DNA from: Elusimicrobia bacterium RIFCSPLOWO2_02_FULL_39_32
GTDB taxonomy: Bacteria; Elusimicrobiota; Elusimicrobia; 2-02-FULL-39-32
Length of the DNA stretch: 64,000 nucleotides
Direction of reading: 5' to 3'
NCBI GenBank assembly: GCA_001800135.1
Contig: MGUU01000025.1
Coordinates: 124,001 to 188,000 of the forward strand
Made by a program: the position numbers and the translations under genes. Positions 1 through 64,000 of the stretch are shown piece by piece; position 1 is the first letter of the stretch, and each line of letters begins with the position of its first letter. The notes below the pieces were generated by a model that did not search any database, had not been told where the DNA came from, and saw only the letters and a list, made by a program, of their open reading frames with translations.

Positions 1-539
1 TCCACTGCGCAATGGCCGGAGCTAATGAGACCTGCATAAGCTGCCCCAACAAAAGGATGGAGAGTATCCAAAGCAAAAGAATCAATTGCCTGCACTAACT
101 TAAATTTTTTATCCGGACAAAGAAGTTCCGAACTTTTTACAGCATAGGCGATCAACTGGCCTAAAAGATAAAACTGTTGGCCAATGGTTTCTGGATGTGA
201 AGTTAAAATCATCAAAGAACATTTTTCTCCATGCTCTTTTTCAAAGATTCGAATTAAGCGCAAAGCATTATTAAAATTCTTTTGATTTTCTGCGCCTAAG
301 ATAAGTTTTTTACCTTTGGAACTATAGCGCGATATAAAAACAGTGGATCGGTTAGCGCATTTGGCAGAGGGAAAACGAATAAAAAAACAGCCCATGAGAG
401 CGCCGAGAAGATTAAAAAATATTTCAAAAATTTTAAAAAATTTAGATCGGGCGAGGTGTTTTTTGGGGTAAAGCTTACTGTCTTCGGAATAGGCGACTTG
501 AATCAGGTTTCTTTGAAATTCTTCTCCTAAATTGTTCAA
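1..539 (-). CDS. Hypothetical protein, 3' end outside window
   Basis: An open frame runs leftward off the window edge, so only the N-terminal 179 residues are visible. I do not recognise the family. The likely start is a TTG at 539 that overlaps the TGA stop of the HD-GYP gene (TTGA), suggesting translational coupling. An in-frame TAA lies just upstream, so no earlier start is possible. The visible part has a hydrophobic stretch near residues 40-60 (FNLLGALMGCFFIRF), possibly a membrane anchor, followed by a soluble-looking region ending in LHPFVGAAYAGL. The position at the end of the yajQ-to-HD-GYP operon is the only context. Confidence 0.55.
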   Translation of the reverse strand, partial: MNNLGEEFQRNLIQVAYSEDSKLYPKKHLARSKFFKIFEIFFNLLGALMGCFFIRFPSAKCANRSTVFISRYSSKGKKLILGAENQKNFNNALRLIRIFEKEHGEKCSLMILTSHPETIGQQFYLLGQLIAYAVKSSELLCPDKKFKLVQAIDSFALDTLHPFVGAAYAGLISSGHCAV

Positions 540-1558
540 AGTCGAGATTTTTTAGCCATTGAAATTTTTAAATTTTTAATTTGAGAAAGAAAAGTGGCGA
601 GTTCTCCGCTGCGCACAGCTTTTTCCCAAATTCTAATCAGGTCCCCATCCCACCAGCCGCGTTTTGCTTCTTCATACATTACGCCAAAAGCCTTGTCTAT
701 GCTCCAGGCATCTTTATAGGAACGCGCTGAGGTTAACGCGTCATAAATATCTACAATATTGACGATCCTGACTAAAGGGGGAATGTCATCCTTTTTTAAA
801 TGATCTGGATACCCATCCCCATTCAGTTTTTCATGGTGATGGCGTATGAGAGGCAAAGCATCTTTAGCGGACCTTAACCTTTCACAAATATTGTATCCCA
901 CCACTGGATGGCCTTTCATCACTTCAAATTCTTCTGAAGTCAAAGGACCGGGTTTAAGAAGAATAGAATCTGGCACAGCCATCTTGCCAATGTCGTGTAA
1001 AGCGCCGCCTTTTTCCAATGTCTCAAGGTCCGCCTCTTTTCTATCTAATAATTTTCCTAAAACCACCGCATACCGGGAAACACGGTCCGCATGGCCAAGC
1101 GTAAAAGGATCTTTTGCCTCAATAATACGGGCCAAAGAAAAAACAACTCGTTCCGCGTCATCCAAATGGTCGTTCAGTGATTTAACTCTTAAAAGTGACC
1201 GAATCCGAGCTAAAAGTTCTACCCCGCTATAAGGCTTCGTGATATAATCATCCACGCCTGCTTCTAAACCTTGAACCTTTGAATCCAGCTCTAGCCGCAC
1301 GGTTAACAAAATGATAGGGATAAAACGCATTTCCCTTTCTAATTTTAGCTGCCGAGCTACTTCAAAAGATTGTTTGCCCGGACGATCTATCTCTAATAAA
1401 ATAAGATCCGGGCTTTCATTCAAAGCAGTTTCAACCGTGCTAGAACCGCTGGGAACAAAAACTGTGGCAAAACCATTTTCTTGCAGAAGCTGACCTATCA
1501 CTTCCGCGTTTTCGCGGTTATCGTCAACAATTAAAATTTTTTTTTCTTGGTTTTCCAT
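536..1558 (-). CDS. Receiver domain fused to HD-GYP c-di-GMP phosphodiesterase
   Basis: This 340-residue protein joins a CheY-type receiver (residues about 6-125) to an HD-GYP domain (about 135-325). HD-GYP domains hydrolyse cyclic di-GMP. The catalytic signatures are intact: HDIGK at 188-192, HHHEK at 240-244 and GDGYP at 247-251. The receiver keeps the acidic pair (VDD, 11-13), T86 and K108. The residue expected to be the phospho-acceptor Asp, in the LLD position, is Glu56 (LLEIDRPG, codon GAG). Asp-to-Glu at this site often mimics phosphorylation, so the output may be constitutive or phosphorylation-independent; that is inference. It is the next-to-last visible gene of the minus-strand operon starting at yajQ, itself named as a c-di-GMP binder. 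Confidence 0.93.
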   Translation of the reverse strand: MENQEKKILIVDDNRENAEVIGQLLQENGFATVFVPSGSSTVETALNESPDLILLEIDRPGKQSFEVARQLKLEREMRFIPIILLTVRLELDSKVQGLEAGVDDYITKPYSGVELLARIRSLLRVKSLNDHLDDAERVVFSLARIIEAKDPFTLGHADRVSRYAVVLGKLLDRKEADLETLEKGGALHDIGKMAVPDSILLKPGPLTSEEFEVMKGHPVVGYNICERLRSAKDALPLIRHHHEKLNGDGYPDHLKKDDIPPLVRIVNIVDIYDALTSARSYKDAWSIDKAFGVMYEEAKRGWWDGDLIRIWEKAVRSGELATFLSQIKNLKISMAKKSRL

Positions 1559-1593
1559 ATTTTACTTACCCTTCCCAAATGAAATCTGCAAGA

Positions 1594-2478
1594 TCAAGTT
1601 CCGCCAGCAGCTTTACATAATTCAACTGTATTTTTTAAAAGCATGACAATGGTCATGGGACCTACCCCTCCAGGCACCGGAGTAATCCAACCCGCTTTTT
1701 CTTTAGCAGCCTCAAAATCAACATCCCCTGACAAGCTGCCGTTAGCGTTACGGTTAATCCCCACATCAATCACAGCCGCGCCTTCTTTAACCATATTTCC
1801 CTGAATGAATTTAGCTTTTCCAATCGCTGCTACGAGGAGTTCCGCTGATCTACAGCATTCTATCAAATTTTTTGTTTGTGAATGGGTTACAGTTACCGTG
1901 GCATGACGGGCTAAGAGCAGAGCTGCCATGGGTTTGCCTACAATCATGCTCCTGCCAACCACCACTGCGTTTTTGCCTTGTATGGAAATTTTGGACCTAT
2001 CTAAAAGCTCTAAAACCCCATAAGGCGTGCAAGGCAATGGGATCACCTGCTGATTGCTCCTTAATTCAGTTAAATCTTTAGCGGCAAAAAGCCTGCCTAA
2101 ATTAACTGGATGAAAACCATCCGCATCTTTAGATGGTTTGATCGCATACAAAATATCATGCGGATTAATTTGAGCAGGCAGGGGAAGCTGCACTAAAATA
2201 GCATGAACTTTTGGATCTAAATTAAGCTGGTTCATCTTTTCTAAAACCTCTTTTTGGCTGGATTCTTTTGGCATTAAATGGTTAAAAGAAGCGATCCCTA
2301 TTTCCTGGCAAGCCTTATGTTTATTTCGCACATAAATTTGAGAAGCAGGATCTTCTCCTACTAACAAAGTGGCAAGTCCGGGAACAATTCCAGAACTTTT
2401 TAGTTTTTCCACCTCTATTTTTAGTTCCTGCTTTATTTGATTCGCAATCGCTTTGCCATCAATGAGTTCAGCTGTCAT
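1594..2478 (-). CDS. folD: Bifunctional methylenetetrahydrofolate dehydrogenase/cyclohydrolase FolD
   Basis: FolD interconverts 5,10-methylene-, 5,10-methenyl- and 10-formyl-tetrahydrofolate in the cytoplasm using NADP. The 294-residue length is normal for the family. The catalytic YxxxK pair is present as Y49 and K53 (YVRNK), followed by the QLPLP signature near 97-101, KDADGFHPVN near 117-126, the dinucleotide-binding GRSMIVGKP near 175, and the C-terminal TPVPGGVGPMT. The start overlaps the stop of the TldD-type gene by 4 bases (ATGA). metF lies in the same operon, so two consecutive folate one-carbon steps are co-expressed. Confidence 0.97.
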   Translation of the reverse strand: MTAELIDGKAIANQIKQELKIEVEKLKSSGIVPGLATLLVGEDPASQIYVRNKHKACQEIGIASFNHLMPKESSQKEVLEKMNQLNLDPKVHAILVQLPLPAQINPHDILYAIKPSKDADGFHPVNLGRLFAAKDLTELRSNQQVIPLPCTPYGVLELLDRSKISIQGKNAVVVGRSMIVGKPMAALLLARHATVTVTHSQTKNLIECCRSAELLVAAIGKAKFIQGNMVKEGAAVIDVGINRNANGSLSGDVDFEAAKEKAGWITPVPGGVGPMTIVMLLKNTVELCKAAGGT

Positions 2479-4184
2479 TGTTCAGCTCCTTTAGAAAAAA
2501 ATGGGGGTGAGAGGATAGGGGGTCTGGATTTTTCTTCTGGCAGGCGCTGCAATTCTACCTCTTGCACCAAACTATAAGGGGCAATGGTCGAAACAGGCAC
2601 CAGCCCAGACTCTGCGCCGCAAAAAGCATTATTAATTTGAAAAAAATCGCTGGTCGCAAGGATTCTATTCACGGTAATCAAAGGAGTACCTACAATTTCT
2701 ACCCCGCGAACTAAAGTTTCTGCTCCTGTTTGGGCATCCACAAGATAGACCGCTTCCGGAGTGCCGCGAAAAGCCTGATAACGGCCGCGACCTGTAAAGG
2801 TATCTCCAGAACGAATTCTCTTTATCAAAAAACCATACGGCTTTTTTTGTTTTCTACATTCCTCTAAAAGCATGTTTTTAAGAGAGTCTAATGGATAAGT
2901 TAAAGAAGATTTAACAATCAGATTGGACATTCTGCCAATAGGATCCCTGCCAAACTGAGCCCTGCCATGCCCATTGGAATGATAGAAATCTTTAATAGGG
3001 CGCCTAGACAAAAGATAATTTTTTAAGATCCCTTTTTCTACCAAAACTACCCTTTGCGCGCGGATCCCTTCATCGTCAAACTCATAAAAACCATTTAAAT
3101 CCTCTCCTTCTAACTCCATTAGAGTAGGGTCATCCTCCACGGAAAGAAAGGAAGGAATAATTTCTTTTCCAATCTGCCCTTTAAAAGTCTGACCTTCATC
3201 CTCATCCCGCTGTCGTTCTCCTTCCAGGCGATGGCCTAGAGCTTCATGGAAAAGAACCCCTGTAGATTCGCCGTCTAAAAGCGCAGGCGCAGTATATGGA
3301 TCTGTAATTTTTGCGACCCTTAATTTAAGCAATTGATCCACTATTTCTTGCGCCTTTTTCATTAAAAATTCTTGAGAAGGCCCCTTTTCTTTGGAACGAA
3401 AAGAAAAAGGACGAGTCACTTCTAAATTCATGCCGTCTTCTGTCATGGTCTTTGCCCAAAGATAAAGTTGAAAAGAATTGCCTGCTCCTGGATGAAGCAA
3501 CCTTGTGCCTTCAGAATTTAAAAGATAATTTTTTCTGTGAACTTTTCTTAAAGTGATTCCACTATCTAATATTTCTTTATACTTTTTAAATTCAGCAGAG
3601 ATGTTCTTTAAAATTTCTTTGTATGATTCTAAAGGAAAATCATCCTCTGCCATTCTTACAACAGTGTGATGCGGTTTTTCTTTGCTAAAATCAGGCAGAT
3701 CCTCTTTTTGAACCTCTGAAATCTTTTTTCCCTGCTTTTCCAAATATGCTTTTACAGCCTGCTTATAAGCCTGATCTGTCATTAACCAAAGAGCATGGCG
3801 CAAAGATTCCAAATTATCCTCTAAAGCAGCTCCCTCAAAAACACCCCGATAGCTCTCCCCAGTATTATCTTTTTCATAATTTCCATAGCGCAATTCCACA
3901 TAAAAATAACGGGCATGTTGAGTTTGATCAAAAGTAATAGCTCCGTTTCTAGCGTTGATCGTGGTATCTGTTGAATCCAAAAGCTGATAAGAAAGAAAGT
4001 AAGGGGTGAAAAAATTCTCTAATTTCAATTGTTTCATGGAACGCTTTAATTCCAAACTCATCGCTTCAAAAACAGGGTGTTCCAACGGTTTTTGAGAAAA
4101 AACAAAGGAAGGAAAAAAATTAAATAAAAAAAATAAAAAAAATTTTAAAAATCTTGCGGGAAAGCTATTATTTATTATTTTCAT
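2475..4184 (-). CDS. TldD/PmbA-family metalloprotease with signal peptide
   Basis: A 569-residue member of the TldD/PmbA zinc protease family. The zinc motif HEALGHRLE sits near residue 315, and a late Cys (about C522, FCGAESGLVPV) matches the third zinc ligand of TldD proteins. The N-terminus has a basic residue followed by a long Phe/Leu stretch (FLKFFLFFLFNFF) ending near VFSQ. This is a convincing signal peptide and unusual, because TldD/TldE work in the cytoplasm. The protein is about 90 residues longer than E. coli TldD. No TldE partner lies next to it. An exported TldD-like protease is inferred; its substrate is unknown. An AT-rich gap of 94 bases separates it from metF. Confidence 0.85.
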   Translation of the reverse strand: MKIINNSFPARFLKFFLFFLFNFFPSFVFSQKPLEHPVFEAMSLELKRSMKQLKLENFFTPYFLSYQLLDSTDTTINARNGAITFDQTQHARYFYVELRYGNYEKDNTGESYRGVFEGAALEDNLESLRHALWLMTDQAYKQAVKAYLEKQGKKISEVQKEDLPDFSKEKPHHTVVRMAEDDFPLESYKEILKNISAEFKKYKEILDSGITLRKVHRKNYLLNSEGTRLLHPGAGNSFQLYLWAKTMTEDGMNLEVTRPFSFRSKEKGPSQEFLMKKAQEIVDQLLKLRVAKITDPYTAPALLDGESTGVLFHEALGHRLEGERQRDEDEGQTFKGQIGKEIIPSFLSVEDDPTLMELEGEDLNGFYEFDDEGIRAQRVVLVEKGILKNYLLSRRPIKDFYHSNGHGRAQFGRDPIGRMSNLIVKSSLTYPLDSLKNMLLEECRKQKKPYGFLIKRIRSGDTFTGRGRYQAFRGTPEAVYLVDAQTGAETLVRGVEIVGTPLITVNRILATSDFFQINNAFCGAESGLVPVSTIAPYSLVQEVELQRLPEEKSRPPILSPPFFSKGAEQ

Positions 4185-4278
4185 AAATATTCTTAAAAAT
4201 AATATAAAAGTTAAAATTTAATAGTGTCATTAGACTAAAATTTTTATTAGAACCCGCCTTTTATAAAAAAGTTAAACT

Positions 4279-5154
4279 TCAAATTAAATGTTTCTCTTTT
4301 AGATTTTCAATAATTTTTTTTGTGGCTTTAGATTTATTCAAAGTATAAAAATGAATCCCTTTAACTCCATTTAAGATCAACTCTTCGCACTGTTTTGTGG
4401 CGAACTCTACTCCCTTTTCTTCCACTGCCCCGCCATTGTCTTGAACTGATTCTAAATCTTTTAAAAGAACTTCCGGGATAGTTGCCCCGCACATTTGGGT
4501 AAACTTTACGATCTGATGAAAATTAGTGATCGGCATAATGCCGGGAATAATGGGAACCACTACGCCTCTTTTACGCATCTCTTTCTCAAAATTAAAAAAA
4601 TCCGCATTATTAAAAAAAAGTTGCGTCACTATAAAATCCGCTCCGGCATGAACCTTTTTTTCTAAATAATCCCAATCTTTTGCTTTGCTAGGGGCTTCAA
4701 TATGCCCTTCTGGATAGCCTGCAACCGCGATACAAAAATCATAAGAGCCGTGAATAAACCCGGTTAATTCATGCGCATTTTTAAATCCATCTGGATGGGG
4801 CATAAAATTCTTTTCACCCTTAGGCGGATCCCCGCGCAAAGCAATAATGTTTTCAATGCCTTTATCTTTAATTTGATTCAAAACTTCTTTAATTTCATTT
4901 TTAGAATGGCCTACGCAGGTCAAATGCGCCATGGCTTCTATCCCAATTTCCTGTTTGATCTTACTGACCATTTCTACTGTTTTTTCCCGGGTAGATCCCC
5001 CTGCGCCGTAAGTGACAGAGATATACCCTGGCCCAAGGTTTTTTAAATCATAAACTGCCTTATAAAGATCCTGAATCCCTTCCGAAGTTTTAGGAGGGTA
5101 AAATTCACAAGAAAAAATCGTTTTTTTTTCTTTTAGAATCTCTTTGATTTTCAT
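4279..5154 (-). CDS. metF: 5,10-methylenetetrahydrofolate reductase
   Basis: MetF reduces 5,10-methylene-THF to 5-methyl-THF, the methyl donor for methionine synthesis. The 291-residue protein has the FAD-binding barrel features of the family: the early catalytic Glu in FSCEFYPPKTSEG, SVTYGAGGSTREKT, HLTCVGHS near residue 78, ALRGDPP near 104, and the FIVTQLFF and PGIMPI strands. Its ATG overlaps the stop of the lipid-kinase gene by 4 bases. folD is two genes downstream in the same operon. The length is that of a compact bacterial MetF without a regulatory domain. Confidence 0.96.
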   Translation of the reverse strand: MKIKEILKEKKTIFSCEFYPPKTSEGIQDLYKAVYDLKNLGPGYISVTYGAGGSTREKTVEMVSKIKQEIGIEAMAHLTCVGHSKNEIKEVLNQIKDKGIENIIALRGDPPKGEKNFMPHPDGFKNAHELTGFIHGSYDFCIAVAGYPEGHIEAPSKAKDWDYLEKKVHAGADFIVTQLFFNNADFFNFEKEMRKRGVVVPIIPGIMPITNFHQIVKFTQMCGATIPEVLLKDLESVQDNGGAVEEKGVEFATKQCEELILNGVKGIHFYTLNKSKATKKIIENLKEKHLI

Positions 5155-6035
5155 ATTTCTGGAACAACAAAATTACAGGTTCCTGCAATCTGAAAAACAG
5201 CTTCCCGAATAGCAGAAAGCTCCGGAACCAATTCACCATCCGTCATAACCCAGATCGGCGCATTTGTTTGCACTGTGATTTTTGTGGTGTCAATTCTTAA
5301 GATGCTTTCATCAATAGGACTTTTTTCTAAAGGTCTGCCTCTTTTTCCAAAAAAAAGTTTTGCTAATAAGCGCACTTTACTCATTTTTCTTACAAAGAAA
5401 AATTCCAGCCTCTCATCGTAAGGGTTAGATTCTTTAGAGAAGTGAAGCCCGTCGCTAAAGTAAGGGGCATTGGCGCAAATCATCATAAAAAATTCATCCT
5501 GCAAAAGCCCATTCTCCCAAATAATTTTCGTGCGAATTGGCTTCATCTGATTGATATCCGCTATAGGGCCTTTTCTTCTTTTACCCGGATTGCTCCTGCC
5601 AAAACCTGAATTATTTAAAAAATAATGACGGTTTACCTGAGCAACTTTCACGCGTTTTATCTTATTTTTTTCCAAAGATTCTAAGGCAAAAAACGCGTCT
5701 CCTTTGGGCAAGCCAATAGTTTTCGCAAAATCATTGCAGGTTCCAAAAGGGATGATCCCTAAAGTGACCTGATCCAAAAATTGATTTCTTTGTAAAAAAT
5801 TAACAGTCCTGTTTAAAGTGCCATCCCCGCCTACAACTACGATCCTTTCAAACCCAGATTCTAAAATTTTTTTTAAATGTTCTTCGCTAGAGACAGGATT
5901 TTTGCGATCTACAAAAAATAAAGCCTCTTCCTCTGTAAAAATTCTCTTAATATTCCCTAAAACCTCAGGAACCACCTGTTTCCATTTTTGAGAAATATTA
6001 CAGAGAAAAGCTGTTTTAACTAATGAACTTTGCAT
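5151..6035 (-). CDS. Diacylglycerol/sphingosine-kinase-type lipid kinase
   Basis: A 294-residue DAGK-catalytic-domain protein (DgkB/YegS type) expected to phosphorylate a lipid head group with ATP at the inner membrane. The nucleotide loop VVVGGDGTLNRTVNF lies near residues 70-85 and is followed by the second signature IIPFGTCNDFAKTIGLP. A Phe/Lys-rich C-terminal sandwich domain follows, ending in WVMTDGELVPELSA, which matches the family's (D)GE motif. The lipid substrate cannot be told from sequence. It overlaps metF by 4 bases and follows yjbQ by only 3 bases, so these genes are clearly co-transcribed. Confidence 0.9.
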   Translation of the reverse strand: MQSSLVKTAFLCNISQKWKQVVPEVLGNIKRIFTEEEALFFVDRKNPVSSEEHLKKILESGFERIVVVGGDGTLNRTVNFLQRNQFLDQVTLGIIPFGTCNDFAKTIGLPKGDAFFALESLEKNKIKRVKVAQVNRHYFLNNSGFGRSNPGKRRKGPIADINQMKPIRTKIIWENGLLQDEFFMMICANAPYFSDGLHFSKESNPYDERLEFFFVRKMSKVRLLAKLFFGKRGRPLEKSPIDESILRIDTTKITVQTNAPIWVMTDGELVPELSAIREAVFQIAGTCNFVVPEI

Positions 6036-6038
6036 GTT

Positions 6039-6452
6039 CTATTCCCCAATAATTTTGACAATGATCCTTTTTTTTCTTTGGCCATCAAATTCTCCGTAAA
6101 AAATCTGCTGCCAAGGACCAAAATCAAGTTTGCCTTCTGTTATAGGGACCATCACCTGATGATGCGCTAATAAAGATTTTAAATGAGCATCTCCATTGGT
6201 TTCTCCTGTGCGGTGGTGGTTATAATCTGGACCTTCTGGCGCAAGTTTTTCTAACCATTCTTCTATGTCTTTAAGGAGCCCTTGCTCATCGTCATTCACC
6301 CAAACCCCTGCGGTAATATGCATGGCTGAAACTAGAATGAATCCTTCCTGAATGCCAGATTTTTTAAGCGCTGCTTCTACTTGTGGGGTAATATTTATGA
6401 ACTCTCTATGTTTTTTTGTCTGAACCCACAAATACTCTCTATAGGATTTCAT
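6039..6452 (-). CDS. yjbQ: YjbQ/UPF0047 family protein
   Basis: A 137-residue member of the YjbQ (UPF0047) family, small cytoplasmic proteins annotated as secondary thiamine-phosphate synthases from weak activity in E. coli; the true role is unsettled. Conserved blocks are present: [55 protein letters not shown] and a final [10 protein letters not shown]. The length matches the family. It stands 85 bases after yajQ, with a long inverted repeat in the gap, and 3 bases before the lipid-kinase start. Confidence 0.93.
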
Positions 6453-6482
6453 TGTTAAAGGATGGAATTATTAGAATAACTT

Positions 6483-6534
6483 GAATCTTTCAGTAGGCTT
6501 GTGGAAGACGATAAAAACTCTAACTGAAAGATTC
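6483..6534. repeat. 12-bp inverted repeat between yajQ and yjbQ
   Basis: GAATCTTTCAGT at 6483-6494 is matched exactly by its reverse complement at 6523-6534, separated by 28 bases. The structure fills the gap between the yajQ stop and the yjbQ start. There is no T-run on either side, so a standard terminator is unlikely. A regulatory or processing hairpin is possible. Confidence 0.6.
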
Positions 6535-6537
6535 GGG

Positions 6538-7035
6538 CTAACGATAATTTGCAAATTGTAAATCCAGCCCAAAATCTTTAGCTCTTAAAAAAGTGATGGC
6601 AGACTGAAGTTCATCTTTACTTTTTGAAGCGATGCGGACTTGCTCAGCTTGAATAGAAGGAGTTATTTTTAATTTAGAGTCTTTAATCGCCTTAACAATC
6701 TCTTTTGCTTTTTCTGTAGTGATCCCTTGTTTAATTTTAACAGACTGTTTTACAGTTCCTTTTTCTGAAGGCTCTACGCTTTGAAAGGATAAGGAACGCA
6801 ATGAGACATTTCTTTTAACCATCTTGTTCTGCAAAATATCCACAACGCTCTTCAATTTTCCTTCATCATCTGAATAAAGCATTAAAGAAGTTTCTTTCTT
6901 ATCAAACTCTATCCGAGAGACAGAGCCTCTAAAATCAAATCGGGTTGAAATTTCTTTAGCAGCCTGATTCATTGCGTTTTCTACTTCTTGTAAATCTACC
7001 TTTGAAACCACGTCAAATGAAAATTCTTCAGCCAT
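6538..7035 (-). CDS. yajQ: YajQ-family nucleotide-binding protein
   Basis: A 165-residue YajQ/UPF0234 protein with the family start FSFDVVSKVDLQEVENA, the STRFDFRGS block and the late DFGLDLQFANYR end. YajQ proteins bind nucleotides; in Xanthomonas and Pseudomonas a member binds cyclic di-GMP and acts with a transcription factor. It is first in an operon that ends with a c-di-GMP phosphodiesterase, which fits a signalling role, but the binding specificity here is inferred. A GAGGGG ribosome-binding site precedes the ATG, and an extended -10 promoter lies about 90 bases upstream. Confidence 0.95.
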   Translation of the reverse strand: MAEEFSFDVVSKVDLQEVENAMNQAAKEISTRFDFRGSVSRIEFDKKETSLMLYSDDEGKLKSVVDILQNKMVKRNVSLRSLSFQSVEPSEKGTVKQSVKIKQGITTEKAKEIVKAIKDSKLKITPSIQAEQVRIASKSKDELQSAITFLRAKDFGLDLQFANYR

Positions 7036-7076
7036 TTTTAAAACCCCTCACAAACTAATAAGTAAAGCCTTCCAAC

Positions 7077-7106
7077 TTTTGAGAGCTACCTTATTGGCTC
7101 TTAAAA
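7077..7106 (-). promoter_or_regulatory. Leader hairpin of the yajQ operon
   Basis: TTTTGAGAGC (7077-7086) faces GCTCTTAAAA (7097-7106) with one mismatch and a 10-base loop. It falls inside the predicted yajQ 5' leader. Its function is unknown; it is not followed by a T-run in the direction of transcription. Confidence 0.4.
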
Positions 7107-7132
7107 GCCTTTGCCATCCGATCTAAAAATAG

Positions 7133-7138
7133 ATTATA
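7133..7138 (-). promoter_or_regulatory. Extended -10 promoter of the yajQ operon
   Basis: Read on the minus strand, TGTTATAAT gives a perfect TATAAT with the extended TG. The -35 region is poor, as expected for an extended -10 promoter. Transcription would begin near 7126, giving a leader of about 90 bases. Confidence 0.55.
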
Positions 7139-7248
7139 ACACATTTAATAGTAACGCCGTCTTGCGCCAAAAGAGGATAACATAGGTGTGTAAACTTGCT
7201 GTTGTAAAATTTAATGGGCAACCTTACATGGGGGATACGCATGGCCTC

Positions 7249-7281
7249 TTGAGTATTATAAGATTATAGTTTATAATACTC
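7249..7281 (+). promoter_or_regulatory. Sigma-70 promoter with palindromic operator; likely leaderless start
   Basis: TTGAGT (7249-7254) and TATAAT (7272-7277) are spaced by 17 bases. The ATG at 7284 lies where transcription should begin, so the mRNA is probably leaderless. The promoter is overlaid by an 11-bp perfect inverted repeat, GAGTATTATAA at 7251-7261 and TTATAATACTC at 7271-7281, which looks like a repressor operator. Confidence 0.65.
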
Positions 7282-7283
7282 AT

Positions 7284-8456
7284 ATGCCTTTCATCCATCG
7301 GTCCATTGAAAATGAGGTTTTAAAGGGGGCTCGCGCTTTCTCAGGACTGCTTCTAACCGGTCCTAGACGAGCAGGGAAAACCACATTACTAAAAAAATTA
7401 TTTCCACAGGCAGAATATCACCTGCTAGAGGACCCTGATGTCATCCAACGCGTGAGAAGTGATCCGCGTTCTTTCCTAGATGAACTTAAACCCCCTGTGA
7501 TTTTAGATGAAATGCAAAATGTTCCAGAGTTATTCGGTTATATTAGAACCCGCATGGATTCCAAACTTTCAAAAAAAGGACAATGGTTGATGACTGGATC
7601 GCAAGAAGCTCCTTTAATGCGTGGCATCTCTGAATCCATGGCCGGAAGGATTGCGGTTTTTCATCTTCTGCCATTCTCCTCAGCGGAATCAAGTAAAGTT
7701 TCGATTTACAACGGCGGATTCCCTGAAGTTTTGTCCCATCCTTCCACACATGAAATCTATTTTCGTTCTTACATCCAGACCTACTTAGAAAGAGATGTGC
7801 GAGGAGTTACCGCAATCCGAGATCTGTCCACCTTTCGTCGTTTTCTCTCTTTATTGGCTAGCCGTTCTGGGACTCTGCTAAATAAAGCGGAACTCGCTGC
7901 CCCTTTGGGCATATCCATCCCAACGATTACGGAATGGATGAGTGTTCTTGAAATAACTTCTCAGATATTCATTATACCGCCCTTTTACGAAAATTTTGGA
8001 AAACGACTGATTAAGACACCCAAGAGCTATTTTGCAGATTCAGGACTGCTCTGTCATTTGCTTGGAATTAATTCAGAAAGAGATTTATTTAAATCCATTT
8101 TTTTAGGGCCTGTTTTTGAAACTTTTGTAGCCTCAGAGATCATTAAAATACAAATTAATTCTGGACATAGAAAAGAGTTGTATTACTTCCGTGATCAGCA
8201 AGGGTTAGAAGTTGATTTCCTTGTGCCTGGCGGAGCTGAAAAGATTATTTTTATAGAAGCCAAAGCTAGCCGAACACTACGACCAGAAATGGCGGATGCT
8301 TTAATCCGTTTATCTAAAAATGCTGGAAAGTACCATGTGAAAGGAGCGCTTGTTCATCCAACGCTTAAAAAAGGGGAGTTGCCGCTTAAAACTTTAAGAT
8401 CAGGGATTTCTGCTGTGCCAGTAGATCAGCTAGCCAGCTTATTCAGTTCCAAATAA
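7284..8456 (+). CDS. AAA_14/DUF4143 family ATPase
   Basis: A 390-residue P-loop ATPase of the widespread AAA_14 plus DUF4143 family, whose cellular role is not established. The Walker A motif is GPRRAGKT (26-33), Walker B is VILDE (72-76), and the sensor is TGSQ (104-107). The C-terminal part (from about 170) is DUF4143, with GLEVDFLV near 310 and FIEAKAS just after, a pattern resembling a PD-(D/E)XK nuclease-like core. The gene is preceded by a strong promoter with its -10 only 6 bases before the ATG. These genes are commonly patchy in distribution and often next to toxin-antitoxin loci, as here. Confidence 0.9.
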   Translation: MPFIHRSIENEVLKGARAFSGLLLTGPRRAGKTTLLKKLFPQAEYHLLEDPDVIQRVRSDPRSFLDELKPPVILDEMQNVPELFGYIRTRMDSKLSKKGQWLMTGSQEAPLMRGISESMAGRIAVFHLLPFSSAESSKVSIYNGGFPEVLSHPSTHEIYFRSYIQTYLERDVRGVTAIRDLSTFRRFLSLLASRSGTLLNKAELAAPLGISIPTITEWMSVLEITSQIFIIPPFYENFGKRLIKTPKSYFADSGLLCHLLGINSERDLFKSIFLGPVFETFVASEIIKIQINSGHRKELYYFRDQQGLEVDFLVPGGAEKIIFIEAKASRTLRPEMADALIRLSKNAGKYHVKGALVHPTLKKGELPLKTLRSGISAVPVDQLASLFSSK

Positions 8457-8460
8457 CATT

Positions 8461-8490
8461 TTTTTGTAATGTTATAAATATTAAGGTATC
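8461..8490 (+). repeat. 30-bp direct repeat, copy 1
   Basis: This stretch is identical over 30 bases to 8848-8877. It begins 5 bases after the ATPase stop codon and ends just before the BrnT remnant. It includes an extended -10-like TGTTATAAAT, so it may also be the promoter for the antitoxin gene. Confidence 0.9.
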
Positions 8491-8492
8491 AA

Positions 8493-8579
8493 GGTAAAGT
8501 GCGTGTTATTTCTGCCAGAGAACTGCATAAAAAAGAGAGGAAAAAATATGAAGAAATTAAAAGAACTGCCAAAATTTAA
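8493..8579 (+). pseudogene. C-terminal stump of a BrnT-type toxin
   Basis: The frame beginning GKVRVISARELHKKERKKYEE and closed by TAA at 8577 matches the conserved BrnT C-terminus (RIISARxAxxxERxxYE). Only about 28 codons remain. An in-frame stop lies inside the direct repeat upstream and there is no start codon, so no toxin can be made. The stump overlaps the antitoxin start by 32 bases, the usual brnT-brnA style overlap. The recognition is by pattern only. Confidence 0.6.
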
Positions 8580-8832
8580 AAGCGAAGATGAAGAAAGAAG
8601 ATTCTGGGCCAAGGCGGATAGTTCCAAATATTTTAATTGGAATAAACCGGAAAGGGCGTTGTTTCCTAACCTAAAACCGACGACGGAATCTATTTCCTTG
8701 CGTGTGCCAAAATATTTGCTCGCGGGTATTAAAGAATTGGCTAATGCGAAAGATGTTCCCTACCAATCGTTAATAAAAATGTATTTGGTGGAACGGGTAA
8801 AGAAAGAAATGGCTATCCATCTGATTCAATAG
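8548..8832 (+). CDS. CopG-type antitoxin (BrnA-like), orphan
   Basis: A 94-residue antitoxin of the CopG_antitoxin type. The N-terminal half has the FKSEDEERRFW block; the C-terminal half is a ribbon-helix-helix DNA-binding region (ISLRVPKYLLAGIKELA) followed by VPYQSLIKMYLVERV, diagnostic for the family. The ATG at 8548 follows GAGAGGAAAAA, a good ribosome-binding site; an earlier ATG at 8503 would add 15 residues but lies within the toxin stump. The normal partner upstream is reduced to its last codons, so this antitoxin has no functional toxin here. It may persist as a repressor or as immunity against related toxins. Confidence 0.85.
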   Translation: MKKLKELPKFKSEDEERRFWAKADSSKYFNWNKPERALFPNLKPTTESISLRVPKYLLAGIKELANAKDVPYQSLIKMYLVERVKKEMAIHLIQ

Positions 8833-8847
8833 AAATTAAGATTTCTA

Positions 8848-8877
8848 TTTTTGTAATGTTATAAATATTAAGGTATC
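8848..8877 (+). repeat. 30-bp direct repeat, copy 2
   Basis: Identical to 8461-8490 and 387 bases away. The two copies bracket the toxin stump and the antitoxin gene. No plus-strand gene follows this copy, so it is not an obvious promoter in this position. Confidence 0.9.
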
Positions 8878-8929
8878 TCGGTATCTTTTCTACTGAAAAT
8901 CCCCATGAATGCCCCCAGGGGAATGTAAA

Positions 8930-9160
8930 TTATAGAGCTGCGATTTGACTAACATTCTCAAAGTAGCGACGGTGTGTTCGACGAACAGCTTTTTCACTAA
9001 CCGCATCAAGCAGGACTACCTCATGGTTAATTAATTTATGACTTAAATCCAATTCAATATCAAGCCGTATTTTCTCGGCCCGGGACCTGCTTAAGTTATC
9101 AAAACGTTCTATTTTAACAATTTTACCTTGGAGTCTATTGTACTCAATTAAAAATATCAT
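8930..9160 (-). CDS. Small partner protein of the alarmone synthetase
   Basis: A 76-residue protein I do not recognise. It starts with a beta-strand-like IFLIEYN and has a charged helical middle (SRAEKIRLDIELDL). Its ATG overlaps the TAA of the alarmone-synthetase gene (TAATG), so translation is coupled. The size, tight coupling and accessory setting suggest an antitoxin or regulator of the synthetase. This is inference; known toxSAS antitoxins are diverse and I see no specific match. Confidence 0.6.
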   Translation of the reverse strand: MIFLIEYNRLQGKIVKIERFDNLSRSRAEKIRLDIELDLSHKLINHEVVLLDAVSEKAVRRTHRRYFENVSQIAAL

Positions 9161-9882
9161 TATGGTATCTCCTTTTTACTATCAAAACTAATAATATCCT
9201 TAAGAGATTTAATTATTGATTCTTTATCAACGTCCATTTCTTGTTGGAATGATTCCAATTTTAATTTTATCTTTTCATCTGTCGTTGATTTAGTTAATAA
9301 ATCTGTGACTTTTAGTTCTATATTTTCAAACTTAGATATTATACGAGATAAGTTTATAAGCCTGTATTGAATATCTCTATTCCCAGCACCATATTTTATT
9401 CCAGGATCATGATCAGACAATTTTTCCGAAAATTCCGCCCATAAGTGTTGCAAAACAGTTCGAATTTGTATTTCAATTAATTTGTCAAGAATCCTGACAA
9501 TTACATGGACTGCGCGATAACCATGACTGGGATTAACCCGCCGATCTACAATAGATATATCATCAAAAGCTCTAGATATCAAGGTGATAGCATGTTCTTG
9601 AGCTGCAATATTTTCTACAACTATTCTACCTCCTGCAATATCTTGCATTTGGCTTAACCGAATACTTTCTCGATGCAGTTTTTCTATTATAGAGCTTGTA
9701 GATTTAGCAGGTCTTCCTGTTGGTTCCAGCTGTAATTTTTCACGTATAGTCTGAACTACTGTTTCATATACTTGACCAAAAGATCGTCTATAATCATCGA
9801 GAGTTCTTAAGTCAGAATCTCCAATGGTGCCTTTTCTTAATTGATCACCAAGGTGATCAATCCGTGTTTTACTAAGTTTCAT
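9160..9882 (-). CDS. RelA/SpoT-domain small alarmone synthetase (toxSAS-like)
   Basis: A 240-residue single-domain (p)ppGpp-synthetase fold protein with no HD hydrolase or C-terminal regulatory domains. Synthetase motifs are present: RPAKSTSS (57-64) for the ATP-binding loop, DIAGGRIVV (81-89), GYRAVH (121-126) and the catalytic Glu in EIQIRT (137-142), followed by HLWAEFSEKL. Proteins of this size make (p)ppGpp or ppApp, or pyrophosphorylate tRNA when they act as toxins. The coupled small downstream gene favours a toxin-antitoxin or phage-defence unit over housekeeping stringent response. A strong promoter lies upstream. Confidence 0.88.
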   Translation of the reverse strand: MKLSKTRIDHLGDQLRKGTIGDSDLRTLDDYRRSFGQVYETVVQTIREKLQLEPTGRPAKSTSSIIEKLHRESIRLSQMQDIAGGRIVVENIAAQEHAITLISRAFDDISIVDRRVNPSHGYRAVHVIVRILDKLIEIQIRTVLQHLWAEFSEKLSDHDPGIKYGAGNRDIQYRLINLSRIISKFENIELKVTDLLTKSTTDEKIKLKLESFQQEMDVDKESIIKSLKDIISFDSKKEIP

Positions 9883-9943
9883 CGCAAATAACCGAGGTTA
9901 AATATCATACCCCCTTCTTAATTTAATTTCTTATTTTACCACT

Positions 9944-9972
9944 ATTCTACTAGCTATTTGCCATATTTTCAA
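9944..9972 (-). promoter_or_regulatory. Promoter of the alarmone-synthetase operon
   Basis: On the minus strand TTGAAA (9972-9967) and TAGAAT (9949-9944) are spaced by 17 bases. Transcription would start near 9937, leaving a leader of about 55 bases before the ATG at 9882. It lies in the 111-base gap after the giant gene's stop codon. Confidence 0.6.
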
Positions 9973-9993
9973 TAAAATAAAAATTCTATGATT

Positions 9994-12900
9994 TTACGCC
10001 TGCTCGGCGATAAGGGCGATGGCGTGCAGAGTTTTTTCAAAATTTTCGTCCCCAACACGCATTACAGGAAGGGAATTGAACAGCTCATCAATAAAATGAA
10101 TCACAGCTTTGCCCAAGATCCCTAACCCTTTCAACTTAGAGAGATCGCCCGCTAACTTTATAGGAAGGATTAAACTAAAGTGATCAAAATATTCTATGTT
10201 CTCCCAATGAAACAGTTTTTTATCCAAAACAGCCATGTTTAGACCATGAGGACCAAAAGCCTCCTCTACATTTAAAAAGCTGATGGATATCTGCTTACCA
10301 GCCTTCTTCCTTATCTCTGCTTCCTTATCCAAAGAAAGTGGTTCTTTTAAAATAAATAAAACAGAAAGTTTCTCCCCTTCCAGCAGTTTTTTCGCTGCTA
10401 TTTTGTATTTCTTCAAAGCTTTGGATAGATACTTAACTGGATTAGCAGGATCTACCACGCTAATTTGAAGCGTATGGCTGTTAATCTCGCTTTCTCTTAA
10501 AGCCTCCTCCAAAGGTTTTGTACTAAAACCATTGAGTACCACCTGCGCAGCTAGATTGTACGCTTGATCTTCAGATAACCTCTCCTTGAACCGAGCCATA
10601 AACTCCTTTGCCAGCGCTGCTTTAAATTCATCTTCATTGAGACCATGAATCGTTTGCAGCACTAAGTTATTCTGTACAAACGGATTACTGATATTCTCAA
10701 TTCCTCTTCTCAAATCTTCATTAAGAATTTTTTTCAATCCTTTTAATAACTTGGAACGATTTATCTCCTTTCCTTCATAGCGATCCGCTATTGCGCTCGC
10801 AATCACCTTTGCTGCCTGCTCTGCTTGAGTTTTGTCTGCAAGTGTCTCTGATTCTTTGGGAGAAGAGGGATGCTTCACATTTTTTCCAAACAAAGTTTTC
10901 CAATCATATGCGACATGGATAGCTGCCGCGGCAAAAGCTGATGCAACTATAAAGATAGGATCAGCGTGAAAATAGTTCATGATAGGAATAAAAAGATATG
11001 GGGTGAAGACAAGGAACTGCTTGGAGAAATTCTTGCGGAATGTTTTGACGAACTGCTTCCAGAACTGCGAAACTGTTGGGGGAGACCTATTCTGGTTCAA
11101 TTCAACAATTGTTTCTAAAACAATATGCAAAGCAGTAAATCCAATCAAGAAAATTCCCATGCTGATTGCATCCAAAATGGTGACGAGTTTAATCAATACA
11201 AAAATTTCTGGCAGCAATCCTGAAATCCCAATCCATTTAGCTTGCTCATGGCTCCATCCAAACACCGCCCGCACAAACCAATAGATACTGGAGTTGGGTA
11301 AGGAGTCACCGTAATTCTTTACAAAGGGAACTACCTCAAGTACCCGAACTCCAGCATTGAAAGACAAATCTTCATATGCAATTACTTCTGCCTTGTCAAC
11401 TACAATGTCGCCAAAATAATCGTCTTGCTGATATTTAGCAATAATTTTTCTTAAATCGCGAAGCTCGTCTTCTGAGAAAGCTTGAGTGAAATAAGCGGCA
11501 GTTATATGCGGGGGCCGAGGTTGCGGAAGGTCCCAGGACTTACGACGATCGAGGATAGGGTCTCCTGCCACAGGGGAATCAATTTCACTGCCTTGATTCA
11601 TCTCCCATGACTTGTAACGCTCAAGGATGGGATCTGATGCTCCCGCTTTCAAACGGGGTCGCAGTTCCCAGAATATTCCAATCTCCGGGTTCCAATTTAC
11701 TCTGCCAACTTGCATCTGAGTCACAGGAGTTTCAATTTGGTGCGCTCGCCTACGAACAGTTGCAAAAGGTTCTGCTTCAGGATCAATATCCTCTTTCCTG
11801 TTGTGCATGGCTAATTCTTTCTTTGTTTGGAGTTCCCTATTATCCCATTGCTGTTCTAGTCCTTGAGTGGTGAAATGAAGTTTATCCGCGTCCACAAAAT
11901 AGAGCTTGTTCCCAAACCTTTGCTTTAACTCATCTTGAAACGCAGCCATACGCTCTCGAGTTTTGGACTCTGGTAAAAAATAAACTTCTGTAATCCCAAA
12001 AACGCCATTTGCACTGCGCTCATCAAAACTCTTAAGGTCTCCTTCCAAAGTTAAAAATGTTCTAGATCGTTGTAAATTTTCCTCTGAAATATGGGTAACA
12101 CCTTTAACTGATTGACGAATAGTATCGTAAAAGGATTTGTATGAATCTACAGGTTGTCCTAAGTCAGAAGAGGGAATATTTACATTTTCTTTATTATTGC
12201 TTAAAAATATTGGTACCACTTTTGCAACTTTTGTCTCTGGACTATAAGTATCCACAAACAATTTGAATTGGGTTACTTCAGGCAGAGGTCCGAGTGACAT
12301 TAATATTAATTCTTTAACACTATCCTTTGTTACTGCAACTGGCAGTGAAATAAACCCGCCACTTTCATCCATTGGTTTTGCAAGATTAGAACCAAAAACG
12401 CAGGAAGCAGCAAACCGATATTGTTTTCCTAAAGGCATATCTAAACGTTGATCTGAAGATAAAACAACTAGTTCACGAACATTTTGATCCTCATAGAGAT
12501 CTACGATCTTCTGAGCGATTTCATCAATATTTGTTGAATCAAGAATGAACTTTTCATGAATCTCTACAGATTCTTCCAGAGAAGTTGTAATTGGAATCCC
12601 ATCCGCTGGTTCTATCTGATCTGCCAAAGAAATATTATCAGACTCTGTTAACCTTGCTTCCGATCTATCAAGCGATTCATTAAGCCGATCTAAATCTTCA
12701 TTAATCCCTCCAATTTTTTCTGAAATAATTTGAAAAAGTGCCTGCTTTAATTTATTGGAACTATGCAAACGATATAATAAACCAAACCCTACAATCCCAG
12801 CCCCAATACCTGCCACAGCCCATGCCCATGATGGAAGAGAATTCAAAATTGGAATATTCTGTTGCAAGCGATATAACACGACTGCCAACACAGCTACAAT

Positions 12901-15900
12901 TGCAGCAATAAGTCCATATTCCGTCATCGCTTGTCCATCTTCATTTCTAAAAAGATTATCAATCCCTCTTTGACGCGCTACGCCATCCAGACCATAGCTT
13001 TTAATGGTCTCTCCTTGGCCATAAGCGTCTGAAGTGTGCAGTAACTCTAATTCATTCACATGCATTCTTCCAAAAATTCTATTTCTATTTTGCTGAAGCC
13101 ATCTTGCCAATTCCTCTTTCTCATTTTCTGTTAAAGGTTGAAACGGGGTAAAGAGCGTGATGGTAATCCGAGGTCTAGCATTAGGATTCATCCTGCGCAA
13201 TAAATAAAAGGGAGAATCGCTCCCATCTTTTTTGGGAATCGGGAAAACTTGAGCCATGATCCGGCCGCTTGTTTTATCCATAGTCAATCCCTCAACCCAT
13301 AGATCAAATGCGCTCAAATCCGCTAACAGATTCTTTTCAAAATCATTCATTTTCTCTTCAATAGTATCCTTTGGCACCATCTCTTTTCGAGGTCCCTCTA
13401 AAAGCAATGCAGTAAAATGAATCCCAGGAGAAGGCGTGGCATAAAATTTTTTTGCAAAGGGCAATCCTGAAAACCCTTCTTGAATGCTCACTAGATTTTG
13501 TAATAATGGACTTCCATGTTCTGGACGAACGATCAATGCTAAAGAATAGTGCAGAGTTGGATTCCCATCTTTGTCCACGCAGCGATCTCTAACACTGGTT
13601 CCCCAATTCTCTGGTTGAGGGGTGGACAAAGAAGCTTCATCATAGGGAAAATTTTTAGCATCCTCAAAATAAGGATCATATAATTCTCTCTTAAGCTTCT
13701 CCACAAATTTTCTTTCAGTCCGAAACATTCCGATATAATGACCAGCAAAATTCGTGAGGAAATGGATTGCAAGGGATTGTAAAGAGAAGGGATCAAGACC
13801 AAAAGCAAAACTTAAAATTGATATGATTCCAGCTGCATGCATGTTTGAAGGAGGGGGAGCCCTAGGAGAATTTTGAGTTTTGAAAAAAGCGTACTCTATT
13901 ACATTGACAAACTTCCACCCCAAATAATCCAAAATATGAATCCCAAGGAAAAGTCCCCATAGACCAGCATTCACTGAAACAAAATCTAAACCTAAAGCAT
14001 GAAGGATTGTTGGCATGAATGGTTTTACAAAATTCTGCAAAAGCCAGTTCTCTAAAACAAATACAATCCACAGATCATAAATGTTTGAAATGCGGGGCAT
14101 CCGCTCCTGAGGCAACAGCTTCTTTAAAATAGCCATCAAAGGAGCTTTAATAAGAAAAATAATTCCGCCAGGGTTAGAGGCAAGAGGTATAATTCTATTG
14201 ATATCTGAAACAATCTCCATTGAATGTAAACGTAAGATGTCAGACAAATTACTTCGAAATTCCGGAGTATCTAAAGATGAATCTTGGGCAATCAGGTGCG
14301 CTAAATCCTTTACAGCCTCCATGACCAAGGAAATATCCGGAAAGCGCATAAACCAAAAGTAGATTTGGATGCGCTCTTTGTGGCTCTTTAATTTTTTTGT
14401 GTCCAGTAGAATGGAGATAAGTTGAGCCGGGTCAAAAGGAAATGAGGCTTGACGACATCTTTCTACTAAATCATTAAATGTTATCTCTACTGACTCAGAG
14501 CTTGATGATCCGTCTGATTTTCCTCTCCCTGAATTATCTTGATCAGAGACAGCGGATCCATCTGCATTTAAAGCCTGCGAATTAGCTTGATCAGCGACCG
14601 CCAGTTGAGCCTGCGGATCAGATTGTGTATCACCTTCTCCTGAACCATTTTTAAACCGGTCAATTCTTTCTGCTACTTCAGTTTCACTGAGTCCTGCCAT
14701 GCCTCCATAAATAGAATAAACATCTTTCTTAAGTTTCTCCAAAACATCCTGAAAGCTTTCTTCAGCCAGTCTCTTATAATTAGAGAAGCCCTCCTCAAAA
14801 CTTGGACCTGTTTCGTCTTCAAAATCTTCTGTTAAATCTTCTAATAACTGAAGATGGTTAGTCCAATAATCAAATACTTTTTCTCTAACAATCAGGAACA
14901 GGGATTGGGTAGAGTCCATTTGAGCAATAGCCTCTTTCTGGTATTCAGCAACTAACTCTGGAAAAATTTCATAAATCCTGCGAACATTAAAATAATCTCC
15001 AACCATCTTAAAAAACCTGTTCATATGATTATCTTGAACAGAATAGATTCGGTTTCTAGAAACTCTCCATTGGTAGTGGATAATCTCTGCTGCTTTTTGA
15101 GTCTCAATCGCCATTTCACGTCTTGTCTCTTGGGGACGATGCGTCAATGTCCCTAAAACAACTGCTAAGGGTCCCAGATAACGCCTAAACCCCTCATCTT
15201 GCAAAGAGATAATAAACTGTGAACTTCCAGGCTGGCCTTGTCTTCCTGCTCGTCCTCTTAACTGATCATCCACTCGCCTTGCATCAAACCTCTGGGTTCC
15301 AATAACATGCAATCCGCCTAGCTCCACAACACCGGGTCCTAATAGAATGTCCGTACCTCTTCCAGCTAAATTGGTTGCAACAGTAACAACACCTTTGTAT
15401 CCAGCTCTTTGGATAATCGTTTCTTCAGGCTGGTTTTGAGATCCATTGAGTAGTTGAGCTTCAATTCCAGATTCCCTTAATTTCTTGTGCAGTTCTTCAG
15501 ATTCTCGTATGGTCATAACTCCCACAAGTACAGGTCTCCCCTGTTTGTGATATAACTCCACTTGTTCAACCACTTTATCCCATTTCTCTTGTAAAGTTCT
15601 AGCCACATAGTCTTCCATATCTATTCGTAAAGAAGGTTTGTGGTTAGGAAGTCTCAATGACTTTAACCCATAAACTTCCAGCAGTTCCTTCTCATCCGTA
15701 TCTGATCCAATGGTTCCTGTAATAGCAAAAATCTTCTTGTAAAACTTAAAATAAAAAGGATGCGTAATAGAAGCTCCTGGCTTAAATTCTTCTCTTGGGG
15801 ATATCCCTTCTTTAATCTGAACGAATTGGTGCAATCCATGGTTCCAAACTGATCCCTCTCTTTTTCGTCCTGTGGCTTTATCCATGATGATGATATCCTC

Positions 15901-18900
15901 TTCCTCAACTTCTTGAGGACCAAAATATGTCATCTTAATTTTTTTAACCTTTTCTACCACATAATCCACATCTCTTTGAATCCGCTCGGCTTGCAGAGCA
16001 GACCTTGCATATCTTTTTAACTGAACTTGGGAGAACTGAGCTTTTCCTCTCCCTTGATTTTTAACAAGCTGATCTATAAAATCTCGATACTTATCCTCAC
16101 CTATAGAAGTAAGCTCTGTTCCATGAAAATCAGTCCCTTGGGTTAAACCTTTGAAAAATTGATAGATTGGCTGATAGTGCCAGGTTGGCATGGCTCTGCC
16201 AAAACCGCTGATCAGATGCGGATTCACAGCTTCATCCAAAAATAGGCTGTCAACCTCATCTACAATCGCAGTGGCGAACTCCCGTTTTACTGTGACTCCG
16301 TTACTTTTTTTTGCTCGAATTGGGGACTGATCCACCTGCTCATAAAGATAAAGGAACTCAAAATTTGAGTTTGTTCCATAAACAATATCTGCTGAGAATG
16401 TGTCGGAATTAGATTCTTTTAGCGATTTTCTCGATGAATGATCTTGATCCTTAATATGATCTACTGTAAGCCCTAAAAAATCATACAAGCGTTTAAATTT
16501 AATAGCATCTCTTTTTGCTAAATAGCTATTTACTGTAAAAATATCTACTGGCTTTCCAGAAAGCGAGGACATCCCCGCGGTTAAAGCAATAATGAGAGAT
16601 TTGCCTTCACCTGTTTTAACTTGCTCTGCCAAACCTCTTGGATTCATTTCACTATTTTCAAAGAAAAGCAATGTAGATGCGAGCTGAACATTATAAGCGC
16701 GCATTCCATAAAGCCTTTTAGAAATTTCTCTTAATATCGCCAAATATTCAAGCTTTACTTCATCAAAAGAAAGAGCTTGGTTTTCAACTAAAGATCTAAT
16801 TTCAAGGGCTCGGGCTTTAAGTTCTCTTTGAGTTTTTGTAACAAGCTCTTGTTCAAAAGCTAACACAACCTGCAATTTTTCCTGAAGCTCTGCTTTTTGA
16901 CTTTTGTCCAACCCATCAATTCGGCTTATTGTTTTCTCTAAAGGAATTTCAGGAAACTTCTCTGCTTCGTAATCCAGACGTCTTTGTAACGCGGATTCCA
17001 AAGCTTCCGCGATCCCATCTGTTCTAAGATTTTCTAAAGCGCGAATAATTTCATCCCGCCCTTCTTCATAACTCATGGTCTCCGCAAAGTAGGTTAAACT
17101 TTCTATGAAAGGGTTAATGAGTTCTTGATCCGTACCTTCCAAAGCGATCTCCAAACTTTCTAGAAGTGACTCCACCTCTGCCATGCTCATCCTTTGAACA
17201 AGAATGTTTAAATCCCTTACAAAAAGAATAGGATCAATTTCTTCGTTCTCTTTCTTTAACATGCGTATCCCTATCCTGCACAAACGATCCTTTAAATCAT
17301 TAAAAGAGTCCTGAACCTTTTTTTGTTCATCGTACTCTTTAGGAAATAATGGATTTAAAGCGTTCGCTGTATAAATCCAGAGAGATTCAATCACTCGGAA
17401 CGGAACAGCTTGCCCAGAATCTGTTTTTAGGAACTTTGAGGCAAAGATCATTAAATTAAGGTGTGGTTCCTTTTTTTCCCAGTCAATAGAAAGTTCATTG
17501 CGATACCAATCCTGGTGGGGATGAATAGTTCGTATGGTTGGGACAAAATGAGGGTCTTGAGATATTCTTTGCTCAATCTCCTTTTCCATTTCTAAAAAAT
17601 TTTCAATCCCTTTAAAAAAGAGCGCATCCATCCAGCGATATCCACGGCTATATAGAGCCTCCATATCTTCTGGAACATTTTCTTTTAGCTTATAGCCGAT
17701 CACACCATGATAAGATACGGTTCTTAAATCTTTATTTGGGAACGAACTATGCGTTAAAATAAGCTCTACCAAAGAAAGAGGAAGCTGATTTGCGCGTTCT
17801 ATATCTGTAAAATCCACATCTCTTTCCTTTATCTTTTCCAGCAAGGATTTGATTCTATCCAAATTAGTAATCGCGCTAGTATCTTCAAAAATGATTCTCA
17901 ATAAGACTGTGAGATTTTTTGGGTCCGTAGAGGATAAAATCTCCTGAAACACAGTTAAACAGAGCTCGCCTTGAGTTCCAGATTTGTCCAAAAATTTATT
18001 CAATATGCTTACAACCTCGCCTACTTTTCCAAGAGGCCGAACATTCCGATTGAGTAAATCAAAAATTGTATTCAGTTTTTCTAATGAACCTAAGATTATT
18101 TTTGAATCCAAAGAATATTTAAGAACTATCCTATACAGGATATTCATTAGCTGATCAGTCTCATTGAATCCATAGTGTTCCCCTTTATCTTCTAAATTAA
18201 CTTTCCTTCCCAACCGATTGAGCTGAACAATAATTTGAATTAATTCTTCTGCTTTAAATTTTTCAAACAGGTCTCGCATAAAGTGCATTTGATTACGCCC
18301 GTACCGCCTGACAAATGTGGCCAGGAGTCCTGTTACAAAACGATCCTCCTTATAAGAATCCAGAGCTCCAAATATTTTTGACATGTCCAATTGGGCTCCC
18401 GGAGAGTAATCATAAACCAGGCTTGCAATGTATAACAAATTTTCTCCCGCGAGATTGGCTCTAAATTCTGGATCTATCTCATCTCTCTTGATTGTCTCCG
18501 CTCCGACTTTTATCTCTTTTCTATCTTCCAGATTCTCCAGAAATTCAGACAATTTTCCTGGAAAAGTTAAAAAGCTTTTATTTGGGAACCTGTCCCTAAA
18601 ATCTACCCATTCTCCTACTCCAATCATATAGGTGTCCTCTGGCCCTCCAATCATTCTATCTGAACCCTGCGGGCGATAGCCTAATTTCCTAAAACGAGCA
18701 TATCTTTCCAAAAAGAGTGCTAAATAATAGGCAGCTTCTGTTTCATCCCCTTTTATATGAAACGGTCCAAAACCCTTTTCTTGTTCACCCTTTAATCTTC
18801 CTTGAGAAACTACAGGCAGATAATTTAAGATAAATATCGTCTTGGCATAAAAATCAAATCCTTCTAATATCGCTTGAATGAATCTTTCTGCTGAGCCACC

Positions 18901-21900
18901 TTCTCTTATAAAACTCAAAAAATTCAATCTAAAACTATGGTGCACAGCGAGCTCAAAAAGAATCTGTTCGTTAAAAGGATCTGCAAGAATACGTTCATAC
19001 AATCCGCGAGTTAAATAGATAAAACCATCTGGATCATGAAAGAATGGAACTAATTTTTCTCCTGACAAAAATCCATATTCTGGTATCTCTACAACTTTAA
19101 ATCCGCGTAAACAGGGTTTAAAATAAATCCTCTTTTCATAATCTTTCTTAAACAGTCCTGCCACAAAATCATTCGCTTCATTTACTAAATCCCTTTTCTC
19201 TAAAAGCTCATTAGTTTTATTCACTAAATCCTGATTCTCTAAGAGCGTGGCATTTTTTGTGAAAGTCTCTAAAAATGGTTGGGTGTCTATCATTTTGTCC
19301 CTAGAAATTGGAACTTGCAATGGTTCATTTTTCCCTGCCATTGTAAATGCGATCGGTAAACCAGCTCCTTTTTCTACGGTAAATAATCCTTTAGATCTAA
19401 GGAGTAGAAATTGGAAGAGATCAGTCATATATTTTTCACTATATGTTTTTCTATTAGATGGAAGATTGAGCCACACATCCACAAAATAAGGAAGAACAAA
19501 TACAACTGCCCAAAGTGCATAAATGATTGCAGGTGAAAAAATAGAATTAAAAGGAAAAAAATTTGTAAGAGCTAAAAGCGCAAGAACAGGCAATACAGGC
19601 AAAAAACCACCTGCATAAAAAAGAGCGAGACGCCATCTTCTAACTTCGTATTCCCATTCATTGTGAGGATGAAAGTACCCCTTCACCCCAATGCCTGCAA
19701 TAATAGTGGTTCGATATTTAATTGGGAAAAAGGGTAGAGCGATGAATCCTGCCATTAAACCTGTGATCATGTGCCCAAGTTCATGGTTAATATTTCCAGG
19801 CAAAAGCCACCATGAACGAGGTTTCTCCCACTCAAATCCTTTATATCCTGCAAGCGAATTGGCAGAATTTCCATACCAACGTTTTATAATAGCCAGACGC
19901 TTTCTAATTTTTCTTACATAGTCCTCTACCTCAGATTGCGGTAGATGCGTTAGAATTAAAAGGGAAGCTTCATAAGTATCCATTGCATCCTTACTTTTTC
20001 CATCTTCCAGCGTTCTTTCAGCCTCAAGCTCAAATTGAGCTAAAATCCTTGCATAGGATTCTATTTCTTCGAAATTATGCTGATCCAAAAACTTAGCGGC
20101 TTCAAATGGTTTTCCTATATAAAGCAAAGATGAAACTATCAAGGATAGGTATAAATCTTCTGGCTTTAATGTCCACGGGGCTGTTTTCAACCGCTCATAA
20201 GCAATATCAAATTCTCTTGATAAGATTTTAAATACATTCGAGCGCCGATCTAAATCTTTATTAGTCAGTCCAGCAGCTAACACCATCAATCGCTGCATGA
20301 TCTCCTGAAAGCTTTTCAATTGAGATTCAAAAGATTTTTGAGATTGTATGAGATTAGAGGCAAACTTCCCGTGATTCCTAAAAGAATCCTGAAGCCATAA
20401 AATAAGATGAGGAAGTTGACCCTCGCCTAAAAGCTTAAGAATATAAAGTTGGGCATCTCTTTGGTCAGAGGAAAGTTTAGAGGGATCATTTTGCTCAGCA
20501 GAACGAATCAAAAGTTCATATATTTCTGAAGGCACATCTAACTTCAACAGCCTCCGATGAATCTCTAGACCAATTTTATAGGGAGCTGGTCTAACATCTT
20601 CCACATCTCCTTCAACTTTTCGCGCCAGAGAATATAGTTCAGGACGGCCCGCATCAGAAAAAACTTTAGTCCAATAGGCTTCAGTCACGATTTCGTTTGG
20701 AATATGTGCCTTGGCTTGCAGTCTTCTTAAATGATCAGTAATAATTTTTTTTGCCTGTTCCTCAGCTGAAGATAAAACTTCACCTCTAAATCCAAAAATT
20801 GAAATTTTTATAGGAAGAGATACGGGGTTAATTGCAAGACTTTTCCTACGAATGTTTCTATAGAACCATAAGACGCCTAACACACCTACGCCTCCTAACA
20901 ATACCGTCCCAAATACCCATTGAGGCACTGAATTCAAAATTGGAACATATTGTTTTAGGAAGAAAACAAGGATAGTTAAACCAGCTAGACCCGCGATCAT
21001 CATTCCATATGCCACCATCCCCTGTGCCGATTGATCTAACCATAACTCCTTTCCTTTACTCTGCCAGTCTCTTGATTCTTCTTTAAGAGCTTTTACAATC
21101 TGGATAAAAATATTCTGCTTTACCTGCTGCGGTGTAGTATGACGAATGGAGCCATCTTTTTTATCAAGCTCGAGATTAAATGTCACATCCCCACTGGTTG
21201 TAGCTGCAATCCCATCCCCAATGTCCTTGGCATAGACCCTCATATCTTTCCTAACTGTTTTAACTAATCCATGAAATTTAAGGTTCTCTTCTTCATCGGG
21301 AATCTCTACTTCAGAATCACTTGCTTCCTCCACACCAATAATATGGGTTGCAACAATAGGGGGCAAAGAGGAAGGGTAGGCTTCAGACGGCAAGAACAGC
21401 TTTTCTCCATCAAACAATTTCTGAAGAGGTGTTTTTTCTTGAGTAAATACGCTTAAATAAGCAGAGCCATTGGCTATATCTACCTTCGCAATCTTGGGAG
21501 TATATGTGATCACCGTTACATTAGATTTGTTAAGCAGCGCTTCAATCCCTTCTGAATGAAATCCTCCAGTTACAAGCACTGCAACATGGGACTTGGAGCT
21601 CAATACTCGATTCTCACTCGACATAGAGGTAATAGAGGAAGTAGGGAAGATGGGGGAGGTAGGGGAAGTGGAGGAAGTTGAAGATTTAGAGGATAAAAGA
21701 TTTAATAGATTATTCGCTATTTTCTCATCACGAATAAAAGATTCTTGATAGAAATCCTCAAATGATCTTAAATCAAGAAGAAAGTTAGGAAGTTGAAATA
21801 TTGGTGAATTTAGAGTTGCGATTCTCTTATACTCTTTCCATTCTTCTCTGGTTAAGGAGCAGCTCACCAGCTTCTCGGTAAGATAGAGAGCTTTCGATTG

Positions 21901-23283
21901 GGCCACAATCTCCTTTTCTTCCTTTGACTTGGTTAGAGACTGATACGCCTTCTCTTCCAAAACCTTTACTTCCTCAAAAAGTTTATCCGCATTGATCTCA
22001 TCAGAGAGTAAAACATATTTCAGATAAGCATCCATTGCTGGAAACTTTTTAAAGTCAACCCCGCTTTGCTCGCAAAGTTTCTGTAGATAAAGATAAAAAT
22101 CAGCGTGCTTTATATTCCCTAGCCGATAAACCATGCTCACATTCAGCAACTCTTGCATTTGAGCTTTGGAAAGAGAGTGGATCAATTTTTCCAAGAGTAC
22201 TGCTCGTTCTTTCTCTACCTCTTTGAAATTAAGGGAAGATTCAATCTCCAAAGCTTTAAGGAACTTCATAATTTGAGAATGATTCCTAGTGACTCGATAG
22301 GCAATAGAAGAAACCGAAGCGACTATTTTTATATATTCTCCCAAGCCTATTTTCTGATTTCGGTATAATTGCACCTTCTGATCAAACGCTTTTAACTTCT
22401 GGCTAAAGCTCTCAGATTTTTGCTCTTCCAGTTTTATCTTAAAAGAATGGAGCTGCTCTTTATATTGGGCTATCTTAGGATAAGATCGTTTATAAGCTTC
22501 TACATTGGCATCATAATGTTTGCGGTCATCCACCCCTACAAAGGATGGAATCTCTTTCTTGCCTGACTCAAGAGTAGTTAAGATGCCTGTCCTCTGCCTG
22601 TCCTCTGCCTGTCCCGATCTGAGTCGAGGAATAGAATTAAGAGGAATGGTTCTGGGACTTGTGAAAGCTGTGTGAATCGCCCCAGAGATATTGTTTTCTT
22701 TTAAAAGATAATCCGCCACTTTCTTAACCGCGTCTTGATTTGGGAATTCGCGAAAACTACTAAGATCAATCAGTCCAAAAGCTCCTTCCAGCGCAACCAA
22801 GTCTGGCTTGCCATGGGCGATGAAGTGCTGAATTGATTTCCCAATGTTCCTTTGAGCATCTTTATTTAAATGAGCATCTTGAATATAAATAACGATCGGG
22901 TCCCCAGTTTTCCAGGAAGAAGGAATCACAACTTTTTTAAGAGTTGCATAACTTAATGGGTTGGATGTGACCCATTGTGGTAAAGGAAACTTAAGACTTG
23001 GAATATGGGCTTTCTGATTTAAAAGAGGCGCAAGTGAAGAGTTCGAACTATCAAGAAGATTTTTAGTAGAAGCGGTTGGGAAAATATTTTGTTCAATGGA
23101 GGGAAGTCGAGCTAAAAGGGTTTCATCTTTTTGTAACTCTTTTGCCGCGATTCTACGATCCTGCCATAAATTGGCCTGTACAAAAGGCGCGCTGATCGTA
23201 GTAAACAAAAAACTAACCGCAAGGGTTTCCGCAGTCAGCTGAAGCCAACTCCTATTTCTTTTTGTAATCCAAAAGCGAATCAT
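9994..23283 (-). CDS. Giant exported multidomain protein 1 with embedded SecA motor
   Basis: An uninterrupted 4429-codon gene. Domains in order: signal sequence (about 15-37, cleavage near VQA); TIKI/ChaN/TraB-like module (about 125-630, with IQDAH at 135-139 and GGFHSEG at 573-579); a degenerate pilin-like hairpin (752-808); a helical region; an M50-like membrane protease region with HELGH at 1167-1171; a long helical region; a full SecA core with KTGEGKS near 2224, DEVDS near 2341, ATNLAGRGTD and GRAGRQGQPG near 2678, and scaffold motif YWTNHL near 2808; a Ser-rich linker near 2920; a 2H-phosphoesterase-like region (H3289); a Flp-pilin-like segment cut site G3450/Q3451; a second 2H-like region (H3803, H3926); a membrane region; and a C-terminal domain weakly like that of giant 2. 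An AGGGG site precedes the ATG. Each domain is seen by motif; the joint function is unknown. Confidence 0.9.
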   Translation of the reverse strand: MIRFWITKRNRSWLQLTAETLAVSFLFTTISAPFVQANLWQDRRIAAKELQKDETLLARLPSIEQNIFPTASTKNLLDSSNSSLAPLLNQKAHIPSLKFPLPQWVTSNPLSYATLKKVVIPSSWKTGDPIVIYIQDAHLNKDAQRNIGKSIQHFIAHGKPDLVALEGAFGLIDLSSFREFPNQDAVKKVADYLLKENNISGAIHTAFTSPRTIPLNSIPRLRSGQAEDRQRTGILTTLESGKKEIPSFVGVDDRKHYDANVEAYKRSYPKIAQYKEQLHSFKIKLEEQKSESFSQKLKAFDQKVQLYRNQKIGLGEYIKIVASVSSIAYRVTRNHSQIMKFLKALEIESSLNFKEVEKERAVLLEKLIHSLSKAQMQELLNVSMVYRLGNIKHADFYLYLQKLCEQSGVDFKKFPAMDAYLKYVLLSDEINADKLFEEVKVLEEKAYQSLTKSKEEKEIVAQSKALYLTEKLVSCSLTREEWKEYKRIATLNSPIFQLPNFLLDLRSFEDFYQESFIRDEKIANNLLNLLSSKSSTSSTSPTSPIFPTSSITSMSSENRVLSSKSHVAVLVTGGFHSEGIEALLNKSNVTVITYTPKIAKVDIANGSAYLSVFTQEKTPLQKLFDGEKLFLPSEAYPSSLPPIVATHIIGVEEASDSEVEIPDEEENLKFHGLVKTVRKDMRVYAKDIGDGIAATTSGDVTFNLELDKKDGSIRHTTPQQVKQNIFIQIVKALKEESRDWQSKGKELWLDQSAQGMVAYGMMIAGLAGLTILVFFLKQYVPILNSVPQWVFGTVLLGGVGVLGVLWFYRNIRRKSLAINPVSLPIKISIFGFRGEVLSSAEEQAKKIITDHLRRLQAKAHIPNEIVTEAYWTKVFSDAGRPELYSLARKVEGDVEDVRPAPYKIGLEIHRRLLKLDVPSEIYELLIRSAEQNDPSKLSSDQRDAQLYILKLLGEGQLPHLILWLQDSFRNHGKFASNLIQSQKSFESQLKSFQEIMQRLMVLAAGLTNKDLDRRSNVFKILSREFDIAYERLKTAPWTLKPEDLYLSLIVSSLLYIGKPFEAAKFLDQHNFEEIESYARILAQFELEAERTLEDGKSKDAMDTYEASLLILTHLPQSEVEDYVRKIRKRLAIIKRWYGNSANSLAGYKGFEWEKPRSWWLLPGNINHELGHMITGLMAGFIALPFFPIKYRTTIIAGIGVKGYFHPHNEWEYEVRRWRLALFYAGGFLPVLPVLALLALTNFFPFNSIFSPAIIYALWAVVFVLPYFVDVWLNLPSNRKTYSEKYMTDLFQFLLLRSKGLFTVEKGAGLPIAFTMAGKNEPLQVPISRDKMIDTQPFLETFTKNATLLENQDLVNKTNELLEKRDLVNEANDFVAGLFKKDYEKRIYFKPCLRGFKVVEIPEYGFLSGEKLVPFFHDPDGFIYLTRGLYERILADPFNEQILFELAVHHSFRLNFLSFIREGGSAERFIQAILEGFDFYAKTIFILNYLPVVSQGRLKGEQEKGFGPFHIKGDETEAAYYLALFLERYARFRKLGYRPQGSDRMIGGPEDTYMIGVGEWVDFRDRFPNKSFLTFPGKLSEFLENLEDRKEIKVGAETIKRDEIDPEFRANLAGENLLYIASLVYDYSPGAQLDMSKIFGALDSYKEDRFVTGLLATFVRRYGRNQMHFMRDLFEKFKAEELIQIIVQLNRLGRKVNLEDKGEHYGFNETDQLMNILYRIVLKYSLDSKIILGSLEKLNTIFDLLNRNVRPLGKVGEVVSILNKFLDKSGTQGELCLTVFQEILSSTDPKNLTVLLRIIFEDTSAITNLDRIKSLLEKIKERDVDFTDIERANQLPLSLVELILTHSSFPNKDLRTVSYHGVIGYKLKENVPEDMEALYSRGYRWMDALFFKGIENFLEMEKEIEQRISQDPHFVPTIRTIHPHQDWYRNELSIDWEKKEPHLNLMIFASKFLKTDSGQAVPFRVIESLWIYTANALNPLFPKEYDEQKKVQDSFNDLKDRLCRIGIRMLKKENEEIDPILFVRDLNILVQRMSMAEVESLLESLEIALEGTDQELINPFIESLTYFAETMSYEEGRDEIIRALENLRTDGIAEALESALQRRLDYEAEKFPEIPLEKTISRIDGLDKSQKAELQEKLQVVLAFEQELVTKTQRELKARALEIRSLVENQALSFDEVKLEYLAILREISKRLYGMRAYNVQLASTLLFFENSEMNPRGLAEQVKTGEGKSLIIALTAGMSSLSGKPVDIFTVNSYLAKRDAIKFKRLYDFLGLTVDHIKDQDHSSRKSLKESNSDTFSADIVYGTNSNFEFLYLYEQVDQSPIRAKKSNGVTVKREFATAIVDEVDSLFLDEAVNPHLISGFGRAMPTWHYQPIYQFFKGLTQGTDFHGTELTSIGEDKYRDFIDQLVKNQGRGKAQFSQVQLKRYARSALQAERIQRDVDYVVEKVKKIKMTYFGPQEVEEEDIIIMDKATGRKREGSVWNHGLHQFVQIKEGISPREEFKPGASITHPFYFKFYKKIFAITGTIGSDTDEKELLEVYGLKSLRLPNHKPSLRIDMEDYVARTLQEKWDKVVEQVELYHKQGRPVLVGVMTIRESEELHKKLRESGIEAQLLNGSQNQPEETIIQRAGYKGVVTVATNLAGRGTDILLGPGVVELGGLHVIGTQRFDARRVDDQLRGRAGRQGQPGSSQFIISLQDEGFRRYLGPLAVVLGTLTHRPQETRREMAIETQKAAEIIHYQWRVSRNRIYSVQDNHMNRFFKMVGDYFNVRRIYEIFPELVAEYQKEAIAQMDSTQSLFLIVREKVFDYWTNHLQLLEDLTEDFEDETGPSFEEGFSNYKRLAEESFQDVLEKLKKDVYSIYGGMAGLSETEVAERIDRFKNGSGEGDTQSDPQAQLAVADQANSQALNADGSAVSDQDNSGRGKSDGSSSSESVEITFNDLVERCRQASFPFDPAQLISILLDTKKLKSHKERIQIYFWFMRFPDISLVMEAVKDLAHLIAQDSSLDTPEFRSNLSDILRLHSMEIVSDINRIIPLASNPGGIIFLIKAPLMAILKKLLPQERMPRISNIYDLWIVFVLENWLLQNFVKPFMPTILHALGLDFVSVNAGLWGLFLGIHILDYLGWKFVNVIEYAFFKTQNSPRAPPPSNMHAAGIISILSFAFGLDPFSLQSLAIHFLTNFAGHYIGMFRTERKFVEKLKRELYDPYFEDAKNFPYDEASLSTPQPENWGTSVRDRCVDKDGNPTLHYSLALIVRPEHGSPLLQNLVSIQEGFSGLPFAKKFYATPSPGIHFTALLLEGPRKEMVPKDTIEEKMNDFEKNLLADLSAFDLWVEGLTMDKTSGRIMAQVFPIPKKDGSDSPFYLLRRMNPNARPRITITLFTPFQPLTENEKEELARWLQQNRNRIFGRMHVNELELLHTSDAYGQGETIKSYGLDGVARQRGIDNLFRNEDGQAMTEYGLIAAIVAVLAVVLYRLQQNIPILNSLPSWAWAVAGIGAGIVGFGLLYRLHSSNKLKQALFQIISEKIGGINEDLDRLNESLDRSEARLTESDNISLADQIEPADGIPITTSLEESVEIHEKFILDSTNIDEIAQKIVDLYEDQNVRELVVLSSDQRLDMPLGKQYRFAASCVFGSNLAKPMDESGGFISLPVAVTKDSVKELILMSLGPLPEVTQFKLFVDTYSPETKVAKVVPIFLSNNKENVNIPSSDLGQPVDSYKSFYDTIRQSVKGVTHISEENLQRSRTFLTLEGDLKSFDERSANGVFGITEVYFLPESKTRERMAAFQDELKQRFGNKLYFVDADKLHFTTQGLEQQWDNRELQTKKELAMHNRKEDIDPEAEPFATVRRRAHQIETPVTQMQVGRVNWNPEIGIFWELRPRLKAGASDPILERYKSWEMNQGSEIDSPVAGDPILDRRKSWDLPQPRPPHITAAYFTQAFSEDELRDLRKIIAKYQQDDYFGDIVVDKAEVIAYEDLSFNAGVRVLEVVPFVKNYGDSLPNSSIYWFVRAVFGWSHEQAKWIGISGLLPEIFVLIKLVTILDAISMGIFLIGFTALHIVLETIVELNQNRSPPTVSQFWKQFVKTFRKNFSKQFLVFTPYLFIPIMNYFHADPIFIVASAFAAAAIHVAYDWKTLFGKNVKHPSSPKESETLADKTQAEQAAKVIASAIADRYEGKEINRSKLLKGLKKILNEDLRRGIENISNPFVQNNLVLQTIHGLNEDEFKAALAKEFMARFKERLSEDQAYNLAAQVVLNGFSTKPLEEALRESEINSHTLQISVVDPANPVKYLSKALKKYKIAAKKLLEGEKLSVLFILKEPLSLDKEAEIRKKAGKQISISFLNVEEAFGPHGLNMAVLDKKLFHWENIEYFDHFSLILPIKLAGDLSKLKGLGILGKAVIHFIDELFNSLPVMRVGDENFEKTLHAIALIAEQA
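21626..21680 (+). repeat. Purine-rich G-tract within giant gene 1
   Basis: The plus strand is almost pure purine with runs GGG, GGGGG and GGGG plus several GG pairs. It encodes, on the minus strand, a Ser/Thr/Pro-rich low-complexity linker (near residues 531-556) inside the TIKI-like module. It could form a G-quadruplex on the non-coding strand. Confidence 0.55.
22585..22615 (+). repeat. Tandem 11-bp repeat inserted in giant gene 1
   Basis: GCCTGTCCTCT occurs at 22585-22595 and 22596-22606, with a partial third copy to 22615. It encodes an arginine/glutamine-rich insert (RSGQAEDRQRTG) at about residues 222-233 that has no counterpart at the matching place in giant 2. It resembles a small dispersed repeat that has landed in frame. 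Confidence 0.7.
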
Positions 23284-23443
23284 TCCAGATAACCCCTAGT
23301 TTTCATCTTCTTCATGCCGAAAATGCAATATCCAGATTTAAATAACATATGCAAAAAGTATAGCCGTTTCCCCTCAACAAGTCTTCAACTTTTTGTAACA
23401 TTTTTGTAACATTTTTTTTGAATTTTTTGGGTGTGAGTTCCAT

Positions 23444-23750
23444 GCGTTAGCGCCTGTTTATGGTAACCTTCTCATTGTTGCGCCTGTTCGTGACCCTAAA
23501 CGCCTTAAATCTTTTGAGGCTGCTCTAGCCGAAGGGAATACAAGATATACCCGAGCGTTAAAAAACTTAGCGCGCTAAATAAATCCTAAATGAAAATATT
23601 GTTTTTAGAGCTAGAGGAGCTCATGGAAATCCATTCTTACTTGAAGCTTCTCAAGAAGAGTATGAAGCCTTGGTTCTACAAACCGCAACTGGAAAAGCAG
23701 ATAAAGAAGCAATAGCAAAATTCCTCCGCAAACACACTGTAAAAGTGTAA
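23444..23750 (+). pseudogene. Decayed gene remnant between the giant genes
   Basis: The 587-base gap 23284-23870 contains two protein-like fragments on the plus strand in different frames. The first (23444-23578, about 44 residues, YGNLLIVAPVRDPKRLKSF) ends in a stop. The second (23583-23750, about 55 residues, GNPFLLEASQEEYEALV) has no start codon. Their composition and length suggest a frameshifted old gene. I do not recognise the family. The remainder of the gap is AT-rich, with a tandem TTTTTGTAACA pair near 23391-23411 and a hairpin at its end. Confidence 0.35.
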
Positions 23751-23830
23751 TCTCCCAAAAAGATCAGACAATGATGTTTATAGGGGAATTAAAAGAGTGG
23801 CAGAATTGATTAAATTACGCATATAATAAT

Positions 23831-23863
23831 ATCTAAAGGTAAGGATATTACTTACCTTTAGAT
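23831..23863. terminator. 13-bp hairpin after giant gene 2
   Basis: ATCTAAAGGTAAG (23831-23843) pairs perfectly with 23851-23863 across a 7-base loop, 7 bases past the giant gene 2 stop. On the minus strand it is followed by an AU-rich stretch rather than a clean T-run; on the plus strand by TTAAATTTTT. It is a likely bidirectional terminator or 3'-end stabiliser. Confidence 0.65.
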
Positions 23864-23870
23864 TAAATTT

Positions 23871-26800
23871 TTATGCTTGGAATTTGATGAGGTTAATGCG
23901 TTTAAGATCTTCGCTCACGCCTTTTTCAATCTTCTGAACCAGACCGCCCGCTAAGAACACCAAGAGTTTAACTACTCCCTCTTCTAAACCGTTTAAGTCC
24001 CAGTGATCTTTATTCAAAGCAAAAATAGTCATTTTCTGAATTGTTTTAGGCAGGCTATTTTTCAAAGCAAGCGCATTGATCCTTCCTTTTAGTTTCCCTT
24101 TTTTATTTATTAAGCCATTTTCTTCTGTGACAGATTTAATAATAATTTCATTGAGTTTTAATGCGTTCTTTAATATCTCAACTTCCTCTGTTTTAAGCTC
24201 GGCATTATGACCAAGTTTTTCTAATGTGGCTTCAATCTCAGAATCTCGGACATCCAATCCCAAAACAGTAATCACAACTGGTTTGTCTTTTCCAAACTTT
24301 TCTGGGTCAGATTTCCTTTGTTCAGTAATAGCTCTTAATTTATCAAAAGCAGAACTCTCTTGAGCGCTGAATTTATCGCCTGTAACCATATTAGCAGAAA
24401 CTTCCAGAACATTTGCTCTGCCCCATTCTAATTCTAATGGTTTATCAGCAAACTCTAATCTGGAAAGTTCTCCCATACGCTGGTTATAAGATTCAAAAGC
24501 ATTTCTTAAAGACTCCTCTACTTCCGCTTTCCTTTCCATATCTTCTAAATAATATTCACCAAAAATAATTGAAATGGCAAGCTCAATATCAGCTAATTGC
24601 ATCTGACTAATCTGAGCGTTTTGATTTAAACCTAACTGGGTTTGAACCTTCATTTGAGCCACTAAAGATATTTCTCCCCATTGCTTGCTTAAGGTATGGC
24701 CTGCATGATATTCAGCTAGCATGCGGAATATTTCATTCACTCTATTTTGTTCATTAAACACTTCTCTTTGGCCAGTCAGCAATTTTCCGGATATTTTACT
24801 CTCTAATTCTGCAACTCTTTTTTCTTGCTTATTTCTAGCGGATTTTACAACAGAGCTCCTAAAAAATTCTTGCAGAGCGTCTCGAATAGCGCTAGATTCT
24901 TTTCTATGCTGAAGCGCTCTCTGGCGCAATGATTCTAGACTGATTTCAAACTCTTCTACTGGAATGGGTTTGGCGCGACCACCCAACAACAATTCACCCA
25001 AAATCTTTATTCGCTCCAATTTTCCCTTTGGAGTCAGATTTGGTTGAGCTGTGGGGACAGGGGCAGTTTTAAAAACAGGAACAGCGCCCAGAGCTTGCTT
25101 AGGAAGCTCAACAAAACGATAGTAAAGTCCAATGCCAACAGAGAGTAAAGTTGTCAAAGGCTCAGTAACATTCGCATGTAATATCTGATTGAGCGGCCAT
25201 AAGGTTTGTTGAATCAACTGGCCAATGGATTGTTGGTACATAAACCAAACAAATAAAATAATTGAGATCATAACTGCGGAAAGAAGAATTTTTCCAAGAG
25301 AAAGAGTGCGTTGCGCCTTTATACCATCAGCTAATTGATCTCTGCTAATTTTTCCAGATACTAACTGCGCAATAAAACCAACTAAACCCACAAGGCTCAA
25401 ATATCCCATCATCTGTTTAAACATTTCAAAATTCATAAACAGTGTTGCGGACATATTTGCAGTTGCAATGTTTGGCAGGGAAAGTCCGGATCCTACTAGA
25501 GAAACCATTGGAGACAGCATAGGGGCTAACGGGGATAAACTCTCAATGTTTGACATAGGAATATTTATTCCTATGGGATTCAACAAATTCATAACCACAA
25601 CTAAAACCACAGCAAACAGCGCGACAATAACCCCATACTCAACACTGGACTGTCCCCTTTGATCCAACATCGTCTCTAAAGTCTTTATAACCCCATCCAA
25701 AGAATCTGTACGCCTACTTAACAGTTTAAACACAATTTCACTCACTAAATCCAGAAAGTTGCTGGGATGTGATTCTAATAATTCGATTAAGAGTCCATAG
25801 ATACGATTGACATAATCCTCATATCTTTCAAACGGCTCATTTTCTCTGACAAATTTCATTTGATCCCTAAACCAACTAAATTTAAGCGCAATTTTTTCTT
25901 CAAATAAAAATGCACGATGTAACAGCTCACTTCTATTTACAAATTCTCCAAAACTATTAAACCCAAGGGTGTTTATTCTTACAACTAATTCCTCAGCATC
26001 CATAAACGGATTTATTTCTTCCAAACGCCGCAGTGAATCACGAAATTCTAAATAATCTTCTGTTCTTGCGTCCCGATCACGCATCATTTGGCGGTTCCTT
26101 TCTATGACTAACCTCTCTACTTCTTCTAATTTACTAAAATCTCTTTGAGCTGACTCTGGTCTAATGGCTTTAAATTTTGAGTGGGCCGGCGTCCTTGGTT
26201 CTAATGGCTTTAAATCTTGAGTCATCGCACGCGCCATGCCTCCCTCGGCGCCTGTTTCCAAATAGGGTTGGGGCGCTTCTTCGCGGGGTTTGAGCGATTC
26301 AGCAATAAAAACTCTATTGAGCAAAGAATCTTCAGCCGCATTTAGTTCGCTCTTAATCCGATCAAAATATTCTGGATTTAATCTTAATCTCGCAGCCATT
26401 AATTTAAGATATGCGGGTATAAAAATAGCAACTAAACCAGCCACACGTTCCAATGAACTACTAAATTTTTCTATCATCTCTGGCGTTACGCTCCTTAAGT
26501 CAAATGGTTTTTCTCCCGTCGGCCATACCCGATCAGCAGCGCTGACCGCTCTTGTCAAATTGTAAACGCCGCCACCGTCCATCATATGGTAGATAACATA
26601 AAGCAACTTTTTTTCAGAGTCTGTTAAATTTTGGAATTCAGGTGAGACATCAATAGAGATCGTCTCCAGATATTGCGCAAAATTTCTTATGCGCGTTAAT
26701 GCATTATTAAAGTGAATCTTATGTCTTATTCGAGAACCCACGCCCGCGAGCTTTGGAGCTGATTCTCTCATGCCATCCATATCATTTTTAAGTCCAGCAA

Positions 26801-29800
26801 TAAATTCCAATAGTTGTTGATATGCCGTACTGTTGAACTCTATCCCTCGAGCAGCGCTAAAACCATTCCATGAATAAAATTCATTCTCCCCTTTAGGCAC
26901 AGAAACCGCTACTAAAATCTTTTTCCCGTCCGGATAAAATGTTAAACCGTATCCCTTTTTTCTTAAAATCTCCAACTCCGCCGCGTAGGATTCCAGTCCA
27001 AGCCCTGTTCCACTTACTTCACCCGGCATGGAACCTTCAAACCCGCCTTCCTCTTTTATCGGCATCGTGAGGGGCGCGATGGCGAATTTATTGCTGAACA
27101 TTCTTACAAGAGGCGTCACTGCCAAATAAAGCTGTCTTAAAATGTCATTAAAAATATTCGAAATATCAGAAAAGAACCCCAATGGAGCGCTCACCCGCAT
27201 TTCACGTTTTGTTGCTTCTGCTTGTTCTTTCAAAATTTCCTCAATTAATTCTGCAAGCTCGTCTGATCCTTGATTTAAGTCAAAAACTTGGAATAAATTT
27301 TTATTTTCCTTCACTCCAATTTTCTCCGCCTTAACCGCAAGTTTTGCTGTTTCCTCCGTTGGATTTGCAATAGGTTCACCCGTAACAAGGCTTGCAATCA
27401 CATCCGCGGCTCTACCGCTTCCGCGAATCACAATCATCCGCCTGCCCTGCCGAATATTCTCCTTTACTTCATCGAGGGTAATTCCTCCTCCATTTGCAAC
27501 AATCGCAACCGAAGGTCTAAATCCAATCAAACCCATTCGGCCAAACAGTTCATACATCGCTTCAGTTTCAGAGCCCCAATGGCCCCAACTAGGCTCCCAT
27601 CCATATTTTTTCTGTTCTTCCAACCATGGGTCATTTTTTACAGTCATGATGTACGAGTGGTTAGGATCCACAGGTGTTTTTCCTTCCTCACCCGCAAAGC
27701 TAACATCAGCTCCCGGGGCAACACCAACCAACACAAAATTATTTCTTTTGGCCATCTGTTTGCCTGCCGCTTCCATAATGCCTGCTTGTGTACCCCCATC
27801 GAGCACGGCAATTTTTCTGCTTTTTGCCACTTGGGATAATGCATCAAACAATCGAATTAATTTTTCTTTGTCATCCTCGCTCATTTTCGATGCGCCGCCG
27901 CTTAAAACAATAAATTCATTTGCCTGTTTATGGATATTGCCAAACAAATCTTGCACATTAATATCCCGCATTACTCCATCCGCATTAATTTCTCTAGCGA
28001 CCCTCATCCCCGGCGTATTTTGATTGATAAATTTATGAGCAGCAACCGCAAATCGAACCCCATACATTCCCATTACAATTGCGCCCGGCAAAATCATCGT
28101 AGTTAGCACGGTCACATTCCCAGCTAATCCGGCTAACCATGGAACCAGAATCGTCACAACAAGAAGGGGTGAATGGATCATCATTGCAACTATAGATTTA
28201 CTAGCCCATGTGCTCCAATCTACAACAGCTACTTGCCATACACCATTTTTAAATTGATATTCCATGGGCCGATATTTCCAAAAATGCCATCTCGGTTGCC
28301 CTTTAGGAATTCCGCCGTGCATCATGGCAAAAACAATATTGAAGGGAACGTATAAGGCGGGAACAAGAAAAAGGGAGTTGCGAACAAGGTCGGGAATGGA
28401 AGGATCAACTCCAAACAGGGTCATGGCTAAGCCGCCCAAAAAAACAGCGAAGAGATATAAGGTTCCAAAATTCGCTGTTTCTTTATCTGGAGCCCCCTCT
28501 GCGATCGCCCGATTGATCTCCGCCTGACTCTTCCCTTTTCCCACCAGCCACGGCATGGTGAGAGGAACCGCCCCCAATTGTCGCCTGCCCGTTTCCTTTT
28601 CCGAAGGAAGAATTTCTTGCGATGAACGAACTTGCTCTTTCAGTCCAGTTTCTTTAACATCCGCTTCCCCAAGAGTTAGCAATTCATTTGCAGAATTCGT
28701 TGTTCCAATTGCGGGATGCAATAATCCTTGCACCATATGCGCGATTTGATAGCTGCTCAGGTTTAAATGAGATCGCACCATGGAATCAACCAACTTTAAA
28801 GTGGATTCAAAATCATTTCTTCTTCTGATACCTCGGATAAATTTCATGATATCAAACGCTTTTCCATCCGCATTCAATCTCTCTAATTTATCCAACACTT
28901 CAAGCCGCTTACGCCTGATGATTTCTTCGGTTTTAGATATTCGATAATCCCTCTCCCAAAGAGCCGGTTCATTACTACTAACCATCTCGCTGATTAATCC
29001 ATACCAGGATGGAAGGTACGCGGAAAGGTTAAGAAAATCGGACTTTTCTTGAGCTCTTTTTAAATAGGTTTCAAATTTTTCCCTAATTTGTTCGTTAGAA
29101 AAAGGGGCCAACTCTAGATGAGGAAGCGCCATCCACATCGCGGCAGATAGAATATCGTCCCGGTGTATATTTATTCTTTTTCTCTTATACTCCGCAACCA
29201 TTTCTTCTATAAGCTTTTCTATCTCGCCATTTTGAATCTCACCATTCTTAATTTTATCCGCTAAATTCTCGATGATTTTCAATTCCACTTCAAATTCTTT
29301 ACTCCCGATCTTTTTATATCGACGGAATAAATCTGGATGAAACATGCCATACCTATTTACAAAATCCTTTATTCCATCTTGGTCTTTCTTGGAAAACGAA
29401 TAATCTATTGTCCCATCTAATAATAGATGGGGTATTCCAGACATTAACTGCGCAACAAGCGTTTCATTCTGTTCCATGTACGAATCGATGAAATCGAGGA
29501 CCTTTTTTCTTGTTTCAGCCAAACGATCGGAATCAAAATTATGGTCTCGAAAGAAAACCATTTGATCTGCAACCTCCGAACTGTAAACATAATCAAGAGT
29601 GTCAAGCGCACGAACAAAATTTAACGGCGCCGCTCGGGCAATTCTAATTAATTCGGGCCAACTATTATCGAATCGATCAGGATCTCCTCTATCATTTTTA
29701 GAATCCAACAAAAGCCCAAAGAACCGATCAGCATCCTCGCCCAACAGCGTTCCAATATCAGCGATATTTTTCCAATTCTTATTAAACCAGAATGTTCCAA

Positions 29801-32800
29801 AATGCTCCCCATGCCTTGAACGTTTCTCTATAGAATCGCTTCTCCACCAATACAATTTGTTTAATATTGAAAATAGTTTTACCGCGTTTTTTCCAGACGC
29901 AACGCCTAATGCAACAAAATCCGACCAGCGATCATCGTTAATCCATGGTGGGTGATATAAACCCTCTATAAAAAATTTTATAACATCTTCTTTATTGTCA
30001 ATGGCTGAAGCTATTGCCATGATGCCTGCCCAACGATTTATTGTTTCGTCTGAAGAAGAAATAGAAGAGAGTAACCTCTCCGAATCTTTTCCAGCTAATC
30101 TGCAAAGAACAACAAAATCATCCCAATAAAGATTGATAATTTTACTTAGTTTTGGATTTGATCTGGCGGCTAGAAGCGCTGAAATTCCCCAATCCGTACC
30201 TTTTTCATAAAACAGCCTCCTAAGTAACATAGATAAAGCGGTCGGAAACAATCGGGATAAATGAGATTCAAAGAATGATATTATTACATCTCTAGTACTT
30301 TTGCTTTCAAATACTGCCTCTCGAATATTAGTAGGTGAAAAATCTAAATCACCTAGATGCCGTATGATGAAATTATAATCTATCCCAACAATCCTGCCTA
30401 CGTCTTTAGTCGGCATCGTCAATAGTGGCAATGCGTTCGCCCTTACAAACGGAGCTAAAATACGCTCAAGAATACCGTAAGGGTCAAGATTTTTGTAATA
30501 GGTGAGCATATTTACTTTTCGATGCACTTCTCTTGCGGCAATGATTCCCGTTGAAATACTGGCGCCTAAAATTATGACTCCCATAACTCCCGTTAGGTTC
30601 CAAGATATTGGCGGCAATATATGGACAATCAATTGCGAAAATAAAAAAGCAAAAAGTATGGGAAGATGGATCATCATTCCCATAAAAGCAATTTGAATTG
30701 GAACATCAAATCCAACTGTTTGAAGCTCCCATTTTCCTGTTAAATCATTCAATTGGTATGCTTTAGGCTGGTACTTCCAAAACTTCCATGTCAGCGGATT
30801 TTTCCAATCAAATCCCGGAATTTCACCATGCATAAAACCAAAAATCAGGTTACCCACAATGTAAGGCAATGCTAAAATTAGTATAAAATCAAGACTAGGA
30901 ACAGAAAGGGGAAAATCGACGCCAAAAAGAATAAATAATGCCTTTGTAACAAAAGCTCCTAAAACATACGTGATAAAAAATATTGTGGTCTCTTTTATTG
31001 GAGCCTCTTCCGTTGTAATTTCTTCAAACTCCTCTGCGCTTATCACTCCCCCATATTGAGGCATCGTTAAAGGGGGTGGCACCCGTGCAGCTTGGGGTTC
31101 AGATAGAAATATCATGCCCTTACCGCTTAAGGCATCACCTTCTGCGCGAACCATGGTTGAGAAAATATAATCGCTAAAAACAACATCAAAACCTCCTCGG
31201 CGGTTGAGAATAAGATTATTGTCACCATCTATCGTCATGGAGGCGATCTTCTTTTCACCCGCGGGGCTAGGAATAAATCCCCTATAGCCCCTTTCAAAAT
31301 TCATGACATGAATGACTCTTCTTGCTCCATCATTGATATACATATTGCCATCACTATCCATTGCGATGCTGTCGCCAAATTCTAATCCACGAATCGCCCT
31401 TAAGTCTCCAAATTCCTCAGTTTCCGTGTTAAAAGTTCTAATTCCTTTTGGATCCATCATGTAAATTAAACCATTCTCCTTATTTAAAACCATCTTTTGT
31501 GAAAAACGGAAATAACCACCTATCAGTCCCAGAGAGCGATCCGGTTCTTCCCCGCCCCACACTCTCTCTTGTTTAGTGCTTAAATCCAAAGCCCTAAACT
31601 CCTCATCAATTTTGTAATACAATTTTCCCTTATGGAGCATCATATTGCGCACTAGGTGGGTTGGTTTTGTAAATTGACTGGCAGGAATATCATAGACTTC
31701 CAACAGTTCTCCGTCAGGGCTATATTTCATGATTTGTCTTCTGCTGAAAATGTTATCCGTGGCGGCATAAATATTATCCTCTTCATCCAGAACCATATCT
31801 ACAACCAATAACGAAAAATCCTTCTCCCCAAGTTTGACAAAAGATCCATCCGGCTTATAAATTCTTAGACCCCCAAGAGCTACTGCAATCCTGCCATCCG
31901 ATAGCGCCTTCACTGCATTCGCCTCTAAAATCAAACCTTCAATCTCCTGAGAAAAGATGGGTCCTTCAAATTTGAACCGCGGTTTTTGAGCGATGGTGGA
32001 TACTGCCGTTGTAACTGGTTTAGCAACCGGGGAAACCGTAATTGAGCGAGTAGTTAGCTTGCTTACCTTTGCCGGCTGAGCCGGGGTTGGAGGCGATTGA
32101 GCAGGAGGACTAAAGTAGTTAAGGATCGGTTTATAAAAAAATGTAGCGGCGCCGAATGCGACCATTGTTCCTCCAAGCAGAGCGCCGCCCACCGCGCCCG
32201 CGCCAGCCGCCGCAATCAGTATTCCAATCCCTGCCAGCCCGATCACCAAGCCAATCGTTCCCAATCCGGAAAATCCAGCCAAACGAGAAAATTTCGCAGG
32301 CACACCTGTACGTCTGGCTCTAAATCTGTCTTTTATTTGAACGACTTTCCCTATGCTTTGATCTACCGCCTGAAACAATTTATTAAAACTTGCGCCTACA
32401 CGCCTAGAACTGACTCTTGTAAACTTCCCTGCCTTGCCAACAAAATTACTATGAGCATAAATGCGGATCACATAGACTTTCCCTTCAATAGTTATTTCTC
32501 CTTTTTCAAGAATGATGTCATCTTTGTTTAAACCATCTTTCCCGAAATAGTTTTCTCTTTCAGCCATCTCGAAATTATCTTTCTTCGCAGCAACAATCAC
32601 ATACTCTGTTTTCCCATCCTTACGGAAAAGAAGAGACTGGTAAAGACTATCTCGCATTGAAATAGCCTCTTTTGAGATTTCAAATTCATCAATGCTTTTT
32701 AAATCTTTTGCGAATTTTTCATATTGAGCGGAATTCTTTGCCCATTCTTCCGGAGAAGATTCTGCTTTAGTCATAAGAGATTGCAGAGAGGCGAGAATCC

Positions 32801-34628
32801 CTTCAAAAGCTTGTATCTTAGGAGCAGCTCCCTCCAATTTATTTGCTCCAGCTGCAGTCAAACGCCAAGAAACCAGATATATGATTTCTCCTGCAAAAAG
32901 TTTTTCTAACGGAATTGGATCCCGAGCAAAAATATCTAAATAATGGCTATCTTTGGGAACTTCAGTAATCTTAGGCGCAACCACCACATAAGAAATTCCT
33001 TTCTCGCGCCAGATCTGCATTAACCCTTCGGAATGAAAGCCCCCGGCGATCATAATTGCTTTGGATGTTTTTTCCACCTTCATTTTCTTTAAAAGATTAT
33101 CAACAAGAGCGCGGTTTCTCTTCACAGCATAGTCACAAAATTGTTTGGAAGGCTTAAGCAAATCCATGAAATTTTCAGGCAGGTTTAGATTGACCCCTAA
33201 ACCCGCTTCTTTAGCCAAACTTTTCGTTTCTTGAACAAGATTAAGCAAATCTTTTTCTCTTTCCTTGTAATAGAGCCAATCCTCGGGCGTCATAGCTTGG
33301 CTGGTCAATTTTTCCAACAGCAGGATATCCCGATTTAAAACAATTAATCTTTTCTGCGCTGGTTTTAATGCGATTGAATTTTGCGCGGTTTCTTCCAAAC
33401 CCATCAGTTCAACTGAGAGACGATTCTTATCAATATTATCTGCCAGTTGCACATAATTAATATAGGTTTTTAACTGTTTGAGACCTTCCAAAGATATGCG
33501 GTTCTGCTCACAAACTTTTTTTAGGAACATGTAATAGTTTGCGTAAGTCATTCTGCCTAAACGATACAGTATGCTTTGCTGAACAAGGTTAGAGAGCTCG
33601 CGCTCCGACAATTCTTTGGCAAAAACTTCTACCAATTTTAAACGCTCCTGCTCCACCTGTTTAAAATCTAACTTCTTTTCCCAGAGAAGAGCTTCTAAAA
33701 GCAAATAAAGATTGGGGTACTGATTTTTGTCCTTTGGATAAACAGAAACTAAATATTCAACGTAAGAGCCCAAACCTTCTTTCCAACTTTTATAAGCGTT
33801 GAAATGCTGATCAAAACTTTTTAGTTCTTCCGTATAAATCTTTTCTTTTAGTTCACCCGCGCTATTTTTAAGTTCGTTTAAAAATTTTTGGACATTATCT
33901 TTGTGCTTAACAGAGTCTTGGTAGGCTTTGATGTTCCCTTGGTAAAGATTAATATCTTCTATCCCCCACAAAAGCGGCGCTTTAGTAGCTGTAATCCCAA
34001 AAAACTCTGGTCCGCCGATATACCCTTCCCTCAAAAAATAATCTGTAATTCCTTTTGTAATTTTTTGGTTTGGATAGGCTCTATAAGGTTCAAGCGCAAA
34101 AGGACCTTCTGCTCCTTCTAGCCCCACTAAATGAATTCCTCTTTCCTCTACAAGCCCCTGAATCATGGATGCCATATTCTTCTGAGCCTCTAGAATCTCA
34201 TGAGCATCTTGAATGTGGATAATCATAGGCGCATTTTCTTTTTTAGAAAGATAAATATCTCGGATAGAACCAAAGGGGAGCACAAGAGTTGAAAGCCATG
34301 TTTCCACATCTTTAGGCGTGGATTGTTTAAAGTCAGGAGTGGTACGAAGCACATTGGGCGCGATTGAAATTTTATCTGGAACAGCAAAGCCAAGGTTCGC
34401 GGCTTGCGGCACTTGCGCTAAGAGCTGGTATTCTTCTTGGGTAAGTTTAGAAGGTAACTGAGCAGGAATTTGAGGTTGTTCTAAGGTTTCCTCATTGTTC
34501 AATCTTTGCGCTGCTTTTTTGCGCTCTTCCCAAATGCTTGCTTCTGCTAAATAAACAGCTATTGAATTAGAATAGAAAAAGATAGCAGAAAGAAAAAGAC
34601 AAAAGCTTGGTTTTATTTTTTTATGCAT
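23871..34628 (-). CDS. Giant exported multidomain protein 2 with SLOG and pilin-like segments
   Basis: About 3585 codons from the ATG at 34628. An upstream in-frame ATG at 34703 would start inside the terminator hairpin and is rejected. Domains in order: signal sequence (about 5-30); TIKI/ChaN-like module (about 120-600; IQDAH near 138, GGFHSEG near 530) plainly homologous to giant 1; Gly/Ala-rich membrane hairpin (about 790-830); beta-propeller-like repeats (about 890-1180); membrane module A (about 1210-1395); helical repeats; membrane module B (about 2035-2200), a diverged copy of A; an LSDAT/SLOG domain (about 2215-2455; LDGGTQAGIM, VANGGG, RGSGRAADV); helices; a Flp-pilin-like segment with G2992/Q2993; membrane helices; a C-terminal domain. 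LTMP motifs lie at 1187, 1403, 2023 and 2520. Expression is likely controlled by the c-di-GMP riboswitch upstream. Confidence 0.88.
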   Translation of the reverse strand: MHKKIKPSFCLFLSAIFFYSNSIAVYLAEASIWEERKKAAQRLNNEETLEQPQIPAQLPSKLTQEEYQLLAQVPQAANLGFAVPDKISIAPNVLRTTPDFKQSTPKDVETWLSTLVLPFGSIRDIYLSKKENAPMIIHIQDAHEILEAQKNMASMIQGLVEERGIHLVGLEGAEGPFALEPYRAYPNQKITKGITDYFLREGYIGGPEFFGITATKAPLLWGIEDINLYQGNIKAYQDSVKHKDNVQKFLNELKNSAGELKEKIYTEELKSFDQHFNAYKSWKEGLGSYVEYLVSVYPKDKNQYPNLYLLLEALLWEKKLDFKQVEQERLKLVEVFAKELSERELSNLVQQSILYRLGRMTYANYYMFLKKVCEQNRISLEGLKQLKTYINYVQLADNIDKNRLSVELMGLEETAQNSIALKPAQKRLIVLNRDILLLEKLTSQAMTPEDWLYYKEREKDLLNLVQETKSLAKEAGLGVNLNLPENFMDLLKPSKQFCDYAVKRNRALVDNLLKKMKVEKTSKAIMIAGGFHSEGLMQIWREKGISYVVVAPKITEVPKDSHYLDIFARDPIPLEKLFAGEIIYLVSWRLTAAGANKLEGAAPKIQAFEGILASLQSLMTKAESSPEEWAKNSAQYEKFAKDLKSIDEFEISKEAISMRDSLYQSLLFRKDGKTEYVIVAAKKDNFEMAERENYFGKDGLNKDDIILEKGEITIEGKVYVIRIYAHSNFVGKAGKFTRVSSRRVGASFNKLFQAVDQSIGKVVQIKDRFRARRTGVPAKFSRLAGFSGLGTIGLVIGLAGIGILIAAAGAGAVGGALLGGTMVAFGAATFFYKPILNYFSPPAQSPPTPAQPAKVSKLTTRSITVSPVAKPVTTAVSTIAQKPRFKFEGPIFSQEIEGLILEANAVKALSDGRIAVALGGLRIYKPDGSFVKLGEKDFSLLVVDMVLDEEDNIYAATDNIFSRRQIMKYSPDGELLEVYDIPASQFTKPTHLVRNMMLHKGKLYYKIDEEFRALDLSTKQERVWGGEEPDRSLGLIGGYFRFSQKMVLNKENGLIYMMDPKGIRTFNTETEEFGDLRAIRGLEFGDSIAMDSDGNMYINDGARRVIHVMNFERGYRGFIPSPAGEKKIASMTIDGDNNLILNRRGGFDVVFSDYIFSTMVRAEGDALSGKGMIFLSEPQAARVPPPLTMPQYGGVISAEEFEEITTEEAPIKETTIFFITYVLGAFVTKALFILFGVDFPLSVPSLDFILILALPYIVGNLIFGFMHGEIPGFDWKNPLTWKFWKYQPKAYQLNDLTGKWELQTVGFDVPIQIAFMGMMIHLPILFAFLFSQLIVHILPPISWNLTGVMGVIILGASISTGIIAAREVHRKVNMLTYYKNLDPYGILERILAPFVRANALPLLTMPTKDVGRIVGIDYNFIIRHLGDLDFSPTNIREAVFESKSTRDVIISFFESHLSRLFPTALSMLLRRLFYEKGTDWGISALLAARSNPKLSKIINLYWDDFVVLCRLAGKDSERLLSSISSSDETINRWAGIMAIASAIDNKEDVIKFFIEGLYHPPWINDDRWSDFVALGVASGKNAVKLFSILNKLYWWRSDSIEKRSRHGEHFGTFWFNKNWKNIADIGTLLGEDADRFFGLLLDSKNDRGDPDRFDNSWPELIRIARAAPLNFVRALDTLDYVYSSEVADQMVFFRDHNFDSDRLAETRKKVLDFIDSYMEQNETLVAQLMSGIPHLLLDGTIDYSFSKKDQDGIKDFVNRYGMFHPDLFRRYKKIGSKEFEVELKIIENLADKIKNGEIQNGEIEKLIEEMVAEYKRKRINIHRDDILSAAMWMALPHLELAPFSNEQIREKFETYLKRAQEKSDFLNLSAYLPSWYGLISEMVSSNEPALWERDYRISKTEEIIRRKRLEVLDKLERLNADGKAFDIMKFIRGIRRRNDFESTLKLVDSMVRSHLNLSSYQIAHMVQGLLHPAIGTTNSANELLTLGEADVKETGLKEQVRSSQEILPSEKETGRRQLGAVPLTMPWLVGKGKSQAEINRAIAEGAPDKETANFGTLYLFAVFLGGLAMTLFGVDPSIPDLVRNSLFLVPALYVPFNIVFAMMHGGIPKGQPRWHFWKYRPMEYQFKNGVWQVAVVDWSTWASKSIVAMMIHSPLLVVTILVPWLAGLAGNVTVLTTMILPGAIVMGMYGVRFAVAAHKFINQNTPGMRVAREINADGVMRDINVQDLFGNIHKQANEFIVLSGGASKMSEDDKEKLIRLFDALSQVAKSRKIAVLDGGTQAGIMEAAGKQMAKRNNFVLVGVAPGADVSFAGEEGKTPVDPNHSYIMTVKNDPWLEEQKKYGWEPSWGHWGSETEAMYELFGRMGLIGFRPSVAIVANGGGITLDEVKENIRQGRRMIVIRGSGRAADVIASLVTGEPIANPTEETAKLAVKAEKIGVKENKNLFQVFDLNQGSDELAELIEEILKEQAEATKREMRVSAPLGFFSDISNIFNDILRQLYLAVTPLVRMFSNKFAIAPLTMPIKEEGGFEGSMPGEVSGTGLGLESYAAELEILRKKGYGLTFYPDGKKILVAVSVPKGENEFYSWNGFSAARGIEFNSTAYQQLLEFIAGLKNDMDGMRESAPKLAGVGSRIRHKIHFNNALTRIRNFAQYLETISIDVSPEFQNLTDSEKKLLYVIYHMMDGGGVYNLTRAVSAADRVWPTGEKPFDLRSVTPEMIEKFSSSLERVAGLVAIFIPAYLKLMAARLRLNPEYFDRIKSELNAAEDSLLNRVFIAESLKPREEAPQPYLETGAEGGMARAMTQDLKPLEPRTPAHSKFKAIRPESAQRDFSKLEEVERLVIERNRQMMRDRDARTEDYLEFRDSLRRLEEINPFMDAEELVVRINTLGFNSFGEFVNRSELLHRAFLFEEKIALKFSWFRDQMKFVRENEPFERYEDYVNRIYGLLIELLESHPSNFLDLVSEIVFKLLSRRTDSLDGVIKTLETMLDQRGQSSVEYGVIVALFAVVLVVVMNLLNPIGINIPMSNIESLSPLAPMLSPMVSLVGSGLSLPNIATANMSATLFMNFEMFKQMMGYLSLVGLVGFIAQLVSGKISRDQLADGIKAQRTLSLGKILLSAVMISIILFVWFMYQQSIGQLIQQTLWPLNQILHANVTEPLTTLLSVGIGLYYRFVELPKQALGAVPVFKTAPVPTAQPNLTPKGKLERIKILGELLLGGRAKPIPVEEFEISLESLRQRALQHRKESSAIRDALQEFFRSSVVKSARNKQEKRVAELESKISGKLLTGQREVFNEQNRVNEIFRMLAEYHAGHTLSKQWGEISLVAQMKVQTQLGLNQNAQISQMQLADIELAISIIFGEYYLEDMERKAEVEESLRNAFESYNQRMGELSRLEFADKPLELEWGRANVLEVSANMVTGDKFSAQESSAFDKLRAITEQRKSDPEKFGKDKPVVITVLGLDVRDSEIEATLEKLGHNAELKTEEVEILKNALKLNEIIIKSVTEENGLINKKGKLKGRINALALKNSLPKTIQKMTIFALNKDHWDLNGLEEGVVKLLVFLAGGLVQKIEKGVSEDLKRINLIKFQA
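26160..26222. repeat. Out-of-frame internal duplication in giant gene 2
   Basis: A 23-base segment at 26160-26182 recurs with one mismatch at 26200-26222. The offset of 40 bases is not a multiple of three, so the two copies are read in different frames (DLKPLE and KFKAIR) inside one continuous gene. Confidence 0.8.
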
Positions 34629-34655
34629 AAATTTTGAGATGGATGGATAGGAAAT

Positions 34656-34690
34656 AAAAAAACCCTTACCTCTTAAGATTATGGTAAGGG
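34656..34690 (-). terminator. Intrinsic terminator of the riboswitch
   Basis: On the minus strand CCCTTACC (34690-34683 region) and GGTAAGGG form an 8-bp stem with a 12-base loop, followed directly by seven T residues (34662-34656). It lies between the aptamer and the ATG at 34628, as expected for a transcriptional riboswitch platform. Confidence 0.85.
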
Positions 34691-34704
34691 CAAAATAGAA
34701 CAAA

Positions 34705-34836
34705 CTGGGAATGCTCCCAGCTTTGGCAGTCTGGCGATCCTTCTTTTAGAAAAAGTCCATTAGCAATACTTTAGGACTGCGCTTCAAAGGATCCATGACT
34801 TTGCGTCCCCTGATTACTCAGGCTTTGCCCTTATCG
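34705..34836 (-). promoter_or_regulatory. Cyclic di-GMP-I (GEMM-I) riboswitch aptamer
   Basis: Minus-strand landmarks match the GEMM-I consensus: GGGCAAA (34830-34824), a hairpin CCTGA-GTAA-TCAGG capped by a GNRA tetraloop, GGACGCAAAG (34809-34800), then a stem enclosing a CCTAAAG / TAATGG tetraloop-receptor-like internal loop (about 34778-34752), GACTGCC (34731-34725) and a final hairpin CTGGGA-GCAT-TCCCAG (34720-34705). The 5' segment GATAAGGGC (34835-34827) can pair with GCCCTTACC (34691-34683), which is also the left arm of the terminator, giving an alternative fold. It precedes giant gene 2 and should couple its transcription to c-di-GMP. Confidence 0.85.
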
Positions 34837-34843
34837 CTTTATA

Positions 34844-34872
34844 GGTATAACAGGAATTCAGTTAAAATTCAA
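34844..34872 (-). promoter_or_regulatory. Promoter of the riboswitch and giant gene 2
   Basis: TTGAAT (34872-34867) and TATACC (34849-34844) are spaced by exactly 17 bases on the minus strand. The predicted start near 34837 falls at the 5' edge of the aptamer. Confidence 0.65.
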
Positions 34873-34979
34873 TGGGAAAAGTTAAAAAATAGTTTGACAG
34901 AAAGTTTACTTCATATCACTTGTTGGGTGAAAAACGTTTCGAGCATCTGCGGGACTAAGTCTAATTTTCTAGGGTATGC

Positions 34980-35010
34980 AGCCATGAAGAATTGAGAATT
35001 CTTCATGGCT
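34980..35010. repeat. 14-bp perfect hairpin in the divergent intergenic region
   Basis: AGCCATGAAGAATT (34980-34993) is mirrored exactly at 34997-35010 around a 3-base loop. It is flanked on both sides by AGGGTATG. No T-run follows in either direction. It may be a small mobile-type palindrome or a regulatory hairpin; the surrounding 34629-35087 region otherwise holds the promoter, riboswitch and terminator of giant gene 2. Confidence 0.7.
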
Positions 35011-35087
35011 GGAGGGTATGTTGTTGGCTTGCAATAAAGACGTTTCTCTGATATATCTATAAAAGGGGCAAATGAAGGAATATCTAA

Positions 35088-35621
35088 ATGAAAATAAGAT
35101 GGATTTTAAATCTATATTGGATGGTAGTGTTATTTATCAGTTTAACCCAAGCTGAAGAGATAAAAAAAAATAGTCAAAAAAAAGAAACTGGCCAAAAAAA
35201 CGCGCTTCTCTTAAACGAAAAACGAGTTTTTTCACCTTTTATCCCTCAAACAAAATATAATGAGCCTTGGGATTTAATAGAGTTGATCCCTGTGGTTAGA
35301 GACATCAATCGAATGATTCCAAGACGTTTTTCTCTTGTCCATCATGAGTTTCAGCTAGCGCCTAATCAACTAGTTATTCAAAATAGTCTCTTTGAACCTA
35401 AAATAAAATCCAGACCAAAAAATTCAATCATTGCTCTTCACTATTCTGGTGGTTTTAGCTCGGGTTTTGGCACGCAGTTGGAAGTACCTTTGTTCTATTC
35501 CTCGGTTATTGGGGTTTCTGAATGGTCTAGGTACCCAGTAGGCAGCTATAAGATGATCATCCAGCAAAGCGACTTTTCTATTTCAGAAACTCTTTTTATT
35601 AGAGCCCAAACTAAATTTTAA
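35088..35621 (+). CDS. Hypothetical exported protein
   Basis: A 177-residue protein with a clear signal peptide (KIRWILNLYWMVVLFISL, cleavage near TQA-EE). A lysine/glutamine-rich stretch follows, then a segment with alternating hydrophobic residues (SIIALHYSGGFSSGFGTQLEVPLFY). I do not recognise the family; a periplasmic or outer-surface location is inferred. The start is supported by AAGGAAT about 8 bases upstream of the ATG. It is the only plus-strand gene between the giant locus and 52.7 kb and converges on the polysaccharide deacetylase gene, 17 bases away. Confidence 0.75.
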   Translation: MKIRWILNLYWMVVLFISLTQAEEIKKNSQKKETGQKNALLLNEKRVFSPFIPQTKYNEPWDLIELIPVVRDINRMIPRRFSLVHHEFQLAPNQLVIQNSLFEPKIKSRPKNSIIALHYSGGFSSGFGTQLEVPLFYSSVIGVSEWSRYPVGSYKMIIQQSDFSISETLFIRAQTKF

Positions 35622-35638
35622 GCAACAGGAAAATCTTC

Positions 35639-36373
35639 TTACGGTTCAAGAATTTGATTGACAGTTATAATTGAGAAATCCCTTTTTTTGGCTTCTTCAA
35701 TAATGAGAGGAAGAAGATTTAAGGTTTTTTCACGATGACGGCCTCCATCGTGAAAAAGAAGGATGGCTCCTGGCTTTAAATTCTGAAGATACTCCTTTGA
35801 AAGACGATCTTCAGAAATCTTTAACCAATCTTTGCCAAAAGTCCAGTTTACCAAACAAATATTAAACTCTTTAGCAATTTCTTTCATCCAAGCACGATGG
35901 TATCCATGCGGCATACGGCATAATTCCGGGGATTTCCCTGTAGCCTGAACTATCAAATCTCTAGACTTTTGAATCTCTTCTTTTACCTTTAATTTTGTTT
36001 TTTCCAAACCAAATTTTTTCTCATACGCATAAAAATTAATATGGCTGTAAGTATGATCTCCAATTTCATGCCCTCTTTTTAAAACCTCTTTGGCCAGTTC
36101 TGGTCTTAACTCTACCTGATCCCCATTCATAAAAAATGTTGCTTTTACCTGATAGTGATCCAAGAGCTCTAATACCTTTAATGACGATTCTCCCGGACCA
36201 TCGTCAAAAGTCAAAGCTATGGCTTTCTTATTTTTGTTTCCATCCGCATGAAATGATCCTGGGGAACAGGCCAAAAGTTTTGACTGAATAAAAAATGTAA
36301 AAAGAATGAAAATCCCAAGCGAACAAATTCCCTCGAAAAATAATTTAGAAAAAACTTTTGTAATCCTATCCAT
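35639..36373 (-). CDS. Polysaccharide deacetylase (NodB homology)
   Basis: A 244-residue carbohydrate esterase family 4 protein with an N-terminal membrane anchor or signal (GICSLGIFILFTFF) and an extracytoplasmic catalytic domain. NodB motifs: TFDDGPGE with the catalytic and metal Asp, GDHTYSH with both metal His, RMPHGYH in place of RPPYG, VNWTFGKDW, and LFHDGG. It should remove acetyl groups from N-acetylglucosamine polymers, either peptidoglycan or an exopolysaccharide. It overlaps the upstream methyltransferase by 8 bases and is last in the long operon running from proB. Confidence 0.92.
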   Translation of the reverse strand: MDRITKVFSKLFFEGICSLGIFILFTFFIQSKLLACSPGSFHADGNKNKKAIALTFDDGPGESSLKVLELLDHYQVKATFFMNGDQVELRPELAKEVLKRGHEIGDHTYSHINFYAYEKKFGLEKTKLKVKEEIQKSRDLIVQATGKSPELCRMPHGYHRAWMKEIAKEFNICLVNWTFGKDWLKISEDRLSKEYLQNLKPGAILLFHDGGRHREKTLNLLPLIIEEAKKRDFSIITVNQILEP

Positions 36374-37460
36374 GGGTCTCTTTTATGCCTAAAACCCCAG
36401 GCTTAGGGACAAATCCGTGAGGAAGAATTTTAAAAACTTTAAAGCCATTCTTTTCAAACCATTGGCAAAGCTCTTCTTTCGTATGATGACTCTGGTAAGG
36501 AGGAGAAAGCCAATCAAAATTTTCCTGAAGCCTCACTCTCCAAAGAGGATGAACGGAAAAGGTAAGGTACTGAATCAAAGGGATTTTTCCAATAAGAGCC
36601 AATGGGTAACAAAGCGCGTACAAAAGATTTTGGGGAATATGAATAGTAAAGGAACGCAAACTATTGCTTATAAACTCTCTTACGCTAACAATCAGCCAAA
36701 CCAAAAATATCATTTTATTTAATCCTTGCCGATCATGCCGCAGAGGATTAGTTTTAAAATTTTTATAGGTTCCATTAGTTCCATAAACCCAAATCGTCAT
36801 TTGTCCCTGTGGTTTAACTAATTCACCTAAATTTTTCACTGATTGTTCTGCAGAAGGCGTGTGGTGAACCACTCCTAAACTATAGACAATGTCAAAACTC
36901 TTAAATTTTAGAGGGATTTGAAGAAGATTCCCTTGCACGAGATGCAGCCTCTTACTTTGTTTGGCTAAATCCCATAACCTTATTAATGCAGGCCCTAAGT
37001 CTAAAGCAACAACCTCTGCTCCTAAATGATGCGCAACCCGTGCATACCTGCCCATGCCGCACCCTGCATCCAGAACCCATTTTCCTTTCCATTCATCTTC
37101 TGGAATTTGTGTCTCCTCTAAAAATATCTTTTGATCTTCAGGCAAAGAGCCCGGATATTTTAGCCATTCCATGCCAAATTTTCTTTGAGTCTCTCCATGA
37201 ACTTTTTCAAAATCTTTTTCCTCGCCTATTTCTTTTAAAACTTGGGGGTGCTTCTTAAAAAATTCAGGAAAAATAGAGCTTGCGTTGGGCACAAATCTAG
37301 GGATGCCTTCAATAATAGGAAAAGATTTTTTGCAGTTTTGGCAGCGAAGAATTCCCTCGATTATCTCTTTGCAAAGAAAATCTTCTTCTCTAAAAATAGA
37401 GAGTTCTAAACTGTTTCTGCAATCAGGACACTGTAAAAAATTTAAAAATTGAAGTTTCAT
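36366..37460 (-). CDS. SAM-dependent methyltransferase with N-terminal zinc ribbon
   Basis: A 364-residue class I methyltransferase. The first about 55 residues form a Trm112-like zinc-binding segment with two Cys pairs (CPDC and CQNC). The Rossmann core carries LDAGCGMGRYARVA near 150 for SAM binding, an acidic LDL at the end of strand 2, and VVHHTPSAEQ typical of the Methyltransf_11 group. A C-terminal region with a hydrophobic stretch (LLYALCYPLALIG) follows. The substrate is unknown; such proteins often modify lipids or sugars. Its ATG overlaps the rlmB stop (TAATG). Confidence 0.85.
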   Translation of the reverse strand: MKLQFLNFLQCPDCRNSLELSIFREEDFLCKEIIEGILRCQNCKKSFPIIEGIPRFVPNASSIFPEFFKKHPQVLKEIGEEKDFEKVHGETQRKFGMEWLKYPGSLPEDQKIFLEETQIPEDEWKGKWVLDAGCGMGRYARVAHHLGAEVVALDLGPALIRLWDLAKQSKRLHLVQGNLLQIPLKFKSFDIVYSLGVVHHTPSAEQSVKNLGELVKPQGQMTIWVYGTNGTYKNFKTNPLRHDRQGLNKMIFLVWLIVSVREFISNSLRSFTIHIPQNLLYALCYPLALIGKIPLIQYLTFSVHPLWRVRLQENFDWLSPPYQSHHTKEELCQWFEKNGFKVFKILPHGFVPKPGVLGIKETHG

Positions 37461-38188
37461 TAAATTTTAATCCGCTTAAAAATTTCATAAAAAGTAATGG
37501 CAGCGCTAACAGAAACATTGAGTGAAGCTATTTTTGTTGTTTGAGGGATCGCCACAAGAGAATCGCATTGTTTTTTTAGAATTGGTTTTAAGCCGCGATG
37601 TTCATTGCCGAATAACACGGCTAGAGGAAACTGTAAAGTCACGGACTCTAAAGAAACAGTGCTTTGCACGTCCGTGCCCAATACAAAAAAACCTTTTTCT
37701 TTTAATCGTTCAATGGCAACAGTTAAATTTGAAATTTCAAAAATAGGCAAATGCGCCAGGGCTCCGCTGGAAGATTTAATCACGCCCGGGGACATTGAAG
37801 CAGATCTCCATTTAGGAAGCACCAGAGCCGAACAACCAAAACAGACTGCGCTGCGGATAATGGCTCCTAAATTTTGAGGGTCTTGAATTTCATCCAACAG
37901 CGTCACATAATGATTCTTTTCCTTAGGCAGATGAGAAAAAATATTTTTAAACTCTTTTATGGGATGAGCTTCAATTTCCAGAAGAATTCCTTGGTGATTT
38001 TCTGGAAACTTTTGATCCATCCATCTTTTGTCAACAGCCTCTATAGGAATTTTTTTCTCATGGACAAGTTTTAGGATTGAAGAAATCTCATTTGTTTTTT
38101 TAAGAGAGCTGACATAGAGTTTTTTAGCGTTTACTCCTGAATTTAAAAATTCAAATACAGGCTGCCTTCCATAAATCCATTCTGACAT
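37460..38188 (-). CDS. rlmB: 23S rRNA (guanosine-2'-O-)-methyltransferase, RlmB/TrmH family
   Basis: A 242-residue SpoU-class methyltransferase with an N-terminal L30e-like substrate domain (YGRQPVFEFL start) and the trefoil-knot catalytic domain. The three SpoU motifs are DPQNLGAIIR, LFGNEHRGL and ASLNVSVSAAI. RlmB methylates the ribose of G2251 in 23S rRNA. It lies just after cysS, an arrangement frequently seen in bacteria. TrmH-type tRNA specificity is the alternative. Confidence 0.93.
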   Translation of the reverse strand: MSEWIYGRQPVFEFLNSGVNAKKLYVSSLKKTNEISSILKLVHEKKIPIEAVDKRWMDQKFPENHQGILLEIEAHPIKEFKNIFSHLPKEKNHYVTLLDEIQDPQNLGAIIRSAVCFGCSALVLPKWRSASMSPGVIKSSSGALAHLPIFEISNLTVAIERLKEKGFFVLGTDVQSTVSLESVTLQFPLAVLFGNEHRGLKPILKKQCDSLVAIPQTTKIASLNVSVSAAITFYEIFKRIKI

Positions 38189-38196
38189 AATACCCT

Positions 38197-39582
38197 TTAC
38201 CCTTTAGATTTAATGATTGGACCAGAAGGGGTGTCTTCTATCACCCTCCCTTTCATTAAAATTTCGTTTCTTAAAATATCTGCCCTTGCCCAATCTTTAT
38301 TTTTTCTGGCAAGTTCGCGCTCTTTTAATTTTTGCTTTAACTCTCCTATTAAAGGCAAGGTTAAATCAGATTTTAATGAAACCCCTAAAAGTTCTACGGA
38401 ACAATGGTAAAGAGTGTTCCTGGCTTTAGCTATCCACGCCAAATCTCTTTTTTTAAATGCTTCCACCATCTCGTTCCTTAATTTAAAAAGTTCCGCTATT
38501 GCTTTTTCCGTGTTAAAATCATCGCTCAAGGCATCTAAAAAAAATTTTTTCTTATCTTCTAAAATTAAATGTTCCTTCGGCTCTTCTTCCAAAAGAAAAA
38601 ATGAAATTTCTTCTGCTTCCTTTAAAGACTGATAAGCATTTGCGGATTGTTGAAGAAGTTCATCGGAAAAATCTAAAGGCGTGCGATAATGGCGCGAAAG
38701 CAAAAAAAACCGAACCACTTCTGGTTTAAATTTTTCAAAAATTTCCCTTAAGGTAAAAAAATTTCCAAGGGATTTAGACATTTTTTCTCTATTCACAGTC
38801 ACAAAACCATTGTGCAGCCAAGCCCTGGCAAAGATTTTTTTAGTTAAACCTTCAGATTGAGCGATCTCATTTTCATGGTGGGGAAAAATAAGATCCTGCC
38901 CGCCTCCATGGATATCAAATGTTTCTCCCAAATGTTTCATGGCCATCACTGAGCACTCTATGTGCCATCCTGGACGGCCTCCCCCCCAAGGAGAATCCCA
39001 AAAGGGTTCTCCCTCTTTTGCTTTTTTCCACAAGGCAAAATCAAAAGGATCCTGTTTTCTTTCATCCACCTCAACTCTTGCGCCAGATTCCATCTCATCC
39101 AAAGTCCTTTTTGAAAGTTTGCCATAACCTTTAAAATTCCGCACTGAATAATAAATATCCCCATCCAGAGGATATGCCAGCCCCAACCCTAAAAGTTTTT
39201 GGATAAATTGAATAATCTCTGGTATGACCTCAGTCACTCTCGGATAAAAAGTAGCCCTTTTCACATTCAAAAGATCCATTTTCTGAAAATAATCTTCTAT
39301 AAAACGGTCCGCGCATTTTTTAGGATCTTCCTTTAAATCTTTAGCGCGCGCAATAATTTTGTCGTCTATGTCAGTAAAATTCTGAATGCAAGTCACTTCC
39401 AATCCGCTCTCTTTAAAAAGCCGTTTAACCACATCAAAAAAAACATAGCAGCGGGCATGTCCTAAATGGGATTCGTCATAAGGCGTGATCCCGCAAACAT
39501 ACATGCTTACTTTCCCAGGAACTTGCGGTTGGAATAATTCTTTTGCGGCAGAAAGGGTGTTATAAAAATGGATGGGGATCAT
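38197..39582 (-). CDS. cysS: Cysteinyl-tRNA synthetase
   Basis: A 461-residue class I synthetase that charges tRNA-Cys. The zinc-ligand C30 (YVCGITPYD), HLGH at 39-42 as the HIGH motif, the zinc site around WHIECSVMA and GGGQDLIFPHHENE, and EKMSKSLGNFF as KMSKS are all visible. Length and domain order are standard, with the DALR-type helical domain at the C-terminus. It follows ispF by 11 bases and precedes rlmB by 8. Confidence 0.98.
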   Translation of the reverse strand: MIPIHFYNTLSAAKELFQPQVPGKVSMYVCGITPYDESHLGHARCYVFFDVVKRLFKESGLEVTCIQNFTDIDDKIIARAKDLKEDPKKCADRFIEDYFQKMDLLNVKRATFYPRVTEVIPEIIQFIQKLLGLGLAYPLDGDIYYSVRNFKGYGKLSKRTLDEMESGARVEVDERKQDPFDFALWKKAKEGEPFWDSPWGGGRPGWHIECSVMAMKHLGETFDIHGGGQDLIFPHHENEIAQSEGLTKKIFARAWLHNGFVTVNREKMSKSLGNFFTLREIFEKFKPEVVRFFLLSRHYRTPLDFSDELLQQSANAYQSLKEAEEISFFLLEEEPKEHLILEDKKKFFLDALSDDFNTEKAIAELFKLRNEMVEAFKKRDLAWIAKARNTLYHCSVELLGVSLKSDLTLPLIGELKQKLKERELARKNKDWARADILRNEILMKGRVIEDTPSGPIIKSKG

Positions 39583-39593
39583 TCAAAAGAAAA

Positions 39594-40070
39594 CTATGAA
39601 ACCTGAACCAAAGCCACTGCAGTAGCAGCCATGCCTTGTTTTTTCCCGACAAAACCCATTCTTTCATTGGTGGAAGCTTTAATGCCAATCTGGGAAGGAA
39701 AACATTTTAAGGAAAGAGAAATTTCTTTTTTCATTTTTGTTATGTAGGGACTGATCTTAGGCTCTTCGGAAAGAAGGACCGCGTCAATATTCATAATTTT
39801 AATCTTTTTCTTTTTAAAAATCTCTTGAACTTTTTTAAGGAAGATATGACTTGACGCATTTTTCCAACGAGGATCTTTATTAGAAAAATAGGCGCCGATA
39901 TCTGGAAGTCCTGCCGCGCCTAGCAGCGCATCCACAATCGCGTGCAAAAGCACATCCGCATCTGAATGACCTTCTAACCCTTTAGAATAAGGGATCTTAA
40001 CACCCCCTAAAAATAAGGAGCGCCCTTTTACCAGCTTATGCGCATCGTATCCTATCCCAACTCTAAACAT
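39594..40070 (-). CDS. ispF: 2-C-methyl-D-erythritol 2,4-cyclodiphosphate synthase
   Basis: IspF makes the cyclic diphosphate of the MEP isoprenoid pathway. The 158-residue protein has the metal-binding DAH motif at residues 9-11 (GIGYDAHKL), GHSDADVLLHAIVDALLGA, and the late KASTNERMGFVGKKQGMAA block. It overlaps ispD by 8 bases; the two act on consecutive intermediates apart from IspE, which is not in this window. Confidence 0.98.
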   Translation of the reverse strand: MFRVGIGYDAHKLVKGRSLFLGGVKIPYSKGLEGHSDADVLLHAIVDALLGAAGLPDIGAYFSNKDPRWKNASSHIFLKKVQEIFKKKKIKIMNIDAVLLSEEPKISPYITKMKKEISLSLKCFPSQIGIKASTNERMGFVGKKQGMAATAVALVQVS

Positions 40071-40782
40071 TTTTTTCTTTTAAAATCGCTTCTGCTAAAA
40101 TTAAATCTTTAGGAGTTGTGATTTTAATATTTTCATAAGAACCCGGCACAATTTGTACTTTATAGCCTAGAGATTCAGCTAAAGAAGCATCATCTGTATA
40201 ACGGCTGCGATTTGTTTGAAACTGGGGGTGATTCATACTGTGCATCTCTTCCAAAAGGTCTCTCTTAAAAACCTGCGGGGTTTGAGCCAGCCAGGCGCGA
40301 TCCCTCGGAATGGTTCTTTTAATTTGTAGATTTTCCTGAACCATTTTAATTGTATCTTGAGCAGGAATAGCTAAAATAGTTGCTCCATTCTTAAAAGCCG
40401 CTTTAAAGCACTTCTCAATCAATGCGCTGGATACAAAAGGCCGGGCTCCATCGTGAATCCCTACCCACTCACAATCTTTTGGAAGAACTTTTAAAGCATT
40501 GCGGCTAGAATCCTTTCTTTCTTTCCCGCCTTTAACAATTTTGAAAACTTTTTTAAAACCCCAAGAATGAATTAACCTCTTAAAAATTGTCAAATAAGCT
40601 TTAGGCGCAACTACAACAACTCTGTCCAAAATGGTTGTTTCTTCCAAAACCTTTAAGCTCCAATAAAGAAGAGGTTTCCCTAAAATTTCAAGCAACATTT
40701 TAGGCTGGGATTTCCCCATCCTTTTTCCAACTCCAGCAGCTAAAAGGATTAAAACTTTTTTAGGAACGGTTTTGGAACTCAC
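40063..40782 (-). CDS. ispD: 2-C-methyl-D-erythritol 4-phosphate cytidylyltransferase
   Basis: IspD couples CTP to methylerythritol phosphate in the MEP pathway. The 239-residue protein carries the nucleotide-binding LLAAGVGKRMG, VGIHDGARPFV, TIPRDRAWLAQTPQVF and YTDDASLAE motifs of the family. Its start overlaps the end of the PIN-TRAM gene by 23 bases, and it overlaps ispF at its 3' end. Confidence 0.97.
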   Translation of the reverse strand: MSSKTVPKKVLILLAAGVGKRMGKSQPKMLLEILGKPLLYWSLKVLEETTILDRVVVVAPKAYLTIFKRLIHSWGFKKVFKIVKGGKERKDSSRNALKVLPKDCEWVGIHDGARPFVSSALIEKCFKAAFKNGATILAIPAQDTIKMVQENLQIKRTIPRDRAWLAQTPQVFKRDLLEEMHSMNHPQFQTNRSRYTDDASLAESLGYKVQIVPGSYENIKITTPKDLILAEAILKEKNV

Positions 40783-41773
40783 CAGCTTGTAAATTCTCTT
40801 TAGGCCTTGTAAAAATCATTCTGCCTGCAGAGGTCTGTAGGATGGTAGAAACAATCACCTCTATTTTTTTCCCAACCAGCCTCCTTCCCTCTTCCACAAT
40901 CACCATGGTTCCATCATCCAAATAAGCCACGCCTTGATCTTTTTCTTTTCCCTCTTTAACCACAAAAATATTCATGGCTTCTCCCGGCAAAACCACAGCT
41001 TTTAAAGCATTGGCTAAATCATTGATGTTCAGTACCCGCACCCCTTGCACAGAAGCGATTTTATTTAAATTAAAGTCTGTGGTTAAGATCCGGGCTTTTA
41101 GATCTTTAGCAAGCTCAATCAGTTTTGCATCCACCTCTTTAAGTTCAGAAAAATCTTTTTCAAAAACCGTAACAGGGTTTTCCGTAAGCTGCTGCAAATG
41201 AGCAATAATATCTAATCCTCTTCTGCCTCTTTGCCGTTTAATTGAGTCTGCAGAATCCGCTAAAACATGCAGCTCATTTAAAACAAAACGAGGCACCAAG
41301 AGCCGTCCCACTACGAATCTTGTTTCACAAATATCTGTAATTCTGCCGTCAATAATGACAGAAGTGTCTAAAATAATAATTTCCTGGCCCCGTTTTTTAG
41401 CTGTGGGAATAAAGATATTGCGGTCCAAGAGTTCTACCTCTTCTTTTTTGTGTATTGCCACCACCATGCCTAAATAAGTCAGCAAAACATTAATCAATAA
41501 AGAATACCTATGAATCCTTTCATATAAAGTAGCGTCCACCACCATATAAGTAATATAATCTATCACCTTTGCGGAAATAAGTCCTAAAATTGAACCTAAA
41601 ACTCCTGCTATCAAATTATCCAAAGGGATGCGTTCAATAACAATCTCCGCTAAAATCACTAAAAGAGAACATAGAACGCCAACAAGAATTCCTCTGGCAG
41701 TATGAGCGATTTGCAGCCAGCCAATGGTAGGGCCGGCAATAATAACTAGAACTCGAATAATCCATCGTATCAT
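40760..41773 (-). CDS. Membrane PIN-TRAM domain protein (YacL-like)
   Basis: A 337-residue protein with four predicted membrane helices in the first about 110 residues, then a PIN-type nuclease domain (IIILDTSVIIDGRI, TTDFNLNKIA) and a C-terminal TRAM RNA-binding domain (GVAYLDDGTMVIVEEGRRLVG). It is the YacL family, often located between radA and ispD as here. The cellular substrate is not established. It overlaps radA by 4 bases. Confidence 0.93.
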   Translation of the reverse strand: MIRWIIRVLVIIAGPTIGWLQIAHTARGILVGVLCSLLVILAEIVIERIPLDNLIAGVLGSILGLISAKVIDYITYMVVDATLYERIHRYSLLINVLLTYLGMVVAIHKKEEVELLDRNIFIPTAKKRGQEIIILDTSVIIDGRITDICETRFVVGRLLVPRFVLNELHVLADSADSIKRQRGRRGLDIIAHLQQLTENPVTVFEKDFSELKEVDAKLIELAKDLKARILTTDFNLNKIASVQGVRVLNINDLANALKAVVLPGEAMNIFVVKEGKEKDQGVAYLDDGTMVIVEEGRRLVGKKIEVIVSTILQTSAGRMIFTRPKENLQAGEFQNRS

Positions 41774-43155
41774 AAAGAGTGTGCCTCCTTTGATTTAATC
41801 CAACGCACAGCTTCCTCTAAAGTTTCTACTGGAACAATTTTTATTTTATGGGAATGAATTTTTTCTTTTAAATTCGCTTTAGGAATCACAGCCCAATCTA
41901 AACCTAAACGTTCAGCTTCATTTAAACGATCTTCAATTCTGGGAACAGATCTTACTTCTCCGCCTAAACCAACCTCTCCAATCAAAAGACCATTGGATGA
42001 AACAAAATTGCCATAGGCACTTGCAATAGCCGAAGCCACCCCTAAATCGCTTGCAGGTTCTTTAACTTTAGCTCCTCCAGTCACATTTAAGAAAACATCT
42101 TGTGTCTCTAAATGGTAGGAAAGCCTTTTTTCTAACACAGCCATCATCAAGAGCGCCCGGTTAAAATCCAAGGAGGTAACCATCCGTCTAGGAATTCCAA
42201 AATGAGTTCGGCTAACCAAAGCTTGAATTTCCAACAAAAGGGGTCTCGACCCTTCCATGGTGCCTATGATCACAGAGCCCGGAGCATTGTGTCTTTCACT
42301 TAAAAAAACTTGAGATAAATTTGGCACCTCTTTTAAACCATTTTCTTTCATTTCAAATAGCGCGATTTCAGAAGTAGGGCCAAACCGATTTTTATAGACA
42401 CGCAAAATACGGTAACTTTGCTGCGGCTCGTTTTCAAAATAAAGAACTGTATCCACCATGTGTTCCAAAACTTTTGGCCCGGCAAAATCTCCTTCTTTTG
42501 TGACATGTCCTAACAAAAACACAGTGATCCTCATTGCTTTAGCGCACCGCAAAAACTCAGCGCTGCATTCCCGTATTTGCCCCACAGATCCGGGAAGAGA
42601 ACTGAAATCATTCAAATAGGTTGTTTGAATGGAATCAATAATTAAAAAGTCAGGAGCCATTTTTCTTACATTTTCTAAAATATTTTCTAAATTGGTTTCA
42701 GATAATAAATAAAGATTAGGAGAATAAATACCTAAACGATCTGCTCTGGATTTAACTTGTTCTTGGGACTCTTCTCCAGAGACATAGAGCACCTTTTTAT
42801 TTTTTCCTAGATTAGAAGCAATTTCTAAAACCAAAGTGGATTTTCCAATCCCCGGGGCGCCGCCTAAAAGAATAAGATTGCCCGGCACAAGACCGCCGCC
42901 CACAATACGATCAAATTCAGCAATTCCAGTGCTCGTTCTATTGAATTCGCGCGTGGAAACTTCGGATAGAAGATTTACAGAGGAAGTAAAATCAGTTAAA
43001 TTTCTACGCGCAAAGGAACTTTCAGAAGAAACTTTTTCTTCAGTTAATGTATTCCAATTTCCGCAGTCCGGACATTTTCCCAGCCATTTGAATGAAGCGT
43101 ATCCGCAGGATTCACAGCGAAAGAGGCTCTTATTCTTTGAAATTTTAACAGCCAT
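41770..43155 (-). CDS. radA: DNA repair protein RadA
   Basis: A 461-residue RecA-like branch-migration ATPase. An N-terminal four-Cys zinc finger (CESCGYASFKWLGKCPDC) is followed by Walker A GAPGIGKST, the RadA-specific KNRFGPT motif, and a C-terminal Lon-like domain (GGEVRSVPRIEDRLNEA). It promotes heteroduplex extension in recombination. It is placed immediately after the MCE gene and overlaps the PIN-TRAM gene. Confidence 0.98.
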   Translation of the reverse strand: MAVKISKNKSLFRCESCGYASFKWLGKCPDCGNWNTLTEEKVSSESSFARRNLTDFTSSVNLLSEVSTREFNRTSTGIAEFDRIVGGGLVPGNLILLGGAPGIGKSTLVLEIASNLGKNKKVLYVSGEESQEQVKSRADRLGIYSPNLYLLSETNLENILENVRKMAPDFLIIDSIQTTYLNDFSSLPGSVGQIRECSAEFLRCAKAMRITVFLLGHVTKEGDFAGPKVLEHMVDTVLYFENEPQQSYRILRVYKNRFGPTSEIALFEMKENGLKEVPNLSQVFLSERHNAPGSVIIGTMEGSRPLLLEIQALVSRTHFGIPRRMVTSLDFNRALLMMAVLEKRLSYHLETQDVFLNVTGGAKVKEPASDLGVASAIASAYGNFVSSNGLLIGEVGLGGEVRSVPRIEDRLNEAERLGLDWAVIPKANLKEKIHSHKIKIVPVETLEEAVRWIKSKEAHSL

Positions 43156-44541
43156 CTAACGCGCAAAACTAACAAACCCAAAAAGGTAAGCTAGATCCCT
43201 ATCCTCAAATACAAGCTGAGTGTTTAAATTATATTGACGAATTTCAGCAATATCTTCCATGGCTGCTCCCAAATAGACCCAGCGGTTTATTCTATATTTT
43301 GCGCCAAGGTTATATTGTGGATTAGAAAATTTTCTCTCTTGACCAGCTGCCCCCCTAGTTTCATTGCGAGGGAAATCAAAAGCCTGGAGATTAAATTCAA
43401 CTTTTCTGTAAGTGTCCCCTGAATCTTTATCTTGAATTGAATTCTTAAAAGGATAATATTTTAATCCAACCCCCGCGCTAGAGCGGATCGCTCCAGCTTC
43501 CATCACCACAGGCCCAAACTCCTTTCCTAACACAGCGGTAATCGTATTTTTCTTTTCATAATCGCCAACATTCTTAAATTCATCTTTTCTATCCCCTGCA
43601 TTATTTACCCCAAGGTAATAATATTTTTTTTCTCTGGGCTGGAGCCTGATCCCAGCATCTCCATGAGCGCTCTTGGATCCCGGCGCTGCTCTTAACTGAA
43701 ATTCCCAGAAAGAACGCATCTTAGTAAATCGGGCTAAAACATCCTTTGCTGATTCTGCTGTTTGTTTTAAATGGGTCACTGTTTTTTTGACCTCATCTCC
43801 CATCTCTTTATCGCTCACCAGTCTGCCCACAGCTCCCTCTCCGCTTTGCACTTTTTGAACCAACTCATCTAATCGTTCTAATAAAGAACGCAATTTAGTA
43901 ATAGAAACTTCAATATCTTCTTTCTTAGTAGAAGTTATGTGGTGTAAATCACTAGCCATGCCTTTTAAATCCACAGTAAATTCATTTAGATTTTTCACCA
44001 GCTCAGTTAATTCCTGCTTCTGCAAACCAATCGCTTGATTCAAAGAATCTGATACGGAACGCAAGTTGGCAAAGGTAATCTTCAAATCATCCCCAATGCC
44101 TCCCTTCCCATCCTTGCCTTCTACTAAATCAGCAAGTTTATCCATTAAATCACTAAAAGAACGAGCCACATCTCCATAAAGAATATCCCCATCTTTGAGT
44201 CTAGCTTTTTCCGGACTGCCTGGCTGTAAATCCAAAAATTGCGAACCTATGAGACCAATCAGCCTAACTCGAACTCTAGCATTTTCATAAATAGGAACAT
44301 CGTTATCAATTTTAACTACAACCTTTGCCTGACCTTCAGCTAATTCAATCTTTTCCACTCTCCCAATTTCTACCCCTGCAATTTTCACAGGACTTTTACT
44401 TCTTAAACCCTGCACATCCTTAAAAATAAAATAAAGTTTATATCTTCTTTCCAGCCTCACGTCGCTTAATTTCATGACACCAACGATAGAAACAATAAAA
44501 GAAAAAAGCACAAAAACTCCGATTTTAGTTTCTATGTTCAT
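43156..44541 (-). CDS. mlaD: MlaD-type MCE protein with C-terminal barrel-like region
   Basis: A 461-residue MCE-family substrate-binding protein of a lipid ABC transporter. An N-terminal membrane anchor (IGVFVLFSFIVSIVGVM) precedes one MCE domain (about 33-125; KSPVKIAGVEIGRV, IGSQFLDLQPGS). A helical, coiled-coil-like region (about 150-285) follows, and then about 170 residues of alternating Tyr/Phe-rich strands (KKYYYLGVNN, GVGLKYYPF, NLGAKYRINRWVYLGAA) resembling an outer-membrane barrel. E. coli MlaD is only 183 residues. If the barrel is real, the protein would span the periplasm. It overlaps mlaF by 17 bases. Confidence 0.88.
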   Translation of the reverse strand: MNIETKIGVFVLFSFIVSIVGVMKLSDVRLERRYKLYFIFKDVQGLRSKSPVKIAGVEIGRVEKIELAEGQAKVVVKIDNDVPIYENARVRVRLIGLIGSQFLDLQPGSPEKARLKDGDILYGDVARSFSDLMDKLADLVEGKDGKGGIGDDLKITFANLRSVSDSLNQAIGLQKQELTELVKNLNEFTVDLKGMASDLHHITSTKKEDIEVSITKLRSLLERLDELVQKVQSGEGAVGRLVSDKEMGDEVKKTVTHLKQTAESAKDVLARFTKMRSFWEFQLRAAPGSKSAHGDAGIRLQPREKKYYYLGVNNAGDRKDEFKNVGDYEKKNTITAVLGKEFGPVVMEAGAIRSSAGVGLKYYPFKNSIQDKDSGDTYRKVEFNLQAFDFPRNETRGAAGQERKFSNPQYNLGAKYRINRWVYLGAAMEDIAEIRQYNLNTQLVFEDRDLAYLFGFVSFAR

Positions 44542-45298
44542 TGTTTTTGTGCCCTGGAATAGGAATAGGTCCGAAACTTGAACCAGAGATAAATTGCCGC
44601 AAAATTGGATTCTTAGAATTTTGAATCTGTTGGGGAGTTCCTATCTCTAAAATTTTACCCTCATAAAGCATAGCGATGCGATCAGAAATTTTATACGCGG
44701 ATTTCATGTCGTGAGTGACCGCAATGGCTGTGGTTTGGGTTTCTTTTTTTAGTTTTAAGATCAGGTCATTGATCACATCAGACATCACAGGATCTAGACC
44801 TGTGGTGGGTTCGTCATAAAGTAAAATTTTAGGATTTAAAGCAATGGCCCGGGCAATGCCCACCCTTTTTTTCATGCCTCCAGAAAGCTGGGCAGGCTTT
44901 AAATCCTCAATTCCTGAAAGGCCTACCAAAGCAAGTTTATCCCGCACAATTTTTTTAGCTTCATGTTCACTAAATTTTAAAAGATTATAAAGACCAAAAG
45001 AAACATTTTCAGCCACAGTTAAAGAGTCAAAAAGCGCTGCTTCTTGAAACACATATCCTATCATTTTTTGCACTTCTTGTAACTCTTCCTCTTCTAAATG
45101 AGAGATCGCTTTACCGTCAATATAAATTTCTCCCCTGTCTGGCTTAATCAGTCCTACCATCTGTTTTAAAAGCACTGATTTGCCTGAGCCTGAACCGCCA
45201 ATAATCGTTAAGACCTCTCCTTTATCCACCTCAAATGAAATTCCCTGATGCACAATTTTTCTGCCAAAACATTTGAATAAATCAGATATCTGAATCAT
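44525..45298 (-). CDS. mlaF: Lipid-transport ABC ATPase MlaF
   Basis: A 257-residue ABC ATPase with Walker A GGSGSGKSVLLK, Q-loop FQEAALFDSLTVAEN, signature LSGGMKKRVGIARA, Walker B ILLYDEPTTGLDP and the H-loop VTHD. The FDSLTV and LSGGM context is typical of MlaF/MKL proteins that power MCE lipid transporters. It overlaps mlaE by 4 bases and mlaD by 17, so the three form one transporter unit. Confidence 0.96.
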   Translation of the reverse strand: MIQISDLFKCFGRKIVHQGISFEVDKGEVLTIIGGSGSGKSVLLKQMVGLIKPDRGEIYIDGKAISHLEEEELQEVQKMIGYVFQEAALFDSLTVAENVSFGLYNLLKFSEHEAKKIVRDKLALVGLSGIEDLKPAQLSGGMKKRVGIARAIALNPKILLYDEPTTGLDPVMSDVINDLILKLKKETQTTAIAVTHDMKSAYKISDRIAMLYEGKILEIGTPQQIQNSKNPILRQFISGSSFGPIPIPGHKNNEHRN

Positions 45299-46098
45299 CC
45301 GATTCTAAAGGCCACAAGCAAAGCTGTTAAAAAATAATCGCCCACTAACACTAAAACCATGGAAATCACTACCGCAGAAGTGGTGGACTGGCCAACTCCC
45401 TCAGCGCCCCCTTCAGTGGTTAATCCTTCATAACAAGAAATAGTAATAATGATTAATCCAAAAACAACTGCTTTGATTAAGCCGTGCACAACTTCCCTGA
45501 TCTGCATGATATAGATTTCATCAAAATAAACATTAGGAGGAATGCCAAACCTAAAATGAGCAATAAGAAAACCGCCTAAAATTCCAATAAAATCAGAGTA
45601 AATCACTAACAAAGGCAGCATCAGCATGGCAGCAAGGAACCTGGGAACAGCTAAATATTTTATGGGATTGGTTCCCAAAGTATAAAGCGCGTCAATCTGT
45701 TCTGTAACTTTCATGGTGCCTAATTCAGCTGCAACCGCCGCCCCTACCCTGCCTGCAAAAACAAGGGAAGTTAATACGGGTCCTAACTCTTTACAAATAG
45801 AAGCCCCGACTAACCGCCCCACATAAAGAGGTTCGTTAAAAACTTTAATAAAAGAGTAGCCAGATTGTAAGGCTAATACCATGCCTGTAAAAAATAGGGT
45901 GAGGGATGTGACTGGGAAGGTTCTGGCTCCCATCTCCAGAAGCTGCAAAAAAACATTTCTACGATTTAAAGGAGCATGAAAAAACCAATAAAAAGTTCTT
46001 TTAACTAAAATCACAACCTCGCCGCAGATTTCAGAACTTCTTAATATCTTTCTGCCAATTAAAGAAATAAAATTGCTCTGGTTTAAATCAGTATTCAT
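45295..46098 (-). CDS. mlaE: Lipid-transport permease MlaE
   Basis: A 267-residue MlaE/MCE-associated permease with five or six membrane helices. Family signatures are FFTGMVLALQSGYSF, the ELGPVLTSLVFAGRVGAAVAAELGTMKVTEQIDAL region, and NPIKYLAVPRFLAA. It forms the inner-membrane channel of the MlaFED complex, which moves phospholipids between the membranes. It starts 1 base before the alr stop, within the long operon. Confidence 0.96.
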   Translation of the reverse strand: MNTDLNQSNFISLIGRKILRSSEICGEVVILVKRTFYWFFHAPLNRRNVFLQLLEMGARTFPVTSLTLFFTGMVLALQSGYSFIKVFNEPLYVGRLVGASICKELGPVLTSLVFAGRVGAAVAAELGTMKVTEQIDALYTLGTNPIKYLAVPRFLAAMLMLPLLVIYSDFIGILGGFLIAHFRFGIPPNVYFDEIYIMQIREVVHGLIKAVVFGLIIITISCYEGLTTEGGAEGVGQSTTSAVVISMVLVLVGDYFLTALLVAFRIG

Positions 46099-46099
46099 A

Positions 46100-47269
46100 T
46101 CAAACCAAGTCCACTCTAGCCACTCTGGCTGCTATGTTACAAAAAATTTCGTAAGCGCTGGTTTGGCAGAGCTCTGCCATCTCCTCTACAGAAATGGTTT
46201 CTTTCCCTTGCTCTCCAATTAAAACCACCTCATCCCCAACATGCACCTTGGGACATTCAGTCACATCCAGCATGGTCATGTCCATGGTTACTCGTCCTAT
46301 GACAGGAACTCTTTTTCCATTGACCAAAACAACTCCTTTATTAGAAAGAGAACGCCGGTATCCGTCTGCATAGCCAAAAGCAGCAGTAGCGATTTTAGAA
46401 GCTCTTTTTGTAACAAAAGTTCCTAAATAGCTAATCCGCGTTTTAGCAGGCGCTTCTTTTAAAAATACAATCCTGCTTTTCCAGCTAAGCACTTTTTTAA
46501 GTTTTAATTTTTTTTCTCCCTGAAAAGGATTGATTCCATAAAGTGAGATCCCGGGCCTGACCAAACTAAAACGACTTTCCGGATATTTGATGAGCGCCGC
46601 AGAATTCGCGCAATGCACATACGGCGCATAAATTTTTTTTTGAGAAAGAAGAGAGATAAAATTCGTAAAAGTCTCTATTTGAAATTTCGTAAATTTAGGA
46701 TCTTCCGCTGAACCGGAAAAATGAGTATAAATCCCTTCTAATTTTAAAGATGGATGTTCTAAAATTTTCTGAATAAAGTCCAGACCATTTTTAATATTCA
46801 CCCCGATCCTGTTCATGCCAGTGTCCAATTTTGCATGAACCAGAGCGCGCAAGCCGCATTTTATTGCCATTTCTTCACAAGCGCGCGCAGACTCTATGCT
46901 TGCCACTGTGATTCTAATCCCATTTTTAATTGCGGGCTCCAAACTGGAATTTGGAAAAATATTTCCCAGTATCAAAATAGGCGCATTCAAATGAGCTTCT
47001 TTTAAAGTCAGCGCCTCTTCTAAAGAAGTAACTCCAAAAAAACTAGAGCCGCATTCACTTAAACTCTTAGCTACAGGAACTAAGCCATGGCCATAACCAT
47101 TGGCTTTAACCACAGAAAGAATGGAAACTTTTGGAGAAACCAGCCTGCTTAGTTGGAAAAAATTTTCTTTAAGGTTTTTATGATTAATTTCTACCCAGGT
47201 GGGCCGATGCAAAGAAAGATTGGAATCTAAGGGAAAAGATTCAGTCTGCTTCAGGTTCAAGATTCTCAA
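46100..47269 (-). CDS. alr: Alanine racemase
   Basis: A PLP-dependent enzyme converting L- to D-alanine for peptidoglycan. The PLP lysine is K55 in VVKANGYGHG. Other landmarks are HAKLDTGMNRIG, CANSAALIKYPES, RPGISLYGI, the SYLGTF tyrosine region and VIGRVTMDM. At 389 residues it is of normal length. The ATG at 47269 lies 29 bases inside the end of dnaB; a later TTG near residue 20, just before HRPTWVEIN, is an alternative start. Confidence 0.96.
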   Translation of the reverse strand: MRILNLKQTESFPLDSNLSLHRPTWVEINHKNLKENFFQLSRLVSPKVSILSVVKANGYGHGLVPVAKSLSECGSSFFGVTSLEEALTLKEAHLNAPILILGNIFPNSSLEPAIKNGIRITVASIESARACEEMAIKCGLRALVHAKLDTGMNRIGVNIKNGLDFIQKILEHPSLKLEGIYTHFSGSAEDPKFTKFQIETFTNFISLLSQKKIYAPYVHCANSAALIKYPESRFSLVRPGISLYGINPFQGEKKLKLKKVLSWKSRIVFLKEAPAKTRISYLGTFVTKRASKIATAAFGYADGYRRSLSNKGVVLVNGKRVPVIGRVTMDMTMLDVTECPKVHVGDEVVLIGEQGKETISVEEMAELCQTSAYEIFCNIAARVARVDLV

Positions 47270-48605
47270 AACGAGCGCACTCTTTTAAAAAAATTAGATC
47301 AATTTCTCCTAAAGGGCCGTTTCTTTGTTTAGCAATAATAAGTTTTGCCTTGCGCAAAAGTTCTTCGTCCGGATCTTTTTTATACATCGCTTCTCTATAA
47401 ATAAAGCCAACCATATCCGCGTCCTGTTCCAGGGCTCCGGATTCGCGCAAATCTGAAAGTTGCGGTTTCCCTTCCCGTCCTCTTTCTTCCGGAGAGCGAT
47501 TGAGCTGGGAAAGAGCAATAATCGGAACATTTAAATCCCGCGCCAGACCTTTTAAAGAGCGGGAGATTTCAGCAATTTCATTTTGACGGTTCTCCGGATT
47601 TTTTCTAGAGCCCTGCATCAACTGAAGATAATCAATAATGATCAGAGATAGCGGCGTTGCTTTAGAAGCCAACTGCGCAGCCATTCTGCGCGCGCTGGAA
47701 CGCAAAGTAAGGATGGACATGGCTGAATTGGAATAATCCAAATAAATTGGCGCTTCCGATAACAGTTCTGCTTTTCTGGTAATGATTGGCCAATCCGACT
47801 TTTTAAAAAAACCTGTTCTTAAACTCTGCAAAGGGATAGAACTAATGGAGCTTAAAAGACGCATGCCAATCTCCTGCTGGCTCATCTCTAATGAAAAAAT
47901 CGCTACCGGCAGTTTCTTCTTTACAGCCGCATGCAAAGCTATATTCAAAGCTAACGCGGTTTTTCCCACACCAGGCCTGGCAGCCAGAATCACTAAATTC
48001 CCACGCTGGAAACCAGCGGTCATGTCATCAAAACGCTTAAATCCCGAAGGCACTCCTGTGACTGTTTCTTTTCTTTGATGCAGAACTTCCAAATTCTCAA
48101 TCATTTCATGAATCATTTCTGAAAGAGGAGCAAGCCCTGTGCGCGCTTTTTTTTCCGCAATAGAATAGATGAGCCCTTCAGCTTTGTCCAAGAGACTATT
48201 CGCCCCTTCATTTTCCTGAAAACACTCTCCTACCATTTGCGTGGCTGCGCGAATTAAATCCCGCAAAATCGCTTTTTCCTTAACAATTTCCGCATAATTA
48301 TCAATATGAGCGGCTGTGGCCACTGTGTTGATCAATTCCGCAATATACTCTGCCCCGCCCGCGGAACTTAAATAATTCATTGTTCTTAACTCTTCCGCAA
48401 GAGTAACGGTATCCACGACCCGATTGTTTAAAGAAAGGGTTTTAATCACAGAAAAAATTTTTTGATTTTGTTCTTCGTAAAAGCTTTTTTCGTCTAAAAG
48501 CTCTAAAGCTCTTTCCAGAGCTTCACGGTCAATCAGCATGGAGCCTAAAACTGCTCTTTCTGCTTCTTGAGAGTAAGGAGGGACTTTATCTAATAGTTGT
48601 ACCAT
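47241..48605 (-). CDS. dnaB: Replicative DNA helicase DnaB
   Basis: A 454-residue hexameric helicase. The N-terminal DnaB domain begins VPPYSQEAERAVLGSML; the RecA-like motor has Walker A ARPGVGKTA, IFSLEMSQQEIGMRL, Walker B LIIIDYLQLM and RQNEIAEISRSLKGLA, and the C-terminal ALEQDADMVGFIYR. Its place after rplI is the classic rpsF-ssb-rpsR-rplI-dnaB order. Confidence 0.98.
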   Translation of the reverse strand: MVQLLDKVPPYSQEAERAVLGSMLIDREALERALELLDEKSFYEEQNQKIFSVIKTLSLNNRVVDTVTLAEELRTMNYLSSAGGAEYIAELINTVATAAHIDNYAEIVKEKAILRDLIRAATQMVGECFQENEGANSLLDKAEGLIYSIAEKKARTGLAPLSEMIHEMIENLEVLHQRKETVTGVPSGFKRFDDMTAGFQRGNLVILAARPGVGKTALALNIALHAAVKKKLPVAIFSLEMSQQEIGMRLLSSISSIPLQSLRTGFFKKSDWPIITRKAELLSEAPIYLDYSNSAMSILTLRSSARRMAAQLASKATPLSLIIIDYLQLMQGSRKNPENRQNEIAEISRSLKGLARDLNVPIIALSQLNRSPEERGREGKPQLSDLRESGALEQDADMVGFIYREAMYKKDPDEELLRKAKLIIAKQRNGPLGEIDLIFLKECARFENLEPEAD

Positions 48606-48723
48606 GATCTCACGATTTTATAATTACCTTAAACCATCAAATTCTTAAAGCTGCTCTCAAAAATGTTCTTTAAGCGCCTTTTAAAAAATCGCGGAACTAC
48701 CTGGCTTTTAACAGGTTTAAATA

Positions 48724-49173
48724 TTACGAACTCTTGGGAAGAACTTTAACTTTTAGGGAAGGGGTTACTTGTGAGTGGAGTTTAAGCGTAACCTGATATT
48801 CCCCTAACATTTTTATAGGCGCGTCCAAAATAATATTTTTCTTATCAACAGAAAAACCTTTTTCTAATAGAGCTTCAGCAATCCCTTGAGCTGTAATTGA
48901 ACCAAAAAGATGTTCTTCGCGGCCCGCGTTAGCGTAAAGATCTAATGTAATATTTTGAATTTCTGAGGCAAGGCTTTTTGCCTTTTCTAAACTTTGTTCT
49001 AGCTCAATCTTTCTATTTTTCTTTTCTGATTCCCATCTCTTTAAATTAGCTGGCGTTGCCAGATGAGCTATCTGCCTTGGCAAAAGATAATTGCGGGCAA
49101 AACCATTTGCTACCTCTTTAACTTCACCGGCAGTTCCTATCTTAACTATATCTTGAAAAAGAATGACTTTCAT
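48724..49173 (-). CDS. rplI: 50S ribosomal protein L9
   Basis: A 149-residue L9 with the N-terminal RNA-binding domain (MKVILFQDIVKIGTAGEVKEV, FARNYLLPRQIA), the long connecting helix and the C-terminal domain. It is a component of the large subunit. The 118-base gap to dnaB contains only a weak 5-bp stem and AT-rich sequence. Confidence 0.98.
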   Translation of the reverse strand: MKVILFQDIVKIGTAGEVKEVANGFARNYLLPRQIAHLATPANLKRWESEKKNRKIELEQSLEKAKSLASEIQNITLDLYANAGREEHLFGSITAQGIAEALLEKGFSVDKKNIILDAPIKMLGEYQVTLKLHSQVTPSLKVKVLPKSS

Positions 49174-49220
49174 TTTTTCTTAAATTAGTTCATGCTGATA
49201 AAGCGCTTGTGCAGCATAAA

Positions 49221-49511
49221 CTAAATAACCGCAAAAGGAAGCATGGCGATATCCCGGGCTCTTTTTATAGCTGAACCCAAACCCCTTTGATGCGTGGAGC
49301 AAACGCCTGTGGAGCGGGAAGAAAAAATTTTGCCTCTTTCAGAAATAAAATTTCTTAAAAGATTCACATTCTTAAAATCAATATAACTAATTTTATCCAC
49401 GCAAAAACGGCATACTTTTCTGCGCAAAAATGGTTTTTTAAAACGGCCTTTAGGACCAGGCGCTCCGCTTGGCCTAGAATAACCTTGTGGTCTATGGGGT
49501 AGTTGTGCCAT
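49221..49511 (-). CDS. rpsR: 30S ribosomal protein S18, zinc-binding form
   Basis: A 96-residue S18 whose conserved core (IDFKNVNLLRNFISERGKI, RGLGSAIKRARDIAMLPF) is normal. It retains the cysteine-containing form: CRFC near residue 35 and CSTH near 72, a likely zinc site. The N-terminus is extended and rich in Pro and Gly. It lies 13 bases after ssb. Confidence 0.97.
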   Translation of the reverse strand: MAQLPHRPQGYSRPSGAPGPKGRFKKPFLRRKVCRFCVDKISYIDFKNVNLLRNFISERGKIFSSRSTGVCSTHQRGLGSAIKRARDIAMLPFAVI

Positions 49512-49524
49512 GGAAATTATTCAC

Positions 49525-49995
49525 CTAAAATGGAATTTCTTCTTCCACCGATTCATTTGAAGCTGTTTCTGCTTCATCATTTGTTTGAGCCTGCTCAGTC
49601 TGGGGAGATGCGTCTCTTGCGCCTTGACTCCCTTGACTAACCTCGCTCTTTTCTAAAAATTGGATTCTGCGCGTGTCCACTTCTATGCTAGTCCGCTTTT
49701 GCCCATCTTTAGTTTCCCAGTTTCTAGAACGTAAACGTCCTTCCACGTAAACCGGGCTCCCTTTTTTTAATCGCTCACTGCACCTTTGCGCTGCTTCCCG
49801 CCAAACCACCACAGGAATAAAAGAAGTATCATCTTTCCATTCTCCTGTAGCGTCTTTATATCTTCTATTGATAGCAAGATCTATTCGGCACACAGCTTGA
49901 CCTTTGCCGGTAAATCTTAGTTCCGGATCCCGAGTAAGCCTGCCAACTAACCTCACATCATTTAATTCATGAAGGCGAAGAGTGATGGTTGACAT
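49525..49995 (-). CDS. ssb: Single-stranded DNA-binding protein
   Basis: A 156-residue SSB: an OB fold with VRLVGRLTRDPELRFTGKGQ, FIPVVVWREAAQRCSERLKKGSPVYVEGRL and NWETKDGQKR, then a flexible Gln/Ser/Glu linker and the acidic tail ending EEEIPF that recruits partner proteins such as RecJ. Its place between rpsF and rpsR is conserved in bacteria. Confidence 0.98.
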   Translation of the reverse strand: MSTITLRLHELNDVRLVGRLTRDPELRFTGKGQAVCRIDLAINRRYKDATGEWKDDTSFIPVVVWREAAQRCSERLKKGSPVYVEGRLRSRNWETKDGQKRTSIEVDTRRIQFLEKSEVSQGSQGARDASPQTEQAQTNDEAETASNESVEEEIPF

Positions 49996-50014
49996 GTTTT
50001 AAGAGCTCCTAATT

Positions 50015-50434
50015 TTAAGAAACAGGAGCTAAAGGAGGATTGGGAGATGGAGCAGCTGGAGGCAAAGGAACAGCATTTGCATCTTCAGCCGCTTCAGTCG
50101 CTGCTTTTATTTGCGGGCGAATCTTTTCTAAATGTCTCGGATCTACTTTCACAATAAGTCCTTTTAAAATGCTATCCGTAATTCTGTAATGGCGGGTTAA
50201 CATTCCTGGAACTTTAGGGGATGCTTCAAAAATAAGATAAACATAAAAACCATCCCGGCAGCGCTTAATAGGATAAGAGAGTTTTCTTCTGCCCCAGAGT
50301 TCTGCAGTGTTCACTTTACCTTCTGAATGAGTGATCAGGGACTTTACTTTTTCTAAAGTGGCTTCCAGTTTTTCCTGAGAAATCTCACCCGGACATATAA
50401 AAATTGTTTCATATGTATTCATAGCGGTTTTCAA
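50015..50434 (-). CDS. rpsF: 30S ribosomal protein S6
   Basis: A 139-residue S6 with NTYETIFICPGEISQEKLEATLEKV-type start, VNTAELWGRRKLSYPIKR and FYVYLIF. The C-terminus carries a Pro/Ala-rich extension (VPLPPAAPSPNPPLAP). It begins 25 bases after the ychF stop. Confidence 0.96.
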   Translation of the reverse strand: MKTAMNTYETIFICPGEISQEKLEATLEKVKSLITHSEGKVNTAELWGRRKLSYPIKRCRDGFYVYLIFEASPKVPGMLTRHYRITDSILKGLIVKVDPRHLEKIRPQIKAATEAAEDANAVPLPPAAPSPNPPLAPVS

Positions 50435-50459
50435 TCATAGCAAATAGTTCTGGTCGGAA

Positions 50460-51542
50460 TCAACTGCGAAAATGAAAATAACAAACATCCCCATCCTGAA
50501 TCTGGTAATCTTTTCCCTCAGAACGTTTTAACCCTTTTTCCGCTAGAACTTTCTCTGATCCCCAACGATCAATCTCTTGAAAATGATAAATCTCTGCTCG
50601 GATAAAACCTTTGGCAATGTCCGTATGAATTTGACCAGCGGCAATCTGGGCAGAACTCCCTTTTGGCACTGTCCAGGCTCTGGCCTCATCGGATCCAGCA
50701 GTTAAAAAAGTAACTAAATTTAAAAGTTTATAAGATTCACGAATCAGTTTTTCCAAACCAGTTTCCTTCATTCCCAAAGCTTCCCGAAAACTCTTTTTTT
50801 CATCCTCACTGGTCAGCTGGAGGAGTTCAGATTCAATCTTAGCTGAAATGGTTAAAGAACTAGCCCCTTGGCTTTCACTAACATTTTTAAAATTTTGAAG
50901 TAAAGGATCTTTTTCAAAATTAGATTCTTCTCCCACATTGCCGACATAAAGCATGGGTTTGGCTGTAAGCAAAAAATAGGGTTTAAGCTCTTCCTGGGAT
51001 AAACCAGATTTACGCGCAGGTTTTCCCTGATTCAAAACTTTTTCTATTTTCTCTAAATGTTCCAACCTCACTTTAGATTCTTTGTCTCCAGAACGGGCAG
51101 AGCCTTGGCACTTGTCAATCTGTTTTTCTATGGTCTGAAGATCAGCAAGATTGAGTTCTGTTTCAATCACTTCTATATCTCTAATAGGATCTATGCCTCC
51201 CATGGTATGCACCACATCTGGATCTTGAAATAAACGAACCACATGCACAATCGCATCCACTTCCCGAATATTAGCTAAAAATTGATTTCCCAGACCCTCG
51301 CCAGAACTCGCGCCTTTAACTAAGCCTGCAATATCCACGAATTTAATAGTAGCTGGGGTAACTTTTTCCGGATTAAAAATTTCCTTTAAGCGTTTAAGGC
51401 GTGTATCTGGCACACTCACAACACCCACATTAGGCTCAATGGTGGTAAAAGGATAGTTAGAAGAAGGGGCATGAGCAGAAGTTAACGCGTTAAAAAGGCT
51501 GGATTTCCCTACATTGGGCAGGCCAACAATACCGATTTCCAT
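50460..51542 (-). CDS. ychF: Ribosome-binding ATPase YchF
   Basis: A 360-residue Obg-family protein that prefers ATP. G1 is GLPNVGKSS, switch regions lie around [15 protein letters not shown]3 is [10 protein letters not shown], and the NxxE motif NVGEE replaces NKxD as in YchF. A coiled-coil insertion and the C-terminal TGS-like domain ([20 protein letters not shown]) complete it. It lies 2 bases after proB. Confidence 0.97.
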
Positions 51543-51544
51543 GC

Positions 51545-52654
51545 TTAAGGAACCAAAACTAAAGAATCTCGATGAATCACTTCAACTTGAACCGCATTTT
51601 TAAGAATCTTTTTAATTTCGCTGGATTTTCTTCCTTTAATTTTTTGAAGTTCATCAGAAGAAAAAGAAACAATGCCTCGGGCAAATTCCTGACCATCTTC
51701 AGCTTTTACCCTGACCACATCTTTTTTAACAAAATTTCCTTTGACCTCTAAAACCCCTGCTGATAAAAGGCTCACTTTTCTTCCTTTTAAAATAAGCTCT
51801 GCTCCCTGATCCACAAAAATTTCTCCCTTTGGAACCGCGCCAAATAGGATCCATTTTTCTTTAGCTGTCAGAGAGCCTGCGGGAACGAATTTTGTTCCAA
51901 TGGGTTCCCCGCGCAAAATCTCGCTTAAAACATTTTTTCTAAATGCATTGGCAATGATCATGGTAACACTGCTAGCTGTAGCGATCTTTGCCGCTTCTAT
52001 TTTAGATCCCATGCCTCCGGTCCCCAAACTGCTTTTTATCCCTTTCCAAACCATTTTTTCAATTTCCGGAGTTATTTGAGGAATTAAAGGAAGGATCTCT
52101 GATTCTTTGCCTTTTTGAGAAGAATAAAGACCATCCACATCGCTTAAAATAACTAAAAGATCCGCGTCAATTTTTGCAGCCACCAAAGCTGAAAGTTGAT
52201 CATTATCCCCAAACCGAATTTCTTCTGTTGCTACAGTATCATTCTCATTAATAATCGGCACAATGCCAAACTTTAAAAGAGTTAAAAGGGTTTGACGCGC
52301 GTTTAAATATCTTTGCCTATCGCCAAAATCTCCTCTGGTTAAAAGCACCTGAGCTACCATGAGATTGTCGTTTTTAAAAAGCTGCTGATAGGTTTGCATG
52401 AGAGAGACTTGCCCAAGAGCTGCCAAAGCCTGTTTTTTAGCAATATCCTGGGGCCGATCCTGCCAAGACAAAGATTTCATTCCCATGCCAATCGCTCCGG
52501 AAGTAACCAAAAGGAGCTCTTTACCTTCAGAACGAATCCTAGAGAATTCCTGAACTAAAGAGCCAAGCGTAGAATGAGCCGCATCTGCTTCTGCCAAACT
52601 TTTAGTTAAAACAGAAGTCCCAATCTTGATGACAATTCTTTTAAATTCTTTCAT
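51545..52654 (-). CDS. proB: Glutamate 5-kinase
   Basis: ProB phosphorylates glutamate in proline synthesis. The 369-residue protein has an amino-acid kinase domain (KIGTSVLTKSLAEA, LLVTSGAIGMGMK, NENDTVATEEIRFGDNDQLSA, GTGGMGSKIEAAK) and a C-terminal PUA domain (about 275-369). proA is not adjacent. It is the first gene of the long minus-strand block and is divergent from the flippase-like gene. Confidence 0.97.
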   Translation of the reverse strand: MKEFKRIVIKIGTSVLTKSLAEADAAHSTLGSLVQEFSRIRSEGKELLLVTSGAIGMGMKSLSWQDRPQDIAKKQALAALGQVSLMQTYQQLFKNDNLMVAQVLLTRGDFGDRQRYLNARQTLLTLLKFGIVPIINENDTVATEEIRFGDNDQLSALVAAKIDADLLVILSDVDGLYSSQKGKESEILPLIPQITPEIEKMVWKGIKSSLGTGGMGSKIEAAKIATASSVTMIIANAFRKNVLSEILRGEPIGTKFVPAGSLTAKEKWILFGAVPKGEIFVDQGAELILKGRKVSLLSAGVLEVKGNFVKKDVVRVKAEDGQEFARGIVSFSSDELQKIKGRKSSEIKKILKNAVQVEVIHRDSLVLVP

Positions 52655-52718
52655 GATTTATGTCTGTAAAATTAAAAAAATTTGCTTTTAATCAGTCTAA
52701 TATCTTACCATTTCTAAA

Positions 52719-52747
52719 TTGTGTGTAAAATGGAACTAAAATAGTAT
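52719..52747 (+). promoter_or_regulatory. Candidate promoter of the flippase-like gene
   Basis: TTGTGT (52719-52724) and TAGTAT (52742-52747) are spaced by 17 bases. The transcription start would be near 52754, about 22 bases before the ATG. Matches to consensus are moderate. Confidence 0.4.
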
Positions 52748-52775
52748 GTGCCTTCTTTAGTTTCCAAAATCTATT

Positions 52776-53807
52776 ATGTTTAAAAATAAACTCACATTCA
52801 AAATCGAAACCTTTCTGGGTATTGGCGGAGTTGTTCTGCTTGCATGGATGATCCATAAAATTGGGCTGCCGCTTTTAATAGAAAATCTTAAAAATTTCGG
52901 AGTAGTTCCTATGGTTTTTCTTATTTTATTCTACACCTTAGCTCAAATTTTTTTCTGCCTTGCATGGTTTGTGATCCTTAAAAACATAAATACAAAGGTA
53001 GGTTTCTGGGAAACATTCCTTGTTTATGCGGCAGGAGACGCTTTAAATATGACAGTCCCTTCTGGAAACCTAGCTGGGGAACCTGTAAAGGTCATGCTTT
53101 TCAAAGATAAAATCCCCTCAACTCAAAGCATCTCTTCAGTGACCATTTACAAATTTGCTGATTTTATCTCTTTAACTTTATTTTTACTTGCAGGATGGCT
53201 CTTTCATTTTTTCTTTTATTCTCTGCCTTTAAGCTGGAATATTGCCGCAGGTGTCATGATTTTTGGCATGACCCTTGTCTCTTTACTACTGTTTGTTCTG
53301 CAAAAAAAAGGGTTTTACCTTCCTACAGGAAAATGGCTTTCCAAAATCACTCTTTTAGAGAGTTGGATTGTAGGCAAGTTGGAATCAGCTCATTTAATAG
53401 ATCAAGATATTAGAAACTTTTATCTTGATCACCCTGTAAAATTTTTTCAATCCATCCTTTTTAATTTTTTAGCTTGGTTTGGCGGAGTCATAGAAATCAT
53501 GCTTTTTATGAAATTCCTTGGGCTAGAAACCAGCTTTCAAGCTGCCTTCACCATAGAAACATTTTCACTCTTTATTAATAACCTTGCTTTTTTTGTGCCA
53601 GCGCGTTTAGGAGTAGGGGAGGGGGGACGAGTCCTGCTTTTTATTACTCTGGGATACCCTGCCTCTAGTGGAATGTCTTATGGAATTATACGCAGAATTC
53701 GGGAAACTGTTTGGGTCGGGTTTGGTTTGGGAGTTTTACTTATTCGTAAAAGGAAGTTGAAACCAGATCATTCGCCTACTAATGACTTAAACCGAATAAG
53801 TGAATGA
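52776..53807 (+). CDS. Lysylphosphatidylglycerol synthase TM-region/UPF0104 flippase-like protein
   Basis: A 343-residue integral membrane protein with about eight helices belonging to the LPG_synthase_TM (UPF0104/AglD) group, related to the flippase half of MprF. Signatures are TVPSGNLAGEPVKVMLFK near 90-107 and FFVPARLGVGEGGRVLLF near 268-285. No synthase domain is present, so it is not a full MprF. It may flip a lipid or glycolipid; the substrate is unknown. It converges on obgE with a 6-base gap. Confidence 0.85.
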   Translation: MFKNKLTFKIETFLGIGGVVLLAWMIHKIGLPLLIENLKNFGVVPMVFLILFYTLAQIFFCLAWFVILKNINTKVGFWETFLVYAAGDALNMTVPSGNLAGEPVKVMLFKDKIPSTQSISSVTIYKFADFISLTLFLLAGWLFHFFFYSLPLSWNIAAGVMIFGMTLVSLLLFVLQKKGFYLPTGKWLSKITLLESWIVGKLESAHLIDQDIRNFYLDHPVKFFQSILFNFLAWFGGVIEIMLFMKFLGLETSFQAAFTIETFSLFINNLAFFVPARLGVGEGGRVLLFITLGYPASSGMSYGIIRRIRETVWVGFGLGVLLIRKRKLKPDHSPTNDLNRISE

Positions 53808-53813
53808 TCCGGG

Positions 53814-55088
53814 TTAGTTAGAAAAAGTTTTTGGAGAGTAGTTAAACTCCATGTCGCGGATATAGACAAGATCTCCTGCTTGGCACCCTTTTTTTTCTAA
53901 AGCTTTTTCCACTCCCATTTTTTTTAAAATATTTTGAAACCTGCTCACTGCTTCATCCTGTTTAAAATTCGTCATTGCAAAAAGCCTTTCAACTTTTTTA
54001 CCTTTAACTCTAAAACCATTTTCCTCTTTTTCAATTGCAAACTCATCTTCAAAAATAAATCGTCCTACTGCGCTTTCTTTAGGGATTTCCTCATCCACAG
54101 GTTCTTTAATGGTTTTTAACTTCTTCACAACCAAAGCAAGAAATTCCTGAATTCCATGTCCTGAAACTGCTGAAACACTTAAAACCTCTTTACTCTTTAA
54201 AGCTTTTTTAAGTTTTTTTACCTCTTCTTCAGCTCCTGTTAAATCCATCTTTGTCATGACAACCACAACCGATTTCTTAGCTAATTTTTGGCTGTAATGG
54301 CACATTTCTTTTTGAATGGCGCGAACATTCTCTAAAGGCGTTTTCCCATCATACCCAGAAACATCCACTAAATGAACCAACATTCTGGTCCGTTCCACAT
54401 GCCGCAAAAACTCTAAGCCCAAACCTTTGCCTAGATGCGCTCCTTCAATCAATCCTGGAATATCTGCCACAACAAAACTTTTTTCTTTAAACTGAGCTAC
54501 TCCTAAATTAGGGGAAAGAGTGGTAAAAGGATAATCTGCAATCTTAGGTCTGGCTGCGGAAATTCTAGAAAGCAGGGTGGATTTTCCCGCATTAGGGCAT
54601 CCTATAAGACCTACATCTGCTATTAATTTTAGTTCTAAATCTAAAGGTACGGTTTCTCCGGGCTCTCCTTTTTCCGCAATCCTTGGAGCATTATTTCTAG
54701 AAGTTTTAAAAGAAGCATTGCCTCTTCCTCCACGTCCTCCATTGGCAATAAGCAAAACCTCTTTATCTTTACGCAAATCCCCTAACATTTTCCCTTCTCT
54801 AAATATTACAGTTCCGCAAGGAACTAGAATCTTAAGGTCTTGCCCGCTTTTTCCGGCTTTGTCCCAGCCGCTTCCAGCAGTTCCATTTTCTGCTTTAAAA
54901 TGAGGATGATTAATAAAATCTAAAAGGGTAGTAATATTTTGATCCGCAACAAAAAATACATCTCCTCCTGGTCCGCCATTGCCGCCATTTGGGCCGCCAA
55001 AAGGAATATATTTTTCCCTGCGAAAGGAAAGGCAGCCGTCGCCGCCAGATCCTGCCTGAACAATAATATGAGCTTTATCAATAAACAT
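53814..55088 (-). CDS. obgE: GTPase Obg/CgtA
   Basis: A 424-residue Obg GTPase for large-subunit assembly. The glycine-rich Obg domain (GGDGCLSFRREKYIPFGGPNGG) is followed by the G domain: G1 GCPNAGKST (Cys in place of the usual Phe), switch YPFTTLSPNLGV, G3 DIPGLIEGAH, G4 TKMD. A C-terminal OCT domain begins near 340. It follows rplU-rpmA in the standard order. Confidence 0.98.
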   Translation of the reverse strand: MFIDKAHIIVQAGSGGDGCLSFRREKYIPFGGPNGGNGGPGGDVFFVADQNITTLLDFINHPHFKAENGTAGSGWDKAGKSGQDLKILVPCGTVIFREGKMLGDLRKDKEVLLIANGGRGGRGNASFKTSRNNAPRIAEKGEPGETVPLDLELKLIADVGLIGCPNAGKSTLLSRISAARPKIADYPFTTLSPNLGVAQFKEKSFVVADIPGLIEGAHLGKGLGLEFLRHVERTRMLVHLVDVSGYDGKTPLENVRAIQKEMCHYSQKLAKKSVVVVMTKMDLTGAEEEVKKLKKALKSKEVLSVSAVSGHGIQEFLALVVKKLKTIKEPVDEEIPKESAVGRFIFEDEFAIEKEENGFRVKGKKVERLFAMTNFKQDEAVSRFQNILKKMGVEKALEKKGCQAGDLVYIRDMEFNYSPKTFSN

Positions 55089-55098
55089 AAGGTATTTT

Positions 55099-55115
55099 AA
55101 AAGGCTTGGCCTTTT
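55099..55115. terminator. Hairpin between rpmA and obgE
   Basis: AAAAGGC (55099-55105) and GCCTTTT (55109-55115) form a 7-bp stem with a 3-base loop 11 bases before obgE. On the minus strand it ends in TTTTAAAA, a weak T-tract. It may act as a partial terminator that lowers obgE expression relative to the ribosomal genes. Confidence 0.45.
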
Positions 55116-55173
55116 GATAGCCGAGCGCCTATAGGGAAGAAAATAAAAAGATGGTAAACTTTAAAAATAAATT

Positions 55174-55428
55174 TTAGGAGGGATAAACGCTAACTTGCTT
55201 TTTGCCTCGTTTAAACCATTCGAACTTTACAACGCCGTTAATCTTAGAAAAAATCGTATCGTCAGAGCCCATGCCTACATTTATGCCTGGAAAAAATTTA
55301 GTTCCACGCTGACGAACAATCACTGAACCAGCCAAGATATGTTCTCCGCCAAACGCTTTAACGCCTAATCTTTGTCCGTGACTATCTCTCCCGTTAGAGC
55401 TTGACCCTTGGGATTTAGTATGCGCCAT
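55174..55428 (-). CDS. rpmA: 50S ribosomal protein L27
   Basis: An 84-residue L27 with the typical [16 protein letters not shown] and [18 protein letters not shown] segments. The N-terminus begins [12 protein letters not shown], so the basic tail near the peptidyl-transferase centre is present without the cleaved extension of Firmicutes. It lies 2 bases after rplU. Confidence 0.98.
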
Positions 55429-55430
55429 GT

Positions 55431-55748
55431 TTAAAGACTGATCTCCTTTACTTCAATTTCCGTTAAGTTTTGCCTATGGCCTTGCATTTTTTTATAACCT
55501 TTTTTAGATCGTTTCTTAAATATAATAACTTTATCCGCCCGAAAATGCCTCACTACTTTTGCCACAACTTTACTGTTAGCCACAAAAGGTTGGCCAATCT
55601 GTAGGCCAGAGCCATTGTCCCCATTAATCAATAAAACTTCTGGAATTTGCACTTCAGCGCCTAGTTCTTGAGGAAGTTTCTCCACGCTAAGCCTGGTTCC
55701 ATTTTCTACCCTATATTGTTTTCCGCCTGTTTGAATAATCGCGTACAT
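55431..55748 (-). CDS. rplU: 50S ribosomal protein L21
   Basis: A 105-residue L21 with the start [17 protein letters not shown] and C-terminal [17 protein letters not shown]. It heads the rplU-rpmA-obgE unit. The upstream gap of 106 bases to the nucleotidyltransferase shows no clear hairpin. Confidence 0.98.
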
Positions 55749-55854
55749 AAGGTATCAATCATAGCAAAAAAAATAGAAATAAATCAATAGTAAATTCCAC
55801 AAACCAATCCGTCTCACGCTGCCCTTAAAGGTTCTCATCGCAAAATAGAAAAAA

Positions 55855-56337
55855 TCATCTCCCTTTGCGCTCTTTGCGAATCTTATCAAATGCAAAGGAC
55901 AATTTTTCTATATCGGAACGGTCTTGAGAACGGCCAGTTTTATTTTTAATCTTTATGAGTTTTTTAAGACCAGCAAAATAGACTTTTGTATTTCCATAGT
56001 TTGCGATTACTTTATTTTTCCAAATTTCCTGAAAAGAACATCCTTTTACAGAGGTGATGAGATCAATCCGTACAGGCTCATATCCTAATTGAATAATTTG
56101 TTTGGGAAGGCTAAAATCTTCTGCTGTAAGATTGAGAGACGAAAATCCAAATTCTTTCAAAACATCGCAGATTTTTCTACCATTGACTAAGGTGGGTTCT
56201 ACTAAAATATCAATGTCTTTCGTATAACGGGGAAACGCATGAAATCCAACTGCAAATCCTCCAACAATACAATACTTGACCTTATGTTTGTTGAGTAATC
56301 GTAAGAACTCTTCGTAATCTTTTTCTACTCTTTCCAT
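55855..56337 (-). CDS. Nucleotidyltransferase-fold protein (MNT/AbiEii-like)
   Basis: A 160-residue protein with the minimal nucleotidyltransferase signature: GGFAVGFHAFPRYTKDIDILV, where GG and the DxD pair form the active site, and a later acidic residue in RIDLI. Such proteins occur in toxin-antitoxin and abortive-infection loci and in unassigned housekeeping-like pairs. The start at 56337 lies 56 bases inside the end of the upstream small gene, in another frame, so the two are translationally linked. A basic tail (IRKERKGR) ends it. Confidence 0.82.
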   Translation of the reverse strand: MERVEKDYEEFLRLLNKHKVKYCIVGGFAVGFHAFPRYTKDIDILVEPTLVNGRKICDVLKEFGFSSLNLTAEDFSLPKQIIQLGYEPVRIDLITSVKGCSFQEIWKNKVIANYGNTKVYFAGLKKLIKIKNKTGRSQDRSDIEKLSFAFDKIRKERKGR

Positions 56338-56485
56338 GTTTTAAACCCTTTATTTTAAAAAACTGATCTCTAAGAAACTGTACTGTATCAAGCCTTTCTG
56401 AAGCAGACATTGAGAGATAGTAGTTTTTATCGAATAGCTCCGCATCTTTAAAAGATTCTGCTTTATGAATCCAAATTTTATTCAT
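56282..56485 (-). CDS. Small conserved partner of the nucleotidyltransferase
   Basis: A 67-residue protein starting MNKIWIHKAESFKDAELFD, with SASERLDTVQFLRDQFFKI in the middle. This is the pattern of small proteins commonly encoded just before a nucleotidyltransferase of this type. Another in-frame ATG at 56518 would add 11 residues; the internal Met matches family starts better. The 56-base overlap with the following gene and the shared strand suggest a two-gene unit, possibly a toxin-antitoxin pair. No HEPN motif is visible, so it is not a standard HEPN-MNT system. Confidence 0.7.
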   Translation of the reverse strand: MNKIWIHKAESFKDAELFDKNYYLSMSASERLDTVQFLRDQFFKIKGLKHGKSRKRLRRVLTITQQT

Positions 56486-56660
56486 TTGTAGGCATTGATT
56501 TAATAGGGTTTGCATCATTTTATAACATTAAATTTATGTGATCAAATGTATTTGCCAATCTCACCTTAAAGGTTTATAATTTATTTAAAATGAGATCCTG
56601 GATGCAAATCTCTTTTGTTTATCTTTGGAATGATAGAATATTTAATAATTGGACTTGTGA

Positions 56661-57113
56661 TTAGCGCGATCTATAAACCGAAACAGATCTAAAAGGATGG
56701 GGAAAAAGTTTTTTGAGTTTTTCAGATTTAGTTTTTCCTTCTTTATCCAGATAAAGCACAACCATTTCTTTACTAAACTCTGCCAGCGCTTGCAAACAAG
56801 CTCCGCAAGGAGTGATTCCCTTTTTCCCAACCGCTATTACAGCAAGCGCTAAAAAATCTTTTTCTCCTTCAGAAACTGCTTTTACCAAAGCCACCCTTTC
56901 AGCGCAAAGAGTTAACCCATAGGAAGCATTTTCCACATTGCATCCAGTATAAATGCGCCCTTCCCTTGTTAAAAGGGCAGCGCCCACTTTTAATTTAGAG
57001 TAAGGAGCGTAAGCGAATTCTACGGCGCCCTTTGCCGCGTGAAAAAGTTTTTTAGCCTCTCTTTTTTTAATCAAACTCGATTTTTGTTTATTTCTTCTGA
57101 ATGTATTTGCCAA
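56661..57113 (-). CDS. cdd: Cytidine deaminase
   Basis: A 150-residue zinc enzyme deaminating cytidine and deoxycytidine. The catalytic CxE motif is present as NASYGLTLCAERVA with the HAE-type Cys variant, and the other zinc ligands as TPCGACLQAL. AYAPYSKLKVGAALL marks the substrate pocket. The assigned start overlaps mtnP by 26 bases and adds a basic N-terminal tail; a slightly later start is possible. It functions with the neighbouring pyrimidine phosphorylase in nucleoside salvage. Confidence 0.94.
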   Translation of the reverse strand: MANTFRRNKQKSSLIKKREAKKLFHAAKGAVEFAYAPYSKLKVGAALLTREGRIYTGCNVENASYGLTLCAERVALVKAVSEGEKDFLALAVIAVGKKGITPCGACLQALAEFSKEMVVLYLDKEGKTKSEKLKKLFPHPFRSVSVYRSR

Positions 57114-57975
57114 CTATCAAATCTAACTTCTTTAAAGTTTTCTTATTTAAATATTTAGGATTGGTTTGTATCGCAAACTGGGCTGCGCTGGCGCATTCAC
57201 AGCTTCTTTCCCTAGCCAATTTAGAAATACTGGCTTTGATCAAATTTTTAACATTTGCCACATTCGCCTGAATCGTAGCCACCACTTTATCCACGGAAAC
57301 TTCTTCCCCTTCTTTCCATACATCATAGTCTGTCACTAAAGCGATGGTGATATAACAGATTTCAGCTTCCCGAGCTAAACGAGCTTCAGGCAGATTCGTC
57401 ATTCCAATAATAGAAAAACCCAAATTCCTCCAAACGTTCGACTCTGCCTTAGTAGAAAAATTTGGACCTTCTATGATCACAAAGGTTCCTCCTTTATGAA
57501 TCGGAAGCCCTAACTCTTGCGCGGTCTGGTGCACCCGATCTGTTAAAATAGAACAATAAGGATTTGCAAAAGGGGTGTGCCCTACTACGCCTTCTCCATA
57601 AAAAGTAGATCCCGGACGAGATTTAGTCCGATCAAAAAGTTGGTCTGGAATGACAAAATGGCGCGGTGGCAGCTCTTCTTTTAAAGAACCGCAGGCAGAA
57701 ACAGAAATAATCTGCTCTACTCCTAAAGATTTTAAGGCCCAGATATTTGCTCTGGAATTAAGTTCAGACGGCAAAATCGTATGGCCACGACCATGTCGGG
57801 GCAAAAAAGCCACATGGACTCCTTCCACAGTTCCTAACATAATAGAATCTGAAGGATTTCCAAAAGGGGTTTTTATTTTAATCTCTTTTAGATTTTGAAT
57901 GCCTTCAACTTCATAAACTCCGCTTCCCCCAATCACTCCAACCTGCGCTTGATTTTTTAAACCTTTCTTCTTCAT
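57088..57975 (-). CDS. mtnP: S-methyl-5'-thioadenosine phosphorylase
   Basis: A 295-residue trimeric-type purine phosphorylase. IGGSGVYEVEG, the phosphate-binding FLPRHGRGHTILPSELN, EGPNFSTKAES, IGMTNLPEARLAREAEICY and VTDYDVW are the MTAP/PNP landmarks. The Asp in TDYD favours an aminopurine, that is methylthioadenosine rather than inosine. It recycles the by-product of polyamine synthesis. It lies 31 bases after recJ. Confidence 0.93.
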   Translation of the reverse strand: MKKKGLKNQAQVGVIGGSGVYEVEGIQNLKEIKIKTPFGNPSDSIMLGTVEGVHVAFLPRHGRGHTILPSELNSRANIWALKSLGVEQIISVSACGSLKEELPPRHFVIPDQLFDRTKSRPGSTFYGEGVVGHTPFANPYCSILTDRVHQTAQELGLPIHKGGTFVIIEGPNFSTKAESNVWRNLGFSIIGMTNLPEARLAREAEICYITIALVTDYDVWKEGEEVSVDKVVATIQANVANVKNLIKASISKLARERSCECASAAQFAIQTNPKYLNKKTLKKLDLIVGKYIQKK

Positions 57976-58006
57976 TTTTTTTAATTTCCTCCCTCATTGG
58001 TTCCAG

Positions 58007-60268
58007 CTAGCCCGATGGGCTAACTAAAACTTTAACTGATTTTTGTAAATCTTTTAAAAGAAGCATGGGCAGGTTGCGCTCTTTCCAACGGTCTAATTCC
58101 AAATAAAAAATACAATCCACCTGCTCTCCTTTTTTAAGTTCTGAAGCAAAGCTTGCCATATCCCAGCCTACAGCTCTTAAACTTTTGCCATGATGGCCGA
58201 GAGAGAGTTGCAAATGAGATTGTTCCTGCCCCAAAAGAGTGTGTCCAACCACCTCTGCTTGACGTAAAGAAAATAAAGGCGCTGGATTCCCTTCTCCCAA
58301 AGGCTCTAGTTTTTCAAGTTCCTGCATCAGCTCTAAAGAGATAGCGTTCAGTTCTAATTCCAGGTCAATCTCTACGCACGGCTCTAAAATTCTTAAATTT
58401 GGCGTCTGGTCTGCGATTTTTTTTATGCGCTCTCTTAAAAGATCAATATTCTCTTTGGTTATGCTCATCCCTGCTGCTGCAGCATGACCGCCATAACGAA
58501 TTAAAAGATCTTTACACTGATTCAGCGCCTCTACTAAATTAAAAGAGGACAAGGAGCGCGCAGACCCTCTAGCCTCTTCCCCGTCTAAAATTAAAAGAAT
58601 AATTGGCCTTTGAAACTCCTGCAACATCCTGTTAGCCACTATGCCTGTGACCCCATGCTCTACCCCTTCTGCAACCACAAAGATAATCTTGTCATTTTCT
58701 AGATCTGCTTGTTCTTTTGCCAAAGCTATAAATTTTTCTAAATTAATTTTTTGCAGAGTTTTACGATTTTGGTTTAATTGCGCCAACTCATTAAAAAGTT
58801 TTTCAGCTTCCTCTTCGCTATTGGTTAAGAGAAGCTGGACCGCTAAATGCGCTTTAGAAAAACGGCCGGCAGCGTTCATTAAAGGGGTGATCTTCCAGCC
58901 CACATCTTTTGCAGTAGGGCTTAATCTTATATTTTGAGAATTTCCATCTTCTTTTAAACCATTTTCCAGCAGAATTTTTCTTAAACCCACTTTCCTGGTT
59001 TGCAAAAGTTTAGTTAAACCATGCTTCACCACAATCCTGTTTTCTCCCACCAATGGCACAACATCCGCCACAGTGCCTAATGTAATGATGTCCAGCATAT
59101 CTTCCAGAAAAAATTGCAAACGAGGATCGCGCAACTCCTCAATTCTCTTATAAACAATGGCTGTGGCTAAACAATCGTCTAAAGAACGATGCGCTTGCTT
59201 CATTTCAATTTTTAGTTCTTTGGCTAAAGCTCCTAAAGCATGGGACTCAAAAGGAAAAATCGTTCTGGAAAGAGAAAGTGTGTCAATCGTGCTATTTTGA
59301 AATTCTCTTCCCATTATTTTTTGAACTGCGGTTTGCAAAAATCCTAAATCGAATTTTGCATTGTGAGCAATAATGGTTCTGTCTCCTATAAATTTAAGAA
59401 GTTTAGGCAACACCTCTTTTAATGAAGGGGCATCTTTCACCATTTCTATTGTAATGCCATGCACCTCCTCGGCTCCTTTAGAAATAGGTTTTGTTGGACG
59501 AACCAAACTATGAAACTGGCCGCAGGGCACAAAATTGCGCAAAAGTAGAGCTCCCACTTCTATAATTTCATGGTCCCAAGAAGAAAGGCCAGTGGTTTCT
59601 AAATCTAAAACCACAAATTCCTGATTAAAAGTTCGATTAAAAGAAAACATTAAAGCATAAGAAAATTTAAAAGCAGTTAAACAGCCTGCCATCTGTTTCA
59701 TTGGATAAATAGAATTTTTAAGATTAGGATTTACAATTGCATAGGCTTTAGGCAGCTCATCTGGAGGAAGATGATGGTCTGTGACAATCACCTCTACCCC
59801 TAAAGAAGCGGCAAACGCGATCTCTTCCACTTGTGATGTGCCGCAATCCGCAGTAATAATAAGCTTCACTCCTTCTTCTTTATACTTTTCAATAATTTTT
59901 TTACTCAAGCCATGAGAATCTTCAGCCGGAATAGTCCAGAGCACATCTGCCCCAAGCCCTTTTAAAGTACGCACTAAAATTGCAATGGATGTTACTCCAT
60001 CCACATCCCGATCCCCAAAAATGAGAATTTTCTCATGGCTTTCCATGGCATGGCGCACGCGCACCACTGCTTTTTCCATGTTGGGCAATAAAAATGGATT
60101 ATGCAGTTTGGCTAAATCCGGATTTAAAAATAGTTCCACCTCATTGGAAGAACCAATATTGCGATGTAGTAATAAAGTAGCCAAAGTAGGAGAAATCCCA
60201 AACTGAAGAGAAAGCTCCTCCACTTTTTTCTGATCTACTTTTTTATAAATCCATTTTTTTTGATTCAT
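58007..60268 (-). CDS. recJ: RecJ exonuclease with inserted DEDDh 3'-5' exonuclease domain
   Basis: A 753-residue single-strand-specific exonuclease, about 175 longer than usual. DHH-family motifs are GDRDVDG (85-91; usually GDYDVDG), ADCG (140-143), DHH (164-166) and GTVADVVPL (398-406), followed by DHHA1 (RYGGHAAAAGM) and an OB-like end. Between residues about 215 and 380 a complete DnaQ-type exonuclease is inserted: LDLETTG with D222 and E224, AHNAKFD with D308, and HRSLDD with H360 and D365. All DEDDh catalytic residues are present. The fusion would combine 5'-3' and 3'-5' activities. Its start overlaps the pyrimidine phosphorylase stop by 4 bases. Confidence 0.94.
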   Translation of the reverse strand: MNQKKWIYKKVDQKKVEELSLQFGISPTLATLLLHRNIGSSNEVELFLNPDLAKLHNPFLLPNMEKAVVRVRHAMESHEKILIFGDRDVDGVTSIAILVRTLKGLGADVLWTIPAEDSHGLSKKIIEKYKEEGVKLIITADCGTSQVEEIAFAASLGVEVIVTDHHLPPDELPKAYAIVNPNLKNSIYPMKQMAGCLTAFKFSYALMFSFNRTFNQEFVVLDLETTGLSSWDHEIIEVGALLLRNFVPCGQFHSLVRPTKPISKGAEEVHGITIEMVKDAPSLKEVLPKLLKFIGDRTIIAHNAKFDLGFLQTAVQKIMGREFQNSTIDTLSLSRTIFPFESHALGALAKELKIEMKQAHRSLDDCLATAIVYKRIEELRDPRLQFFLEDMLDIITLGTVADVVPLVGENRIVVKHGLTKLLQTRKVGLRKILLENGLKEDGNSQNIRLSPTAKDVGWKITPLMNAAGRFSKAHLAVQLLLTNSEEEAEKLFNELAQLNQNRKTLQKINLEKFIALAKEQADLENDKIIFVVAEGVEHGVTGIVANRMLQEFQRPIILLILDGEEARGSARSLSSFNLVEALNQCKDLLIRYGGHAAAAGMSITKENIDLLRERIKKIADQTPNLRILEPCVEIDLELELNAISLELMQELEKLEPLGEGNPAPLFSLRQAEVVGHTLLGQEQSHLQLSLGHHGKSLRAVGWDMASFASELKKGEQVDCIFYLELDRWKERNLPMLLLKDLQKSVKVLVSPSG

Positions 60269-61581
60269 CGGATCACTTCATAAACTAACTTAAAAGGTTT
60301 TGGTTTTAACTTGCTAATTTTAATCCCTGCAAAAAAAGTTTTAGTTGCCGCATCCAGATTGTTATCACTATTATAATAAAACTCTGCAAGAGCTTCTCCT
60401 TTTTCTACGCTGTCCCCTATTTTTTTATGTAAAAAAATCCCTGCGGATGGGTCAATAGAATCTTCCTGTTTGTTCCTGCCTGCTCCTAAAAGCAAACTAG
60501 CTGTGCCAACTAAACGGGCATTTAAAGAATAGACCCTTCCTTTCCATGGGGAAAGGATCTCTTTTGTTTTTTTAGGTTGAGGCAAAATTGAGCTGGGATC
60601 TTCACAGACTTTAGGATCTCCTCCTTGCAAACTCACCATCTCTTTAAATTTAGCAAACCCCTGACCATTTTTTCTGGCAAGACTCACTTTTTCTTTTCCT
60701 TCTTTATGATTTTTTGCAACTCCTGCTAAAAAAAGCATCCAGCCCCCTAAAAAATCCACAAGTTCTATAATATCTTTTGTGCCTTGACTCTCTTTGCCTT
60801 GTAAAATCTCAATCGCTTGAGATATTTCCAAAGCATTGCCAATTTTAGCGCCTAAAGGTTGAGCCATATTAGTTACTAGAGCCACCATTTTTTTATTGCT
60901 TCTTTTCCCTATCTCTACCATGGTTTTAGCTAACTTTACAGCATTTTTCTTCTCCTGCATGAAAGCTCCATCTCCTGTCTTTACATCTAAAACTAAACCA
61001 TCGCACCCTTCCGCGAGTTTTTTTGAAAGAATACTGGCTGTGATCAAGGGAATGGAATCTACAGTAGCAGTCACATCGCGCAAAGCATAAATTTTTTTAT
61101 CCGCAGGAGCGATTTTTTCAGTTTGTCCAATCATGGCTACTCCAATTTTTTTCAACTGGCTAAAAAATTCCTCTTTTGTCAGCCCAACTCTAAAATTTGG
61201 AATTGCCTCTAACTTATCTAATGTTCCTCCTGTGTGAGCTAGTCCCCTTCCAGAAATCATGGGCACAACAACTCCAAAACTCGCTATTAAAGGAGCAAGG
61301 ATGAGGGAAGTCCCATCTCCAACCCCGCCAGTAGAATGTTTATCCACTTTTGGGCCAGAAATGGAAGAAAGGTCTAGGTTCTCCCCGGTTCCACGCATGG
61401 CTTGAGTTAAAAACAAGGTCTCCTTATGATCCATTCCTCTTATAAAAGCAGCCATTAAAAAAGCAGCAGCTTGATAATCTGGAATTTCGCCCTTAGTAAA
61501 AGAATCAACAAAAAATTCAACCTCTTCTTTGGAAAGAGAGCCTTCATTCCTTTTCTTAATAATAATGTCGTACATTCTCAT
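60265..61581 (-). CDS. deoA: Thymidine/pyrimidine-nucleoside phosphorylase
   Basis: A 438-residue phosphorylase that splits pyrimidine nucleosides to base plus pentose-1-phosphate. Signatures are KHSTGGVGDGTSL, MISGRGLAHTGGTLDKLE, LVLDVKTGDGAFM and VALVTNMAQPLG. The first (DeoA-type) and a Pdp-type specificity cannot be separated here. It lies 50 bases after deoB, and the product is the substrate of DeoB. Confidence 0.93.
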   Translation of the reverse strand: MRMYDIIIKKRNEGSLSKEEVEFFVDSFTKGEIPDYQAAAFLMAAFIRGMDHKETLFLTQAMRGTGENLDLSSISGPKVDKHSTGGVGDGTSLILAPLIASFGVVVPMISGRGLAHTGGTLDKLEAIPNFRVGLTKEEFFSQLKKIGVAMIGQTEKIAPADKKIYALRDVTATVDSIPLITASILSKKLAEGCDGLVLDVKTGDGAFMQEKKNAVKLAKTMVEIGKRSNKKMVALVTNMAQPLGAKIGNALEISQAIEILQGKESQGTKDIIELVDFLGGWMLFLAGVAKNHKEGKEKVSLARKNGQGFAKFKEMVSLQGGDPKVCEDPSSILPQPKKTKEILSPWKGRVYSLNARLVGTASLLLGAGRNKQEDSIDPSAGIFLHKKIGDSVEKGEALAEFYYNSDNNLDAATKTFFAGIKISKLKPKPFKLVYEVIR

Positions 61582-61630
61582 AAATTAATATTATTTTTAA
61601 CTGCCTTATTTTTTAAGATAGATTGGGAAA

Positions 61631-62821
61631 TTACAAGCTAAGTTCTTTTGTAAAACTTTTACCAATTTTTAAAGGGGAAATGCCAAAAATCTCCGCAATG
61701 GTTTGGCCGCAATCTGCAAAGGAAGATCGTATTCCCAGATTCTTTCCTCCGGGGAGCTCTTTTCCATAACAAAGAATAGGAACATATTCCCTTGTATGAT
61801 CTGTGGATTGGTCTGTAGGATCGTTTCCATGATCCGCGGTAATCATGAGCAAATCATCTTTACGCATCACATCAAAAAAAGATGGTAAAAAATGATCAAA
61901 CTCCAATAAGGCTTGGGACAGTCCTTTCGGATCCTGCCTGTGGTTATACAACATATCAAAATCCACAAGATTCACAAATAAAAAACCATCTGTAAATGCA
62001 GCTTCTTGTAAAGTCTGCAAACTCTTTTCCATCACCTCTTTGTTTGGCCCGGCTGACACATGACGGCTAATGCCTCTGCCTGCAAAAATATCCCAAATCT
62101 TGCCAACGCTGATGCAAGGAATTTGACGAGCTTGCATCTCATCTAAAAGTGTCTGGGAAAACGGTTCTAAAGAATAGTCGTGTCTGTGATGCGTGCGCGT
62201 AAAAGATCCTGGCAGCCCAACAAATGGGCGGGCAATCACCCTCCCCACAGCATGTTCGCCTTGAAGCATGGAACGCGCGATCTTACAGATTTCATACAAT
62301 TTTTCTAAAGGAATGATCCCTTCATGCGCAGCCACTTGAAAAACAGAATCTCCAGAAGTGTAAACAATTGGAGAACCTGTTTTATAGTGCTCCTCTCCTA
62401 ATTGCTTAATGATCTCTGTGCCGGAAGCTGGAATGTTCCCTAATATTTTTCTGCCAATTTTTTTTTCAAACTCCTGAATCAACTTTTTAGGAAAACCATG
62501 AGGATAAGTTGGCAAAGCTTTTTCTGTGATCACACCCATCATTTCCCAATGGCCAGTGGTTGTATCTTTGCCTTTGGAAAGTTCAGCCATTTTTCCATAC
62601 GAGCCAATCAGCTTTTTTGGTTCTTCTTGTTGCGCGCGAAGTTTTGCTAAAAAACTTAAACCTAAACTCTCTAAATGAGGAAGCCAAACACCGCCCACAG
62701 CCAAACAAGCATGTTCCAAAGTATGGGATCCCTCATCTCCATACTCTTTTGCATCCGGCAATTCTCCTACCCCAAGAGAATCCAAAACCATTAAGATTAT
62801 CCGACGATATTGACTCTTCAT
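61631..62821 (-). CDS. deoB: Phosphopentomutase
   Basis: DeoB interconverts ribose-1- or deoxyribose-1-phosphate and the 5-phosphates. The 396-residue form starting at 62821 has the metal-binding MVLDSLGVGELPDA, the catalytic Thr in GKDTTTGHWEMMG, and ITADHGNDPT and HTREYVPILCYG at the C-terminal metal site. An upstream ATG at 62908 would add 29 residues but lies above the predicted promoter, so 62821 is preferred. It heads the salvage operon. Confidence 0.96.
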   Translation of the reverse strand: MKSQYRRIILMVLDSLGVGELPDAKEYGDEGSHTLEHACLAVGGVWLPHLESLGLSFLAKLRAQQEEPKKLIGSYGKMAELSKGKDTTTGHWEMMGVITEKALPTYPHGFPKKLIQEFEKKIGRKILGNIPASGTEIIKQLGEEHYKTGSPIVYTSGDSVFQVAAHEGIIPLEKLYEICKIARSMLQGEHAVGRVIARPFVGLPGSFTRTHHRHDYSLEPFSQTLLDEMQARQIPCISVGKIWDIFAGRGISRHVSAGPNKEVMEKSLQTLQEAAFTDGFLFVNLVDFDMLYNHRQDPKGLSQALLEFDHFLPSFFDVMRKDDLLMITADHGNDPTDQSTDHTREYVPILCYGKELPGGKNLGIRSSFADCGQTIAEIFGISPLKIGKSFTKELSL

Positions 62822-62834
62822 TTTTCTGTAATTC

Positions 62835-62863
62835 AGTCTATTATTTTTAGCTAATGTTGTCAA
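62835..62863 (-). promoter_or_regulatory. deoB promoter
   Basis: TTGACA (62863-62858) and TAGACT (62840-62835) are spaced by 17 bases on the minus strand. Transcription would start about 7 bases before the deoB ATG, giving a near-leaderless message. Its -35 overlaps that of the divergent transketolase promoter. Confidence 0.6.
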
Positions 62864-62885
62864 AATTTTTGTCAAATGATATACT
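62857..62885 (+). promoter_or_regulatory. Transketolase promoter
   Basis: TTGTCA (62857-62862) and TATACT (62880-62885) are spaced by 17 bases, a strong sigma-70 match. The predicted start near 62892 lies downstream of a possible ATG at 62854, ruling that start out. GTCAAA occurs twice here, 10 bases apart, as a possible operator. Confidence 0.65.
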
Positions 62886-62946
62886 TTTATTTTGCTATAA
62901 AATTCCACTGACTCTTAAAAAAAGGAATAAAAAAGAAGTGCGCCCC

Positions 62947-64000: not shown

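Follow-up and report, generated by a model that had tools for sequence, protein, structure and literature searches.

The giant 1 locus

The window analyzed here, a 64,000-nucleotide stretch from an Elusimicrobia bacterium, harbors an unbroken open reading frame (ORF) at positions 9994 to 23283 of the minus strand that encodes a protein of 4429 amino acids (here named giant 1). Residue r starts at position 23283-3(r-1) and includes the two bases below it, and all features given in the following are on the minus strand. The protein begins with a predicted signal sequence (residues 1 to 38, 23170 to 23283; putative cleavage at MIRFWITKRNRSWLQLTAETLAVSFLFTTISAPFVQA^N) and a family-wide N-terminal domain with invariant IQDAH, EG, and GGFH motifs (residues 39 to 640, 21364 to 23169). 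These are followed by a Flp-pilin-like hydrophobic hairpin (residues 753 to 807, 20863 to 21027), which is shortened in a relative from a second species of the genus (G001), and by a HELGH region with three hydrophobic segments (residues 1140 to 1300, 19384 to 19866), M50-like by motif only. A mainly helical conserved region (residues 1340 to 2126, 16906 to 19266; 85% identity in G001 and 56% in the relative G005) leads up to a SecA ATPase core of NBD1, PPXD, and NBD2 with all motifs intact (residues 2127 to 2705, 15169 to 16905) and to a scaffold helix and a pair of finger helices, all predicted (residues 2706 to 2866, 14686 to 15168).

The remainder of giant 1 comprises a hydrophobic module common to other giants (residues 3035 to 3190, 13714 to 14181), a region with weak similarity to 2H phosphoesterases (PF08975, E 0.04; residues 3190 to 3440, 12964 to 13716), a Flp/Fap-pilin-like segment with GQAMTEYG (residues 3444 to 3504, 12772 to 12954), a second region that is 2H-like by motif only (HFTTQ...HITAA; residues 3706 to 4000, 11284 to 12168), and a C-terminal domain (residues 4161 to 4429, 9997 to 10803). 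The latter was probably exchanged through recombination, as suggested by its saturated synonymous divergence (dS) from G001. A paralog of 3610 amino acids, giant 2 (23871 to 34703), has the same N terminus and carries a SLOG (LSDAT_prok) domain, and the neighbors scanned around giant 1 are housekeeping genes. An assembly or frame artifact was ruled out by the same layout in G001, where the ORF encodes 5253 amino acids, the motor is 92% identical (dS of ~0.3), and the flanking genes, compared by eye, are conserved.

A SecA-type motor with intact nucleotide motifs

A preliminary description of this DNA had placed a SecA motor at positions 14800 to 16760, i.e., residues 2175 to 2828 of giant 1. 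Pfam, NCBIfam, and PDB matches together with the predicted fold bear this out and extend the SecA-family motor to residues 2127 to 2866 (14686 to 16905). All landmarks quoted at the time were found in SecA order, among them GMRAYNVQ (2193), KTGEGKS (2223 to 2229), VDEVDS (2341), ITGTIG (2521), NLAGRGTDI (2638), QLRGRAGRQG (2674), and DYWTNHLQ (2805). The Pfam matches to SecA_DEAD (1.5e-60, 205 bits), P-loop_SecA (6.7e-50, 170 bits), and SecA_PP_bind, the cross-linking domain (1.4e-7, 32.6 bits), all exceed the Pfam cut-offs; NCBIfam SecA models match with a best E value of 2.8e-130 and a SecA in the PDB with ~1.6e-93. The SecA fold was retained in an AlphaFold model (pLDDT 79.6), for which the input alignment consisted of SecA sequences and thus biases the outcome toward this fold. 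In Foldseek searches with the model, the top matches were all SecA, with a TM score of 0.74 to the SecY-engaged structure 5eul.

The helicase-type nucleotide motifs of the motor are all intact, including the Walker A lysine, DEVD, and the motif VI arginines, and they are likewise intact, not degraded, in G001. Invariant SecA columns are retained at 47 of 63 positions in NBD2 and 40 of 66 in NBD1, so that ~40% of the latter are altered, and the alterations avoid the nucleotide motifs. Comparison with G001 yielded a dN/dS of 0.15 for the motor, indicating purifying selection, against a whole-protein average of 0.28; the most conserved stretch of giant 1 is residues 2201 to 2400 around the nucleotide motifs, with a dN/dS of 0.09. 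These data bear on the idea that giants collect fused genes and that the SecA fold is a structural relic, serving as a scaffold without motor function. The altered NBD1 columns would fit such a relic, as would the very long branch of the motor (see below) and the insertions and swapped parts abundant in the family, such as the C terminus of giant 1 and a split iPGM. Since the nucleotide motifs are spared from these alterations and lie in the best-conserved stretch of giant 1, we consider a relic quite improbable.

Lost parts of SecA and the cell's own SecA

The motor had also been called complete, which is overstated: the conserved fingertip and the C-terminal zinc tail are lacking, and little of the helical wing remains. 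The distance from motif VI to W is 128 residues compared to 189 to 224 in 50 SecAs, and the conserved fingertip LRxYGQxDP is replaced by EDETGPSFEEGF, while the finger helices themselves are predicted. As a consequence of these losses, the motor stays below every SecA and SecA2 equivalog cut-off, both for canonical SecA (TIGR00963, 409.7 versus 800; PRK12904, 422.1 versus 814) and for the SecA2 models (398.8 versus 1085, 378.1 versus 930, 300.7 versus 725, and 274.2 versus 1100).

A search for a separate canonical SecA revealed a protein of 903 amino acids with a zinc tail (E 3.5e-132), so the embedded motor is not the housekeeping SecA of the cell. A recent duplication of this SecA was rejected as the origin of the motor: the cell's own protein clusters with the SecAs of the phylum, whereas the embedded one falls outside on a very long branch. 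A SecA assigned by NCBI to Elusimicrobia (L211) lies within the cluster of the phylum, which makes Elusimicrobiota more likely than Omnitrophota as its identity. Only one SecY was found in this genome and one in G001, i.e., neither contains a second SecY that could be a SecY2 partner. Among the 341 genomes from the phylum, the embedded motor was seen in only two, both of this genus; the G005 relative ends at the start of the motor. No relatives of the motor were found in the viral contigs searched, and matches in plasmids and those listed from the phage collection were canonical SecA, SecA2, or secondary SecA, mostly with 31 to 38% identity, two phage-collection records at 60 to 80% identity lying outside the matches listed. 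In a wide family-profile search for other embedded SecAs, the matches listed were canonical SecAs. Judged from the sequence, the genome thus encodes, in addition to its normal SecA, a very divergent one with intact ATPase motifs inside a signal-peptide-bearing protein of 4429 residues.

It had been proposed that giant 1 might act as its own or a dedicated translocase. In this case, the SecA part would dock on SecYEG or on the membrane segments of the giant and export its later segments or paralogous giants. Self-translocation is possible, and the predicted scaffold and finger helices would suit such a role. Furthermore, giant actinobacterial secreted toxins contain SecA-like domains predicted to aid their secretion (PMC8195603), and the order of HELGH membrane region and motor recalls secondary SecA loci with M50-type and HlyD proteins (PMC4452313); secondary SecAs also adjoin genes for proteins of ~10 to 13 thousand residues, as in L236 and L237. 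However, the lost wing and fingertip are the very parts to which coupling with SecY and the substrate has been attributed, and the genome has a single SecY. A fused secondary SecA/M50/HlyD system was rejected, since alignment of the HELGH region to S2P proteins by hhalign was not significant (probability of <5%) and no HlyD or M50 genes were present in the scanned ORFs on either side of giant 1. In addition, paralogs without SecA are nonetheless giants, so the motor is unnecessary for being one. The proposal is thus unsupported so far, and we regard a translocase as unlikely.

Membrane topology

The signal sequence noted ahead of the motor appears genuine and is conserved among the paralogs, and membrane segments are predicted both before and after the motor, in agreement with the preliminary description. 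Topology, which was to decide on the role of the motor, was predicted for the whole protein and leans toward a cytosolic motor rather than one outside the cytoplasm: the motor was placed inside with probabilities of 0.66 to 0.99 in giant 1 and 0.68 to 0.98 in G001 by a home-made model of hydrophobicity and the positive-inside rule, in which the first segment of the HELGH region is weak. The last hydrophobic segment of this region would place the motor in the cytosol. Two hydrophobic pairs of giant 1 (757/789 and the Flp pair 3452/3485) are not membrane segments in G001; both sets are even in number, and the side of the membrane is therefore unchanged. The prediction thus favors a motor facing the cytosol. 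In G001, a J-domain with an intact HPD directly follows the motor. J-domains act together with the ATP-dependent DnaK, and its presence agrees with a cytosolic side. In disagreement with this, one paralog contains a complete PEP-synthase-like, ATP-using enzyme that no membrane segment separates from the preceding signal peptide; either ATP-dependent enzymes may end up outside in this family or the signal does not export.

The latter arrangement would also suit an alternative in which giant 1 is exported in its entirety and its ATPase, as well as the embedded metabolic enzymes of the family, would work in another ATP-containing place, e.g., a partner cell. The family-wide conservation of the signal peptide points in this direction, as do SecA-like domains among Amoebophilus effectors (PMC3482391) and the interpretation of giant proteins from PVC-type lineages as predation or attachment factors (PMC10066038, PMC12057145). 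Against this stand the membrane segments predicted on both sides of the motor, the need of a J-domain for a matching DnaK, and the cargo of the family, which is central metabolism and not toxins; moreover, no secretion gene was found among the neighbors scanned around giant 1. Delivery of the whole protein therefore seems doubtful.

A family of giants with absorbed enzymes

Giant 1 belongs to a family of at least 22 paralogs in the genome with 2,000 to 13,500 amino acids, accounting for ~15% of the genome. Hallmarks of the family are a signal peptide, the pattern of which recurs in most paralogs, and an N terminus of ~600 amino acids with IQDAH and GGFH; giant 1 has both. The N-terminal domain weakly resembles Tiki/ChaN with weak Pfam matches, profile searches detected no relative in the PDB, and an AlphaFold prediction from two sequences gave a poor model (pLDDT 45). 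SecA is absent from the paralogs, and other giants contain triosephosphate isomerase, isocitrate lyase, malate synthase, a PEP-synthase-like enzyme, iPGM, AceK, and glutamate dehydrogenase. Both embedded enzymes checked, triosephosphate isomerase and isocitrate lyase, retain their catalytic motifs. For at least two of the enzymes (isocitrate lyase and iPGM), no copy other than the one inside a giant was found in the genome. By its sequence, SecA is one module among many in a domain-absorbing family, and a secretion-specific explanation is hence no longer the default.

Tentatively, and with a little less than even confidence, we favor giant 1 as a membrane-tethered, ATP-driven SecA-type protein-handling motor, a specialized module and no stand-in for the SecA of the cell, for which the lost wing, fingertip, and C-terminal tail make it no substitute. 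The signal peptide would send the N-terminal part out, and an odd number of membrane segments would bring the middle back to the cytosol, where the giant, itself the membrane tether, would display the divergent motor. The motor might use ATP to grip a polypeptide and to remodel or thread it, and may have been recruited into the domain-absorbing family of giants as a protein-handling module. The cytosolic-type enzymes embedded in the paralogs speak for such a tethered motor. Counting against it, selection is weaker on the motor than on the separate SecA of the cell (dN/dS of 0.15 versus 0.064). A broader and rather improbable notion is that an additional set of core enzymes (glyoxylate-shunt and gluconeogenic enzymes, AceK, and glutamate dehydrogenase) has been shifted, together with the SecA motor, into a dedicated family of giant membrane proteins with signal peptides, which would form a surface- or membrane-bound working compartment equipped with a protein-moving motor of its own.

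Comparison with known systems

Like canonical SecA (TIGR00963/PF07517), the motor has NBD1, the preprotein cross-linking domain, NBD2, the scaffold and finger helices, and the ATPase motifs. It differs in its identity of only ~36 to 40%, the mostly missing wing, the absent fingertip and zinc tail, its fusion in a membrane protein of 4429 amino acids, and a score that misses the equivalog cut-off by half. With SecA2 accessory motors it shares being a second SecA in the genome, but it fails the SecA2 models, is embedded, comes without a second SecY, and was not placed with the SecA2 proteins in the tree. Mycobacterial SecA2 also has a reduced wing.

As for large proteins, two reports on huge Elusimicrobiota and Omnitrophota proteins (PMC11573180, PMC10066038) describe numerous giant ORFs in which membrane segments occur and recognized domains are few, as in this genome. 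Neither report mentions SecA, and embedded central-metabolism enzymes do not appear in the passages considered here. Here, such unexplained proteins form a paralogous family with diverged copies of core enzymes, and the embedded modules provide these "dark" giants with testable activities. The fusion of an export ATPase in a membrane-anchored, signal-bearing giant also raises the question of whether a SecA motor can act in cis on a substrate to which it is itself tethered. A SecA-like ATPase within a larger exported-type protein also occurs in actinobacterial toxins (PMC8195603) and Amoebophilus effectors (PMC3482391); compared by description, these have other partners, and no toxin domains were recognized in giant 1.

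Secondary SecA_DEAD proteins, extra SecAs of PVC and other bacteria without the wing-scaffold region (Kamneva 2015, PMC4452313), resemble the motor as additional SecAs with a mostly lost wing. Unlike these, the motor is embedded, retains the scaffold and finger helices, and is not accompanied by HlyD or M50 genes among the neighbors scanned; it also did not join them in the tree, in which branches are long. The secondary SecAs found next to giant-protein genes are free proteins of 650 to 675 amino acids.

SecA identity of the embedded motor

Giant 1 is encoded by a single unbroken frame of 4429 codons on the minus strand (window 9994..23283). Analysis with hmmscan revealed a SecA_DEAD match at residues 2127-2531 (E 1.5e-60), a P-loop_SecA match from residue 2550 (E 6.7e-50) and a preprotein cross-linking domain (E 1.4e-7); NCBIfam SecA models matched with E values down to 2.8e-130, every score lying below the equivalog cut-off. 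Apart from one SecA fragment chimera, the PDB chains matched by the motor with phmmer were exclusively SecA and SecA2 (E ~1e-93 to 1e-60). An AlphaFold2 model built from an alignment with 56 SecAs had a mean pLDDT of 79.6, and the first 36 rows of a Foldseek search with it were all SecA structures, including the SecY-engaged SecA 5eul (TM 0.74). Because an input alignment of SecAs favors a SecA outcome, we regard model and search as supporting the predicted fold rather than proving it.

The preliminary description had reported a complete SecA motor at this position. The motifs it quoted are all present, and "SecA motor" holds: the Q motif, Walker A KTGEGKS, DEVD, TGT, motif V and the motif VI arginines are intact in both species of the genus, and the nucleotide machinery is whole. 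"Complete" does not hold. Motif VI and the tryptophan of the second scaffold helix are separated by 128 residues, compared to 189 to 224 (median, 198) in 50 SecAs, and most of the helical wing is therefore missing. Both finger helices are predicted, the fingertip GIxLRAYGQxDP of SecA is exchanged for EDFEDETGPSFEEGF, and the zinc tail is missing. Counting positions at least 95% conserved in SecA, with approximate domain borders based on Bacillus subtilis SecA, the motor retains 40/66 columns of NBD1, 24/37 of the cross-linking domain, 47/63 of NBD2 and 4/12 of the scaffold.

Membrane topology

Giant 1 carries, between its signal and the motor, a Flp-pilin-like hydrophobic pair (residues 757 and 789) and three segments (1169-1188, 1219-1241 and 1250-1272), the first beginning at HELGH. 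The 5253-residue counterpart in the second species keeps these three and lacks the pair. We predicted topology with a simple self-written semi-Markov model, starting outside after the signal and using three membrane-segment costs. It placed the motor inside with P of 0.99, 0.90 and 0.66 in giant 1 and 0.98, 0.86 and 0.68 in the counterpart, in which a J-domain with HPD directly follows the motor. The motor likely faces the cytosol. Set against this placement, an ATP-using PEP-synthase-like enzyme in a paralog has no membrane segment after the signal and so lies on the predicted outside.

Origin and possible function

A search for a separate canonical secA in the same genome was successful, yielding a 903-residue SecA with zinc tail; SecY is encoded once. 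In trees, this SecA clusters with others of the phylum, and the embedded motor lies outside them on a very long branch, by which we rejected a recent duplication of the canonical SecA. A single SecA annotated as Elusimicrobia in the tree points to Elusimicrobiota as the probable phylum. The motor joined neither SecA2 nor the secondary SecA_DEAD proteins in these trees, and its exact origin is unsure because of the long branches.

Most likely, the motor is a tethered, cytosol-facing, ATP-driven device that would grip or thread polypeptide, in a role distinct from that of the cell's export motor. That it instead serves as a self-translocase is kept alive by precedents. Wing-less secondary SecA proteins are encoded next to M50 and HlyD proteins (PMC4452313), and SecA-like domains occur in giant actinobacterial toxins (PMC8195603). 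Two secondary SecA_DEAD loci in Rhodobacterales and Mesorhizobium plasmids (L236:1-7752 and L237:1-7710) adjoin HlyD genes, a gene for a 715-residue HELGH protein (in one case a site-2 protease) and also genes for proteins of about 10 to 13 thousand residues, which suggests a secretion route for giant proteins. The loss of the SecY- and substrate-coupling parts, however, argues against a simple self-translocase. A tie of giant 1 to the secondary SecA/M50/HlyD system was unsupported: its HELGH region showed no significant similarity to site-2-protease proteins, and its scanned neighbors are ordinary genes.

SecA-like domains within large exported-type proteins are already known; new here is a fuller SecA motor inside such a protein. 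The lineage is known for huge, uncharacterized proteins (PMC11573180).

Distribution and selection

A scan of 341 phylum genomes for the motor's own tail turned up just two carriers, the genome of the window and a second species of the same genus; among the matches listed, strong giant-borne matches to the motor core came from these two as well. The 800 residues upstream recur (57% identity) in a third genome from the family, on a contig that stops where the motor starts. Between the two species, dN/dS was 0.15 for the motor, falling to 0.09 within residues 2201-2400; all of giant 1 gave 0.28 and the two canonical SecAs 0.064. Over the C-terminal ~400 residues (4000-4429; window 9997-11286), dS leaps from ~0.3 to saturation (>2, against 0.2 to 0.9 elsewhere in the protein), which suggests exchange by recombination, apparently between paralogs.

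A family of enzyme-bearing giants

Matches to the N-terminal region of giant 1 (~600 residues) occurred in 66 of the 341 genomes and at 41 places in its own. The latter yielded 20 more giant open reading frames of 2015 to 13,472 residues (120,440 in total); with the two in the window, these 22 occupy ~385 kb of the 2.52-Mb genome (~15%). Every fetched giant matches this N terminus, one over the signal sequence alone and one weakly. Most start with a similar signal sequence (MI.FW..K.NRSWL..T......SFLFTT..APFA.A.LW.ERRKA), behind which lies a domain with invariant QDxH-, EG- and GGxH-type positions that weakly matched Tiki/ChaN in 3 of 16 members.

Other giants likewise contain enzymes, and the SecA motor is therefore one case of a general habit. 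A 4094-residue giant holds a diverged triosephosphate isomerase and a GAPDH C-domain (contig C8; L125:7876-9678, minus), and a signal-bearing one of 6139 residues holds fructose bisphosphatase, malate synthase and isocitrate lyase (contig C16; L112:9089-12091, minus). A complete PEP-synthase/PPDK-like enzyme lies behind a signal peptide (L114:1097-16096, minus), and an 8021-residue giant carries iPGM (C16:211605-213284; L248, L249), whose N-domain is, in both species, split into two halves that have changed places. Giant 2 (window 23871-34703) has a SLOG (LSDAT_prok, TRPM-type) nucleotide-ligand domain between hydrophobic clusters (residues 2265-2447; E 1.3e-32). Glutamate dehydrogenase, M23 and M48 peptidases, AceK, PP2C, ABC1 kinases, ARMT1 and others are also embedded.

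The isocitrate lyase has KKCGH intact and four stretches matching solved isocitrate lyases; the triosephosphate isomerase retains GHSE and YEP. The second species conserves both enzymes (dN/dS of the surrounding regions, 0.13 and 0.21, respectively). A normal free triosephosphate isomerase is encoded elsewhere in the genome; for isocitrate lyase and iPGM, searches for free versions there found the giant-borne copy alone. We found no description of a giant family absorbing central-metabolism enzymes in the openly readable literature, although an earlier one may exist.

Flp-pilin-like motifs resembling prepilin peptidase sites, GQAMTEYG (window 12913-12936) and GQSSVEYG (giant 2, residues 3014-3044), could be built-in processing points. 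Giant 1 is immediately followed by a gene for a small RelA/SpoT-type protein (window 9160-9882), likewise on the minus strand. DUF4143/AAA_14 ATPase genes adjoin giant 1 (window 7284-8456, plus) and its counterpart (L033:773-1984, plus; L033:19293-20000, minus) at differing places, as if mobile.

Follow-up and report, generated by a model that had tools for sequence, protein, structure and literature searches.

Giant genes of uncultured bacteria offer few clues as to when they are used, and the locus described here raises the question of which signal governs one of them and in which direction. The stretch of DNA that was analysed (the window, 64 kb) belongs to contig 25 of the genome of an uncultured groundwater Elusimicrobia bacterium and carries two members of a giant-gene family (9994-23283 and 23871-34628) whose products reach 13,470 aa and whose genes amount to some hundreds of kb. 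An earlier note had placed the second of these, giant gene 2, under the control of a c-di-GMP-I riboswitch. This assignment of the target holds, with the ATG at 34628 lying downstream of the terminator, and the class, the switching direction and the ligand of the element are treated in turn below.

When the window was compared with all Rfam families using cmscan, a full-length match (1-87) to c-di-GMP-I (RF01051) was obtained on the minus strand at 34839-34722, with a score of 58.6 bits (E 6.7e-9) against a gathering score of 35 bits. It was the sole match of gathering level within the 64 kb. The riboswitch class named in the earlier note is thereby confirmed by the covariance-model search that the note itself had suggested as a check, and three of the sequence elements it had listed were found as described: the GGGCAAA core at 34830-34824, the GGACGCAAAG core, and the GTAA tetraloop as part of the P2 hairpin CCUGA-GUAA-UCAGG (34822-34809). 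The window copy thus matches the whole RF01051 consensus, including both cores, the GNRA hairpin of P2 and the ligand-site bases G20 (34829), A47 (34806) and C92/C93 (34726/34725), in a numbering which we take to follow that of the Vc2 structure. It differs from the consensus in P3, into which the cmscan alignment places a long insertion of 37 nt and which lacks CUAA, the classical tetraloop receptor, a gap in the covariance-model alignment. In its place the form AUGGAUCC...GGAUCGCCAG is found, which recurs among other copies of the family. The c-di-GMP-I-GGC variant family (RF03167) scored the aptamer at 51.9 bits, below its cut-off of 59, and base 47 of the window copy is A, not G.

On the minus strand, promoter, aptamer, a further hairpin and an intrinsic terminator precede the ATG (Table 1), so that the order of promoter, aptamer and terminator read earlier stands, with coordinates 34872-34844, 34839-34722 and 34691-34662. 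The promoter is an exact site that did not occur in shuffled sequences, and both hexamers are base-for-base identical in the ortholog of a sister species of the same genus, a groundwater Elusimicrobia MAG (JACPBF01; G005). The layout TTGnnn-N17-TAnnnT was also found upstream of other riboswitch copies. A generic sigma-70 scan listed no promoter here, as each hexamer agrees at only 4/6 positions; a comparison of orthologs brought the site to light. From this promoter, transcription is predicted to start near 34837, in which case the aptamer would begin at the very 5' end of the RNA and only a few pairs of P1 would be possible. The leader between aptamer and ATG was also considered as coding sequence, its frame being open in both species with indels of 12 and 6 nt, and was rejected because the two share no start codon.

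Table 1. Features of the riboswitch locus in window coordinates
Feature	Position	Strand	Remarks
Promoter	34844..34872	-	-35 TTGAAT 34872-34867, 17-nt spacer, extended -10 TG-n-TATACC 34849-34844
c-di-GMP-I (GEMM-I) aptamer	34722..34839	-	RF01051 58.6 bits and ligand-contact positions
Antiterminator 5' strand	34823..34833	-	UAAGGGCAAAG, within ligand core
Hairpin between aptamer and terminator	34702..34723	-	AAGCUGGGA-GCAU-UCCCAGUUU; kept in sister species, pairs changed
Antiterminator 3' strand	34685..34695	-	UUUUGCCCUUA, overlaps terminator left arm
Intrinsic terminator	34656..34691	-	Stem GCCCUUACC/GGUAAGGGU, 12-nt loop, U6 tract 34661-34656
Giant gene 2, 3,585 aa	23871..34628	-	ATG 34628

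The terminator stem (34691-34662) comprises 9 bp with a folding energy of -13.2 kcal/mol. It has no base in common with the aptamer, whose 3' end lies 30 nt ahead of it. A competing pairing had been proposed earlier between 34835-34827 and 34691-34683. These strands do pair, with one A.C mismatch, yet the actual complementarity is longer and shifted: 34833-34824 (UAAGGGCAAA) pairs with 34694-34685 (UUUGCCCUUA) in 10 contiguous Watson-Crick pairs, which are extended by an additional G.U at 34823/34695 (helix energy -14.7 kcal/mol). When the expression platform was shuffled by dinucleotides, a run of this length was rare (p = 0.018); by duplex energy alone the helix did not exceed the shuffles (p = 0.30). 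As the helix uses the left arm of the terminator, the two folds are mutually exclusive, as had been recognised. In the sister species the pairing is identical in both strands while the flanks have changed, and the identical strands therefore provide no covariation for the antiterminator; a search of genome contigs with the N-terminus of the gene gave one relative only.

The 5' strand of this helix is the ligand core itself. Since the helix takes up G20, G21, C22 and the following A's of GGGCAAA, it is an antiterminator and not the closing stem P1, and its formation is incompatible with ligand binding. When folding was followed along the growing RNA, the left arm of the terminator paired with the aptamer at a probability of 0.80-0.85 before the right arm had emerged. 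Once the terminator was complete, its two arms paired at 0.79 without ligand and at 0.99 when the core was reserved for the aptamer, and the corresponding values for the sister species were 0.37 and 0.98. At 0.79, the terminator of the window copy wins at equilibrium even without ligand, and the ON state must therefore be kinetic, as described for the Cd1 riboswitch discussed below. Taken together, these results suggest that giant gene 2 is under the transcriptional control of the c-di-GMP-I riboswitch, which most likely acts as an OFF switch.

The opposite direction had been favoured in the earlier note, which itself called it unproven by sequence: c-di-GMP would stabilise a closing stem formed by 34835-34827 and 34691-34683 and so deprive the terminator of its left arm. 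The two segments can indeed pair, no terminator forms as long as they do so, and a relative of the ON type exists in the pilM cGAMP riboswitch of Geobacter metallireducens (PMC9262584). However, the competing helix occupies the very bases that contact the ligand, and if the core is left to the aptamer, the P1 extension that remains contributes no more than -0.3 kcal/mol, and the probability of the terminator is 0.99. Moreover, the 30 nt between aptamer and terminator allow both to coexist, unlike in pilM. We therefore regard an ON switch as improbable, and the identification of the competing helix as the closing stem is not upheld.

For the preferred OFF switch, the following course of events is proposed. 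Transcription would start at about 34837, close to the beginning of the aptamer. In the absence of ligand, the newly made 5' strand would pair with the 3' strand of the antiterminator as the latter emerges; the left arm would then be lost to the terminator, and RNA polymerase would continue into the giant gene. With c-di-GMP bound, the GGGCAAA core would be locked in the aptamer, the free left arm would pair with the right arm, and transcription would end before the ATG.

This arrangement resembles that of Cd1 from Clostridioides difficile, a transcriptional OFF switch before flagellar genes in which aptamer and terminator coexist and an antiterminator competes, the latter refolding into the terminator over time (PMC9262584). 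In the window, too, aptamer and terminator are separate and able to coexist, as seen from their non-overlapping coordinates and from the folding with the core reserved, and an aptamer strand would take the left arm without ligand. The two differ in that the Cd1 antiterminator uses strand A, which stabilises the aptamer, whereas in the window copy this role falls to the 5' strand P, which holds the ligand core itself, and in the target, which is flagella in Cd1 and a giant gene here. The pilM riboswitch (GEMM-Ib) shares the aptamer architecture, but it is an ON switch in which aptamer and terminator are mutually exclusive (PMC9262584). It carries A20, whereas in the window copy base 20 is G and the terminator lies outside the aptamer. 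The riboswitch class is already known, and the choice of the antiterminator strand is a minor variation of a known OFF logic.

Base 20 sets the choice between cGAMP (A20) and c-di-GMP (G20), and the exchange A20G converts a cGAMP riboswitch into one for c-di-GMP (PMC6456294). The A20 that marks cGAMP riboswitches of the GEMM-Ib type was not found in the window copy, which has G at 34829. The source genome (2.52 Mb, 97% complete) contains four GGDEF matches and one PilZ match, and no match to EAL was found in it. All three GGDEF domains that were read, of the four matches, carry GHxxGD with the canonical aspartate and not the serine of the Hypr type. Together with G20, A47 and C92 this points to c-di-GMP as the likely ligand; cGAMP was rejected as a candidate on the basis of base 20 and of the GHxxGD motif in the domains read.

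A genuine aptamer might nevertheless belong to a platform that no longer switches, or its real ligand might be another cyclic dinucleotide. Bases 20 and 47 vary among the copies of the family, with A20 in 12/30 and G47 or C47 in others, so that ligand specificity drifts within the group. Also in its favour, the terminator is preferred at equilibrium even without ligand, and the sister species retains the riboswitch although its giant gene ends after 128 codons. Against it, the window copy retains G20, A47 and C92, the sister species preserves the promoter, the aptamer core, both antiterminator strands and the terminator, and the three GGDEF domains that were read belong to the canonical c-di-GMP type. 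We judge this possibility slightly less probable still than an ON switch, and retain a c-di-GMP-responsive OFF switch as the preferred reading. The copies with A20, the cGAMP-type base (L002, L003, L009-L013, L015, L016, L022, L024 and L029), several of which have C47 or G47, occur in genomes that also hold G20 copies, although none of the three GGDEF domains that were read in G000, the source genome, is Hypr-type.

Matches to RF01051 were found in 9/9 genomes of the family and in 116 of the 235 genomes of the class, and in none of the 14 control genomes. Six copies are present in the source genome, five of which exceed the cut-off while the sixth (L006) scores 33.8 bits. Nothing was found in favour of a chance resemblance. 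It is refuted statistically by this distribution and by the E-value of 6.7e-9 in the search of the window against the whole of Rfam, and hardly merits consideration.

In a set of 22 terminator-bearing copies of the family, complementarity between the left arm and the aptamer of the same copy went beyond that of shuffles (Fisher p 8e-8). In a rerun with 49 copies the value was 0.0014 for the left arm and 0.75 for the right arm, which served as control; all these p values are optimistic, as some copies are close relatives. Among 30 copies of the class outside the family the complementarity was not detected (Fisher p 0.29), and the claim is therefore limited to the family. Within the family, the main terminator of a copy begins at least 13 nt past the 3' end of the aptamer. 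The aptamer segment that is used varies: L001 uses CUACAAGACU, L004 uses GCAAAGCUA and the window copy its 5' core strand. Two copies (L002 and L024) were found without a terminator and have a hairpin UCCGAACUU...AAGUUCGGAG ahead of an ATG at +41; this hairpin may hide the ribosome-binding site, which suggests translational control.

In the protein encoded by giant gene 2, the N-terminus is hydrophobic and resembles a signal peptide. The protein also has a SLOG/LSDAT domain and, near its C-terminus, a weak Flp-like segment. A region of about 600 aa at its N-terminus is common to the giant paralogs and was found in about 20 distinct long open frames of the genome and in 8/9 genomes of the family. 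Four of the six riboswitches of the genome precede genes that share this region, with products of 6,540 (L001), 13,470 (L004), 3,585 (L005, the window copy) and 6,984 aa (L006). The start regions of the other giants, two of which lie at contig edges, contain no RF01051 match, and the riboswitch thus marks a subset of the giant family. A structure model of the giant N-terminus had a mean pLDDT of 64 and gave no significant fold match, and a ChaN/Tiki-like relation is only hinted at by one member (E 0.007). In the sister species (L028 / L038, G005:C39) the ortholog of giant gene 2 keeps the riboswitch and stops after 128 codons; other genes follow, one of which is transposase-like. While the kind of RNA is known, its setting before paralogous giant genes of 3,585 to 13,470 aa is unusual, and giant genes under c-di-GMP riboswitches were not found in the literature searched, a body that leaves most subscription journals and preprints outside. 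The riboswitch ties four giant genes to a known lifestyle signal and predicts their production at low c-di-GMP. As the switch can be assayed cell-free, one aspect of giant-gene control becomes checkable even though the organism cannot be grown.

Upstream of giant gene 1, an 11-bp direct repeat, GTTACAAAAATGTTACAAAAAGTT, is located at 23387-23410 on the minus strand and resembles an operator of the PhoB/OmpR type. Repeats of this kind occur at 22 sites in the genome, compared with 0 for the reversed pattern, and many of them lie directly upstream of giant-family genes. Giant gene 2 is without such a repeat.

In many copies of the class the ATG lies only 3-7 nt past the aptamer, and a strong hairpin followed by a U-run is contained within the codons of the signal peptide. 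At 14 of 29 such short-leader loci the terminator was stronger than 95% of synonymous recodings (p<0.05), where about 1.5 would be expected; as some of the 29 loci are close relatives, the excess does not represent 14 independent events. Among the giants, an unbroken T7 was present in 6/6 short-leader copies, and TTC TTT TAT was found instead in five of the seven copies with a terminator in the UTR. No paper describing a terminator inside signal-peptide coding sequence was found in the literature searched. It appears evenly balanced whether the window copy belongs to an Elusimicrobia c-di-GMP regulon that shuts off exported, paralogous giants of up to 13,470 aa, with the platform having moved repeatedly into coding sequence within the phylum and the antiterminator partner having been re-invented from different aptamer segments. 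Both the drift of the ligand site (G20/A20 and A, G or C at 47) and the terminators inside coding sequence are useful for studying how riboswitches diversify.

In-gene terminators were seen in the riboswitch-led giants L006, L011, L029, L030, L041 and L042, and class-wide in L112, L128, L133, L134, L136 and L138. In L138, for example, the hairpin is GCCAUUGUCGGGGAAG...CUUCUCCUGACGAUGGCUUUUUUAUU, and VFFY is coded by GTC TTT TTT TAT. The commonest gene directly after the riboswitch throughout the class encodes a PorV-like exported protein (SGGQPGAFL-YGVGARALAMGGA), and FlgD-like proteins with 'NYPNPFN' also recur (L107, L112, L113, L115, L119, L130, L133, L142 and L144 for the two types together).
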